Shown: piece after piece, positions 1 to 64,000 of the stretch | Layout of the letters: each line of letters opens with the position of its first letter | Position numbering within the stretch: position 1 is the first letter of the stretch | Assembly (NCBI GenBank): GCA_030789695.1 | Contig: CM061134.1 | Coordinates: forward strand, 57,729,334-57,793,333 | Length of the DNA stretch: 64,000 nucleotides | Direction of reading: 5' to 3' | DNA from: Scilla litardierei | Lineage: Eukaryota > Streptophyta > Magnoliopsida > Asparagales > Asparagaceae | Notes under the pieces: model-generated | Seen by the model: only the letters and a program-made list of their open reading frames with translations | Databases searched by the model: none | What the model was told of the DNA's origin: nothing | Position numbers and translations under genes: made by a program

Positions 1-1766
1 TTACGACGTCTCAAGACTTCTCAAAGCACGTGATCGTATGCCTAAATCTTCGTTGAAGCTTATAGACCAATTTAGAAGTCATGAAGATTCGATTGAAGCT
101 ATTGAAGACGGTATCGTCAAGTTTTATTTATAGTCTTTAAGCTTCTTTCGTAGAATGTTAAGCCTTGAGTAGGTCTTACGGTTTAAATCTTCATAACGCT
201 CATATCTTAGCTCTAGGATCTTAGTAGAAGTACATACAATCCTTCCCGAAGCTTCGCGCTTCGATTCGCGACTTCTTGTGCATGTTAGTTGGTTCAAGAA
301 GAAGAACTGACCGACTAGATGGTGATCTAGTCGGTCGGCCAAGCTTCTTGGACCGACTAGTTTCTGTCAGTTAATTATAAGCTCTTTACTGTTTACAGTT
401 AGTCGGTCTAAGTTGACTCACCGACCGACTAGTTTGTGAACTAGTCGGTCAGTGATGCTTCTGTGACCGACTAGTTGAGCTTTCCCTGTACATGCACATT
501 TGAGCCTGAGCTACTGTTTATCATTAGTCGGTCTGTGTTCATTGATCGACCGACTAGTTGATGAACTAGTCGGTCAACTTACCTTCTTGGACCGACTAGT
601 TTACCTTTACTGTACATGCCAATTTTTCACCTAACTTACTGTTTATCGTTAGTCGGTCTATGCTCATTTGGTTACCGACTAGTTGGTGAATTAGTCGGTC
701 AACATTTGTTCTTGGACCGACTAAGTCTATTTATGCTCAGACTTCAGTTTTATCTGTTAGTCGGTCTTAGTTGAGTAACCGACCGACTAGTTGTGAAACT
801 AGTCGGTCAGCTACTCTTCTTAGACCGACTAGTTCCTTATGTCTGTGCTTTGATCTTTTCTATGTTCACTCATTAGTCGGTATACGTTAATTGACCGACC
901 GACTAGTTGATGAACTAGTCGGTGGGTGGTTGTTCTTTGACCGACTAGTTGGGTTCAGAAAAGAGCCGTTGGAGCTTTAATTGAAACGTTTTTCTCTCTC
1001 TCTCTCCTCTCTATCCTATAGATACTTGTTGGGCTGCATTCATTGCAGTCAAGGCTGATATTATTGCAAGTTTAGAGATCAAGAGAAATCATTCCAAGCT
1101 CATTCAAAGCTCTTTCATTCCATTCAATAATCTCTCCTCACTCTTACTTCCAAAGAGAGATTCATTGAGTGTGAAGCCTTCCAGGCCAAGTGCTTGATTC
1201 TAGGTCACCAACATCCACATAGCTCTCCATCGCTGATCTACATCTTGGAGCTAGGGTTTGGTGCCACTTCTTCTTCCTCAAAATCATCCTTGCCCTAATT
1301 CGTAAGCATTACTCAAGGCATAGGTATTTTGTCGGTAAGAAGTTTATTATTTCATTTCAATTTCATATTGTAAGTTTCACTCTCGGTTGTGAGAGTGTGG
1401 TTGTGATCCCGGGTTGTGGGAGTCACAAATTACTTTGTGTATGATTTGACTTGTGAAGGTTTTTCACAAGTATTTCATAGTGGAAATCTTGAGTTAGGGT
1501 TTCTAACTCAAGTATCCGGAGGGGATCCGGGTGGTTGGGACGTAGGATCACCGGGAACAAGTCGGGGAGACTTGGGTGGATCCGAACCCAGTAATATCTA
1601 TTGTTAGCGTTGTTAATTTTGTTGTTGTCTTCAATTTAAGCTTCCGCAAATTGATTTGGTAGTTGTTTGCACGATAATTAGGAATTATACTCCTCGTTAT
1701 TTTTAAAGTACTATTCACCCCCCCCCCCCCCTCTAGTACTTGTGCAGTAGCTTGTAGGGCATTACA
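1..1766 (+). mobile_element. Sirevirus-type LTR, left end cut by window
   Basis: This is a third copy, in inverse orientation and clearly diverged, of the LTR found at 4035-5686 and 14012-15663. It ends in GGGCATTACA at 1766, the same terminus as the minus-strand LTRs. Matching stretches include the CCGGAGGGGATCCGGGTGG block near 1515 and the ACTAGTCGGTC palindromes from 309. The first bases align about 100 bp inside the intact LTR, so only a little lies outside the window. No primer-binding site follows position 1766, so it is either the 3' LTR of an element to the left or a solo LTR. If its 5-bp duplication is CTGTA (1767-1771), the partner copy is outside the window. Confidence 0.85.
309..924. 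repeat. Palindromic dyad array in LTR (six units)
   Basis: Six dyads of the form GACCGACTAG, a short spacer, then CTAGTCGGTC begin near 309, 423, 548, 672, 781 and 897. Single half-sites lie between them, giving a period of about 110-125 bp. Each dyad could form a stem with a 6-8 base loop or bind a dimeric factor. The intact LTRs have four such dyads, so this copy gained or retained more units. The unit near 672 has a degraded left arm and the one near 897 a changed last base. Confidence 0.9.
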
Positions 1767-1784
1767 CTGTAGAGCAGTTATATT

Positions 1785-1905
1785 ATCATGCACACATGCA
1801 TGCAACAGATACACAAATGGCATGGACGTTCTGAAATAAAACCCAAGTCATCTCATTGCCAAAAAATCCAAGCATTCAGCAATATAGACATACTAAAATG
1901 TTTTA
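1785..1905 (-). repeat. Inverted single copy of the ~105-bp array unit
   Basis: Read on the minus strand this matches the repeat unit of the arrays at 17845-20830, including CCATGCCATTTGTGTATC and CTGTTGCATGCATG. It lies on the other side of the transposase and in opposite orientation to those arrays, so copies of the unit flank the coding core as inverted repeats. Confidence 0.75.
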
Positions 1906-2205
1906 GCAATCCAAGGACATCGAAGCAAGTTGTATCCATGATTACTGCAGGTCCATTAAAAAGATGCCCAATGATGTAATTTTTGTAATTAAAATGAGTC
2001 ATCATACCTATGATGACATGATGGGTCCTTGCTATGGTATGCTTGATATTATTCAAGAAATCAGCAAAGACATATATATGTGGGGATAATCTGAGGGCAT
2101 GAGGGTACAGATTCATGCATGGCTTGGAGTGGCCTTGTTGGTTGCTGCTACATTGTGCATTTTGGCTTGGAATATACTTGAAATGTATGTTTTGTTACAT
2201 TGGAC

Positions 2206-2890
2206 AGTATGGCTTCATTTATGATGATTTATAAATAGTTTTTCTTTCTATTATAGCCCAATGATTACATTGTACAGTATGGCTTCATTTATGATGATTT
2301 ATAAATAGTTTTTCTTTCTATTATAGCCCAATGATGACACAAATACAATGAAAAAATATGAAAGGCTGGCAGGAAGGTTCCTTGAGATGAAAATGTAAAA
2401 TGTTTTGATTTCCATCAATGTTTAGTTATAAAAAGCTGGAGCAACCGCCGTGCCTCCAAGGGGGAAAATGAAATACAATCTATACCTAAGGGCTCATATT
2501 AATTAATTTTTCCATTTTCCACTTTTATGGATTGTTAGAATATGGTTTTTAGTTGTTGAGAAATTATATTTTATGACGATTTAAAACCGTTTTGCTTTCT
2601 ATTAGAGCCCAATGATGACACAAACGCAATGAAAAAATATGAAAGGCTGGCAGGAAAGTTTTTTGAGATGAAAATGTATAATGTTTTGATTTCTGTCAAT
2701 GTTTGGTTATAAAAAGCAGGAGCAACCGACATGCCTCCAAGGGGGAAAATAAAAGACAATCTATACCTGAGGGCTCATATTAATTAATTATTCCAGTTTC
2801 CACTTTTATGTAATGTTAGAATACGGTTTTTAGATGTTGTGAAGTTATATTTTCTGCTGGTTTTATCATCTTATGCATAATTATAGTTAA
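2206..2890 (+). repeat. Two nested tandem duplications
   Basis: A stretch of about 67 bp beginning ACATTGGACAGTATGG is repeated directly (about 2206-2272 and 2273-2339). From about 2316 a longer unit of about 290 bp starting AGCCCAATGATGACAC repeats at about 2607, with scattered substitutions. Related AGCCCAATGATG blocks lie at 18520 and 19240, on the far side of the transposase. Nothing here looks coding. Confidence 0.75.
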
Positions 2891-2908
2891 GCTTCATTTA
2901 TGGTTTAG

Positions 2909-4034
2909 ATGGATCACCAAGGTGACCTGCCCGGGTGTCAAACATGTGACGCGGCCGCGGCGACATTCATTATTATCATCATACATTGCATACTAAACCT
3001 AGAGGGTACGTCAAACCATATACCCAGAGAGCCATCAGCTATGCGTGAGCTTCATAGGAAATCCCACATGCGTATAATTCTTGTTGGGGGGGGAAATAGT
3101 TGTTTACACTATAAGAATGCGGAGCCATGCGTTTATGAATCTGGCAGGATTAATGAGACAAAGGAATTTTCTGAAAGACAGTATACATGTGATCGTAGAG
3201 AAACAGTTGGCCATGTTTCTACATATCGTAGGGCACAAGTCAAAGAACAGAGTCATGCAAGTTGATTTTATACGCTCCGGGTCAACAGTTAGCCGATACT
3301 TTAACCAGGTAATGTAAGCAATTTGTGCCATGCAGGATATGTACATGAAGCAAGCTCCAAATGAGACCCCTCCTGAGATAGTAAATAATCCTAACTTGTA
3401 TCCTTTTTTCAAGGTACGTAAGCGTGTTTTGGTGACAGGTAGTAGGTAGTCTTTATTGAGTAATGTTGATGTAAACATTTGATTTATTGATGACGATTTA
3501 GGATTGCATTTGGCTCATTGATGGGACACATATCAGTGCCATGCTTCCAGCAAATCTCTTACCCCGGTTTAGAGGACGTAAGTGGTGACACAAAATGTTC
3601 TTGCAGATGCAACGCCAAATAAAAGGTTCACGTACGTAATGGTCGGGTGGGAAGGTTCAACAAATGATTTCACGGTCCTTAAAGATGCATTGTCATTACA
3701 CCCAATGGTCTTCGAGTGTATGATGGTAAGAGGCAGCCTTTAACCAACAATATAAGTCGACATATTTATTAAGTCTTGGGGTTATAATATTGTTTTACGT
3801 TTATGTTTTTAGGTAAAAATTACCTATGCGATGCTGGATATACTACCATCCCAGGGTTCATATCTCCATACAAGGGCGTTAGCTATCAACTGAAGGACCA
3901 TACTGATCTAGTTCCTCGAAATCACTAAGAGCTCTTCAACCTACGTCACTCATCTTTACGAACCTAGATTGAGTTTAATTTCTGAATCCTAAAGAACAAG
4001 TTTAAGATATTGACGTGCAAGCCCCACTATCCCT
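2909..4034 (+). pseudogene. PIF/Harbinger transposase, N-terminal and catalytic part (broken)
   Basis: The translated pieces match plant HARBI1-like transposases (DDE_Tnp_4). ATG 2909 opens one frame; a run of eight G near 3085-3092 shifts it to the frame reading EKQLAMFLHIVGHKSKNRV and SGSTVSRYFNQ. An in-frame TAA follows at 3315, then PEIVNNPNLYPFFK. A GT-AG intron runs 3414-3501. The next exon starts DCIWLIDGTHI, with the first catalytic Asp; a one-base shift near 3584 separates it from TQNVLADATPNKRFTYV and GWEGSTNDFTVLKDAL, with the second Asp. A second intron runs about 3726-3812, then DAGYTTIPGFISPYKGV. The third acidic residue (IE) is near 3968 among stop codons. The coding exon is cut at 4034 by the Sirevirus and resumes at 15664. 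Inactive. Confidence 0.85.
4030..4034. other. Target-site duplication of the Sirevirus (left)
   Basis: TCCCT here is repeated exactly at 15664-15668, directly outside the two LTR ends. Removing one copy and the element rejoins the transposase frame. Confidence 0.95.
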
Positions 4035-4772
4035 TGTAATGCCCTACCAGCTACTGCACAAGTACTAGAGGGGGGGTGAATAGTACTTTAAAATAATAAG
4101 GCGTATAATTCCAAATTAAATTGCAAACAACCACCAAATCAATTTGCGGAAGCTTAAATTGATTGACAACAATGAAATAAACAAAGCTAACAAACGATGT
4201 TAATGGGTTCGGATCCACCCAAGTCTCCCCGACTTGTTCCCGGTGATCCTACGTCCCAACCACCCGGATCCCCTCCGGATACTTGAGTTAGAAACCCTAA
4301 CTCAAGATTTCCACTATGAATATCTTGTGAAAAACCTTCACAAGATCAAATCATACATGCAATGGCAAAGTGAATCCCACAACCCGGGATCACAAACTTC
4401 TCTCACAACCGAGAGAGCCAATAAGCAATATAAAGAGTTTAAATGAAATAAATACTCTTACCACAAAATCCTATACCTTGAGTTTTTCTTACCCAATAGG
4501 TGGAATGAAGGATTTGAGGAAGATGAAGTCACCAAGCCCTAGCACCAAGGAAATGAGCAGCAATGGGTGCCTAGGGAAGAGTTGGAGACTTGGATCAAGC
4601 AATAGCTTGAAGAGCTCACCAAGAACAAGCTTCTCTCTAGATCTAGAAATGAGAGAGAATGGCTTTCTTGTGAGGAAGAGAGCTTTAGATTTGAGGGAGA
4701 ATGGCTATCTCTTTAGGGCTCAATGAATCTCTTAATGGCAGCTCTATTGAAGATAGAAATGACCTAGGTTCG

Positions 4773-4780
4773 TATTTATA
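4773..4780 (-). promoter_or_regulatory. TATA box of the 3' LTR
   Basis: TATAAATA on the minus strand lies about 80 bp downstream of the palindrome array and upstream of the LTR's TG...CA end. This is where a U3 core promoter is expected. The same box is at 14750-14757 in the 5' LTR, where it would drive the genomic RNA. Transcription would start near 4745 and 14720 by usual spacing (inference). Confidence 0.65.
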
Positions 4781-4858
4781 GGAACCCAAAAACATAAGTT
4801 AGGTCAATCTCCAACGGAAAGAAATCTGGGAGAATTAGTCGGTCAAAGAACAATCACT

Positions 4859-5261
4859 GACCGACTAGTTCATCAACTAGTCGGTCAGTCACAAAGCATG
4901 GACCGACTAAGAGCAGATCAGAGAAGAGATAGAATTTCAGACCTAGAAAACTAGTCTGAAGGCAAGTTGACTTAGTCGGTCCAAGAACAAAAGTTGACCG
5001 ACTAGATTGTCAACTAGTCGGTCATCAAACGTTCTTAGACCGACTAACGGAAAACAGTAGCTTAGGAGAAATTTGGCATGTACAGTAAATCACAACTAGT
5101 CGGTCAAAGAAGTATCACTGACCGACTAGTTCACAAACTAGTCGGTCGGTGAGTCAACGTAGACCGACTAACTGTAAACAGTAAAGAACAAAGATTTAAC
5201 TGACTGAAACTAGTCGGTCCAAGAACAGTGGCCGACCGACTAGATCTCCATCTAGTCGGTC
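4859..5261. repeat. Palindromic dyad array in 3' LTR (four units)
   Basis: Dyads GACCGACTAG-spacer-CTAGTCGGTC at 4859-4886, 4996-5023, 5120-5147 and 5234-5261, spaced 137, 124 and 114 bp. Inverted half-sites lie between them. The array is upstream of the TATA box in transcription direction, so it is in the right place for an enhancer. An identical array is at 14836-15238 in the 5' LTR. Confidence 0.9.
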
Positions 5262-5686
5262 AGTACTTGTTCTTGTACCAACTAACATGCACAACAAGGT
5301 CCGAATCGAAGCGCGACGCTTCGAGGAAATTAGAGTGAACTTGTGCAAGAATCCTAGAGCTACGAAATGAGCGAAATGAAGATAGAAACGTAAGATATAC
5401 TCAAGGCTTAACATTCTATCAATCGAAACTAAAAGACTATAAATAAAACCTTAATAAACGGTCTTTGAGAGCTTCGATTGAATCTTCATTATTTCCAAAG
5501 CGTTGCATGAGCTTCAACGAAGCTTTAGGCTTGAATACGAGCTTTTGGAAGTGTTGAGATGTCGCTTTGAATATTCTCGTGAAATTGGCGACGATCTCCA
5601 ATACTGCGCTCACAAATTGTTAGTTCATGAATTATTTATGTTTGCTCATCATCCAAAACCAAATCCGGGGAGTCCAATATTCAACA

Positions 5687-6101
5687 TTCTCCCCCTTTTT
5701 GGTGATGACAAACCAACATAAATAATAATCAAAGATAATAATTCAAATGTAAAATACTTACTCCCCCTGCATTGATGACACGTTAATTCCAAAATGAATA
5801 TAAATGAATTGTATCAAGCAGACGAGTAAGATAAAGTGGTCGATGATGAACATATATATACATAGAGACAACATGAGTACATCCAAAAGATATCACATCG
5901 AATATAAGAGATACATCATATCAAGTGCTACATATCATCAAAAAGAAATACATCATCATCAACATATCATACAATCCAACACCGACAATCAGAAAGCACA
6001 AAAGCAATACAACAAGGCAACTCTCAACCCCATCCTAACCCAAAACTCTCTCACTAGAATACATCATCCAAAGTGTATATGGAGAGTCCTCGGAACAACG
6101 A
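5687..6101 (-). other. Polypurine tract and non-coding 3' end of Sirevirus interior
   Basis: Read on the minus strand, the run AAAAAGGGGGAGA (5689-5701) directly precedes the 3' LTR and is the expected plus-strand primer of reverse transcription. The rest, between the third ORF stop and this tract, is AT-rich with no convincing coding content. Confidence 0.85.
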
Positions 6102-7805
6102 TCACGAGGAGGAGGCAGGATCTGCAGCGTCCGTGGGTCCAGTCGACGGAGTGGACTCAGGATCTGCAGGGAGAAGAGGTGTCTCAACAGATGGAATCGT
6201 CGGGGCAGGAGTCGAGATCTCAGCAACAGGCTCAACAGCAACAGGAGTCTCGACAGAAGCAGCAGCAGCAGATACATGAGCAGGCTCGGAAACTGGATCA
6301 GCAGCAGATGGCTCTGGAACACCGGAAGAGGTGGCAACTCCAGGAGCAGAAGTGGAAGTACCAGCAGCAGCAGAAGTGCCCTTGGGGGCACGAGTCGAAG
6401 CACGACAGATCTCCTCAACGTCCTCCTCATCCATCTCATCCATCTCCTCTCCCTCAGACACGGAAGGAGGAAGCTCAACACCCATCTGACGTGCCATACG
6501 GCAGACCACCTCCTCGGTACGAGCCAAGCGGGACTCGTGACGAAGAAGTATCCGGACGACGTCATCAAGGGTGGCAACGGGAGAAGCAGAGGCAGTGGCA
6601 GAGGCAGGGACAGACGCTGAAGGAGTCGTCCTCTGAACGTGACGAAGCGCCGCAAGAGATTTCTTGACGGCCGTCGCATTCAGCGGAGGACCGAGGGGAC
6701 GCTCATCGTCACGAGGCAATGTGACACGAAAGTGACGAAACACGAGGGTCAACATGCAAGGAAAAGGAATATGAGCCGATTTATTGGACTTTCGAATACA
6801 CTCGAAAGAATCAATCTTGTCGAGTATAATTTGAGCCCAATTAATCGAGCTCCCCATGAAGATCGCATAGATAAGCTTCAAAAATGGCTGGGATGGTAAA
6901 GATGAGGAGCCGTACTTGGGAAGCAAGCACGACTTCAGAATCAAATTTAGGACCCAAGCATTTGGCTTAAAAGATTTAGAGGGCACGCCAATCATAGCAG
7001 GAGGAATCTGATGGAAAATCTCTGATAGGATGGTCTGGTCAAGAGAGGAAATATCATCTACCGAGATATCAGAAGGAAGAAGGCCAGACGAAGAGATACC
7101 CAGAATCTCTCCTAAGATTTCCGCAGTGAGGACTATAGGAGTCCCCAAAACGGTCGTCTCAATAGAGTGGGTCTGATAGAACTGACCCCGGATCCTATTG
7201 GCATAGAAAAGCTTCACTAATCTAGGATAGGGGCGAGGATTCGCCTTCGGGTCAAATCGAAGGTAATCGAGAAGACCCGACGACGACAGAAGATCAGCTA
7301 GCCCTATGAAGTCGCTGAACTGGACGAAATGCTCCAGAAGCAGCGGACAATGTTCGATACGATTATATGCCGCAAGACACAAAGGGTCATCGCGACATAA
7401 GGAAATATCGACACCGCCCACCGGCATCGGAGCCTTTCCCTTAGGCTTTCGAGAAGACGTACGAGGGTGGGTGCTAGACTCGGGATGAATAGGAGGAGAG
7501 GGTTCCCTATGAGTCTCGGTCTCGGGATTATACTCCGTATCGGAATCGGTAGGAGTATGGAACGAAGAAGGAGAGGCAAGAGATTTGGCCTTTGGCTTAG
7601 GTTTGGGTTTGGGTTTGGGTTTGGGTTGACCTCTAGGCTTAGCGGTCGTCGTCCTCTTCTTCTTGAGAGGAGGCGAAGACGACGAAGGATGGGTGGTCTT
7701 GGCTCTACGCTTCGTAGGGGTTGGATGCTCGGGATCCGAAGAGGTTGGATCAACGGTCATCGGAGAGGGGTTAGAGGAAGGGATCGGAATGCGTGTTCTT
7801 GCCAT
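6102..7805 (-). CDS. Third ORF of the Sirevirus (ORF3), plant transposon-type protein
   Basis: 567 residues from MARTRIPIPSS. This Met is chosen over one 14 codons upstream because it follows the leader and starts a basic, ordered-looking tail. Residues 1-125 are Ser/Pro-rich with basic clusters (TKRRAK near 31, KKKR near 48) and a (PK)n run near 61-72, suggesting nuclear import. Residues about 130-370 form the only globular-looking part, with PRPYPRLVKLFYANRI and VLGTPIVLTAEILGEILGI. This resembles the putative plant transposon protein domain also seen in Athila ORF1-like proteins (my recognition). Residues 413-442 look like a coiled coil. The C-terminus is Ala/Ser/Thr/Pro-rich and acidic. 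There is no membrane segment or signal peptide, so an envelope role is not supported. It lies in the position of the extra ORF of Sireviruses. Function unknown. Confidence 0.8.
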   Translation of the reverse strand: MARTRIPIPSSNPSPMTVDPTSSDPEHPTPTKRRAKTTHPSSSSPPLKKKRTTTAKPRGQPKPKPKPKPKPKAKSLASPSSFHTPTDSDTEYNPETETHREPSPPIHPESSTHPRTSSRKPKGKAPMPVGGVDISLCRDDPLCLAAYNRIEHCPLLLEHFVQFSDFIGLADLLSSSGLLDYLRFDPKANPRPYPRLVKLFYANRIRGQFYQTHSIETTVLGTPIVLTAEILGEILGISSSGLLPSDISVDDISSLDQTILSEIFHQIPPAMIGVPSKSFKPNAWVLNLILKSCLLPKYGSSSLPSQPFLKLIYAIFMGSSINWAQIILDKIDSFECIRKSNKSAHIPFPCMLTLVFRHFRVTLPRDDERPLGPPLNATAVKKSLAALRHVQRTTPSASVPASATASASPVATLDDVVRILLRHESRLARTEEVVCRMARQMGVELPPSVSEGEEMDEMDEEDVEEICRASTRAPKGTSAAAGTSTSAPGVATSSGVPEPSAADPVSEPAHVSAAAASVETPVAVEPVAEISTPAPTIPSVETPLLPADPESTPSTGPTDAADPASSS

Positions 7806-8147
7806 AGTCGAAGCAAGACACGAGATCAAATCAACGAATCCTAGCACAACCCTAGAAATCCGAAACCCTAGAGGAAGAAATTTAGAACCCTAGGCAGAGA
7901 AACCTAACCCTAGAGCTGAAAACGAAACCCTAGATAGGAGAGGGAGGAGGTAGGTTTACCCTAGGAGGAAGAACGACGGCCGGCGACGGCGGAGATGATC
8001 GGAAAGAGGCCGGAAGTCGATCGGAAGGGGAAGGGTCGGGGTTTTGAGCGGAGTGAACTGAGTTTTCGATCGATTAGAATGGAAATCGATCGACTAAACT
8101 GAGTTTAAGTCGGTCGATTTCCCAAATGACCAAACAGCCCCTGGCAC
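7806..8147 (-). promoter_or_regulatory. Telo-box-rich leader upstream of ORF3
   Basis: On the plus strand the segment has AAACCCTAG at about 7862 and 7926 and further ACCCTAG and ACCCTAA variants between 7850 and 7960. These are telo boxes, a plant element common in promoters and 5' leaders of housekeeping genes (established knowledge). A CT-rich, then GC-rich stretch (about 7960-8045) with GCCGGCGACGGCGG follows, as in plant 5' UTRs. No TATA box is seen. It looks like a leader taken from a cellular gene (inference). Confidence 0.55.
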
Positions 8148-8337
8148 AACTAGTCGGTCACAGTTCAAGCACTGACCGACTAGTTCACAAACTAGTCGGT
8201 CGGTAAATGAGCTTGAACCGACTAGGTGTAAACAGTGGCTGAATCCAAGAAGACTGACAAGATTTAGTCGGTCTGCGTTCGATTACTGACCGACTAGATC
8301 TCAATCTAGTCGGTCGGTCACTGAACATGAACCGACT
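8148..8337 (-). promoter_or_regulatory. LTR-derived dyad array copied in front of ORF3
   Basis: Two dyads (8174-8201 and 8288-8315, 114 bp apart) with their half-sites align in order with LTR positions about 5093-5290 in the same orientation. The shared block TGTAAACAGT lies between them in both. The copy is diverged from the LTRs, so it predates this insertion and is not a fresh rearrangement. Its place between pol and ORF3 suggests an internal promoter or enhancer (inference). Confidence 0.7.
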
Positions 8338-8581
8338 AAAGAGTCAAAAACTTGAAAATTAAGTTCTCTCCATAATACGCTTGGACGAAAAATCTCAAAA
8401 CTCTCAATAGACATCTAAACTACCCCATTAAACATCGAAAAACAGAAATTTGACGATTACGCACAAATCGAACGAAAAATTAAGATAACACTTAAAATTC
8501 TCGAAAAATCCAATAATTCTAGCATGAATGAGATATTGTCAAGAATAATAGCATGCAAAATTATTGAATGAAACATGAATC
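8338..8581 (-). other. Spacer between pol and the ORF3 promoter region
   Basis: AT-rich sequence following the pol stop. Nothing recognisable was seen in it. Confidence 0.5.
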
Positions 8582-11500
8582 CTATATTTCGGATTCACCC
8601 ATAATCCCCAATTCTCGACGCAACCGCACAAAGGAGTCCTCCTTTAGGGGTTTCGTGAAAATATCGGCGATTTGCTTTTGGGTTTCAACGTACACTAGAA
8701 TGATGTCCTTTTTAGCAACATGGTCATCTAAAAAGTGGTGGCGGACATCTATGTGTTTCGAACGGGAATGATGTACCGGGTTCTTGGAAAGACATATTGC
8801 ACTTTGGTTGTCAACCATGATAGGGCAAGTATCACAATTTATACCAAAGTCTTTAAGTGTGTGTCTCATCCAAAGAACTTGAGCACACGCGGCACCGGCG
8901 GCAATATATTCCGCCTCGGTGGTTGAAAGTGATACGGAATTTTGCTTCTTGGAAAACCAAGAGACAAGAGAATTTCCTATAAAATGGCAAGTGCCACTAG
9001 TACTTTTCCTGTCGGATTTGCATCCTGCATAATCGGCATCACTATATGAGATTAACTCATATGTGCTAGATCTCGGATAAAGTAATCCAAAATCTAAAGT
9101 GTAACTTAGATAGCGAAAAATACGCTTTACCGCTACTAAGTGAGACTCCTTAGGTTGAGACTGATAACGAGCACATATACATACGGCAAACATAATATCG
9201 GGCCTACTTGCGGTAAGATAAAGCAAACTACCAATCATACCTCGATATAAACGAATGTCTACATCCTTACCGCCCGTATCCTTGTCAAGATGCGTAGTCG
9301 TGCTCATTGGAGTCTTTTTCCCGGAGGCATTCTCCATTCCAAATCGCTTTAGCAACTCCACCGTGTACTTCGTTTGGTGGATGAAGATTGCATCGTTCAT
9401 TTGGCGAATTTGGAGTCCTAAGAAATATTTGAGTTCGCCCATGTGGCTCATCTCAAATTGTTCCTTCATAACATTAGAAAACTCTTCGCAAAGAGTGAAG
9501 TTAGTAGCACCGAAAATGATATCATCAACATAAATTTGTACTAATAAAATATCATTATTCGCATGCTTAACAAAAAGAGTTGAATCGGCTTCGCCCATTT
9601 TAAAATTCAAATCCAAAAGAAAATTCTTTAGGCGATCATACCAAGCTCGAGGAGCTTGTCTCAAACCATAAAGAGCTTTCTTTAGTTTAAAAACGTGATT
9701 TGGAAATTTTTCATTTATGAAGCCCGGAGGTTGAGAAACGTAAACTTCCTCAACGACATCTCCGTTTAAAAAAGCACTTTTAACATCCATTTGAAATAAT
9801 TTAAAATTCTTATGGCATGCAAAAGACAAAAGTAATCTAATTGATTCTAATCTAGCTACCGGAGCGAAGGATTCTTCGAAATCAATACCTTCCTCTTGTC
9901 GATAGCCTTGAGCTACTAACCGAGCTTTGTTCCGGACGACGACTTGGTTTTCGTCGGTTTTGTTCTTGAAAATCCACTTTGTCCCTATGACGGTGTGGTT
10001 CTTCGAAGGCAATGGAACAAGCTCCCACACTTCATTCCTCTCGAATTGAATGAGCTCCTCCTCCATGGCAAGTATCCAAGCACTATCTTCGCATGCTTCA
10101 ACTATATTCTTTGGCTCTATCGATGAGGCAAAGGCACAATTGGCGAAGTGGTGAACTTGTGATCTTGTCTTGACACTATCTTGAATATTGCCAATTACTT
10201 GCTCATGGGGATGGTCGCGAATGACATGAAGTCGCTTGGGAATACCTTGATCACTTGGAACATTCTCAACAACTTCATTAGTCGGGTTAGTCTCAATAGA
10301 ATCAATAGACTTAGAATTATCAAATGAATCACATAAAACATCCATAGAATCATTATCATTTGAAATTCTAGTTGGAACAAATCCTTCATTAAATGAGACA
10401 TGAAGCGACTCCTCGATCGTCGAGGTTCGTTTGTTGAATATCCGGTAGGCTTTGCTACGCGAAGAATATCCCACAAAAATCCCCTCATCGGATCTCGGAT
10501 CGAATTTGTCCAAACTACCATATGTGTTCTTAATAAAACATTTCGAACCAAAAACACGAAAATGTTTAACTTGAGGCAACCTACCAAACAACAATTCATA
10601 ACAAGTTTGTTTAGTGCCGGGCCTCAAAAGTATTCTATTAAACACATAGCAAGCGGTGTGTACCGCTTCCGCCCAAAATTGATGGCCAAGTTGGCTATCA
10701 TCAAGCATAGTGCGAGCACACTCCACTAGCGTCCTATTCTTTCTCTCAACTACACCATTTTGAGGCGGTGCACGAGGGAAAGAGAAGGTGTGAGTAATAC
10801 CAACTTCATCACAAAATGTCTCAAAAGACTCATTCTCAAATTCACCTCCATGATCACTACGAATAGTGACAATGGTGTTTCCTAAGAGATTTTGTACTTT
10901 CTTAACAAAAATTGTGAAGTTTTCAAAAGCTTCATTTTTATTGCACAAGAAAAATACCCAAGTAAATCTTGAATAGTCATCTACGATGACAAGTCCATAC
11001 CTTGCATTTCCTAAGGAAGCTACTCTAGTTGGCCCAAATAAATCTAGATGTAATAGCTCTAGTGGCCGTTTTGTAGAGATGCTTTTCTTAGGTTTAAATG
11101 AAGATTTAGGAAGCTTGCCGCGTTGACAACAATCACAAAAACTTTTCTTTTCAAAAACAAGCTTCGGAAAACCTTTAATAGAATTCAATTTTGAAAGCTT
11201 ATATAGTGTTCCAAAGTTCACATGTCCAAAGCGTCGATGCCATAAGTGTTGTTCACTTGTGTTGGCAACGAGACATTGTTCATATGACTTAGGAAGATCC
11301 AAAATATAAATGTCTTTACGACGAGTTCCGGAAAATAATAATTTTTCATTATCCTTTCTTAAAATATGACACAATCCTTTCGCAAAGCTAACTTTGTAAC
11401 CTTTGTCACAAAGTTGACTTATTGAAATAAGATTATGATTTAAACCACTAACAAGATACACATCACTAATTAATGGTTTAGAAGGGTTACCGACATTACC

Positions 11501-11689
11501 AACACCTATGATGGTTCCGCTCTCGTTGCCTCCAAATACGACGCGGTTTCCATTCACAATGGGAACCACTCCGGAGAGCAATCGAGCGTCACCCGTCATG
11601 TGTTTGGAGCACCCGCTATCGAGTATCCAATTCCCTTTGGAGCTAAATTTAAATTTGTTGCTCCTTTTCTTTTTCTTTTCCTTGAGTAC
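8582..11689 (-). CDS. pol: Sirevirus Pol: protease, integrase, reverse transcriptase, RNase H
   Basis: One uninterrupted frame of 1035 codons from the last in-frame stop; an internal Met is at 11599. Domains in order: aspartic protease motif [11 protein letters not shown] (residues 23-33), just before that Met; integrase zinc site (HLWHRRFGH ... CDCC); integrase core with [17 protein letters not shown] and the Glu of [12 protein letters not shown]; reverse transcriptase with YVDDIIFGA; RNase H with [18 protein letters not shown] and DNQSAI. It ends GIMGESEI. The order protease-integrase-RT-RNase H is that of Ty1/Copia. It has no start of its own before the protease, so it must be made as a fusion with Gag. 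All catalytic residues I can identify are present. The frame is the same as gag. Confidence 0.93.
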
Positions 11690-11749
11690 CTAAAGATAGA
11701 TAAGTTTCATATCATGGTACCCAAGGTCATTGGGTCCAAGGGATTAGAC
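11690..11749 (-). other. Gag/Pol junction: 60-nt GT-AG segment holding two in-frame stops
   Basis: Gag ends in TAA at 11746-11744 and a second in-frame TAG stands at 11692-11690; the frame is otherwise open through pol. The segment begins AAG|GTCTAA and ends TCTATCTTTAG|G, matching plant splice sites, and is exactly 60 nt. Splicing it out would remove both stops and keep gag and pol in frame. The alternative is stop-codon readthrough, proposed for some Sireviruses, but here it would need two events. No strong branch-point match was seen, and 60 nt is near the lower size limit for plant introns. Confidence 0.5.
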
Positions 11750-13984
11750 CTTTGGAAGCCAAGTCCAAGTGGACTTAGACTTCCCCACATAATTCTTACT
11801 ATGCACAACATCCGAAAAATAAGCATTCATATATATTTGTTTTTCGTCCATGCTTGTGTCCTTTGGGCTCCAAATCGTGAAAACTTTGGGAGCCATCATC
11901 CTATTGGGTGCATGCATGCGACGTTGATTTCTACGTGATGCATGTTGTGGATAGGCATACGGGACATGATGGAATGGTGCACGACGAGAATTATTCATAT
12001 GATGAGGTGGGTGTACATATGCATGTGTGGGAACACGTGCGTGAGGGTGTCTCACTTGGTGTGCACGTGCCCGAGAATGTGTTGCATAAAAATCATCATA
12101 AGTGTGAGATGGTGGAGTAGGACGTGTGTTCCTACGTGGCATGGAATTGGTGTACATATAAGCATGCCCCTTCTTTGGAGGTCCACCCAATGTGGGTTTC
12201 TTTCCGAAAGAGGGTGTGGACGAGGTGGAAGCACCATTGGTAGATGAACTACCAATAGAGTGTTTGCTCCCACTCGTTGAGGCTTCGGAAGTTGGCCTAA
12301 CAAAGGTAGTGACCGACTTGGAAGAATTTCCCATCATATACCCCAAGCCAATGTGGTGCTTGGCCGGAAGTAAATCTTTTAGGATATTATCCAAATGACC
12401 TTTACCCTTGTTGAATTTGTTGATTCGGCCCAATGTGTCCTCATATTTCTCTTTGAGAGAACGCAAGGAAGTATCCAAAGTGGATATTTGCGAAGTGAGC
12501 ACATAAACACGAGATTTAAGATTCTCGTTCTCAATACTCAAAGTCGAGTTTTGAGAAGTTAAATCCGCTATCTCATGTTCTTCCGCATCCTCAATGCTAA
12601 CATGTTCAAGTTTAGATTTGAGATTTACTATCTCTTTTCTTAACTCTTCAACAACGGTGTCGTTGTTGGTGATGATAGTCTTAGGCGATGTTTGAATGCT
12701 AGCTAGGTCATCTTTTACCTTAGTATATCTATTTACTAACTTAGTATATTTTGACCAAAGTTGAGTGTTAGCATCCCTAAGATCATCCATCGTTACCTCA
12801 TCGCTTTCTTCATCACTATCATCGGAAGAGGAGGATCCTTGATCGTGCTCCTCTCTTGCCATGAAACACATGTGTGCTTGCTCCACGTGCTCATCGTCCG
12901 ACTCTCCGCTTGAGGAATCCTCGGAGTCGGTGAAGGTAGCTCCGACAAGTCCCTTCTTGTTTCCTTTCGTGTACTTCTTGGACTTGTCATACTTTGGCGC
13001 CTTCCACTTCTCCTTTTGCTTGTTTTGAGGACAATCCGCTTTGATGTGTCCTGGCTTATTGCATTTAAAGCACAAAGGTGGAGAGGCATTAGTAGATGTA
13101 AACTTAGATTTGTGTTTGAAGTTACCCTTTCGGAAGAAGCGATTGAACTTCTTTGCCATGAGTGCAATGGATTCCATGTCCATTTCTTCTTCCGAGTTCT
13201 CATCATCGGTAGAGGTGGATGAAGCCGCCTTGAATGCAATCGCCTTTTTCTTAGGCGCATCTAGGTTCAAATATGACTTCATCTTTTCTTGTAGCTTCAC
13301 CTTGCTATCTTTGCGTACCTCATATGACATCAAAGTACCCATTAGTTGAACTACGGTATATTTGTCCATGTCATTACCTTCCTCGATGGCGAAGGTACGT
13401 TTTTCCCAAGAAGAGGGAAGTCCTTCAATAAGCTTTAAGCACTTCTCCTTTTGAGTGTAGATCTTGCCGAGGGCCTCTAACTCGTTTATTATGTCAACGA
13501 AACGAGCGTAATATTCTTTCATCTTCTCGCCCTGTTGCATATGAAACATTTCGTAATCTTTGGTTACGACTACGAGTTTAGAGTCTCTTACCCTACTCGT
13601 CCCTTCGTGTAGAATGAGGAGGGAGTTCCAAATTTGATATGCACTCTTACATGTGCATATCTTATTGAAATCCTCGGGCTCCAATGCACATTGCAAGGCG
13701 TTCATTGCCTTGGCATTGCTTACCTCCGCGGCGACCTCCGCGGTAGTCCATTTCTCAAAATCTTCTTCTTCGGGTTCAATATACTCCTTCATTGTAGTTC
13801 TCCATAAAGATGCACTTCGGAGGAAGGTTTCCATCCGACACTTCCAGTACCCGTAGTTGGTACCGTTGAAGAATGGAGGCCTCGTAGAGGAATGTCCTTC
13901 CATCACGGAAGATGCTCCTTCACGGTTCCTGAAGGTGTCATAGTTGGAAGGTGGACGCACGGTCTTGTTGTCGTTGGCAGACAT
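11744..13984 (-). CDS. gag: Sirevirus Gag
   Basis: 746 residues. The N-terminal half is a Copia-type gag region (UBN2-like), with PPFFNGTNYGYWKCRMETFL near 36-55 and AYQIWNSLLILHEGT near 115. A single CCHC zinc knuckle, CFKCNKPGHIKADC, is at 305-318. Basic and acidic low-complexity tracts follow, then a coiled-coil-like stretch (about 385-535) and a His-rich tail. The start lies only about 15 bases from the primer-binding site. Gag forms the cytoplasmic particle that packages element RNA. It is intact, which fits the recent insertion. The large C-terminal extension is usual for Sireviruses. Confidence 0.92.
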   Translation of the reverse strand: MSANDNKTVRPPSNYDTFRNREGASSVMEGHSSTRPPFFNGTNYGYWKCRMETFLRSASLWRTTMKEYIEPEEEDFEKWTTAEVAAEVSNAKAMNALQCALEPEDFNKICTCKSAYQIWNSLLILHEGTSRVRDSKLVVVTKDYEMFHMQQGEKMKEYYARFVDIINELEALGKIYTQKEKCLKLIEGLPSSWEKRTFAIEEGNDMDKYTVVQLMGTLMSYEVRKDSKVKLQEKMKSYLNLDAPKKKAIAFKAASSTSTDDENSEEEMDMESIALMAKKFNRFFRKGNFKHKSKFTSTNASPPLCFKCNKPGHIKADCPQNKQKEKWKAPKYDKSKKYTKGNKKGLVGATFTDSEDSSSGESDDEHVEQAHMCFMAREEHDQGSSSSDDSDEESDEVTMDDLRDANTQLWSKYTKLVNRYTKVKDDLASIQTSPKTIITNNDTVVEELRKEIVNLKSKLEHVSIEDAEEHEIADLTSQNSTLSIENENLKSRVYVLTSQISTLDTSLRSLKEKYEDTLGRINKFNKGKGHLDNILKDLLPAKHHIGLGYMMGNSSKSVTTFVRPTSEASTSGSKHSIGSSSTNGASTSSTPSFGKKPTLGGPPKKGHAYMYTNSMPRRNTRPTPPSHTYDDFYATHSRARAHQVRHPHARVPTHAYVHPPHHMNNSRRAPFHHVPYAYPQHASRRNQRRMHAPNRMMAPKVFTIWSPKDTSMDEKQIYMNAYFSDVVHSKNYVGKSKSTWTWLPKV

Positions 13985-13997
13985 AGCTGAGAATCTG

Positions 13998-14011
13998 GCT
14001 TTGATACCAAA
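13998..14011 (-). other. Primer-binding site of the Sirevirus
   Basis: On the minus strand TTGGTATCAAAGCC directly follows the LTR end. It is complementary to the 3' end of initiator tRNA-Met, as in Sireviruses, and fixes the element's direction. Confidence 0.9.
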
Positions 14012-15663
14012 TGTAATGCCCTACCAGCTACTGCACAAGTACTAGAGGGGGGGTGAATAGTACTTTAAAATAATAAGGCGTATAATTCCAAATTAAATTG
14101 CAAACAACCACCAAATCAATTTGCGGAAGCTTAAATTGATTGACAACAATGAAATAAACAAAGCTAACAAACGATGTTAATGGGTTCGGATCCACCCAAG
14201 TCTCCCCGACTTGTTCCCGGTGATCCTACGTCCCAACCACCCGGATCCCCTCCGGATACTTGAGTTAGAAACCCTAACTCAAGATTTCCACTATGAATAT
14301 CTTGTGAAAAACCTTCACAAGATCAAATCATACATGCAATGGCAAAGTGAATCCCACAACCCGGGATCACAAACTTCTCTCACAACCGAGAGAGCCAATA
14401 AGCAATATAAAGAGTTTAAATGAAATAAATACTCTTACCACAAAATCCTATACCTTGAGTTTTTCTTACCCAATAGGTGGAATGAAGGATTTGAGGAAGA
14501 TGAAGTCACCAAGCCCTAGCACCAAGGAAATGAGCAGCAATGGGTGCCTAGGGAAGAGTTGGAGACTTGGATCAAGCAATAGCTTGAAGAGCTCACCAAG
14601 AACAAGCTTCTCTCTAGATCTAGAAATGAGAGAGAATGGCTTTCTTGTGAGGAAGAGAGCTTTAGATTTGAGGGAGAATGGCTATCTCTTTAGGGCTCAA
14701 TGAATCTCTTAATGGCAGCTCTATTGAAGATAGAAATGACCTAGGTTCGTATTTATAGGAACCCAAAAACATAAGTTAGGTCAATCTCCAACGGAAAGAA
14801 ATCTGGGAGAATTAGTCGGTCAAAGAACAATCACTGACCGACTAGTTCATCAACTAGTCGGTCAGTCACAAAGCATGGACCGACTAAGAGCAGATCAGAG
14901 AAGAGATAGAATTTCAGACCTAGAAAACTAGTCTGAAGGCAAGTTGACTTAGTCGGTCCAAGAACAAAAGTTGACCGACTAGATTGTCAACTAGTCGGTC
15001 ATCAAACGTTCTTAGACCGACTAACGGAAAACAGTAGCTTAGGAGAAATTTGGCATGTACAGTAAATCACAACTAGTCGGTCAAAGAAGCATCACTGACC
15101 GACTAGTTCACAAACTAGTCGGTCGGTGAGTCAACGTAGACCGACTAACTGTAAACAGTAAAGAACAAAGATTTAACTGACTGAAACTAGTCGGTCCAAG
15201 AACAGTGGCCGACCGACTAGATCTCCATCTAGTCGGTCAGTACTTGTTCTTGTACCAACTAACATGCACAACAAGGTCCGAATCGAAGCGCGACGCTTCG
15301 AGGAAATTAGAGTGAACTTGTGCAAGAATCCTAGAGCTACGAAATGAGCGAAATGAAGATAGAAACGTAAGATATACTCAAGGCTTAACATTCTATCAAT
15401 CGAAACTAAAAGACTATAAATAAAACCTTAATAAACGGTCTTTGAGAGCTTCGATTGAATCTTCATTATTTCCAAAGCGTTGCATGAGCTTCAACGAAGC
15501 TTTAGGCTTGAATACGAGCTTTTGGAAGTGTTGAGATGTCGCTTTGAATATTCTCGTGAAATTGGCGACGATCTCCAATACTGCGCTCACAAATTGTTAG
15601 TTCATGAATTATTTATGTTTGCTCATCATCCAAAACCAAATCCGGGGAGTCCAATATTCAACA
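14012..15663 (-). repeat. Sirevirus 5' LTR
   Basis: 1652 bp, offset 9977 from the 3' LTR. It includes the dyad array at 14836-15238 and a TATA box at 14750-14757. It is the promoter of the genomic RNA. Confidence 0.95.
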
Positions 15664-15952
15664 TCCCTTTCCATGTCAGGTCGATACCGTCCTAGCATGC
15701 ACTGTGTTGCATAATTATATTCAAGTAGCAAATCCACATGACCTGCAACTTATTGAGGATGTTGATGTGATTGAGGGGGATGGAGATGTTCATGATGACT
15801 CGATTATGGATATGTCCCAACAGGTGGCCATACGTGAACAACCCCAACAGAGGGACCAATGGAAACTTCGCAGGAACCAAATAGCTTGGGATATGTGGGT
15901 CGACTATTGTAACATACATAATCATGGGAACACGCATGAACATGGTCTATGA
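15664..15952 (+). pseudogene. PIF/Harbinger transposase, C-terminal part
   Basis: After the TCCCT duplication the transposase frame resumes. It reads VLACTVLHNYIQVANPHD, the conserved C-terminal motif of plant Harbinger transposases (LACCVLHNFI-like), then an acidic stretch and a Trp/Asn-rich tail, ending at TGA 15950. Together with 2909-4034 it forms one broken gene. This part has no stop of its own, so the Sirevirus entered an exon that was still open locally. Confidence 0.85.
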
Positions 15953-16121
15953 CATTTGGGTTTGGTTTTATGTAGTAGAAATCATTATTACATTGCCACT
16001 TTTTAAAGCTGTATTGCGACTACTTTGTCATTTTTATTGATGCATGAGTTATATTCGGTTGCAAGTATTTTGGATATCTTGATTTATTGATTTGCAATAT
16101 TAAGTCATTCTTTTTGTAGGC

Positions 16122-17654
16122 ATGGCTAGGGCATCTCAACCAGGTCAAGGGAGTGATCCGATGCTCCCATTGCATGGCCCACCCTTTGTGAATCAATGGG
16201 TAGACGATGCATGTCGTAATGAGACTTCTCCCCGTGGACCGATGGCCCGTAGGATGATAGATTTCCATTATCAATCGCAGGGCAACTATGGTGGAGACAC
16301 AAGTATGCCTTTTGCTTAACACCCCCATATAGCATGCACATGCACATGGGGAGTCCCCCTGGATTTATGCAAATGCTACAAGGGGGCGGGATGGGACAGG
16401 TGGGAGGGAGCTACCATGGGGGTGTGATTCCACAGGTGGGAGGGAGCTACCAAGGGCTGGTAATAGGAGGTATGGTTGCCTCATTATATTAGCCCGCCTA
16501 ACCATAGTGCATTCAACAGGACGTCATCCCAAAGCGGGAATGACCCGATTGATGGTAGTAATAATTCAAGAAAGTCCAGTAGACGTGACAAGTCGGGGGA
16601 AGCATCGGTTTCCAGCCCCCGGAAAAAAATGAAGCAGCCAACACAAAAGGGGCCGGCGAACAAAATATGGCCTTGGGAGCATGATTTGGAGGTCATCCCT
16701 TTCCTTGTGGAGCAGGCAAGGCAAGGAATGAAATCTGATAAGACTTTCAAAGGGCACGCCTTCTATGCTGCTGCTGCCCGTATTAATGAGAAATTCGGGA
16801 TGGCCTACAGTAGCCAAAATGTTTGCAATCATATGAAAGGATTGCGTACGAGGCTAGACGATGCGAATACGTGCCTCAATTTAAGTAGAGTAGGGTGGTC
16901 GGAAGAGAGGCAGATGATAACAATGGATCCTGAAACGTATGCCACCTGGGCCTCGGTAATAATTTCAAATTTTAAGCAAAAATACATACTACTCAATGAA
17001 ATTTTCTTTTTTTCCGCATTAATATCCCTTGGTGTATACGTGCAGGCACACCCTGGAACTATATTAATAAACCAATCACGTGGCTTGAGGATCTTCGCTT
17101 GATTATAGGGGATGACGCAGTAAGGGGAGATTTTAGGAAGGCTGTGTTTCAACAATTTGGCGGCCCATACACGAAATGCGACAGAGATCAGGCAACTCCT
17201 TCGTCACTTGATTATGAATCGCTGGACACTGATGTCCCAAATTACACACCACAGGCTACCTCTCCAGGTTCTAGTCCTGCGAGAACTAGCCATGTAGACC
17301 CTCGAGCATTGGGGAAAAAGAAAAAGCGTAGGCAACGTGGAGCAGCTGCCAACGAAGGATACAATGTATTTGTTGATAAACTAACGGAGGTCACCGATGC
17401 CTTATGGATCACGCATGCCCCCATGGAATGTGGAGATAAGTAAGAGTGTGTATGCACACACAGAGTATCCTCCCGAAATATTTGATAAATTGTATGAAAT
17501 GCTGAGTGACGTAGAGAAGGATGGGAAGAAGTATCTGGGTATACCGGAGGCGGCAAGGACTAGATACATCAAGAGGAAAATGGATGAATTTGAGCGTGGT
17601 AATGAGGTCGAGGAAGTTGAAGGCGATGAAGGTCGATGGGGGAACTTAAGGTGA
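16122..17654 (+). pseudogene. Myb/SANT-like ORF of the Harbinger element
   Basis: A second gene downstream of the transposase in the same orientation, as in PIF/Harbinger elements whose Myb-like partner helps bring the transposase to DNA. The first segment begins MARASQPGQGSDPM (16122). The main one (about 16476-16965) has a basic stretch and the trihelix-like region WPWEHDLEVIPFLVEQARQG ... YSSQNVCNHMKGLRTRL. An intron from about 16965 to 17046 precedes WNYINKPITWLEDLRLIIGD. The last part holds a KKKKRRQR cluster near 17319 and KSVYAHTEYPPEIFDKLYEM, ending at TGA 17652. Frame breaks near 17050 and 17440, plus stops between 16319 and 16476, suggest it is broken unless extra introns exist. Family recognition is good; exon limits are approximate. 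Confidence 0.72.
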
Positions 17655-17844
17655 TTTTTGTAATATAAGATCTGGTGGATTATTAATAAAGTATATTATC
17701 AAACTTGTTATATGTCTAATACACTTGCAACCGTATGGGTAGATGTTGATGTTTTACGATTGTATATTATTTTATATTAGCGTCATGAAAATTTCCTGTG
17801 CATGCTTGCTTCTTTTTTTAAAGGCAATGAGGTGCCAATGTTTT

Positions 17845-18490
17845 TATTACACTGTGGCCATAAACTTTGTGTATCTGTTGCATAACTGTGTGAATGTCAA
17901 TACGGCTGCATGCTTGGAGATGTTGGCATTGAGATGAATTGGGGTTTATGTCATAATGTCCATGCCATTTGTTTATCTGTTGAATGTCTGGGTGCTAAGC
18001 AATATTGGTGAAAACTTGGTTTTTATGGCATGGAATGATTTGGGATTTATTTCAGACTGTCCATCATATTTGTGTATATGTTGCATTCTTCATGGAAATA
18101 AGGTGAAAGATTGGAATTTTTGGCTATGTTGTCACTTGGATTTTATTTCAGCATGTCCTTACAATTTGTGTAAATGTTGCATGCCTGTGGGCATTGCAAT
18201 CTTGGTGAAAGCTTGGATTTTTTTTCAGAATGTCCATATGTTTTGTGAATCTGTTGCATGCATGTGTGCCTTGCAAAGTTGGTGGAAGATTGGAATTTTT
18301 TGCTGTTCTTTTGACTGGGGTTTTATTTCAGTCTGTCCATGCCAATTCTGTATTTGTTGCATGCCTGAGTTCACGGCAATATTGATGTATGCTTCTAATT
18401 TTTTTCAAAGAGATACGTTGGGTTTGATTTCAAAATGTCCATGCCATATGTGTAGCTGTGGCATGCATGGGTGCATTGCAATATAGATGA
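17845..18490 (+). repeat. Array 1 of ~105-bp repeats
   Basis: Six to seven diverged units, each containing TCCATGCCATTTGTGTATCT, GTTGCATGC and a GGATTTATTTCAG block, spaced 80-110 bp. The apparent open frames across it are Cys/Ile-rich and repeat with the units, so they are not taken as genes. Confidence 0.85.
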
Positions 18491-18504
18491 ATTCTTTGAT
18501 TTTT

Positions 18505-19500
18505 TTCTCCCATTAGCCCAATGATGAAAATCATGAAATCGTTGAAAGAAACTCTAAATTTTCCAATTAAATGGAAGGTTGGCAGGATGGTTCCTCTATT
18601 GTATATCGGTTTCAAACGGAAATAAAACCCAAGTTATGTGTCTTGGGTAGTTAAGTATTGAACAAACGCCAGCAACCTAGTTGGGTAAAGGATAAATATA
18701 TTTTTGATGGCTATAAAATTCTAAGTTTTCATTATATTTGCAATGTGTATCTGTTGCAAGCCTGGGTGCATGTAAAGGTTGGAGAATACATACAGGCCTC
18801 AGGATTCCCAAACAATACTCCACGTAAGCAAACTTTCCCAATTTCACTTTCAAGAAACAGATCATCCCTTTGGAAAGTTGGGCGAGAATGTCCATGCCAT
18901 TTGTGTTTCTGTCTCATGTCTGTTTGCATGTCAATATTGTGGCTTGCTGGGATGTTTTGGCTGTGAGAGAAATTGGGATTTTTTGGCAGAATGTCCAGGC
19001 CATTTCTGTGTCTGTGTCATGCCTGGTTCCTTGTCAATACTGCTGCTTGTGTGGATTTTTTTTGCTATGTGAGTACTTGGGATTTATTTTAGAATGTACA
19101 TGCCATTTTTGTATCTGTTGCATGCATGGGCCGCACGGCACTATTGCTGCATTCTTGTATTTTATGGCAATGTTATAACTTAGGTTATATTTCAGTCTGT
19201 CCAGGCCATTTGATGCTTTAATGGATTTTCTCTCTCTAAAAGCCCAATGATGAATAACCTGAAATCGTTGGAATAAACAATTAATTTCCCAATTAATTGG
19301 ATGGCTTGCCGGATGGTTCATTTATGGTATATCAGTTTCGTTCAGAAAAAACACAAGTTATATTCTTTTCTTGGGTAGATAGGGAAGGAACAGAAAATGA
19401 TACATATATATTCCTGAGGGCTATAAGTTTTTTTCATTCTAATTGTTATGCGCCTGTTTTTGTATTTGCATATGGGTTTTGACTTGTCAAAATACGTTGA
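18505..19500 (+). repeat. Two ~210-bp AGCCCAATGATG blocks flanking array 2
   Basis: Blocks at about 18505-18720 and 19225-19450 share AGCCCAATGATGAA, GAAATCGTTG, TTGGCAGGATGGTTC-like text and a later GGGTAG stretch. Between them (18885-19215) lie about four more units of the 105-bp repeat. The blocks are related in the same orientation to those at 2316-2890. Confidence 0.75.
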
Positions 19501-19654
19501 TGATTATTGAAAAATACCGGATACGTTGACATCATGGGGTATAACATTTTCATAGGACGCCTTGAAATCCCCCTTGTCACATCATGTATACATTTCTTTT
19601 CTCTTACCTTACACACCATTAATTGTGATTCTGTTTATGCTTGTCCAGGTACAA

Positions 19655-20137
19655 ATGAGTGTAGGCTCCAACACTTCTATTCGCTCACGCCTTCGGGAAG
19701 CGAACCGTGTTCCTGAGTTGGATATGGATGCTGCAGACTACATGATATGCCACTGTGGTCTGAGGGTACCAAGGAAGACGTCTTGGACACGTTTAAACCC
19801 TGGCAGAAGGTTTTGGAGCTGTCCGTCTCACAAGAATAAATGCGATTTCTTCGAATGGAAGGACCCCCATCATAGTGACTGGTCAACGGTTATTATCCAG
19901 CACTTAATGGAAGCGAATGAAAGAGGAGCAATAGGTGAAAGCCCTGCGAGCTCACCGAATGAGATGAGGTGGGTTGAGATTGACGGTCGGTTGGCTACAG
20001 TTGTGGGCCAATTGGAGATAAATAAGGATGAAATGGATAGCATGCTATCTGAGTACAACTCGCTTAAGTTTGTTTTGTATTCTATCCTAGGTCTAGGTTT
20101 TATTATTTTTCTGATGTTGTATAACAATCACTACTGA
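19655..20137 (+). CDS. GRF zinc-finger protein with C-terminal membrane anchor
   Basis: 160 residues from MSVGSNTSIRS. The upstream hydrophobic in-frame stretch ends in a likely splice acceptor (TTGTCCAG at about 19648), so this Met is preferred. A GRF-type zinc finger spans about 31-70: ICHCGLRVPRKTSWTRLNPG, then RRFWSCP and CDFFEWKD, with Cys 32, 34, 56 and 63 as likely zinc ligands. Residues 104-137 could form a short coiled coil. Residues about 139-157 are a strongly hydrophobic single span, leaving four to five residues after it, as in tail-anchored proteins. GRF fingers are thought to bind nucleic acid. The gene lies inside the Harbinger element between repeat arrays, downstream of the Myb-like ORF and in the same direction. 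It is the only open coding sequence of that element. Confidence 0.7.
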   Translation: MSVGSNTSIRSRLREANRVPELDMDAADYMICHCGLRVPRKTSWTRLNPGRRFWSCPSHKNKCDFFEWKDPHHSDWSTVIIQHLMEANERGAIGESPASSPNEMRWVEIDGRLATVVGQLEINKDEMDSMLSEYNSLKFVLYSILGLGFIIFLMLYNNHY

Positions 20138-20174
20138 TTTGGATTGTATGTTTGTTGTCGGTGCGAACGTCTTT

Positions 20175-20830
20175 TGGTGTTGCTACTTGTGGGTTTATTT
20201 CAGATTGTATTTTTGGCTATGATAGTTCTTGGGATTTATTTCATATTGTACAAGCCATGTTTGTATCTGTTGCATGCCTTGTTGCATGTCAATATTTTTG
20301 CTTGCATGGTTTTTTTGGCTATGGAGTACTTGGGATTTATTTCAGAATGTACATGCCATATTTTGTATCTGTTGCATGCTGGTTGCTTGTCAAAATTTCT
20401 GCTTGCGGGCATTTTTTTGGCTTTGCGAGTACTTGGGATTTATTTCATAATGTACATGCCATTTTTTGTATCTGTTGCATGCCTGGTTTCTTGTCAATAT
20501 TGATGCTTGCGTGGATTTTTTGGCTATGCGAGATCTTGGGATTTATTTCAGAATGTCAAGTCCATTTGTGTTTCTGTCTCATGCCTATTTGCTTGTCACT
20601 ATTGTTGCTTGCTGGGATGTTTTGACTATGAGAGATATTGGGATTTTTTTGCAGCCTGTCCAGGCCATTTTTTGTGTCTGTGTTATGCCAGGTTGCTTGT
20701 CAATACTGCTGCTTCGGTGGATTTTTTGTCTATTTTTGTAGTTGGAATTTATTTCAGAATGTACATGCCTGGGACACATGGCATTATTGATGCATTCTTG
20801 GATTTTATGGCAATCTGATAACTTAGGTTT
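20175..20830 (+). repeat. Array 3 of ~105-bp repeats
   Basis: Six to seven units beginning around 20240, 20347, 20454, 20555, 20655 and 20758. They are more alike than those of array 1. Because the unit is close to a multiple of three bases, long frames stay open in several frames; these read as repeats of themselves and are not genes. Confidence 0.85.
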
Positions 20831-20869
20831 TATTTCACAATTTACGTATAGGGGTAACCATTACCCTAT

Positions 20870-21107
20870 ACTCACCTTATAACACTTCACTCCAACTTTC
20901 CCACTTTCTCATTCCCACTTTCTAAACCCAAAAGAACACAAGAAAGTTGGATGGACCCCACTTTACTTCCCCAACTCCACTTTCCCAACTCCATTTTCCA
21001 TACAACTTTCCACCCAAAAGAACACAAAACTCCATTTTCTCTCTCCTCAGATTCCAAACTTTCCAAACTTTCCCATTTCATCTTTCAAGCAAAAGAACAG
21101 GCCCTTA
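20870..21107. repeat. Harbinger right terminus with subterminal repeats and TTA
   Basis: The short motif AAAAGAACA occurs at about 20930, 21017 and 21091, within CT-rich text built of variants of CCAACTTTCC. The last copy leads into GAACAGGCCC (end 21104) and TTA (21105-21107). Read inward this gives GGGCCTGTTCTTTTG, a Harbinger-like terminus. Confidence 0.7.
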
Positions 21108-21846
21108 GGGGGAGGGGCACAATCTAGATTGTGGAACATAAGAGAATGATATGGGAATGGGACATAAAGCTTTTAGACTTTAGACTTGGGACCTTTCCTA
21201 AGATCAAGAAGTAAAATATTCAACACAATACTGAAAGTTGATTCCAAGAACCAGTCCTATCCCTTTGAAAGGAAGAAAAGAATAATAAGAATAATCACAT
21301 TTTGGGTCTACCATTCTCTTTGTTTTGTAGCTTATAGAAGTATCCTGTGTGAATTTATGTACTTAATATACCTTATCTGGTTGTTATGACTTGCTTGCCA
21401 GAAATACAAGGGAGGTGGGTGGATGAAGAGACTTCAACATAGCTCAAGTTGAAATCTAACAAACAAAACAATTAAATGAAGAATGCATGCTATACTCTAT
21501 AAGGAGGCACAGCAACAAGACAACCGTAAGGCAATACAAATTGTCCATCAGAGTCAAAAACACAAGAGAGCTTTGATTCAAGATTCATAGAAGCTCAGCT
21601 TAACAATTATACCATAAATGTCTTATGTCAGAAATGCCATCAGAACTCCAGAGTTTCTGCAAAAAGTTTAACACATGCTTATATTTATGTTATCATAGTT
21701 CTAAAAATGAACATAAACATGTATACCAAAAACCCGAAGAAAAAAGTTAATCCTTTATGTTACATTGTGATCAGGAATCCCTTTGCTTAGACCTTAGACT
21801 TCATTGGATATACATTTACTTAGTAGTACGAATCAAAAGTATCTTC
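21108..21846. other. Intergenic stretch
   Basis: About 740 bp of unique-looking, AT-rich sequence between the Harbinger end and the small Copia. No gene, RNA or repeat was recognised. Confidence 0.5.
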
Positions 21847-21851
21847 GGTTA

Positions 21852-22133
21852 TATTAAGATGCTGACCTTTTCCTCAGTTTGTTGTAGACTTTTTCCACAG
21901 TTTGTTGCAAAATATTTCCTCGCCGTATCTTCTCTCCTAGTCCGTAGGAACTTGTTGTAATCAGTTAAGATATCTTGTTGTAATCAGTTGAGATAGTTTA
22001 GGTTAGTTAAGATATCTTGTTGTAATCAGTTGAGTTAGTTTAGGTAATTAGTTGTCAGACTCCTTGTATAAATGTATGACCGAAACTATCAGTAAATTCA
22101 ACCTTCATTCCATATTTACTTCCTTTCTTTATA
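21852..22133 (+). repeat. 5' LTR of the small Copia
   Basis: 282 bp. Contains three copies of ATCTTGTTGTAATCAGTT-like text (about 21950-22040) and TATAAAT near 22069 as a possible TATA box. Confidence 0.9.
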
Positions 22134-22165
22134 TGGTATCAGATTAGCCTCAGAATCCATAAACC

Positions 22166-22965
22166 ATGTCTTCTGATAATTCTCCGGCCATCACTTCCGC
22201 AACCCAAATCCTTTTCACCGCTTCCGGTGTCGCCGCGGCCAATTTACAATTTTCGGCCCTAGCGGTTCGCCTCGACCGGACGAATTATTCCCTATAGAAG
22301 GGCACCGTGCGCTCGGCTCTAGAGGCTTACGAACTTAAGGGCTTCCTCGTCACCGGTAGCACCCTTGTCCCCCTACTGCCACCAGCTGAAGGAGCATCCG
22401 CCAGAGCTCCGAACCCGGCGTTCGCAACTTGGAAATGCAAGGACCGCCTCGTCCTCTTATGGCTCCACTCGACCCTCTCCACACCGATGCTCGGCCACGT
22501 TGCCCATGCTGCCACCATGGCAGAGGTCTGGTCTCTGCTGGGACAAACCTTCCAGTCCCAATCTCGCGCTCGGCAGATGCACCTGAAGCAACAACTTCAC
22601 ACCTCTCCAAAGCCGAGATGTCGATTCTTGAGTATGTTGAAAAGAAGCGCTCCATCTCTGACGCACTGGCGGAGTGTTTAACTGTCTTTCCCAACGACGA
22701 TCTCATCACCTACATCCTGTTCGGTCTTGGGTCAGAATACGCCGCCTTCAAGACCGCCGTGAGTATTCGACTGGAGCCGGTGTCCTCCAATGAACTCCTT
22801 GTCTTGCTTCTCCAGGAGGAACATCGGATCTTCGATTCGTGTCTTGACTCCGCCGTGCCATCCGCCCACGTCACTCACCGCCGTTTCTCTGCTCGACAGC
22901 CACCTCAGGACCTCCCGGCTGCTCCTGAGCGCACACGGACAGTCTGCCAGATTTGGACAAAGTAG
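22166..22965 (+). pseudogene. gag: gag of the small Copia (broken)
   Basis: Starts MSSDNSPAITSATQILFTAS. A TAG stands at 22295, where a sense codon is expected before KGTVRSALEAYELKGF. A frameshift near 22605 moves the reading to KAEMSILEYVEKKRSISDAL and the rest of the UBN2-type gag. The zinc knuckle is damaged: CQIWTK is followed by TAG at 22963, then GHDRQNCHQ, so the second Cys has become Trp. Confidence 0.85.
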
Positions 22966-23040
22966 GGCCATGACAGACAGAATTGCCATCAGCGTCTCAA
23001 TCTCTCAGCCTTCCCTGCCACAAACCGCCATGCTATCGAT

Positions 23041-26000
23041 CGTCTCTGCCAGTCTGTCGCCAGTAAGCAGGCCTTCGCGGTGTATCCGGGGAGCCCGTCC
23101 GCCTTCTCGGACCCATGGGTGGTCGACTCTGGCACCACGAATCACGTCACGGCTGACAACTCCGAGCTCAATCTCTTGGCTGAGTATGAAGGCACCGACA
23201 ATCTCGTCGTCGCAAATGGTCAGTCCCTTCCTATTACGCATACTGGCAATCTTACTTTAATTGCAAACAATGTTGCTAAATCCCTTGCCCTAAATAATAT
23301 TCTTGTAGTTCCTAAAGTATCTAAGAATCTCATTAGTGTCCGTCAATTATGTCGTGATAACAATGTTTTTGTTGAACTTCATGCTAATCATTGTTATGTT
23401 AAGACACCACAAGGCAAGACGGTTCTCAAGGGAATCGTTGAGAATGGTTTGTACCGGCTTCCGATTCGTTCGCAGGGTCCACGTGTCTTTGTTGGTGAAC
23501 GAGCTTCCATTGCCTGTTGGCATCATCGTCTTGTGCACCCTCATGAGTCAGTGTTACATCGTCAATTGGCTTCTTTTGATTTACCTGTTTCCGTAAATAA
23601 GTCATTACCTTTATGTAGTGCATGCCAGTTAGGCAAAAGTCATAGACATCATCTTTCCTCTTGTCATGTTCTTTCTGAAAAACCATTTGATCTAATTTAT
23701 TCGGATGGTTGGGGCCCTGCCTCTGTACCTTCTTTAAATGGTAATTGATATTTTGTGTTTTTTATTGATGACTGCACAAAATTTGTTTGGATATATTTTC
23801 TTGCTGCCAAATCTCAGGTTCTATCTGCTTTTCAATCTTTTAAAATGTGGTTGAAACTCAATTTTCCACTAAAATCAAAGCATTTCAATCTGATTGGGGG
23901 GCGAATTTCGTAATGTTTCAACCTTTCTCGAAACCAATGGAATACTCCATCGGTTCTCTTGTCCGCACACCCCAGAACAAAATGGTGCGGATGAGCGTCG
24001 AAATCGAATCGTTGTCGAAAAGGGTTTGGCTCTTTTAGCACACTCCAACCTCCATATTACCTTCTGGGAACGTGCTTTTCATATTGCCATCTACTTGAAC
24101 AATAGAACCATAACTTCTGTTCTTGCTCACAAATCCCCTTATGCATGCTTATACAATCGTCAACCTGACTACACTTTTTTAAAGTCTTTTGGTTATCTGT
24201 GTTTTCCATACCTTCGCCCTTACAACAGCAGCAAGTTGGAATTCTGCTCTGTGGCATGCATTTTTCTTGGGTACAGTGCCAAGCATAAAGGGTATCTATG
24301 CTATCATGTTCCTTCTTTAAAAACTTATATTGCTCGACATGTTGTGTTTGACGAATCTTCCCTTCCTTTTCCTAAGCATCAATCTCAGTCCAATCAGCCT
24401 GATTCTCCGAACGTCGAGCTTTCCTTGCTGCCACTTCAGGAGGCGACCCAGCCTACAACATTGGCCGCCCCACAACCGGCAGCTCCTATTTCTCCATCGC
24501 CCTCGTCTTCTTCCGGCCTCACGCCGCCAACTCCTCCGGTGGCTCCACCAAACCCGCCACCGGCCTCCTCGTCTGTCGTTCCCTATCATCAAGCTCCCTC
24601 ATACTTTCGCCCGTCCATTACTTCGGGGCATGGTATGGTCACTCGTGCCTCCACTCATTCCCTTAAATCGAAAGCCTATACTGCTACCAAACATCCCATT
24701 TCCTGTGACTTCTCCGAATTTGAACCAAAAACCTTTCTCCAGGCCAAAAAGAACCCCAACTGGCAACATGCTATGCAATTAGAGTTTGATGCCTTGATTT
24801 CTAATGGGACTGGGACTTGGTTCCTAGGCCCCCCACTTCTAATATTATAGGCTGTAAGTGGGTTTTCAGGGTCAAGAAGAAGCCGGATGGATCCATTGAC
24901 AGGTACAAGGCACGCTTGGTAGCTAAGTGCTACAATCAGGAGGAAGGAGTTGACTACTTCGACACTTTCAGTCCCGTCATCAAACCTACCACAATCCGGG
25001 TGGTCCTTAGCCTTGTTGTTACTCGCAATTGGCCTCTTCGGCAGGTCGATATCAACAATGCTTTCCTCAACGGTGAATTAGCTGAAACAGTCTTCATGGA
25101 GTAGGCGCTAGGATTTGTCTCTTTGGCTCACCCTTCGCATGTTTGCAAGCTCAAGAAGGCGCTCTATGGCCTTAAGCAAGGCCCTCGAGCTTGGTTTCAG
25201 AAGTTGCATCAGGCTCTCCTTCGCCATGGCTTCAAGCAGTGTATCTCGGACACCTCCCTCTTCATCAAGCATCATGGCTCCGATGTTTCTTGTCTATGTG
25301 GACGACCTTATTATCACTGGATCCAACTCCTCCTTCATCGATGATTTTGTCAGGCACCTCAACTCAGTCTTTTCTCTGAAAGACTTGGGCGCTCTCAACT
25401 TTTTCTTGGGTATTGAAGTTCAACGCAGCCCCTCCGGTCTTCTACTCTCTCAGCGAAAATACATTCTGGATCTTCTTGATCGCAGCAAGATGATGGGGGC
25501 CAAGCCTATTGCCTCTCCGGCTGTTCCGGGTTCTCGGCTCATTTCTGGCGACGATCATTTCCAGGATGTCCAACTGTATCGTAGCATTATGGGGGCTCTC
25601 CAATATCCCACTATCACTCGACCCGAGATCTCCTACTCAGTCAATCGAGTTTGTCAGTTTATGCACCAGCCGTCTGATCATCACTGGGCTGCAGTCAAGA
25701 GAATTCTTCGCTACCTCAAGGGCTCTCTTGATAAGGGTCTCTTCTTCCGTCCAGCTCGTGACTCTCGGCTCGTTTGTTTCACTGACGCTGGCTGGGCTTC
25801 TGACCCTGAGGACTGCCGTTCTCAACATGGCTTCTCTATCTACCTTGGGGGCAATTTAGTCAGCTGGTCTTCTCGCAAACAGAATGTTGTTGCTTGGTCC
25901 AGTACTGAATCAGAATACAGAGCCTTTGCCTTTGCCGCAGCTGAACTCATCTGGCTTCCACAGCTTCTCAAGGAAATGGCTGCTCCTTCAACTAGTCCTC

Positions 26001-26233
26001 CTATTCTTCTTTGCGACAATCTTAATGCGATCTTCCTCACGGTAAATCCTGTCTTCCATCAGCGGTCCAAACACATCAAGATTGACTACCATTTTGTCCG
26101 AGAACAGGTTCAAGCAGGGGAGCTGATTATTCGACATGTCAAATCCGTCGATCAAATTGCCGACATCTTCACCAAAGCCATTGGCATCTCTCGTTTTCAA
26201 AATTTGACGACCAAACTTCTCGTTCATACCTGA
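23041..26233 (+). pseudogene. pol: pol of the small Copia (broken)
   Basis: Protease motif WVVDSGTTNHVTA is near 23113. The integrase has a zinc-site region CWHHRLVHPHE ... CSACQLGK, a stop at 23746 inside the core, and frameshifts near 23847 and in the G run near 23893. After these come HTPEQNGADERRNR with the catalytic Glu. Another break near 24810 precedes the RT segment [19 protein letters not shown], with TAG at 25102, and a shift near 25280 precedes MFLVYVDDLIITGS. The rest to 26233 is open and covers the RT end and RNase H (STESEYRAFAFAAAEL, LLCDNLNAI). Domain order is Ty1/Copia. Inactive. Confidence 0.88.
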
Positions 26234-26252
26234 CCGTGAGCTTGCGGGAGGG

Positions 26253-26534
26253 TATTAAGATGCTGACCATTTCCTCAGTTTGTTGTAGACTTTTTCCACA
26301 GTTTGTTGCAGAATATTTTCTCACCGTATCTTCTCTCCTAGTCTGTAGGAACTTGTTGTAATCAGTTAAAATATCTTGTTGTAATCAGTTGAGATAGTTT
26401 ACGTCAGTTAAGATATCTTGTTGTAATCAGTTGAGATAGTTTAGGTAATTAGTTGTCAGACTCCTTGTATAAATGTATGACCGTAACTATCAGTAAATTC
26501 AACCTTCATTCCATATTTACTTCCTTTCTTTATA
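26253..26534 (+). repeat. 3' LTR of the small Copia
   Basis: 282 bp, ending CTTTATA directly before the GGTTA duplication, about 35 bp beyond the LOG-like stop codon. Confidence 0.9.
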
Positions 26535-26574
26535 GGTTAACCCCAAAAGGAAGACAATTCTGCTTCAGGAGAGC

Positions 26575-26679
26575 TTAAGATGCAGATGCAATGCCTGCAT
26601 CCACTTCAGTTACAAGCTTCGTAGGCTTGATATCCCAAATTAGCTGCGACACCCCATCATCGCATTGTGGCACATATTC
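26575..26679 (-). pseudogene. LOG: Last exon of a LOG-like cytokinin-activating gene (relic)
   Basis: Read on the minus strand, TTTTGTAG is followed by GAATATGTGCC, a clean splice acceptor. The exon then encodes EYVPQCDDGVSQLIWDIKPT and 14 more residues to TAA at 26577-26575. This matches the C-terminal exon of plant LONELY GUY proteins (EYVP..DGV.S.L.W.I). LOG releases active cytokinin bases from their nucleotide forms in the cytosol. The exon is open, but the other exons found (51788-51819, 59423-59510) carry indels. The exons bearing the PGGYGTxxE site, which should lie between, are missing, so this is judged part of a relic. Identification rests on this exon together with the one at 59.4 kb. 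Confidence 0.65.
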
Positions 26680-27734
26680 CTACAAAATCATAGTCAATAG
26701 AGAAACGAATATTACAAGAAATCAAGGGAGGTGGTAGAACATTTTGGAAGAAATTATTCTAATTATTTAGGAAAGAATATGCCAATCATTATACAAGAAA
26801 CGGTTCGATATTTGAATTGTATGGACATAATAAATTATTAGTATGCAAAGGAATCTTCTCGTTGAATTTGATGATTTGACTAATATCATGTTTTTTTCAT
26901 AGTTCAAGTCCTCAAATAATTGATTGTTTTGTTATCATCTACCTCCAAATTCATGACCAGTTCCTTGGCTGATGAAGCAGAAACTATGATGCATCTAGCA
27001 GTCCGTGATATAAACTATTCATCAACAGCCAAATCGATGAAGGATAGGAACGAATTGTAGTACCCGTCAACAATAATTATAAACAAAGGCAGTAAATACA
27101 ATTCCCTGGTAGACAAGCAAGAACTAGCTACTAGACCATAAGATTCGATCGAGATGCATTATTCGTCAAGTCTGACGAATGCCAGCACAAGCACAAAGCT
27201 ATTTCGAAATGAATACATGATTTTGTGAGGCAGCTACTAACAACACTGATTGTGGTCAGGGCAACACACGGCAGCAATACTAGAACTGTATAATGATCCT
27301 ACTTGGTGCAGTCTCTGGCAACATATATATAATTCATGTTGTCTAACACGACGCAGTATAAAATATGAATAGCGATTGAATTGGATCCTATCTTGTAGCG
27401 TTTTCAGTTATATCGCACATACAAAGAGTCAAATGCTTGTAAGAATCATATGCTTGATGACATTCAAAAAAGGTCAAAACAAACGCCTCCTTAAGTTAGG
27501 ATTTAAAGAATCTTCATGTTAATTAAACTCAAGCACACTTAATTAAGCCAACTAACTTAACCACCCAACACACCTTCCAAAGAATCCGCCCCCATATGAA
27601 AATTTATAGAATGAGTAGCATGATGTCTGCGCATGGAATATGAAGCTAAATACATCAGGCCCGGAACTTTAAAAACGATATGGGGACATAATGCATATAA
27701 TAGACATTATAAGAAGTACTTGAATATGTGCTAT
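26680..27734. other. Non-coding remnant of a LOG intron
   Basis: About 1.05 kb of AT-rich sequence. I read it on both strands for the missing LOG exons and found none, and saw no other gene. Confidence 0.5.
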
Positions 27735-28346
27735 TGTAAAGGTGCCTCTCCCTCCGGTTGATTCTCTGGCGGCTCCTCCTCCTCATGTGTCTTCCGTCGC
27801 CTCCCCATTGATACATGGCCACGAGTTTACCACAAGAACAATCAAAGAAAAGAAGAGAACAAACAAGAGAAAGAAACAAGAACAAAAGAAAGCAAATTCT
27901 CAATTGAGTGTTGATTGAATTTCAGACTGAACGATATTACAATTTCTCTCCTTAGCCATATATATATTCCCTCAGCCCTCTTCCGCCATTTCTAACAGAA
28001 TTCTCTAACAAATTCTTGTTAGAATACATTCGCACCATCAAGTGGATTCCCTTGTGCTGGAGGCGAGAAAAGAAGCCAGCTCATAATTCCGTTAGGCTCA
28101 ACGGACTCGGGTCCACCTTATCCGATATCCAACGGCTATGGGCACTTCATTTAATTCTTTAATGGCCACGATTATTCACAGAATCGGACGGCTCAGATCT
28201 CTTGGTCAATTGGATCAACGCTGTTGCCAACTTCAACGGCTAGCGTCTTGGATTCAAATCCTGCGGCAATCCTTTCCCCTCCTTCAGCAAGCGGCGACGA
28301 CGGCTTCGCTGTTTCCAATGCCCTCAGCTCCGCTGGGTCTCTTACA
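27735..28346 (-). repeat. 3' LTR of the chromovirus
   Basis: 612 bp, minus strand. The pol frame runs through the purine tract and about 50 codons into this LTR. Confidence 0.88.
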
Positions 28347-29374
28347 TTGCCCCTCCCATTTTTCAATCTTGCCTCAAGATCGAATGTCAGAAATCTTTTA
28401 ACATGATCCCAATAGTTCTCCCATGTAGTATCATCTAAGCTCCTTTGTTTCCACTTGATTAAGACTTGGGAAACCAATGCATTTCGGATCCGAATTGTCC
28501 TGCGATCCAGGTTTAAATCAGGCTCATCAATCACCTGCTCTGTATAGCTGGGTTGGTCATCTTGCACCACCACATGGGCTCCTTGCTTCTCCTTCAGTTG
28601 AGATACATGAAACACCGAATGGATTCTGGAAGTTGCAGGCATGTCGAGTTTGTACGCAACCTGTCCAACCCTCTCAACAACCCTATAAGGACCATAGTAC
28701 TTAGGAGACAATTTGTGTGGCTTCCTCATCGCGGCAGTCACCTGTCTGTAAGGTTGGAGGCGCAGGTATACCCAATCACCCACCTCGAACACTCTCTCTG
28801 ATCTCCTCTGGTCTGAGTATTTCTTCATCCTGTCTCTTGCTTTCTTCAAGTTATCTTTAAGGAATTGGAGAGTCACCACTCTGGAAAACAGTTCCCCTTC
28901 TACCAATTGGACATGAGAGGTCTAGGGAACAAAACTCAGCAGTGTTGGTGGCTTCCTCCCATAGATAGATTCAAATGGTGTCATGTTTGTTGGGGCCTTC
29001 CGAGTGGTGTTGAACCAATATTCAGCCAAGGGTAGCCAAGGGCATCCACTTGAGCCATTCCTTGGGCTTGTGGCTGCAGAAACACCTAAGATAACACTCC
29101 AGCTGCTTGTTGGTGATTTCAGTCTGCCCATCAGTTTGAGGGTGATATGAAGAACTCATTGCCAGAGTGGTTCCCTGCAACGTAAACAGCTCCTTCTACA
29201 ATAGGCTAGTGAAAATAGGATCCCTATCACTAACTATGGTTTTTCGAATGCCATGTAACTTAAAACCCCCGTTGAAGAACACCTGTGCCACTTGTTCTGC
29301 TGTGAATGGGTATTTGAGTCCAAAGAATTGAGCCCCCTTGGATAATCTATCCACCAGCACATAAATGGCACTCA
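28193..29374 (-). pseudogene. pol: Chromovirus integrase, C-terminal part
   Basis: Near 29160 the frame shows SSYHPQTDGQTEITNK-like text and then WLPLAEYWFNT. A TAG separates this from an open 237-codon stretch, with GDWVYLRLQPYRQ, LSPKYYGPYRVVERVGQVAY and HSVFHVSQLK, the typical C-terminal integrase domain. A chromodomain-like tail (LIKWKQRSLDDTTWENYWDH) follows. The catalytic part is interrupted at 29374 by the Tekay-like element and continues at 39295. The open frame ends at 28193, inside the LTR. Confidence 0.85.
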
Positions 29375-29379
29375 CCTCT

Positions 29380-31967
29380 TATAACGGCCTGTGGTTTTAG
29401 GCGTGTTTAAGTTCGTGCGTATCGGTGTTTTATTTCAGTCGTCCGAGTAACTTTCGTCTGTATGTTCTTTCTCCCACGCGTCAACGCGTAGGCGTCTCTG
29501 TTCTTAGTTTTTACCGTATCATAACTAATTACTATTAACTAAATTAAAATTATTAATTAACAGTTACTTTTAACCCCAACCTCCCAACCGTACCTACCCA
29601 CCCTAATCAAACCCTAACCCTACACCATTTCATCCTACCAAAATACAGGTGAGATCCGACACCGTCTTCACTTCTCCCCCACATCCAGCCCATCTCTCAT
29701 CAAGCTGTTCCCCCCCCCAACTTCACTGTTTTTAACAACAGCACACAACAACAACAACAACAACAACGGGAACAACATCAGCATTCTCAATCCAATCTTC
29801 TCATCTCCCTACAAGCCTTCATCCCCTCTCACTGATCAACCCAAATTAACATTCACCAAAATCCACACCAAAACCAAATTCAGCCACCTTCAACAACCAA
29901 ACCAAAACCAAATTCACCAAATTCAACTCATATTTCAGATTCAATTACAAAAATCAAACAACCAATTTCAATCCAAAATCCAAATTCATCAAACCCAAAT
30001 CGATTTCAACCAAATTGAAACCAAAACCAAAACATTGAGAAGAGAAGAAACCTAGATCTGAAATCAATTTCAGATCAAAACCCAACCCAAAACATCTCCC
30101 GTCTTCCCTGTCGAAGCCGCCGCTGCTACTGCGCCAGACCGCCGCGCGCGCTGCCGCATCGCCGGGCCGCCGCGCGTGCTGTCGCATCGTCGGGCCGCTG
30201 TCGTCGCAGGCCGCATCGCCAGGCCGCCGCGCCACCACCCAAGGCTGCCGCCTATGCAGCCCTGCCGTGCCCCCTGCCGATCAGCCTCTCCTCCCCCTGA
30301 GCTCTCTGCCTGCAAAGAGATAGAAAAAAAAAGAAAAGGGAATAGAAGAAGACAGTAGAGAGGGGAAGGAAAAGTTAGGAGAGTAGGTGAGTTTAATTAA
30401 GTTATTATTTTATAATATTAGTTGATATATATGTTAGTTAACGGCATGCTAGTAATGGAGTATTAACATTAGGATGTTCTGTTAATATGTTAACAGCATG
30501 TTAGTATTAAAGTATTAACATTAGTTGACAACATGTTTTAGTAATCCTGTTAGTATAAAATATTGGTTATTAATATTATGATGTTCTGTTGATAGGTTAA
30601 CTAGCATTAATTCAATAATATTAGTTTTATTATAATAGTAAGTTAGTTTAGTAATGTTAGATGTAATTTATATTAATATGTATGTTAGTAATTCATATCA
30701 TATTACTGTTAGTGTTTCAAAGAAAGTTAGTAAAGTATACTGATTTTATGTTAGAATATATATAACCATATGTTATAAAAACATTATACTACCTTATAAT
30801 AATAATATATTATAGGTATGTAGTTAAAATATTTTAATGAATTTAATTCGTTTAGCCAGATATTGGAAATCTAATGACGCAGATACGTCGCGTATTTTCC
30901 TACCGTTGCTCGGACATCCAAAACTGTCCCAGTCAGGCAAGTGTGCATTCTCCTACCTGTTGCTAAATGCTACTTCGTTTAAACTACTTATTACCATGCG
31001 GCAAATTAACTGTTAGAAATGCATACTGGATACATGAATGAACTTGATAATCATAAAATGATACATGCCGTTGGCTACTAGATGTTACATGCCGTTGGCT
31101 ACTTGATCGTGCGGGTTGGATGTCGACTAGCCTGGCTCGTGCCCAGTATTATGGTTGTTTAGCTGATTCTGGCTCGTGGCCCGGAAGTTACACGTGGGTG
31201 GGGTTGGGTTCGCGGGCACTAGTCGGAAGTAAACGTGTTACCTTCGGGGGGCCCTTGAAGATAGATTCACTTGCTTGCCGCCTAACGACGTGAATCTAAG
31301 ACACACACTTAAACACACTATTGAACAGATACCGGACATGTTAACTTATAGAACTGTTGTTGTTTCTTTTAAATAAGAATTACCATGTTTTCACTTTTAC
31401 TAGAACTGCCATGTGTTAACTTATAGTTGAACTGCCATGCTAGTGTAAATCCTGGAAATCACATTGTGTCATTATAAATGTTCTAACTGCCATGAAAATG
31501 ATTTCGAAAACCTTGCCAAGAACCCTGGCTGACATACATTTCTACATTATTTGAAATGTATGTCAGGTAACGAGACAGATTACTTTGAGGACGAGCTGCT
31601 TGACTAGTCTGATCCATTGGACCAAGATTCTGTTGATCATGAAGTCCCCTCTACCGTGGACTAGTTGCTGAGTTTCACCGTTGCTGTTTACTTCTTTTCG
31701 TTCGCTGCTGTTTGTATGGTGTGTACCCATTTTATCTTTGTGTAACACTATCGTTGTAGGCCATGCTTGGGGCCCTTATTATTATTGTGTACTCCATCTG
31801 GATGTCCGCTTTTAGATTCATAGTATCTCTGTTGTTCTGAATTGCATGCAAGTTCCTGCGAAAGGTATTATTCACAGACGCTTATTGGGTTCGAGCACCA
31901 CCGCTCCAACCCATGCGGACCCACTCACGTTCTCGCTCCCAAGTAAAATGGGAAGCGGTGTGTGACA
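29380..31967 (+). repeat. 5' LTR of the Tekay-like element
   Basis: 2588 bp, ending GTGTGACA. It contains a (CAA)n run near 29745-29768 and a GC-rich block (30095-30300) whose open frames I consider accidental. Confidence 0.9.
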
Positions 31968-32094
31968 GGTTTTTGTGGTGGCCCATGCAGGTCTTGCATT
32001 TAGCGAAACTTCAGGATAGTGGAAATACTATCAATAGCAAAAAACGTTTAGATTTATCTCATACACAAAATTTAACCAGGTTTCTTGTCTCAGC

Positions 32095-33241
32095 ATGGCA
32101 GGAGGACACAACACCAGGAATGGGAATGGTAATGGTAATGCAGCTAATGGAGGTGCCGATATTAATGAACTTCTCGGAGTCATAAGGGGGATGTTGGAGG
32201 TCCAGCATCAGCTGATTCAGCAGGGACAACAACTTGCTCAGATTGCGCTACCGCCACCGCCACCCACTCAAGCTGAACCAGGAGTTAGACAGTTCCATGA
32301 GTTGCAACCCAGGAGCTTCTCTGAAAAAGAATGGCCTTTAGGAGCTGCTGAATGGGTCCAAGGGACTGAAGATAAGCTGAGTGTTGCACGTATCCCTTAG
32401 GCTGGATGGGTTGAAGTAGCGAAACTACAGCTGATCGGCAATGCTAGGAGCTGGTGGGAACCGGAGGAGAAACGTCTGGTCAGGCCGATCTCTTGGGGCA
32501 TGTTTTGGGAAAGGTTCGATGCTAAATACCTTCCCAAAGCAGCCAAAAGAGAGCTTCAGTAGCGTTTCACTAATCTGGTCCAAGGAGATATAACCGTGGA
32601 CAAGTATGAGGCTGAGTTTGCCATGCTTAGCCGTTTTGCACCTGACATGGTTGAAGACCTTGAAGACTGTATGTTTCATTTTCGTAAAGGCCTGAATCCC
32701 AAGGTCCAAGCCTTGATGACCTCGACGAGACTAACGAGCCTTCAAGACGTTTTAGAGTTTGCACGAGAGCATGAGATTGTGGTGAGACTCCCCGTAGGAC
32801 CTTCAGCTGGAGGAGGCAAGCGTCACATGGAGCTGCCTAGGATGGTGCCCAGAGGAAACTTCCGACCTCTGCAAACCACACCGTTCAAGAGGCCACCTGC
32901 CCCTGCCAATCGATCGCAGCTGGCTTGCTACTTCTGTGGCAAGACTGGACACCAGAAGAAGGATTGCAGGAGAATGCTGAACCAGTGCCTGATTTGCAGA
33001 TCACCTGCACATGCTGCGAGAGACTGCCCTCACGGCAAGGACCGTCGAGCACCTACTAGAGTACCTGGACCTATGCAACGAGCAGTGCCTACACCTGTTC
33101 AGCGAGGAGTACCCGTACCTGTGCAGCATGGACCACCCCTGATTCCACAGAACCGAGCCTATCAGCAGGCCAATCAGTCGAAGCGCCATGCGTTCACGAT
33201 GACAGCTGCGGAAGCTGAGACTGAGGATAAAGTAATCACAG
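32095..33241 (+). pseudogene. gag: Tekay-like gag
   Basis: Begins MAGGHNTRNGNGNGN. The retrotransposon gag domain covers FHELQPRSFSEKEW to LTSLQDVLEFAREHEI. TAG codons at 32398 and 32560 stand where Gln fits. The frame then stays open through two zinc knuckles, CYFCGKTGHQKKDC and CLICRSPAHAARDC, and a Pro/Val repeat (VPVPVQHG-like). At 33241 the last base of ACAG abuts a GT, the start of a segment that looks like an intron. Gag assembles the particle. Confidence 0.88.
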
Positions 33242-33327
33242 GTAATATTTATACCTAGTATTTACCATTTCTCATATTCATGCTTGTTAGTTAGGTTTCC
33301 TTGCTAAGTTTATTATTTTTATCTTAG
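33242..33327 (+). other. Intron-like 86-nt segment between gag and protease
   Basis: It starts ACAG|GTAATATTT, ends in a T-rich tract and TATCTTAG|GTG, and has several in-frame stops. Joining 33241 to 33328 gives VITG|VILVASHP leading into FDSGA, the expected continuation of a Tekay Gag-Pol, and shifts between the two frames correctly (86 nt is not a multiple of three). Confidence 0.6.
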
Positions 33328-35213
33328 GTGTTATCTTAGTAGCCTCCCACCCGGCTCTGACTTTATTTGATTCTGGAGCTTTTCTGTATGTTATATCCCA
33401 GAAGTTTGTAGTTAAGCACTCGATCCCTACCTACCCACTTTCCAAGAGATGGAATATCACAACCGGAAGTGGCGTAGTGAGTGTTACCTTGGGATGCAAA
33501 TCATGTTCCTTAGTGATTTGCGGACATGAACTCTATGCAGACTTCATAGTCTTGGACACCCCCAACTTTGATGCTATTCTCGGCATGGACTGTTTAGGGA
33601 CTTTCTATGCTACTATCGAATATCACAAGAAGAAAGTAGTATTCGAAATTTCTGACCATCCGGTGTTCGAATTCATCAGTGGTAGTCGTTCGCTCGAGCC
33701 TATCAGATTTCAGGCTCAGTCGAACGAAACGATCCTCGCATCTATGCAAGTCGAACCGGAGAAGCCTGCAGTGGTTCGGGACTTCGAAGATGTATTTCCA
33801 GAAGACATTTTTGGATTGCCACCCGATCGAGCTTTGGAGTTCAGTATCAACCTGATGCCGAATACTCAGCCAATCTTGAAGGCACCTTACTGTATGGTTC
33901 CAGCAAAACTCGAAGAGCTATGGAAGTAGTTGAACGACCTGTTGCAGAAAGGTTTTATTCATCCCAGTGTATCTCCCTGGGGTGCATCGGTACTGCTGGT
34001 CAAGAAGAATGATGGATCGAGAAGGATGTGTGTGGATTATCGAGAGCTGAACAATGTCGCCGTGAAGAATAAGTACCCGTTACCTCGCATAGTTGATATC
34101 TTCGATCAACTTAGTGGATCGAGAGTATTCTCGAAGTTGGATCTCCGGAGCGGATACCATCAGGTGAAGGTCAAGAATGAGGATATCTACAAGACGGCCT
34201 TTCAGACCAAGTATGGACACTACGAGTTCGTTGTCATGCCATTTGGTGTGACCAATGCTCCTGCAGTATTCATGAATCTCATGAATCTGATATTCTACGA
34301 GTATTTGGATAAATTCATGGTGATATTTATTGATGACATATTGGTCTACTCGAAGAGTGAAGAGGAGCATGCCGAACACCTAAGGATTGTGTTGGAGACG
34401 CTTCGCCGTCATCAGTTGTATACCAAGTACAGTAAGTGCGAGTTCTGGTTGGATAGGATTGCATTTCTTGGACATGTGGTATCAGGCGAAGGTATCTCGG
34501 TCGATCCAGAGAAGGTTACATCAGTCAGAAATTGGCCTACCCCTCGGTCAGCATCAGACATCCGGAGTTTCCTAGGATTAGCGGGTTACTGCCGCCGATT
34601 CATTAAGGATTTCTCGAAGATAGCCGAGCCCATGACTCGACTGACGAGGAAGGACATCAAGTATGTTTGGTCAGACACTTGCGAGTAGGCATTTGGGACT
34701 TTGAAAGCAAGGCTGACATCTGCACCAGTTTTGGTTATTTCGGATAGAACTGGAGGATTCGAGATCTTTTGTGATGCCTCGGGCAAAGGTCTTGGATGTG
34801 TTCTGCATCAGCATGGTCATGTAGTCGCTTACGCTTCTCGACGGTTGAGGATCCACGAGAAGAATTACCCGACTCAGGACTTGGAGTTAGCCGATGTCAT
34901 CTTCGCTTTGAAGATTTGGAGACATTTCTTACTAAGTGAGAAAGTGAAGATTTTTACTGATCACAAGAGTTTGAAATACATATTCACTCAGAAGGAGTTA
35001 AATATGAGACAACGCAGATGGTTAGAGCTGATGGCCGATTACGACATAGACTTCCAGTATCATCCAGGAAAGGTTAATGTTGTACCTGACGCTTTGAGCA
35101 GACTTCCAGCGGTTATTACTCTCACAGTTCAGTGGAGGTTACAACGGGATCTGCATGAGATGAGCACAGAGGTTGTGTTACCTAGAGTCACATCGTCGTT
35201 GATGAAAATGTAG
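33328..35213 (+). pseudogene. pol: Tekay-like protease, reverse transcriptase and RNase H
   Basis: One frame throughout. Protease: LTLFDSGAFLYVIS and AILGMDCLG. TAG at 33927. [34 protein letters not shown] and [10 protein letters not shown] with the catalytic Asp pair. TAG at 34686 is followed by RNase H with [44 protein letters not shown] and PDALSRLP. Stops at 35211, 35217 and 35250 follow. The stops at 33927 and 34686 fit changed Gln codons. Catalytic residues are otherwise preserved. Confidence 0.88.
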
Positions 35214-35252
35214 ATTTAGTCGACGATAGTGGATCAGATCAAAGCTGCATAG

Positions 35253-36715
35253 TCTGGAGATGCTAAACTGCAGAGGATCCGAGAGCAAGTTCAAGCCGGA
35301 CTTTGGACAGACTTTATCATTCATGAGGATGGTTCCTTGAGATACGGCAGTAGGATCTGTGTACCTTCTGGCGATATCAGAGATGAGCTGATGAATGAAG
35401 CTCATAGCTCTCCCTATTCCATTCATCCTGGCGGTACCAAGATGTACAAGGATCTCTGTCTGAATTTTTGGTGGCACGGTATGAAGAGGAGCATAAATGT
35501 CTTGTGTGTCAGCAAGTGAAGGCTGAACACCATCGCATTGCTGGATTGCTTCAACACATGCCAATTCCAGAGTGGAAGTGGCAGCACATCAATATGGACT
35601 TCGTGACTGGACTACCTCGAAGCACCAAGCAAAATGACGCGATTTGGGTTATCATTGACCGATTAACCAAGTCTGCACATTTCATACCTTTCTGAGTAGG
35701 ACAATCTATGGAGATACTTGCGAAGAAGTATACGGAGGTAATTATCTTTCTTATACCTTTATAACTTCTTTCTAGTATTTGTCGTGATGTGATCGATAAT
35801 CGTGCAGGAGATTGTGCGATTACATGGAGTTCCCGTGAGTATCGTCTCCGACCGGGACACGAGATTTACGTCTCAATTCTGGAAGAGTTTGCAGACGAAT
35901 CTGGGTACCAGTCTGAGCTTCAGTACTGCGTATCAACCACAGACTGATGGACAATCGGAGCGCACTATCCAGATATTAGAGGACATGTTGTGAGCCTGCA
36001 TGCTGGATTTCAAAGGCTCATGAGAGGATCACCTACATCTAGTGGAGTTCGCTTAATAGCTACCAGGCGAGCATTGGCATGGCGCCATTTGCTGCTCTCT
36101 ACGGGAGAAAATGTCGATCGCCACTGAGTTGGGATGACATTGGTGATAGAGAGCTGTTGGGACCAGAGATGATAGTCGAAGCGGTTGATGTTGTGCGAGA
36201 TATCAGGGACAAGCTTCGGATCGCTCAGGATCGGTACAAGCATTGGGCTGATGTTAAATGCCGTCCTTTGGAGTTCAAGGCCAGTGATCACATGTTCCTG
36301 AAGATATCCCTGAACAGGGGAGTGATTCGTTTTGGAAGGCGAGGTAAGTTTAGTCCGAGATTTATTGGACCCTTCGCTGTGCTAGAGCGAGTTGGAGAAG
36401 TAGCTTATCGCCTAGCACTACCACCATCCTTAGAGGGAGTTCATGACGTCTTTCATGTGTCCCAGCTGCGTCGTTACGTCAGCGACCCTTCTCACGTTGT
36501 GGACTACTTAGAGATCACGGTTCGATCGGACCTGACATATGAGCAACAGCCGGTGCAGATCTTAGACTGACGTCAGAAGGCGCTCGGGGACAAGGTTGTC
36601 AAACTCGTGAGAGTGATGTGGCTTCGTGACTCGCCAGGAGAATCCACCTGGGAGCGGGAAGATGAAATGCGAGAGTGTTATCCATATTTATTCACTTCTC
36701 CTTAGTTGATAAGAA
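35253..36715 (+). pseudogene. pol: Tekay-like integrase with chromodomain-like tail
   Basis: [17 protein letters not shown] is followed by a deletion and frameshift near 35490 that removed part of the zinc site, then [20 protein letters not shown] and [14 protein letters not shown] at 35693. An intron-like gap at 35738-35807 precedes [17 protein letters not shown] and [14 protein letters not shown], the catalytic Asp and Glu regions. TGA codons at 35991 and 36021 and a small deletion near 36050 follow. The C-terminal domain (FGRRGKFSPRFIGPF, HDVFHVSQLRRYV) ends at TGA 36568. The chromodomain-like part continues as VVKLVRVMWLR ... STWEREDEMRECYPYLF to 36703. Confidence 0.87.
35738..35807 (+). 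other. Intron-like 70-nt segment in the integrase
   Basis: TACGGAG|GTAATTATC at the left and ATCGTGCAG|GAG at the right give GT-AG borders. It contains stops and is absent from the protein family at this point. Removing 70 nt joins KKYTE to EIVRLHG in the correct frame. Confidence 0.6.
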
Positions 36716-36750
36716 TTCCAAGGGCGGAATTTTTCTTTAGGTGGGTAGAA

Positions 36751-39289
36751 TGTAACAGCCTGTAGTTTTAGACGTGTTTAAGTTCGTGCATATCGGTGTT
36801 TTATTTTAGTCGTCTGAGTAACTTTCGTCTGTATGTTCTTTCTCCCACGCGTCAACGCGTAGGCGTCTCTGTTCTTAGTTTTTACCGTATCATAACTAAT
36901 TATTATTAACTAAATTAAATTATTAATTAACAGTTACTTTTAACCCCAACCTCCCAACCGTACCTACCTACCCTAATCAAACCACTAACCCTACATTATT
37001 TCATCCCACCGAAATACAGGTGAGATCCGACACCGTCTTCACTTCTCCCCTACATCCAGCCCATCTCTCATCAAGCCGTTTCCCCCAACTTTACTGTTTT
37101 TAACAACAGCAAACAACAACAACAACAACAACAACGGGAACAACATCAGCATTCTCAATCCAATCTTCTCATCTCCCTACAAGCCTTCCTCCCATCTCAC
37201 TAATCAATCCAAATTAACATTCACCAAAATCCACACCAAAACCAAATTCAGCCACCTTCAACAACCAAACCAAAACCAAATTCACCAAATTCAACCCAAA
37301 TTTCAGATTCAATTACAAAAATCAAACAACCAATTTCAATCCAAAATTTAAATTCATCAAACCCAAATCGATTTCAACCAAATTGAAAACAAAACCAAAA
37401 CATTGAGAAGAGAAGAAACTTAGATTTGAAATCAATTTCAGATCAAAACCCAACCCAAAACATCTCTCGTCTTCCTTGCCGAAGCCGCTGCCGCATCGCC
37501 GGGCCGGGGCGCGCGCTGTCGCATCGCCACGCCGCCACCCAAGGCCGCCGCCTGCGCCGCCCTGCCGTGCCCCTGTCGATCAGCCTATCCTCCCCTTAAG
37601 CTCTCTGCTTGCAAAGAGATAGGAAAAAAAGAAAAGGGAATAGAAGAAGACAGTAGAGAGGGGAAGGAAAAGTCAGGAGAGTAGGTGAGTTTAATTACGT
37701 TATTATTTTATAATATTAGTTGATATATATGTTAGTTAACAACATGTTAGTAATAGAGTATTAACATTATGATGTTGTGTTAATATGTTAACAGCATGTT
37801 AGTATTAAAGTACTAACATTAGTTGACAACATGTTTTAGTAATCCTGTTAGTATAAAATATTGGTTATTAATATTATAATGTTCTGTTGATAGGTTAACT
37901 AGCATTAGTTCAATAATATTACTTTTATTATAATAGTAAGTTAGTTTAGTAATGTTAGTTGTAAGTTATATTAATATGTATGTTAGTAATTCATATCATG
38001 TTACTGTTAGTGTTTCAATGAAAGTTAGTAAAGTATACTGATTTTGTGTTAGCATATATATATAACCATATGTTATAAAAACAGTATACTACCTTATAAT
38101 AATAATATATTATAGGTATGTAGTTAAAATATTTTAATGAATTTAATTCGTTTAGCCTGATATTGGAAATCTAATGACGCAAATACGTCGCGTATTTTCC
38201 TACCGTTGCTCGGACATCCAAAACTGTCCCAGTCAGGCAAGCATGCATTCTCCTACCTATTGTTAAATGATACTTCGTTTAAACTGCTTATTACCATGCT
38301 GCAAATTAACTGTTAGAAATGCATGCTGCATACATGAATGAACTTGATAATCATAAAATGATACATGCCGTTGGCTACTAAATGTTACATGCCGTTGGCT
38401 ACTAGATGTTATATGCCGTTGGCTACTAGATCGTGCGGGTTGGATGTCGAGTAGCCTGGCTCGTGCCCAGTATTATGGTTGTTTAGCTGATTCTGGCTCG
38501 TGGCCCAGAAGGTACACATGGGTGGGGTTGGGTTCGCGGGCACTAGTCGAAAGTAAACGGGTTAACTTCGGGGGCACTTGAAAGTAGATTCACTTGCTTG
38601 CCACCTAACAACGTGAATCTAAGTCACGCACTTAAACACACTATTGAACAGATACCGGACATGTTAACTTATAGAACTACTATTGTTTCTTTTAAATAAG
38701 AATTGCCATGTTTTCACTTTTACTAGAACTGCCATGTATTAACTTATAGTTGAACTGCCATGCTAGTGTAAATCTTGGAAACTACATTTTGTCGTTATAA
38801 ATGTTCTAGCTGCCATGAAAATGATTTCGAAAACCTTGCCAAGTACCCTTGCTGACATACATTCTACGTTATTTGAAATGTATGTCAGGTCACAAGACAG
38901 AGTACTTTGAGGATGAGCTGCTTGGCCAGTCTGATCCATTGGACCAGGATTCTGCTGATCAAGAAGTCCTCCCTACCGTGGACTAGTTGTTGATTTTCAC
39001 CGCTGATGTTTACTTCTTTTCGTTTGCTGCTATTTGTAGGATGTGTACCCATTTTATCTTTGTGTAACACTATCGTTGTAGGCCATGCTTGGGGCCCTTA
39101 TTATTATTGTGTACTCCATCTGGATATCGGCTTTTAGATTCATAGTATCTCTGTTGTTCTGAATTGCATGCAAGTTCCTGCGTAAGGTATTATTCACAGA
39201 CGCTTATTGGGTTCGAGCACCACCGCTCCAACCTATGCAGACCTGCTCACGTCCTCGCTCCCAAGTAAAATGGGAAGCGGGGCGTGACA
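36751..39289 (+). repeat. 3' LTR of the Tekay-like element
   Basis: 2539 bp, TGTAACAGCC to GGCGTGACA. It differs from the 5' LTR by many substitutions and several small indels, for example a shorter GC-rich block near 37480-37560. Confidence 0.9.
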
Positions 39290-39294
39290 CCTCT

Positions 39295-39367
39295 CCCCAC
39301 GGTGGAAATCTAATTATAAAGTCCATGGAGATGTCTTCCCATATCTGGACTGGAATAGGAAGGGGTT
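39295..39367 (-). pseudogene. pol: Chromovirus integrase fragment between two insertions
   Basis: On the minus strand it reads PLPIPVQIWEDISMDFII, the stretch just before the first catalytic Asp. It is preceded by a TAA where Gln is expected. It links the part at 47507 with that at 29374. Confidence 0.85.
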
Positions 39368-39372
39368 ACAGC

Positions 39373-40808
39373 TGAAGGGATTTCTGGAACCCTTAGGACA
39401 CAAAAAATCTATTCTCGTCCTAAGTCGGACGGAACATAGACAGAAAAATAATTTACAGCGGAACAAAAATCAATGTTAATCTAATTAACATGCAGTTAAA
39501 GGATTTAACTTAGCCCTAAGGTACAAGACCCTTAGCCAAGATCTATGCCGACTTGGGATGGATCTGACCATCCCAAGAAGGATCTAACCTACTGTGATTA
39601 AATTAAACTAATGCTTATTAAAACACATACCCAGAATCTCAACCCTGGGGCAGGCGAGATGTTCCGCACCGTCTTCCGAGCTTCTCCCGTCCCACGCCGA
39701 GCCGCTCCTTGAACTGCTCCCTGAACCGCTCCTCGAACCGCTCCGCATCCCGAGGCGAGCAATCCTCGTGTCTCCGAGCCAACCACGCGTCGAAGAAAGT
39801 TTCACGCGAGTGAAACCTTTGCCAAGATTTCGGATCTGAATCCGAACTCCTTTGTGGCTTTGCTAGAGCCCTCAGGAGTATGGCAGAATTTAGGGAGATA
39901 GAAGAAATTAATTTAAGCCTAGATCTGAGCGTGCTCCAACATTTACGAGAGCCGCTCAGATCTAGAGCTTGGGACAAGTTTGGAGGAAGGGGGAGGCCTC
40001 TATTTATAGAGGCGGCGGACTCTCCCCTTTTTCGCACAACCGATGTGGGACTATTAATTTGAGTTAATTAAAATCAAGTTAGTTTGCCCTTCACAAAGTG
40101 CAAACTTCCGTGAATTTTAACTCACTCACCGTTGAGCTTCATGATTGATACAACTTATCAATACGAAGGGTGTTCAATGGTGAACGCATAGGAAAAAATG
40201 GTTCGTCAATCGGAGTTCGTTTGACCCTCCAATTGACCACCCAAAGTTCAGCCCACATCTAGTTTTTCGCAAAAACTGAGCCGTCAAATTTCTGCATCAA
40301 CAAGGGTTGAAAACCCTAGGACTGGGGCCCACAGCTTGCTACGCGCGCAGGCCAGAATCAGCCCTGCCTGGGCAAAAGCCCAGGCCGGTGCCTGGGCAGA
40401 AGCCCAGGTCCCGCCTGGGCTAAGCCCAGGTCCCGCCTGGGCTAAGCCCAGGTCCCGCCTGGGCTTTGCCCAGGCACTGGGCAAGCCCAGGCCAGCTCCT
40501 GGGCTTGCCCAGTGCCCGGGCTTGCCCAGGCCTTGGGCAAAAAATGTCAGTATATTTTCCTTTTGGCCATTATTTGCGCGTATCTTGAGCATCCAGTGTC
40601 CGATTTGGACGCCGTTCGAACTTGGGCGTAGATCGGGACATTCCCATCTTACCCGTGAACTTTTCCTTGTGTTTATATTATTAAATATAGTTTTAAAATA
40701 TTTAAGACACATTTAATCTCTATTGCATCATATGCAAATAAGTCCCTATCTAGGCTTAAATTATCATGTGCATCAAATACAAATGATCTGAGTGCACATT
40801 CCTCTACA
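39373..40808 (-). repeat. 3' LTR of the decayed Copia
   Basis: Contains, at about 40365-40540, a cluster of alternating GCCTGGGC and GCCCAGGC motifs, more copies than in the other LTR. Confidence 0.85.
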
Positions 40809-41945
40809 TCTCCCACTTGCACTCAAGATCATTTATCCTGAGTGCAGGAGATTATTGCAAACATCTTTTGCAATATTTTATCCCTTGCATCAAATGCAAA
40901 TTATTCTCCCTAACTAAATTCTACCTATTACTAGACGAAAGTCGCACTCTGTGTGAGACCCTACAGCCCGACCCTTACAACAGGTTGGGTTCGAAGCCCT
41001 ATACGGTAGTGATCACGAGCAGTGGTTGTCGTCCCTGCTTCGGGAATCATCATTATGTGGTTGACTCATTTACATGAGAATTGTCGGGACCACCCTAACT
41101 GTTTCCGTGATGAATTCCGCAGTTATAGTCTCTTCGTCTAAACTATGTCGTGTAGATCAAGTCTAGGGTACGGTCAAACTGTCAACCCCAATAACTTGAC
41201 TCCGGTTAGTTTTTATCTATCTTTAGTCAAATAATGTTGGATTTCTTCTAACATACTCTGGCCAGAGATTTACTAAAGACCGAACTAACTCTACGACACT
41301 AACTCCCATTGACCGGGAGAGACGAATCCTCTCTTGGTCATTACTCTCCCCGTATGCTTCAAGTGACACCCAATCAAAGACCTTTCGACAGGCCTAGCCT
41401 CGAAGTTAGGTCAGTTGATCTAAGTGCCACCGTTCACGCACAGGTTCGAAAAAAATGACCTCAAATCAAAAAGACCAACTAGCCTATCATCACTGAGAGT
41501 TATCATTGACAGATTGGTCAATGTAACCATATGATAACTCTTGTGGATCGTTCAGTGAACTCATTCTCTAATGAGCACATGTGTCTCGTCTCCGACTTCG
41601 CCAAGTCAAGCGATCATGAGATCATCACCACCGCTAAACGGTGAAGACTAAGACGCAATGGTCTATCCGATGTTTCGATATCCTTGTCTCGAAACATCTA
41701 CGACCACGAACCATTTTAGACTTATGCTACAGACGGTCAAACATTTCTCCATGATCGAGATACTCATCTCGATACCTGTTTGACCTCGCATAAAGTCTCA
41801 GGACTTTACCTAAGTTAATATCTAATGTTAACTACATTATAACATAACTTAGATAAATTATTACCAAACAGTTTAATGTTATTTCGAACAAGATGTTTGT
41901 GCTATTCACACATGGAGATAGATAGCCTTGAGGGTATCATCTCTC
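40809..41945. other. Non-coding stretch between two purine-tract copies
   Basis: It begins and is followed (at 41947) by near-identical TCTCCCACTTGCACTCA text, the complement of the Copia purine tract. Only the right copy is next to the pol end. Nothing coding was seen between them. Confidence 0.55.
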
Positions 41946-41989
41946 AACATCTCCCACTTGCACTCAGGCCCTATTTATCTCGGTATCTA

Positions 41990-43413
41990 ATACCGTTTTT
42001 ACACATAAGTTTTCCCGACTTCATGTGGTAGAGCCTTCGTGAGTGGATCTGCTAAAACCGTCTACACTATAGACTTAAGGGGTTTCTATGTTCATATTAG
42101 ACCAACCATTTGAATCTCATTCATTTGGTCAGTCGGAATCCATAATATTTTATTTATTTGGATCTTATCCAGTTCATCGTACCTTACGATAATAATTTTT
42201 GCATTAGTTATTGGTCATTTCAAATGGCTCATATCTATTTCTGATAAAGTATCAAACTCTTTTGATCACTTCGTCAAAATATATGTTCCATCTCTTTGAT
42301 GCCTCGCATGTAATTTATACGCTCCCACTGACCTTGAAAACTTTCTGGCTAATTCATATAAGTTGGTTCGTCTAAATCATATTTAGAAAAACGAACTTAT
42401 AAGTGAATGCTCCAAATTTTCATGGTCAACATGAGCGTTTTACATCGAGCTTGGTCCGAGTAGATCTGTACACATCTGCGGGTGAAAACGGTTTCATAAT
42501 AATCCGTTTTATAGGAATTAGGATGAAAACTGTTCTCGACCAACATGATTGCACTTCACTATTTTCCTTTCTGCGCCAATCTTTCAACTTAAAGATTTAC
42601 TTGCAGAAAGTGAGGAAACATTTTCCTTGGGCACGTAAACTAAATTCCAAAATTTATTTACGCACACGGACCTATTCTGATTGCATCAAGTTATAAATCG
42701 GAGTTACTACTCCGAATTTCATCCTAGAAGTTGACTAAGTCATCATCAGTTATGATGTCTAACTCGACTTTTCGTCTCACGAAATTCGAGTAATTATACA
42801 ACTTCCTAATGATTGATTTTATGAATATCTTATTGATATGTCCTCATAGAACATTATCAAAACCTAGGCATTACTATCTGGGACTTAACCCAGAGGGAGG
42901 ACTTAACTCAGAGTCACTTGCTATGGATCGCACCAAGTCTAACTCAGTGTGATTCATACTTTTAACACACGGATGTGTTAACAGACTTGACCTGAGAGAA
43001 AATTATATTTTCTTTTAATTACGCAAGATTTTATGTAGCTAAGTATTTGACCATTCGATCTAATCGAATCAGTTTAAATACTTTAGTCATTTCGTTCTTT
43101 ATTTTATCAGACTTGTGTTTCATCAAGAACACGTGTCTTAATAAAATATACGAATAACTTATTTTGGTTAATCTAGACTCAGGTACATCAGTATGTACCA
43201 GACTGAGTTTGACAACTCATTCTCCCACTGTCTTACAGATGGGTTTCGGCCATTATATCTAAGAGGATAAGACTCACAAGTGTCCGCAGACTTCATAATA
43301 CGAGAGGTCAGACCCCTCTTTATGTGACTTGTGAAGCTTAGTCTCTCGATACGGCCTAGTCTATTTTGCCATACAAGTTTGCTACTATCTTGTGTATTTA
43401 TATATATTAACAT
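41990..43413 (-). pseudogene. pol: Remnant of Copia pol (integrase and RNase H ends)
   Basis: Minus strand. At 43168-43413 LVWQNRLGRI ... CESYPLRYNGRNPSVRQW resembles the zinc-site end of a Copia integrase with substitutions (W-Q for W-H). At about 42010-42060 ADPLTKALPHEVGKTYV is the RNase H C-terminus. The 1.1 kb between is too short for the RT and riddled with stops, so part was deleted. Confidence 0.65.
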
Positions 43414-43713
43414 TTAATATATATATTATCGTTATACATATTACTCATTGCTTCAGAAGTAATGTGACGACATTCGTCAAAATGTGTTAACCTTTTGTAT
43501 AACAATAATTATGACATCGTGACATCAAAATATGTCACATTTTTATTTCCTCCTACTTATGCCTTTACTAATGATAAATTAAACTATTTAACTCGATTGA
43601 CTTTCCGGAGTGCCTTCTTCCTTTTCTAAATCACATTTAGATATTAAATAGCCCAACATAAATAAATAGCTATGCAAGCATCTCATGTATCCAAACGCCT
43701 GAGAGTTGCAATC

Positions 43714-44694
43714 TTGAGTGTAGCTCAAGAAGTTGCTTGTCTCAAGATCCGGTTGGGATACATAGTCTTGCACCACTCATGCACTCGTATTCGACTCAAA
43801 CAGTTTGATCGAATTCTCGAACTTTGCGGATCAAAATTGTTTGTCCATACAACCTTGAGGGTAGCTCGACAAGTTGTAGGGAGAAACATACTTCGAATAT
43901 CCTATATGTTCAAGCTGCCTCATATAGAGACGAGTGACATGTAGTGTGAATTTATTTGTTGGACTCAGAACTTAATGAAATCATATTTCTTAAGTCTGTT
44001 CTTTAGAAGGTCATTTTAATGTCAACGAGAATATAGTTTTAATTCTATCAACTAGAATTTAACTTGATATTCAATTAATCAACCTATTTGACCAGTTAAC
44101 TTATTTCATTAAAATATTATATATTGATTCCTTCGGTAAACATAGTCTTGCCCTAGTTTTAGCATATGTTCAAAATTAAATATAGGTAGAATGGCTTTTA
44201 TCTATCTATATCCTCCCACTATTTTTACGATCGTTTCAAAGCTTAATAACGAACGATTTAATCGAATTAAAATTAATGGGTAAGAGGTCCAATCACCTTG
44301 AGCCTAACAACCTTGAGTGTAGCTCAACAAGTTGCTTGACTCTGCGATCGGAAGATGACTCTTCATCGATCATATCAGATATGACTCTCTTATTCGGTTT
44401 TTACCCCTAGCCATTTGTGATCATGAGTGTGCTCATCCAAATCACAATGTCTAGTCTAGTCGGACCCTTGTTTTCGTGTCTAGCCTGACTTGCCCCGCCG
44501 CTCGGTGTATTCACGACACGTCGGTTTGGGTCAGGTCTTAGACTACATCAAGTCAGACTACATCATTGATTTAACTACGCCGGCGCTCGGAGTATTTACG
44601 ACAACATCGGTTTGGGTCAAGTCAAGATTTCATCTTATTATTTAAGGAGTTGGTTTCTATAAGGTTGCCATGTCACAGCTTGAGTGTAGCTCAA
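43714..44694. repeat. Four-copy TTGAG-GTAGCTCAA motif
   Basis: TTGAGTGTAGCTCAA or a close variant occurs at 43714-43728, 43855-43869, 44313-44327 and 44680-44694. The first and third are followed by AGTTGCTTG. Each has inverted arms TTGAG/CTCAA. Spacing is irregular (141, 458 and 367 bp). Confidence 0.75.
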
Positions 44695-44699
44695 CAACT

Positions 44700-46090
44700 G
44701 TAACACGGGTCCTATAGTTTCCAGCCCCTAAAATAAGGAGGGCTACGGCTAATCTTGAAAAAGATCATTAACATATTTGACTTAGATATAGTCCAGGGTG
44801 TCATACAATCATGATTCGCGACATTGCGGTCCAGCGGAACACAGCCAGGGAATTGACTAAGCCAGGATCACTATCCCTAAAGGGTGATCCAGCAAACTTA
44901 GCCAAGCACATTGACTGGATCATGGTCCATTGAATGAAGCTTGTCATTTTTATATGCGTGCCATAGACTAAACAGCTTTTATTAACAACTAATTAATCCT
45001 ATCAACTAGTTGAATCCTTAAATTCAAAATTTTAGGATTTGTTTAATAAATTTTATTAAGTCCTTATCAACTATAAGGTTCACGTGATATCCTAATCGTT
45101 ATTAGGATTTTAATAAATTTATTAACCAACGCTAAAAGCGAAGTCCTTTAATGAGAATTAATAATAACAATTAGAATTAAGATTCATTAAAAGGACTACC
45201 CTAATCAGGAATTAGGTCTTGAAGGGTTGTTAAAAGTTTTATTAAAACATAGCATGTCATTAAAATTCAATTAATAAATTTTAATCATTTCTTAATGGCT
45301 AACCTAAAGGGTTGTCTTGTGTTATCAAATAAGGGACAAGATGAACTAGCCATTAAAATAAAGCTACACTAATTTTATCGCATAAAATGAAAGTGTACAA
45401 CTATTTAACAATTAAATAGACTAAAGTTTATCGCATAAACAATTTTAGACTTTTAAAATCAGTTTTAAAAATATCTTATAAATTTAAAACATCATTTTAA
45501 AAAATTTCCATGTTCAAAAATTTATCTTAAACAATTTTTAAACATCTAAAACATTTTAAACTTATCGCATAAATTTAAAAAGCCTTAAAATCAATTTTAA
45601 AATTATCACATAAATTTAAAACACCATTTTAAAATTTCCATGTTTAAAATTTTATCATATAAAATATTTAAACATCTAAAATCCTTTTAAAATCATCTTA
45701 AAAAATATCGCATAAATTTTAAAATATTTTAAAAAAGGCATCTAGAAATTATTTTAAATTATCTCATAACTTAAAAAAAATTATAAAGTATTTTGCAAAG
45801 CATTTCAAGGTTTAATAAAATCGCAGGCTAGATCATTACGCATACCAGGCTCTGATACCACTGAAGGGTATCACTCTGATATCATTGCGACGCTGTTAAG
45901 GCCCATCATCCATGGCACCCTAGACCCGTCACAAGATACCTCAGAAACTTGTTTTACGGCATGCCTCTCGACAACGTCCAACCTATAAAAGATCTCCATC
46001 TTATCAGGACTTGGTACAGTAAGAGCGATTACTTCGGGTCAGCTCATAACCCGAGAACCCATACTCAAGCTCAACAAGGTTTGATACCAC
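44700..46090. other. AT-rich 5' interior of the decayed Copia, with doubled primer-site motif
   Basis: Very AT-rich up to about 45820 with many TTTTAAA and ATCGCATAAA repeats; no gag is recognisable. At 45849-45868 and 46079-46098 the text GATACCACTGAAGGG occurs twice, that is, primer site plus LTR end, with about 230 bp between. Confidence 0.6.
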
Positions 46091-47501
46091 TGAAGGGATT
46101 TCTGGAACCCTTATGGCACAAAAACTCTATTCCCGTCCTAAGTCGGACGGAACATAGACAGAAAAAGAATTTACAGCGGAAGAAAAATCTATGTTAATCT
46201 AATTAACATGCAGTTAAACGATTTAACTTAGCCCTAAGGTACAAGACCCTAGGCCAAGATCTATACCGGCTTGGGATGGATCTGACCATCCCAAGAAGGA
46301 TCTAACCTACTACGATTAAATTAAACTAATGCTTATTAAAACACATACCCGGAATCTCAACCCTGGGGCAGGCGAGATGTTCCGCACCGTCTTCCGAGCT
46401 GCCCCCGTCCCACGCCGAGCCGCTCCTTGAACCGCTCCTCGAACCGCTCCTCGAACCGCTCCGCATCCCGAGGCGAGCAATCCTCGTGTCGCCGAGCCAA
46501 CCACGTGCCGAAGAAAGTTTCACGCGAGTGAAACCTTCGCCAAGATTTCGGATCTGAATCCGAACTCCTTTGCGGCTTTGCTAGAGCCCTCAGGAGTAAG
46601 GCAGAAATTTAGGGAGATAGAAGAATATTAATTTAAGCCTAGATCCGAGCGTGCTCCAACATTTACGAGAGCCGCTCAGATCTAGAGCTTGGGACGAGTT
46701 TGGAGGAAGGGGGGAGACCCCTATTTATATAGGCGGCGGACTCTCCCCTTTTCCGCAAAACCGATGTGGGACTAATTATTAGGAGTTAATTAAAATCAAG
46801 TTAGTTTGCCCTTCACAAAGTGCAAACTTCCGTGAATTTTAACTCACTAACCGTTGAGCTTCATGATTGATACAACCTATCAATTCGAAGGGTGTTCAAC
46901 GGTGAACGCATAGGAAAAAAACGGTTCGTCAATCGGAGTTCGTTTGACCCTCCAATTGACCACCCAAAGTTCAGCCCACGTCTAGTTTTTCACAAAAACT
47001 GAGCCATCAAATTTCTGCATCAACAAGGGTTCAAAACCTAGGACTGGGGCCCACGGGTGGGCCCCACAGCTTGCTGCGCACGCAAGCCAGAATCAGCCCT
47101 GCCTGGGCAAAATCCCAGGCCGGTGCCTGGGCAGAAGCCCAGGCCCGCGCCTGGGCTTTGCCCAGGCGCTCGGCAGAAGCCCAGGCCAGCGCCTAGTCTT
47201 GCCCAGTGCCTGGGCTTGCCCAGGCCTTGGGCAAAAAATGTCAGTATATTTTCCTTTTGGCCTTATTTGCGCGTATCTTGAGCATCCAGTGTCCGATTTG
47301 GACGCCGTTTAAACCTGGGCGTAGACCGGGACATTCCCGTCTTACTCGTAAATTTTTCCTTGCGTTTATATTATTAAATATAGTCTTAAACTATTTAAGA
47401 CATATTTAATCTCTATTGCATCATATGCAAATAAGTCCCTATCTAGGCTTAAATTATCATTTGCATCAAATACAAATGATCTGAGGGCACATTCCTCTAA
47501 A
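46091..47501 (-). repeat. 5' LTR of the decayed Copia
   Basis: 1411 bp, with fewer GCCTGGGC/GCCCAGGC motifs (about 47098-47230) than the other LTR. Confidence 0.85.
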
Positions 47502-47506
47502 TCAGC

Positions 47507-49170
47507 ATCCCAGGAGAAGATATATTCTCAGTTTTGTTGCGCTGGTAGACTTCTCATTCCCCTACAAAATTCTTCATGTCTGTTTTCATTCCCTTCCAAA
47601 AGAACACTCTCTTCAGTCTGTGTAAGGTTTGCACGGCATCTGAATGCCCAGCCATTGGAGAACTGTGATACTCTTTCAGTAAGATGCCCACAACTTCTTG
47701 GCTGTTAGGATTCACCAGTATTCTTCCCTTGTAATAAAAAATCCCATCTATCTTCTTGATGTGGGTAGATTCCCCAGCATCAGCTTGTCAATTCTGCTCA
47801 ATCTCTTGAAAAAATGAATTTGAAAGCACCATGTTTTTTACCCCTGCATCCAATCAGCTTGAACAGCTGATATCTGATATGTAGAGTAATAATCATCTTG
47901 TAATACCTCTTACCCCTCCATTTCCCTTGATAATGCATCAGCTGCCAAATTCACCCTTCCCGGCTTATATTCTACCTTGTAATCCAATTGTTGCAACTTG
48001 ACTAGCCATTTGCTCTGTATTCCGTGCTGCAGACGCTACCCCAACAAGTGACTCAAGCTCCGGTGGTCAGTACATATGGTAAACTTCCTTCGTATCAAAA
48101 ATGGCTCCATTTCTTTGTTGCAACAATGAGTGCCATCAGCTCTTTCTCATATGTAGATAGAAGGAGATTTCTTCACTTCAATTTGGAGCTCAAATAGGCT
48201 AGTGGCCTGCCCCTTGCATAAGCACAACCACAATGCCATAGACAGATGCGTCACATTCCAGGATGAAGTCCTTTCTGAAGTCTAGGAGGGCTAATACTGG
48301 AGATGACACCAACGCTTCTTTTAGCTTCTGAAAGGCTGATCAGGCTTCCCAGCTCCAAGCGAACTCTCCCTTCTTCAACATGTTGGTGAATGGTGCTGCT
48401 ATACTCCCAAAACCCTTAACAAATTTGCGGTAATAGCCTGCCAAGCCCAAAAATCCCCGCAAAGCATTCACAGTCTTGGGTTCAACCCACGCAACGACAA
48501 CTTCAATTTTTTAGGGTCTGCTGCTACCCCCTCTCCAGAAATTACATGGCCCAAATAATCTACGGAACTCTTGCAAAATTGGCACTTAGACATTTTCACA
48601 AACAGCTTGTTCTCACTTAGAATGTGGAAAACTTTCTCCAAATGGATCTTGTGGGAATGCAAATTGGAGCTGTAGACTAATATATCATCAAAGAATACTA
48701 AGACAAATTGTCGTAGAATTGACCTGAAGATGTGGTTCATCAGAGATTAGAATGTTGAAGGTGCATTTGTGAGGCCGAAGGGCATAACTACGAACTCATA
48801 GTGTCCTTCATGAGTTCAGAACGCCGTTTTATGGATATCCTCCTTCCGAACGCGAATTTGGTGATAGCCCGATCGGAGGTCTAATTTGGAGAAGGTTACT
48901 GCACCGTGGAGGTCGTCCAAGAGTTCATCAATTATTGGAATAGGGAATTTATCCTTCACCGTTTGTTGGTTGAGTGACCAGTAGTCAACACACATCCTCC
49001 ACGAGCCGTCACATTTCTTGACCATCACCACCGGCGAACCATAAGGACTGTTGCTGGCATAGATGACACCCGAATTCATCATTTCTGACACCTGCTTCTC
49101 AATCTCTCCCTTCAGAAAATTAGCGTGCCTATAGGGACGAATACACACTGGCTTGGCCCCCTCTTCCAAT
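47507..49170 (-). pseudogene. pol: Chromovirus RT and RNase H (broken)
   Basis: Minus strand. RT starts MEEGAKPVCIRPYRHANFLK (49169), with GSPVVMVKKCDGSWRMCVDY and [20 protein letters not shown], then a stop at 48816. RT resumes as [18 protein letters not shown] and, after another stop, FVLVFFDDILVYSSNLHSH with the catalytic Asp pair. RNase H (FILECDASVYGI near 48270) and the linker are full of stops. The end, QRNKTENISSPGML, stops at the Copia insertion. Confidence 0.85.
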
Positions 49171-49280
49171 GGTATATGGTGGTCACAGTATCGATGCTGA
49201 GGTAATTCTTTTGGCTCTTCAAAAATGGAGGAATACCTTTCGATCAGCCACTGCAGTTCTTGAGGCTGCCCGTGGAGCTC

Positions 49281-50902
49281 CTAAGACACACATTGCATAT
49301 CTCTTGGTGCCATGGACAATGACTTGAGTTGAATGATGTACACAGTTCCTTCTTTTCTCAGGGTTCTTTGCATCTGCTTCTCATTTATCAGTTGAGAGTC
49401 TCCTTTGTAGCCTTGCCATACGCATTCCTTACCAAGGTACTGGAATTTCATTTGCAGTTTCTTAAAATTCATAACAATATCATCCAATTTTCCCAACCAT
49501 TGAGTTCCCAACACTATTTGATTCCCTCCCATAGGCAAAAATAAGAGATCAAGGAGCAAGTAATGCCCTGGCAATTGAGCAATACCTCCTTGCACCATCC
49601 TGAGCCCTCTAGTTTGTCTCCATTGGCCACCGCCATTTTAAAGGCCTTTAAGTCTTCCACCTTCAATTCTAATGACCTGGTTAGCTTTGGGTGTATAAAG
49701 CTGTGTGTCGAGCCATAGTCTACCAACACAAGCACGGATTGTCCCTTAATACTTCCCTCCAGACGTAATGTATGTGCTGCAAGCACCCCACACATTGCCT
49801 GCAATGAGATGTCAGCTGAATCCTCTCTTTCCTCTGTTTCGGCCTCCTCTTCTGAGTCTTGCCTTCCTATCATAACCCCCATGTCCGATGCTGCTTCTAT
49901 TGCTTCCTCGTCCCCCCAGATGCCTTCCATAATGAATAGCTTCTTACCCTTGTGATCCCTGCTCCATTTTTCATCACACCCAAAACACAGGTGATTTCTC
50001 CTCTTATACTGAATCTCCTCTTGTGTTAATTTCCTAGAAATGGGAGTTAAGTTGGTATTTCTAGTAGACGTTAAGGTAGTAGTAGTATGAAAAGTGGTTT
50101 TGGCTGGAGAACTCACTATTGTGGAAGGCCTAGCTGATCTTTTGGACACTAAAATTTTCTCTTCAAAATTTTTTGCCAGTCTAATAGCATCTGTCAGATC
50201 ATGTGGTTCTCCAGCCGCTACTTCATACATTATCTCCTCCTTGAGCCCGCCAACGAACTTGTCGAGTATATATTCCTTTGGTAATTTGTCTAGGAACCCC
50301 ATAACTTCCTCCAACTTCTTGAGATAATCCCTAACAGATCCCTCCTGCTTCAAATTGGAAAACACTCTGAAAGGCTTCTCCATCTCGGGTGGACCAAAAC
50401 AAGTTAGAACCTCCTTCTTGAAGATTTCCCACCTCATGAACCCATCTATATCGTTTTTTGCACAGTCGAACCACTGGAGAGCCTCCTCCTTTAAGTAGAA
50501 TCCGCATACATTCACCCATGAGTCCCTACCAGTCTTATAGTATTCAAAAATTTGAAGCACTTGATTCAGCCAGGGTATGACTTCTTCACCCCCTCTAAAC
50601 GATGGAAACTCTGGTCTCAGTCCCTTGGGATATCCCTCTCCTGGGCCATTATTATCACCCCTTCCATGACCAGAGTAATCACCTCTTTCATAAAAAGATT
50701 GAGTCACGTCTCTCTGGTTTGATCTTCCGTGACTATCTAAGTAACAAGATAATGGCATAGTACCCTTAGTGAGGTTCTCGAGCTTATTTGAAATATCTTG
50801 GAATTGAGCACTGTTGAAGATGATCTGCTGTTGAATCTGCTGCTGCACAAAGTTCCATTGATGCTCAATGCGAAGGTGAGTTGATTTCTGGTCCTTCTCC
50901 AT
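49281..50902 (-). pseudogene. gag: Chromovirus gag and protease
   Basis: An open frame of 462 codons (50902-49514) begins MEKDQKSTHLRIEHQWNF. The gag domain covers GLRPEFPSFRGGEEVIPWLN to LTDAIRLAKNFEEKI. A knuckle of the Cys-Cys-Trp-His type reads CFGCDEKWSRDHKGKK, with the last Cys replaced. The protease motif reads VLVDYGSTHSFIH, so the catalytic DSG has become DYG. A frameshift near 49560 separates it from GGNQIVLGTQWLGKLDDIV, the protease C-terminal part (49598-49281). Confidence 0.85.
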
Positions 50903-51053
50903 TCGCTCTCACTGCTGTCGGATCTGGGATTGGATCTCCTTCTGTTCGTCTTCAAGATTTTGGAATCACTCCGTCCACGAATCCTCAGAGATGGCGTTAC
51001 CTTCAGCATCAAATCCTTCCCCTTGGCTTGTAGTTGGCTGCTCTGATACCAAA

Positions 51054-51663
51054 TGTAAAGGTGCCTCTCCCTCCGGTTGATTCTATGGCAGCTCCTCCTC
51101 CTCATGTCTCTTCTGTGGCCTCCCCATTGATACTTGGCCACGAGTTTACCGCAAGAACAATCAAAGAAAAGAAGAGAACAAACAAGAGAAAGCAACAAGC
51201 ACAAAAGAAAGCAAATTCTCAATTGAGTGTTGATTGAATTTTAGACTGAACGATATTACAATTTCGCTCCTTAGCTATATATATTCCCTCAGCCCTCTTC
51301 CGCCATTTCTAACAGAATTCTCTAACAAATTCTTGTTAGAATACATCCGCACCATCAATTGGATTCCCTTGTGCTGGAGACGAGAAAAGAAGCCAGCTCA
51401 TAATTCCGTTAGGCTCAACGAACTCGGGTCCACCTTATCCGATATCCAACGGCCGTGGGCACTTCATTTAATTCTTTAATGACCACGATTATTCACAGAA
51501 TCGGACGGCTCAGATCTTTTGGTCAATTGGATCAACGCTGTTGCCAACTTCAACGGCTAGCTTCTTGGATTCAAATCACGCGGCAATCCTTTCCCCTCCT
51601 TCAGCAAACGGCGGCGACGGCTTCGCTGTTTCCAATGCCCTCAGCTCCACTGGGTCTCTTACA
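51054..51663 (-). repeat. 5' LTR of the chromovirus
   Basis: 610 bp, a few percent different from the left LTR by eye. The primer site abuts it at 51053. Confidence 0.88.
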
Positions 51664-51668
51664 GCTAT

Positions 51669-52025
51669 GTTCCCTTTGCAGGAATATGTGCTCTAACGTC
51701 CTAAAGTATCCCATCGTTTAAAAATAAAGAAGTTGGAATTTGCAACTTAAACAACAAGAATTTATCAGTTTGCAGGTCCAAACTCACCTCTTTTGGCATC
51801 AAAAGACTTTGGAATGACTCTGCAAAAGCAACAACAAGATAAACACAAGAATGAAACCAATTAGTGAATGAATTGTCAATGCTAATTAAAGGTTCAATTA
51901 TAAAGAAAAGAAGCAAAGGCAATGCCAACTATAAAATTGCATAGAGCTTCACATTCTTGAGAAAAAAAATGGGAAAGTTTGACTACAAACACATTAGGAT
52001 TCACCAAAAGGTCAATAACATTGAC
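51669..52025 (-). other. LOG intron sequence around a tiny exon
   Basis: Host non-coding sequence left between the chromovirus and the next Copia. Apart from the 32-nt exon at 51788-51819 nothing was recognised. Confidence 0.5.
51788..51819 (-). pseudogene. LOG: Short internal LOG exon (VIPKxLMPRE exon)
   Basis: On the minus strand TGCTTTTGCAG|AGTCATTCC and AAAAGAG|GTGAGTT give clean splice borders for a 32-nt exon. Plant LOG genes have a tiny exon for VIPKTLMPRE here. The text fits that peptide except for one extra T in TCTTTTGATG, so read alone it is frameshifted. Joined to 59423-59510, whose end is one base short, the frame stays open but the peptide becomes ESFQSLLMPKE. Confidence 0.6.
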
Positions 52026-52559
52026 CCTTTTGTTGTGAGTTGAGGGAGGCTTTTGGCCTCCCTCCCCTCATCATCTCACCATTACTCCCCACTAACTTAG
52101 TGGGGAGTCCCTTGGACTCCAAATCTCATGATGAAGTGAATATATAGAGAGCCATGGCTTAGGCCATGACTACTCCGTATGGAGATAATTTTACTCTTCT
52201 GTTAATCTCTCTCAACACGTTATCAGCACCTACGCTCTTATCTTTTTTTATCTTTCCATCCCGTTCCATCTCAAAAATCAAACCCCTACATGCGCGAAGG
52301 AATCTGTTGTTGCGACTTACCGTTGCGGAGAAGCTTTGCGGGGATTTTTCTTTTGAGCGTATCGGAAGCGGAACTATCTACGGATTTTTATTTACACGTT
52401 ATTCCCTAGATCTTTGATATAGAGGTAAAATTCTATTCCCGTAGATAAACATTATAGACCATATGTTGATTATTTTATACAAATCAACATATCAAAAAAA
52501 TAGAATAAATAAAAACCAATACGGTTTTTCACCCAAATTCCCCTAAATTGGGTTTAAAA

Positions 52560-53160
52560 CGGATTTTTTTATTCAAATAAAAAAATTTTCCACAAAAAAA
52601 AATTTCTCCCCCCAGCAGGGGGAACTTGTCCCCGAGTCTTCCTGGGCTCGGTCGCCCCACTGTGCCCCCCTCCCCCCGGTCGGGAGGGGGTCTCTCCGTC
52701 GACGCCTCCTCCCCTACCGGCCCAGAAGTGCCGGTTCGGCTTCGTCGGCGTTGGCCTCCTCCGAATCGCCTGCCTCGATTCGCCGCTTCGGCTTAGTCGT
52801 CGGTGTCCTCCGAATCGCTGCATCGAATCGCGAGCGTCGGCGATGGCCTAGATTTGCAGCGTCGGAGGCCTCGTCCAATCCGATGAGTTGAATGGCGATG
52901 AGGTACGGCCGATATGAATTTTTGAATTGTATCAGTGGCTCCTCGGGGGAATTACTAATGGGTTTCATTTGTACCCATAAGTTGAATCGTCGGGGGGCTC
53001 CTCGGGGGCGGCGCCGAGAAGGATTTGACTTGAATTGAATTGAATGGCTGGCTGATTGCTTAGAATTGAATGGTGATGAGTTGCCTATGGGGCTTGCATG
53101 ATTAAGCTTCATAGCATTAATAAACATTATTTGGCTGATGATATGACACATGTTATTTCC
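52560..53160. other. GC-rich leader of the Copia
   Basis: Within the 2.25 kb between LTR and gag this part is C- and G-rich, for example CCCCCCTCCCCCCGG near 52665 and GGCTCCTCGGGGG repeated at about 52938 and 52998. Open frames here look accidental. Confidence 0.4.
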
Positions 53161-53549
53161 ATTGGCGGTCCATCCTGCTCCTTCTTGCAGCCTCCATACA
53201 CGAGAGCATGTCTATATACTGTGGCTTTTTATAAAAAAATATTATTAAAAGCCTAGGTAAATTTTCTGTTCACTTCCATTTAATATAACAGCTTGCATAA
53301 CTGTTATCGAAAGAATTCCTTTGGACGTTCTATAACGATCCATTATCATTCTCCAACTTTCAATTAATATTGATTAATGGAGACATATATGAACCAAACA
53401 AATACATGCTAGATTAAACTGAGCAGAGCACTCATCGTTATATGTTTAAGTCCATGTCATAATCCAAGTGAACTCCAATTTTGCCGATTGCAACACAAGG
53501 TGAAACATTTGGACATATTAGAATAATAATTAATTTTGTGTTCTAATTT

Positions 53550-53870
53550 AGGCCTGAAGCCCAGTTTATAACAATGACAATAAGTTTTATGGGCCATCTG
53601 CCCCATTCAGATTAATTATTAATTTTGACTTCTAAATTGGGCCAGAAGCCCAGTTAATCCAATTGCAAAATTAATGAGTTAATTAAATTTTTGCAAATGG
53701 GCCTGCAGCCCAAATATTAATAATAATTTAATTTGGCTATTTTTTATTGGGATAGAAGCCAAGTTAATAAAATTGCTTATTAAAATGATTAATATTTTAC
53801 TTATGGGCCTGCAGCCCCAATCAAAATATTAATTTATTTTAATTTCTTGTTTTGGGCTTGACGCCCAGTT
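53550..53870. repeat. Array of seven GGGC...GCCC hairpins in the leader
   Basis: Variants of TGGGCCTGAAGCCCAGTT occur at about 53550, 53591, 53639, 53699, 53749, 53804 and 53853, 41-60 bp apart in AT-rich text rich in AATTAAT. Each has complementary GGGC and GCCC arms around five bases; the copy at 53749 is decayed. Confidence 0.8.
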
Positions 53871-54474
53871 TGTCAAATTGCGAAAATTATGTTAAATATC
53901 ACTCTTGCACTGTTAATTATTTATGGATTATTAGTATTTTTCAAAATATAATTATCTTAAGGATCCTGCGACCGCTCTGCCGTTAGTCATCTAACCTAAC
54001 GGTGTATGACGTCTCCCCGTGGTCCGAGAGATTATTATATTTTATAGTCTCTTTTTCCATATTATATATGCCTGAGTTATATGCGTGGTTGTTTCTTTGT
54101 GCCTGTAGCATATTAAAAACTGCGTGGATGTTTATATAAGTTAAAATGTGATTTTGGGATCGGCCAGTTTGATACCTTTAATATTCTTTGCACTTTTATT
54201 TTCTTTTGAGAGAATTTGTAAGTGAGGATTAAATGTATTAATGCCAAAGACCGGTGTAGCGACAAATGAAGACGGAGATGAAATTTGCAAAATATAGGGA
54301 CCCATTCTGGGTTTCCAACTTGTATTTTTCTTTGCTTTATGAACTGTATATCGGACTACGGACTTTTGAACGTTTTTGGGTCTCTGGCCGATCCCCACAT
54401 TTTACTTATTTTTATTCTTTTTGCATGAATTTACATTTTAATTAATTCATGCTTATTTTAAATTGCATAGATAA

Positions 54475-55505
54475 ATGGCAAAATTGGCAAGCGTCGATTT
54501 CGAAGTTCTTGATGCTGCAGGAAAGAATTACCTGAGTTGGCGAGTGGACCTGAAGTTCCACTTGCGTTCGATGGCCCTCCTTGGCTCAATTTTATCTCCC
54601 TCATCGGCCCCAGCAGCGGCCGATGCTTCTGCTAGTAAGGCTCAAGAAGCGGCCCAATCGTCTAGCAGCACTCCTACCACTGTCTCCGATGTGGATAAGG
54701 CGAAAGCCATTATCTACATTAGGAAACATATAGATCGGACCTTAAAGGACGAATACCTAACGGTAGATGACCCAATGGAGCTGTGGATAGCGCTGGAGGC
54801 ACGGTATAAACATCAAATTGATGTAATATTACCGCGTGCCAGTTATGAGTGTGAAAACCTCAGACTTCAGGACTATAAGTCCGTCTCTGAGTATAACTCT
54901 GCACTTCATAATATCACCTCACGCCTGAAGTTGTGCGGTGAAGAAGTGATAGAGCAACGCATGTTGGAAAAGACATTTACCTCGTTTCACGAGAAAGATG
55001 CAATCCTCATGCAGCAGTATCGTGAACGCAACTTCACGAAATTCTCTGACTTGATCTCTTGCCTCCTTAGGGCAGAGCAGAATAGAGATTTACTGCTTGC
55101 TACTCATAATCTACGACCAGCTGGTACTGCCCCTATCCCTGAAGCCCACCACGTTTCTCCCCAGAAGTGGAAAAACAATAAGAAGGCTAGAAAGAATAAA
55201 GGGAAGGCTGTAATGCAGCCAGCGCGAGGAGAAGCAACCCAGACCAACAACAACAGAGAAATGAGAAACCTAACATTGAATCGTAAGAACACTGACCAAG
55301 TGTCAATTCCTAACAAGAACTGGGAGGATAAATGACATCGATGGGGCATGACTGGACATTGGTCCAGAAACTGCCGCACTCCTCGCCACCTCCAGGAACT
55401 GTATCAGGCGAGCCAGAAGTCTCTGCCTGAAACAAACTTGGCGGCTGTTCAGCCGCCAACAAATTTCACTGCAAAAGACTTCGAGAATGAAGACCTGCTC
55501 GATTG
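54475..55505 (+). pseudogene. gag: Copia gag, nearly open
   Basis: Starts MAKLASVDFEVLDAAGKNYL. The UBN2-type domain shows LWIALEARYKHQIDVILPRA, MLEKTFTSFHEKDAILMQQY and FSDLISCLLRAEQNRDLLLA. TGA at 55333 falls where the first Cys of the zinc knuckle is expected; HRWGMTGHWSRNC follows with the second Cys changed to Trp. The frame then runs to a stop at 55504 after FENEDLLD. The strong preservation compared with pol is notable. Confidence 0.87.
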
Positions 55506-55559
55506 AGCCCTATCTTTATGTCTATGCATTTAAATTTACATATAGCTTCATCTTTAGTT

Positions 55560-58110
55560 TGCTTTTGTACGAACTTTTATTGGTATGTCATTTTACATTT
55601 CCTTAAATAAAATTTCGTTTTGCATATAGATGAAGTATGTAATATTGTGGACAGTGCCTCGTTGCACTGGTGTAGCATTTATATTGCTCCCACATAAAAC
55701 GAGATTATAAGATGCAAACTTCTCACCTTAAACATATAGGAATTTTCCAAGTTTCAAGCATATTTCGTTTAAACGAACATAACTTGAAAACTGTGGATAA
55801 TAAATATTGAATATCAATATAAAACTCGTGAAGAGGATGGCCAGAAGACCATCTACTTACGATTTCATTGGACCCCCGTCGGGCCCCTATAATTACAGAT
55901 ATTCATCCTATAGAAAGCCAACTTGACTTAGCACCAGAAGTGCCTTTCATTGCCATAAGTTTTTAACTCTGGCAAAAATGGACTTGGTCATCCTGGATCA
56001 GCGATGATGGACGCATCATCAAATGAATCCATTGGAGAACCTGAAGATTCTTCAAAAGACTGAGTTTCCTTTGTCGTAAGGGCATACTTTTAGAGAGACC
56101 TTCCCTCCTGAAAGTGGGATGAGAGTCTCCTGGCTTCATTGAGAGAATACATGGTGACCTTTGCGGGCCTATTCACCCCGCAAGTGGCCCATTTTCGGTA
56201 CTTCATTGTACTGATTGATGCATCTATAAGATGGTCTTATGTGTGCCTTTATATTCACTCGCAACATAGCTTTCTCAAAGCTTATAATGTGGGTGAATTC
56301 ACTACACATATCTTTGAAGACTTCTGCCAAGCAACTGGCATTGAAATTGAACATCCTGTAGTATGTTCATACTCATAATGAGTTATTAGAGGCTCTGGTA
56401 AAGAGACTCCAATGGATTTCACGTCCATTGTTAAATCCCAGTTGCCTGTTGATGTTTAGGGACCAAAACACTGCATTCCGCATCGCTTATCACGATATGG
56501 CCCGCTTGTGGCCATATCTTATTGCTGATGCCGCTTGCTTATGGTTTACCACCAAGTCTTGATAAATGTGAATTTGATGAGCAAAGTCTCATTGAAATAG
56601 GCACGCAGTCTAAAGAAGCCTGAAGCTTCTGAGACCATATCATAGGACACAAAAGTCCTAATCTCGTTATGATCCGCATACTTTTTCTGTGTGAAGATGA
56701 GATCCAGAAGATCCTTCACATTCAGACTAAAGTACATCAATTGCCGGATAAATTTACGGACAACCAGAAGATTGTTCATTCACACGTCCCTGCTGCCAAC
56801 ACGCCAGCTAGGATTGACATTCCCAAAGATGGATGCAATCCACCGGCAGCAGAATTGGCTGTACCTCAATTGAAAAGAGGACGCCCGCCAGGTTAAAAAT
56901 ATAAAAATTTCCTCGAAAGAAGAATATTCCTGGATATATTAAAATGATCCATCCACAGGATGCTGAGCTCAGACCAGCAACCTCTCCCCTCCTAATTTCC
57001 CCTGCAGAGGAAACAACAGGAGAAAAATCATTATATTACGTACGTACTGGAGAGGTACTGGACAGTAATAGCACAGTCGTCGACGACGGTTTTGCTTTCG
57101 CTATTGCGTTCACGTCGCTGAATACGACGATGACGTCAACCCACTTTTCTATAGCATAAACGCATAGATTGGCCAAAGTGGGACGAGGCAATAAGAGTAG
57201 AGCTGGACTCACTCTTGAAAAGCAAAGTCTTGGGACCAGTAGTCCATACACCTGAATGTGTAAAACCTGTGGAATATAAGTTGGATTTCATAAGAAATTG
57301 AAATAAAGGAAATGTGATCATTTTCCTACTAAGCCTAAACTTCTCTGAAAAAGCCAATAAATGCAGCTCATGGACGTTGTGACTGCATACATATACGGCA
57401 ATATAGATATAGAGATCTATATAAAACTTCCAGAAGGGTATACTCTACCCCCAGAGATGAAAGAGAGACGTAGAAACGTCTTCTCCATAAAGGCTACAAA
57501 GATCATTAGTTGATCTTAAGCAATATTCTGCCCGTATATCTTTTTCGAAAGATCGTTGACAGGGTTTGTGATATTCGCCGTACATGTGGTCGACTTAAAG
57601 CAAATAGGATCTCCTGCAGAGACCATTGTGATATCAGATAGCTTTAAGCATACCTTGGAAATGAAAAACCTAGGTATAACAAGGTATTGTCTCGACTTAC
57701 ATATTTAACACCTTCGTGGTGTAACCCCTTAATATCCTTCATACACATGGAGTTTATGAAGAATGATGTCCATTTGCAACCTATTAAAAATGGATGCTTA
57801 TTTATGACACCTTCCAGTCGCTGGAAGAGGGGGAGGACATCCTAGGTCCCGAAGAGCCTAGCTCTAGTGTACTTGTTACACTTCTTTATCTGGCCAACTG
57901 CACGTGTCTTTTATAGAACGTCTGCAGTAAAGTTGTTAACCAGATACAGTGTTGTCCTGGAGAGCACCACTAGACCAAGGATAAGCTGCTTCTGCGCAAC
58001 TTCCAAGGGTCAAGGAATATATATCGCATATGCAGGTTTAAAGATCATCGCGATGACTAAAACACAAAAGGCCGGCCACCTCCTAAATATCTACACATCA
58101 TCCTCCTATG
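55560..58110 (+). pseudogene. pol: Copia pol remnants
   Basis: Fragments in the right order: integrase FRYFIVLIDASIRWSYVCL (56190 on) and an Asn-Val-Gly-Glu-Phe stretch fitting NAGEF; a linker with DIPKDGCNPP and LKRGRPPG (56770-56895); RT start GPVVHTPECVKPVEYK (57220 on) and MDVVTAYIYGNIDIEIYIKL (57370 on); EMKNLGITRYCLDLHI (57660 on). Stops, shifts and deletions occur every 50-200 bp. No protease or full catalytic set is left. Confidence 0.75.
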
Positions 58111-58602
58111 TCTACATCTTCTGAGAAGCTCATCATCCAAGAAGCAAGTATTGAAAACGCTCAGCCAGGTCCAGCAGTACCTTGCAGACACACTGAAGAC
58201 TGATTCAAAGAATACTTTAGTGGAGTCATCTATCAACTTCGAAAAGCATTCCACTCCAGAGCGCCACTACTTTCCAATAGCCGCTAGATGAGTGAAACTT
58301 GTATAGATGAGTGATGATTGTATTTTCTTTCAGAACATGATGGATGTATAGACGAATAGGAGATGATTGTATAGATACATAGGAGATCTGCAAGCCTGAA
58401 ACTTGTACAGATCAGGGGGAGTCCCTCGATAGTTGTACTCTTTTCCCTTAAGCTGCTGGTTTTTCCCACTGGGTTTTCCACAGCTAAGGTTTTAACGAGG
58501 CAACCACAGTGGCTCTGGATCCAGAAGTATCCACCCTATTAGCATACTGAATCCTGAAGTATTCATATGCTTAATCCAAGGTAATGGAGAGATGAGGGGG
58601 AG
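58111..58602 (+). other. 3' non-coding end of the Copia
   Basis: Contains CACTGGGTTTTCCACAG and AAGGTTTTAACGAGGCA near 58470-58505, text I know from the 3' ends of this type of plant Copia. It ends in the purine tract. Confidence 0.6.
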
Positions 58603-58794
58603 TGTTGTGAGTTGAGGGAGGCTTTTGGCCTCCCTCCCCTCATCATCTCACCATTACTCCCCACTAACTTAGTGGGGAGTCCCTTGGACTCCAAATCCCA
58701 TGATGAAGTGAATATATTGAGAGCCATGGCTTATGCCATGTCTACTCCGTATGGAGATAATTTTACTCTTCTCTTAATCTCTCTCAACACCTTT

Positions 58795-59230
58795 AAGCAT
58801 TAGTCACAATAATAAAAAGATCAAAAAAGGAACTTTTTTGAAAGAATGTATTCTATAACCATTTGAGAATTAAATCTAGAGTAAGTGTATCGTGGTATGT
58901 GAACATATTTATCATAACCCACCAAACTCACCAAACTCACTGGTGCTGAAAATGGTGATTTGAGCAAGGAATCAAGCTTTGAAACAAATATGTGCAAATA
59001 TAGTCACTAATAACTACTCAATTACTCAATTACTAGCTAGAATACAATTGCTAAGTAGAATTTAGAGACTTAGAACAATGACTTAAAAGTTAAGCAAAGC
59101 ATGCACAAAAACAAGAAGTTTTTTCAATCGTTAATCATCCAAAAATAAAACTAAAAAGAGGAAAAAGGATGCCAAATAGAGCATGCCTTATATGTTAACA
59201 TGACAGAACTCAAAAAGCATACTCATATGA
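58795..59230. other. LOG intron sequence
   Basis: AT-rich, no recognised feature. Confidence 0.45.
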
Positions 59231-59379
59231 AAAAGCAACTGTAAATGCAACTGCTCCGGGGGGGGGGGGGGGGGGGGGGGGGGCATACTCATATGAAAAA
59301 GCAACTGTTAATACAACTGCTCCTTAGGGGGGGGGGGGGGGGGGGGGTGGGTGGGGGGGGGGGGGGGGGGGGAGGGAGG

Positions 59380-59420
<41 letters not shown>
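59231..59420 (+). repeat. Poly-G tracts, GGGA and GA microsatellites
   Basis: Two G runs (about 59258-59283 and 59328-59372, the second broken by TGGGTG) are each preceded by GCAACTGTWAATRCAACTGC, so an approximately 65-bp unit is doubled. A (GGGA)n then (GA)n tract follows up to 59420, directly at the splice donor of the LOG exon. Exact lengths are likely unreliable in sequencing. Confidence 0.85.
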
Positions 59421-59422
<2 letters not shown>

Positions 59423-59423
<1 letters not shown>

Positions 59424-59510
59424 CAAGACATGGCGGCCACCATCATGGACGCCTTGAGAGACAAGGCCCATCAGGCCAATGCTCCCACTACCATCAATGT
59501 TCCTCTCAAC
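59423..59510 (-). pseudogene. LOG: LOG exon with the GGGSIGLMG region (damaged)
   Basis: On the minus strand AAACTGCAG|GTTGAG starts an exon encoding [20 protein letters not shown] and [10 protein letters not shown]. This is the second exon of plant LOG genes, where the usual text is [21 protein letters not shown]. Three residues (LVY) before the glycine loop are missing. The donor is G|GTCTCTCTC inside the GA microsatellite, which leaves the exon one base shorter than usual. LOG enzymes bind the nucleotide substrate around this loop, so activity would be doubtful even if spliced. Exon 1 was not found to the right, where the auxilin-like fragment begins within 1.5 kb. Confidence 0.75.
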
Positions 59511-59555
59511 CTGCAGTTTTAAAAAACACAATCCATTTCAATTTACTAACAGTTA

Positions 59556-60275
59556 GAGCAACTCCAACCGGCCTTCATTTCTTCAAAATGAAGGCCGGTT
59601 TTGCTCCAACCGGGCTTCAAAATGAAGACAATTTTGAAGCCCGTGAATAGTGCCCCTTCAAATATGAAGGGGCACTATTCACCCCTTCATTTGAGAAGTT
59701 GTTTGGATAATTACAACTTTGCCACCCTATTTAATTAAGTATGGTTATTTAAATGTCTAATATCTTTTAAACCACATAACCAAATTTAATAATTTTAGTA
59801 TCATTGGAAAGATCGCGATGAAAACTATAATATGAGACCAATATTGAATATTTTTAAAGCATATTTAAAAATTGTAACAAAAAACTGAATTCTTAAATAT
59901 TAAAAAAACTGAACACGGAATAACTAAAATGCTAGATACTGAATACATTTCAGCGGATTGCAAATAGAAAATAATAAAAATATTAAAATTAAAATATTAT
60001 TTTTATGGACAAATATTAAAATTTAATATTTTTCACTAAAATTGTTAATAAAATAATAATATTTAAAAATTTCTTTGATAAAGAATTAATTAAATAGATT
60101 AACCAATTTTCAAATGAAATATTTTATCATTATGTAAAGATAACTAAATATGAAAAAAATATGAAAAATAAGATTTGAAGGGGGAGGGTTGGAGTTAACC
60201 CTCCTTCAAAATGGAATCTTTGAGGTATATTCCATTTTGAAGGGGCTTTTTTGAAGAATAGGGTTGGAGATGCTC
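59556..60275. mobile_element. Tourist-like MITE with TTA duplications
   Basis: 720 bp bounded by GAGCAACTCCAACC and GGTTGGAGATGCTC, near-perfect inverted repeats, with TTA on both sides (59553-59555, 60276-60278). Smaller inverted repeats built from CCTTCA and TGAAGG fill both ends; the middle is AT-rich and non-coding. TTA duplication and termini fit a PIF/Harbinger-derived MITE. Confidence 0.82.
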
Positions 60276-60278
60276 TTA

Positions 60279-60936
60279 TGGGCTTCTGGGACATTTTTTT
60301 TATAATGAAGTGTTGGGCTGTCCAGGCACAATAGCCCAAAAAAATTAAAAACCTAAAAATTTGAATCGGCCGGTCCATATTTTTGAACCGTTCTTTTGGC
60401 TTTCATTCACAAGTTTCGAGCACAAAAAGGAAAAAACCCCAAGGTCATCATCGCCGGACTTCTACTATCTTCTTTCCAGTTTCCACGATTACATCGCCTT
60501 GCTTTCATCGCCTGAGTTTATCATCGGAGCCGAGCGGTGGACTTCAGCAGAGACGAGAAGCAGGCGGTGTTCCAGATCTGTGCCCAAAGGTGATATTTTG
60601 ATGTTTTTTGCTCCGTAATGCAGGGAAATTTGCGAAAATTTCGGGTTTTAATGTTACTTTGAGAAAAAAAAAGTAATTTTTGATCAGCATGTATGTGTTT
60701 TTTTGGTAGTAGAGAGAATCCTTGAAGCAAGGCACTAAAGAAGGATTTATTTGCATTTTCTTTGCCTTGAATAGATGACCGGCAAATCCTTCTCTTGCTC
60801 GGTTTTTTTGGACTTAATGCAAAATTGCACTTATTCTCATTAACATAAATGGTCATGAGATGTTACTTAGAATGGTAAGCATTTGGGAGACATTTGATGC
60901 AAATTATTTTTTTTTGGTTTTTGACTTAATTGACAG
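60279..60936 (+). other. Region before the J-domain exon; possible 5' exon
   Basis: 60440-60592 is GC-richer and ends in GCCCAAAG|GTGATATT, a plausible splice donor. The frame ERWTSAETRSRRCSRSVPK there begins a little like the RWSS segment before auxilin J domains, but the likeness is weak. The rest is AT-rich, with a T-rich tract and TTGACAG acceptor at 60936. Confidence 0.3.
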
Positions 60937-61102
60937 ATCCTTCGCTCTGAAAGTGGTTGGCAAACAATACATTTAACAGACAGCTGCTGTTAAAAAAGCT
61001 TACAAGAATGCTACTTTTTGTGTTCATCCTGACAAGCTGCAGCAAAGAGGTGCTAGCATTCCTCAAGAGTACATCCGTGAGAAAGTGTTTGATCTTCTGA
61101 AG
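60937..61102 (+). pseudogene. J-domain exon of an auxilin-like gene
   Basis: [15 protein letters not shown] is followed, in another frame, by [20 protein letters not shown] and [20 protein letters not shown], then a GT donor (CTGAAG|GTATG). This is the C-terminal J domain of plant auxilin-like proteins, including JAC1 relatives, which stimulate Hsc70 to uncoat clathrin vesicles. The HPD motif is intact. Between LTD and AAV about four residues and the frame are lost, compared with the usual LTDLITSAAVKKAY, so the exon is broken. Plus strand; the partner exon is at 62916-62951. Confidence 0.75.
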
Positions 61103-61560
61103 GTATGCCCTTGATATTTCTCTTTCTTCACTTGTTGTTTTTATGCAAATGTTTTGTCTAGAAATCAATCCATTGAGCAGATGCTATTCTTAATATATGC
61201 ATTATTAAACGTATAAAATGATTAATTTCTGTCTCGTGAGAGGTAATGATGTTGCTGGACTTGTTTAATTCTTTCCTTTGTTGAAATAATGGCTGTTTAA
61301 AGGTGTAAATAAGATGATTTCGATTTTCAGTTTTGTAATAAATGTTTTAAAAAGTGCTAACGTGTAGCAAAATGATAAACCTATAAGCATAGCGTATTGT
61401 AAGCTACAAAGTTTGAAGCGTTAACTAAACGATTTTTCAATTTTTATTTAATATATATTTAAAATAAAACCAAACTACACAAAGTTGATATATCTCATGG
61501 ATTGTATCATAGATTGTAAATGACCTTTTGGTATGTGTAAATGACCTTTTGGTATGTTGG

Positions 61561-61735
61561 TATCGGGTTGAGCGATAGCTGTTGGTATCGGGTTGATATA
61601 TATCATGGATTGTAAATGACTTGGTATGTGTTAAATTGTTGACATTTTTAATGATGTCTTCTTTTACATTTTTGTAAATGTAATATTACATTCTTCCATC
61701 CATTTTGAGTATGCCTGTTTGGGGTGGTACAACAA
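61561..61735 (+). repeat. Copy of the gene's stop codon and 3' region inside its intron
   Basis: GAGCGATAGCTGTTGGTATC and the following 150 bp, including AAATTGTTGACATTTTTAA and CCATCCATTTTGAGTATGCC, match 62944-63115, which holds the last exon's end and the sequence after it. Confidence 0.8.
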
Positions 61736-62440
61736 ATTTAAATCGAGTTAGCCAGATCCGATCACTTGACACTATCACATTGGGGCTGTTATTAATGTTA
61801 ACATTGTTTCATAAATGGATATCTAGGTGATGTATGAGACAGATATGAAGGAATCAAGAAAAATTGTATCTGATGGATTGGATGGTTTAAAGTGAAATCT
61901 CTTGCATGAGTTTTTACAACTTCCATTAATTTTTTTAGGGTAGACTCCTATAGGCGATCTCAAGGCCTGACCAACTGGCAACTTAGAGGTTAAATACATT
62001 TGCTTCTTTGGCTAAGAAACTGTTGTAACAAGTTATAGATGTTCATATCTAATCTGTAGATTTTGCTGCAACAAATTAAACTTTGTGTTACACTTTGCAA
62101 AACAAGTGTTTGTTATGAGTGTATCACACCCAATCACACAACACACACAATACACACCCCAAAAAAAACAAAAAAAAAACAAAAAAAAACATAAAAGTGT
62201 GTAAATATATGTTTTCCCATTTTACGGAAGAGATTAATGAAAAACATGTGGCACTTGATAAAAAATGATGACCATGTGCACGTATGTGGTATATTTTTAT
62301 TAATCGAAGAAAGAAAACGTAAATGTATGTATAGCCAAGTGCTTGTTTTTTTCTCGGTTAATGGGACTGTCACATCGCCATGCTGAATCATTTTTGTTCA
62401 GGTGTCATATGTTTCCATTATTCTCGTAATATAAATATAC

Positions 62441-62760
62441 TAGTCATAACCCGTGACCGAAGGGCACGAAGGCAGTCGTTGCCCGGCCGCAAATGCGGAG
62501 AGAAGCGGTCGTCAAAGTGCAAAAAGCGTGGGTGTGTGAGAGAAAGGATGGTCGGGGGAAAAAGAGGAAAAACAGGGACTAAAATAAAAAAAATACCAAA
62601 AACTCATCCCAAACCCAAGTCTAGAACCCCACCCAACCCCCACGTGGCGTCCCAGTCAGCAACCAAAAATATGACTAGGACAAAACTGCCGCGTGGGACA
62701 AAACTGCCACGTAGGACAAACTTCATGAATTGTATAATAGATGTATTTTCAGGCTCGTGT
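62441..62760. repeat. GC-richer block of possible repeat origin
   Basis: Starts CTAGTCATAACCCGTGACC and ends near TTGTATAATAGATG. CTGCCGCGTGGGACAAA and CTGCCACGTAGGACAAA form a short tandem repeat (62686-62720). The ends recall short plant DNA transposons, but I could not pair inverted repeats or a duplication. Confidence 0.3.
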
Positions 62761-62915
62761 GTCAACACTCTCATAAACATGTGACATTATTTATTTTACC
62801 AGTATTTATATCGGTATACTGGAATCAGTGGTGGACGTCATATGGTCATTGAAATTACATTGTATAGCTAGTAACTTCAATACAAGCCGCTCACAAGTGT
62901 TTGTTTTGGATGCAG

Positions 62916-62951
62916 AATGCATGGAACAGATTCAATTCAGAAGAGCGATAG
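62916..62951 (+). pseudogene. Last exon of the auxilin-like gene
   Basis: GGATGCAG|AATGCATGG gives a splice acceptor, and the exon encodes NAWNRFNSEER then TAG. It matches the C-terminal EAWNKFNSEE of auxilin-like proteins and joins DLLK of 61102 in phase. Given the damage in the preceding exon, it is part of a relic or of a mis-annotated gene whose 5' part is elsewhere. Confidence 0.75.
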
Positions 62952-63464
62952 CTGTTGGTATCAGGTTGATATATAGCATGGATTGTAAATGACCTTTTGG
63001 TATGTGTTAAATTGTTGACATTTTTAAGTTGTATCTATATATGATGTTTTCTTTCGCATTTTTGTAAATGTAATATTACATTCTTCCATCCATTTTGAGT
63101 ATGCCTGTTTGGCCTCTGGCGTAGTCCAATCTGGCAGTTTGCAATACCTAAACATTTTCGTACCAGTTACTGCGCACGGTAAAATGTATTGCTCCAAAGC
63201 GGCATGCGTCGCTTGTGGTATCCATCAAACACGTGCACTCATTGATAGCAACTGTAGCCATTCATTCTGTATATACTAGTATGTTTCTATGTTTGCCTCA
63301 AGAAATATCTCCCAGTTTGGTTAGTTGATGCATCGGGTTATTTATGTATATGAATGTTGACTCGTTTGCTGATTATCAGTCCTGTTGACCTAAATTTTCA
63401 AGCAAGAGATGTTCTCGATACTAGATGATGTAACTGAAGTTAGTGCACCTATTTACATGATGTA
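62952..63464 (+). other. Non-coding sequence after the auxilin-like stop
   Basis: Contains the second copy of the duplicated 3' segment up to about 63115, then unremarkable AT-rich sequence. Confidence 0.5.
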
Positions 63465-63734
63465 TTGCTTGCTTATTTTTCGAAGACGGGTTTAGAGCAT
63501 AGCATGTCCCCTACCTATCGGAGACTCACTCTTGAGTTTCTCAGCTCCCTGAAGACCGTGGGTTCGAGTATAGAGTTTAGGGTCATGGACACTAATTATA
63601 CCCTTTATTTTGATGATCTAAACATTATTTTCCATTGGCATGTCGCCACGGTAGACACCATTACCCCCAGTAGTAGCTCCCACCCTACTTCCTTCGTTGC
63701 CTCCCAGTTCTGGGATTTGATTACTGGGTTGTGA
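63465..63734 (+). pseudogene. Athila ORF1-like / plant transposon protein fragment
   Basis: An 89-codon frame with YRRLTLEFLSSLKTVGSSIE and FRVMDTNYTLYFDDLNIIF. Proteins of the Athila ORF1 and plant transposon-protein group have the same pattern: Y..L..EFL, then a beta-rich F.......Y.L....LN.IF. It lacks the rest of such a protein (normally several hundred residues) and is followed by stops, so it is a fragment. The same general pattern occurs in ORF3 of the Sirevirus (residues 190-237). Confidence 0.45.
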
Positions 63735-64000
63735 CCCTTCTCTCTGGTTAGAAGTAGTGAGGCAACATATCTTTAACCATGTGATTCCCACTAGTTAATG
63801 CGTCTTTCTCGTGCATTCAGCAGCAAGGCAACTCACCATGGAGCTTGACCATTCTTCCTTTTAAAATGAAAGTTTCGTTATTATCTAGCATACATTGTGA
63901 CCCAGAGCAATGACTCTAACTGGGTGATCTGTAAGTTTGTGCTATTAAAGCACATAGATTTGGGAAAAATAGAAAATCTAATCTGCATGGCCTTGCTGTT
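63735..64000. other. Right edge of the window
   Basis: No open frame. The text may continue the decayed transposon fragment, but I see no reliable motif. Confidence 0.35.

Follow-up and report, generated by a model that had tools for sequence, protein, structure and literature searches.

An ancient copy of LTR palindromic modules and a candidate internal promoter upstream of ORF3 in a Scilla litardierei Sirevirus

In a young Sirevirus of Scilla litardierei, the third open reading frame (ORF3) is preceded by an old, core-conserved copy of two palindromic modules of the element's own LTR, and a second family of the same genome carries a different palindrome in the matching places. We propose that ORF3 has an internal promoter, that the ancient enhancer-like LTR copy lies upstream of it, and that this copy is read by a factor shared with the LTR; we put the probability of this reading at about 0.6. 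A preliminary description of this DNA had proposed an ORF3 promoter built from an LTR fragment and a cellular-type leader; its observation was right and its interpretation is plausible and partly supported, but its claim to novelty was too high.

The element is a young Sirevirus with a third open reading frame

The window, meaning the whole 64,000-nt stretch analyzed here (C5:57729334-57793333 of the 3.68-Gb genome), has a G+C content of 41.6%. By its sequence features, the minus-strand element at about 15663-4035 is classified as a young Sirevirus. Its 3′ LTR (4035..5687; 1653 nt, with RM modules at 4835-5285) and its 5′ LTR (14012..15664, where 15664 is the BLAST end and the TG stands at about 15663) differ at 1 of 1653 positions, and a 5-bp target duplication, AGGGA, is present at both outer flanks. 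Between the LTRs, also on the minus strand, are a gag ORF (11744..13984; Retrotran_gag_2, zinc knuckle), a pol ORF (8582..11599; integrase [rve], RVT_2), and ORF3 (6102..7805; 567 amino acids, start context ACTATGG), which carries Pfam domain PF20167 (Transposase_32), described as a "putative plant transposon protein." Retrotran_gag_2, rve, and RVT_2 together give the copia-type gag and pol of a Sirevirus (Ty1/copia). Three further Sirevirus features were found: a polypurine tract (PPT), AGGGGGAG, beginning 10 bp before the 3′ LTR and followed by AA and then TG; a polyC integrase signal, CCCCCCC, near the LTR 3′ end; and a TATA sequence near mid-LTR after the boxes (TATAAA at 4780, about 55 nt past the last module). 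The PPT is present in two copies, at 5689 and 5761, and the Sirevirus average given in the PPT passages of Bousios et al. (PMC2829016) is four. gag and pol are separated by two in-frame stop codons (minus strand, 11746 and 11692) in this very young copy.

A genome search with ORF3 scored at least 77 copies at 99% identity or more, which indicates recent amplification of the family; transcripts may therefore be findable.

A two-module unit of the LTR is repeated between pol and ORF3

The core motif GACCGACTAG (at most 1 mismatch) occurs at 62 places in the window against 1.56 expected, and all but three of these fall within the element's LTRs, an LTR-like stretch at 1-1766, and positions 8150-8339. 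The cores are organized in 76-nt modules (10 core, 14 spacer, 10 core, 8 center, 10 core, 14 spacer, 10 core), so that each module holds four 10-nt cores of alternating orientation. Four modules are found in the LTR, six in the second LTR family (1-1766), and two plus a decayed dyad in the pol-ORF3 linker. Internal module INT_1 (8264..8339) is the counterpart of LTR module M1 (5210-5285), INT_2 (8150..8225) that of M2 (5096-5171), and the 38 nt between them (8226..8263; GTCAGT...ACTGTTTACA) that of LTR positions 5172-5209, all on the minus strand. The complete LTR counterpart, M1-linker-M2, thus spans 5096..5285 on the same strand.

Aligned without gaps, the 190-nt unit at 8339-8150 is colinear with LTR positions 5285-5096 and identical at 136 of 190 positions, whereas the next best offset in the same LTR gives 92 matches. 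Against the second LTR family the unit matches at 137 of 190 positions (best other offset, 93). When only the non-core positions were shuffled, a mean of 104.4 matches remained, and none of 20,000 shuffles reached 136. This result bears out the earlier claim, for which alignment of 8148-8337 to the LTR had been suggested, that two palindromic dyads between pol and ORF3 align with the LTR in order and orientation, linker included (136/190 versus 104 expected). GTCAGT...ACTGTTTACA is kept at the same places in the internal and LTR linkers. Aligned to the M1-M2 linker of either LTR family, the internal 38-nt linker scores above shuffles (P = 0.004 and 0.017), and the M2-M3 linker of the second family aligns to it equally well (P = 0.015). 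The spacers of INT_1 match those of M1 at 18 of 36 positions but those of M2 and M4 at 20 of 36, so assignment module by module is weak; it is the unit as a whole that decides for LTR modules 1 and 2. We therefore interpret 8339-8150 as a copy of LTR modules 1-2, the distal part of an enhancer-like array (RM cluster). Colinear homology that extends beyond the cores is counted in favor of an internal promoter.

Downstream of INT_2, a decayed third inner dyad (8088..8115, minus strand), missed in the preliminary description, retains 16 of 20 core letters; matches outside the module neighborhoods reach at most 13. We rejected the idea that the leader contains one more intact 76-nt module, as a full-length profile found none; only the decayed inner dyad is present.

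These sequences have the properties of RM boxes: they are palindromic, carry the CGG-CCG signature, and are numerous both in the LTR and ahead of the ENV position. The CpG observed/expected ratio is 0.8 to 1.5 in most module-bearing 300-nt bins and 0.41 in 4600-4899, which holds the last LTR module. G+C is 0.40 to 0.43 in the LTR arrays and reaches 0.51 only at 7900-8199.

The internal copy is old and conserved at its cores

At non-core positions the internal unit differs from either LTR family by 44.5%, whereas the two LTR families differ from each other by 13.6%. If rates are similar, the internal copy would predate the split of the two LTR families. Over the whole block the difference from the LTR is 28%, against 1/1653 between the LTRs, as had been proposed when the copy was called diverged from the near-identical LTRs. 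Changes between unit and LTR are concentrated outside the cores (cores, 5/80; non-core, 49/110; Fisher P = 1.5e-9).

We then examined 30 close copies in the genome, the window's own included. All 30 (30/30) have the pol end, the block, the leader, and ORF3 in one contiguous piece, at 95 to 100% identity over the alignment, the lowest copy (L015) having a 42-nt gap. Variable sites among the 30 copies number 1/80 in the cores and 10/110 in the non-core block (P = 0.027), whereas the difference between cores and all other sites is not significant (P = 0.17); the former comparison is counted in favor of an internal promoter and the latter against it. The close copies are too young to count as independent. 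With conserved cores and a place ahead of ORF3 in all 30 close copies, the block is an old LTR homologue and answers to the earlier description of an inherited part of the element. Core-only conservation (5/80 versus 49/110) and presence in 30/30 copies are counted in favor of the internal promoter.

These data bear on two other explanations. The block could be a passive relic, LTR DNA copied in by template switching and now functionless, as the decay of the third dyad would suggest. Conservation of the cores over a long time speaks against this, as do retention of the block in all 30 close copies, young as these are, and repetition of the arrangement in a second family with its own palindrome (see below); we regard this explanation as very improbable. 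Alternatively, the arrays could be hairpin or silencing signals whose folding in RNA leads to siRNA or methylation in LTR and linker, with no role in an ORF3 promoter. The strand does fold far better than shuffles (z = −7.9 for the block, −8.5 for the LTR unit, and −8.5 for the array of the distant relative L001 described below). However, the hairpin arms show no clear covariation signal (cis pairing, 84 versus 77 permuted; P = 0.08), which leaves the arms unsupported as a conserved feature. Conservation of the short cores alongside drifting arms is what binding sites would show, and the position of the linker copies beside ORF3 is left unexplained. We regard a hairpin or silencing role as very improbable.

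A TATA-less, ATG-free leader precedes ORF3

The candidate TATA-less core promoter and ORF3 5′ leader occupy 7806..8047 on the minus strand. This interval is 63 to 74% C+T by segment, contains no ATG, and carries CTAGGGTTT-type telo-boxes and several acceptor-like AGs. TATAA, TATAAA, and TATATA are all absent from the minus strand at 8600-7806, in agreement with the earlier description of the region as TATA-less, whereas the LTR has TATAAA at 4780; the lack of a TATA box in the internal region is counted against a promoter there. Of the few other core-promoter words tried, CCAAT/ATTGG was found once (8510) and a W-box-like word once (8342).

No other of the 1345 ATG-to-ATG gaps on the minus strand of the window is as long as the ATG-free run from 8328 to 7805 (523 nt). 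Second in length, at 437 nt each, are the gaps of the two LTR leaders, starting 15 nt upstream of the TATA box. A run of at least 522 nt is found in 28 of the 30 close copies, the remaining two having 356 and 48 nt. Compared with dinucleotide shuffles, the run is only mildly unusual (leader alone, P = 0.18; with the block, P = 0.03). Eight full telo-boxes were found in the 64 kb, six of them in Sirevirus leaders, all TAGGGTTT and sense-oriented; two of these six are the same box in both LTRs. The longest ATG-free run in the window and the sense telo-boxes in the leaders are counted in favor of the internal promoter; the mild departure from shuffles, together with upstream ATGs in a second family (see below), is counted against it.

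The segment had been called GC-rich and telo-box-rich. Its G+C enrichment is modest (50% versus 41.6% for the window), and the telo-box excess is strong (ACCCTA, 6 versus 0.10 expected). The label "cellular-type" is weak and not needed, because the element's LTR leaders also have long ATG-free runs, the TAGGGTTT telo-box, and similar features; the ORF3 leader is as similar to the element's genomic leader as to a cellular one. Comparison of the ORF3 leader with the leaders of the LTR and of L001 gave no homology, the only shared words being at most 12 nt long.

The leader also supplies the evidence for the main rival, in which ORF3 would come from genomic RNA spliced in retroviral style, from a donor site within the LTR leader to an acceptor site within the CTAG|G-rich ORF3 leader, and the palindromes would act otherwise or not at all. 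Scored with general consensus frequencies, the donor GTG|GTAAGA at 14438 in the LTR leader ranks in the top 0.93% of GTs, and 7806-8147 contains five acceptors above the 95th percentile, against a mean of 1.00 per scored window (0.5% of which reach five). These five sites favor splicing as much as they favor a promoter and are counted against the latter. Splicing has been reported for barley Bagy2, which, like the Athila env-like genes and the soybean SIRE1 ENV, has an extra 3′ ORF in sense as the window's element does; for Athila and SIRE1, predicted acceptors and stop-codon suppression, respectively, have been reported. However, acceptor-like AGs arise anyway in pyrimidine-rich leaders, of the 40 best AGs in L001 a single, weak one falls between pol and ORF3, and splicing leaves the conserved, family-matched palindromes unexplained. 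A spliced ORF3 mRNA is a live rival, which we consider unlikely overall.

A second family carries its own palindrome in both linker and LTR

Among 30 PF20167 loci (L037-L066), only L065 has a pol end within 1.5 kb upstream; the other 29 were left out of the linker comparison, and L002-L006, which had no pol or ORF3 match, were excluded. L065, from the same genome, encodes an ORF3 45% identical to that of the window over about 270 residues, with the last 24 matched pol residues upstream. Its pol-ORF3 linker holds 14 CAGTCGACTG boxes (at most 2 mismatches), which are all 14 of the locus, against 0.19 expected. Downstream of ORF3, past an insertion recognized by eye as a LINE, lie three PPT copies and then an LTR with a CAGTCGACTG array upstream of a TATATAAG sequence. 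From this order and the shared box, we infer that the downstream LTR belongs to the same interrupted L065 element.

The boxes of the two families thus differ between families and match within each. At no more than 1 mismatch, the window's family has 7 GACCGACTAG places in the linker and 15 in the 3′ LTR, with no CAGTCGACTG in either; the L065 family has 11 CAGTCGACTG places in the linker and 12 in the LTR pieces, with no GACCGACTAG in either. Matched palindromes within each of two families are counted in favor of the internal promoter, and their presence in one genome makes the idea of a shared regulator directly testable.

Three of five further L065-family members (L070, L072, and L073) carry 11 to 13 boxes at 335 to 677 nt before ORF3, with the pol end upstream; the exception is a single box of L073, at 158 nt. 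These three linkers are counted in favor of the internal promoter. L071 has different DNA in place of the upstream sequence and no box there. Foreign DNA starts about 350 nt upstream of ORF3 in L074 and contains 11 GACCGACTAG places, and one of L074's three CAGTCGACTG-like places, at 335 nt, stands where the array ends in other members. L071 without an array and L074 with a single box at the array's place are counted against the internal promoter. The L074 array is broken by this GACCGACTAG-rich DNA, perhaps a nested LTR of the window's family. The long ATG-free leader is not kept in the older L065 family, since ATGs lie 33, 34, 140, and 255 nt before ORF3 among L065, L070, L072, and L073.

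A third relative, L001, combines a Sirevirus pol (66% identical in the best segment) with a PF20167 ORF3. Four GTCGAC palindromes at 1284-1357 lie between its pol and ORF3 (0.04 expected), within its longest ATG-free run (1202-1503), which precedes ORF3; these palindromes are counted in favor of the internal promoter. L001 is filed under a rumen Eubacterium metagenome-assembled genome yet is plant-type, probably through contamination of a bacterial assembly. The same arrangement, for which the preliminary description had suggested a search in other family members, is present in 30/30 close copies, and relatives with other palindromes show the same layout.

This contaminant contig was the single match in public genome contigs, and no plant relatives were found in public viral contigs. 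A protein search with the window's ORF3 found none, and one with the ORF3 of L001 found 19 proteins; a plasmid search returned four bacterial plasmid matches at <60% identity, two of which carry a reverse transcriptase annotation. The predicted ORF3 structure was poor (pLDDT, 56; pTM, 0.46), and the best fold-search hit had an E value of 0.6. ORF3 relatives have the PF20167 domain and basic N termini in common.

Proposed expression of ORF3 and relation to known elements

Under an internal promoter, the 8339-8150 unit would enhance a TATA-less promoter and so yield a separate ORF3 mRNA, with its start predicted between about 8080 and 7850. This RNA would run through the ATG-free leader into ORF3 and presumably end at the 3′ LTR poly(A) site, and gag-pol would be expressed from genomic RNA driven by the LTR. 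One DNA-binding factor, or one set of factors, may read both the LTR array and the internal array; a shared factor would keep the two matched even though each family has a palindrome of its own.

The 190-nt block contains 10 instances of ACCGAC/GTCGGT, and RM arrays account for 72 of the 88 RCCGAC sites in the window. CCGAC is given as the DRE core in PMC7013043. One might guess from ACCGAC (DRE/CRT core) in the cores at cold or drought induction, for the window's family only. DREB/CBF was rejected as a general factor because CAGTCGACTG of the L065 family lacks this core, which makes it family-specific at most.

A more speculative and quite improbable extension is that the ORF3 protein, or a factor that it recruits, recognizes the palindrome of its own family at both sites, LTR and ORF3 promoter; boxes and protein would then diverge together. 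Such a switch would resemble the VANDAL anti-silencing proteins, which are tied to their own element. Family-matched boxes in CpG-containing noncoding DNA are in its favor, as are the PF20167 domain and basic N termini that ORF3 relatives have in common; four env-less elements with LTR boxes, in Table 3 of Bousios et al. (PMC2829016), are against it.

The arrangement itself belongs to a class known since 2010 and is strengthened here by comparison with relatives. Bousios et al. (PMC2829016) described the same palindromic CGG-CCG boxes, many in Sirevirus LTRs upstream of the TATA box, with extra copies upstream of ENV. In their account boxes occur in 13 elements, with linker extras in the nine that contain ENV (77 of 79 upstream of ENV), and CpG islands lie at the clusters. 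One box consensus is given per element, LTR and linker together. An internal promoter is favored in that account, with none identified, and MASiVEdb repeats the idea. The suggestion of a distinct new mode of expression is not supported, because boxes upstream of ENV and an internal promoter already appear in PMC2829016. What differs from the sections of that paper on the boxes, which give per-element consensus and counts rather than an LTR-linker alignment, is the 76-nt quadripartite module, the 190-nt colinear LTR-linker homology, and core-only conservation. To that class the present analysis adds colinear homology between LTR and linker, conservation confined to the cores, and palindromes that match within a second family of this genome. 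The maize Grande element (Ty3/gypsy) likewise has an extra ORF, gene23, located between pol and its 3′ LTR and transcribed from an internal promoter of its own; as described in the gene23 passages of PMC7264820, gene23 is antisense, whereas the window's ORF3 is in sense and its upstream block is LTR derived. A literature search over titles and abstract starts of open-licence papers found no start-site mapping for a Sirevirus ORF3.

Neighboring elements in the window

The plus-strand sequence at 1-1766, cut by the window start, is a related LTR (79 to 85% identical) with six RM modules. The DNA that follows it is unlike the TGGTATCA-type primer binding site of the window's element. The stretch at 1-1766 is therefore probably from another Sirevirus family, as its 3′ LTR or as a solo LTR. 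The element appears to have inserted into a PIF/Harbinger-like transposon, of which about 3100-4034 and 15664-17102 remain at either side. The left part (about 3100-4034) has a transposase-like reading that we take to be a PIF/Harbinger motif, and the right part includes a Myb/SANT-like ORF (16476-17102). Diverged repeat arrays with a period of about 102 nt occupy 17833-20762. A copia-type element lies at 21852-26537; its SH3_retrovirus and RVT_2 ORFs are flanked by direct repeats of 286 nt (96% identical). Direct repeats at 29382-31967 and 36753-39289, 93 to 94% identical in pieces, surround zinc-knuckle and RVT_1 ORFs, and the region at 29382-39289 is probably another LTR element.
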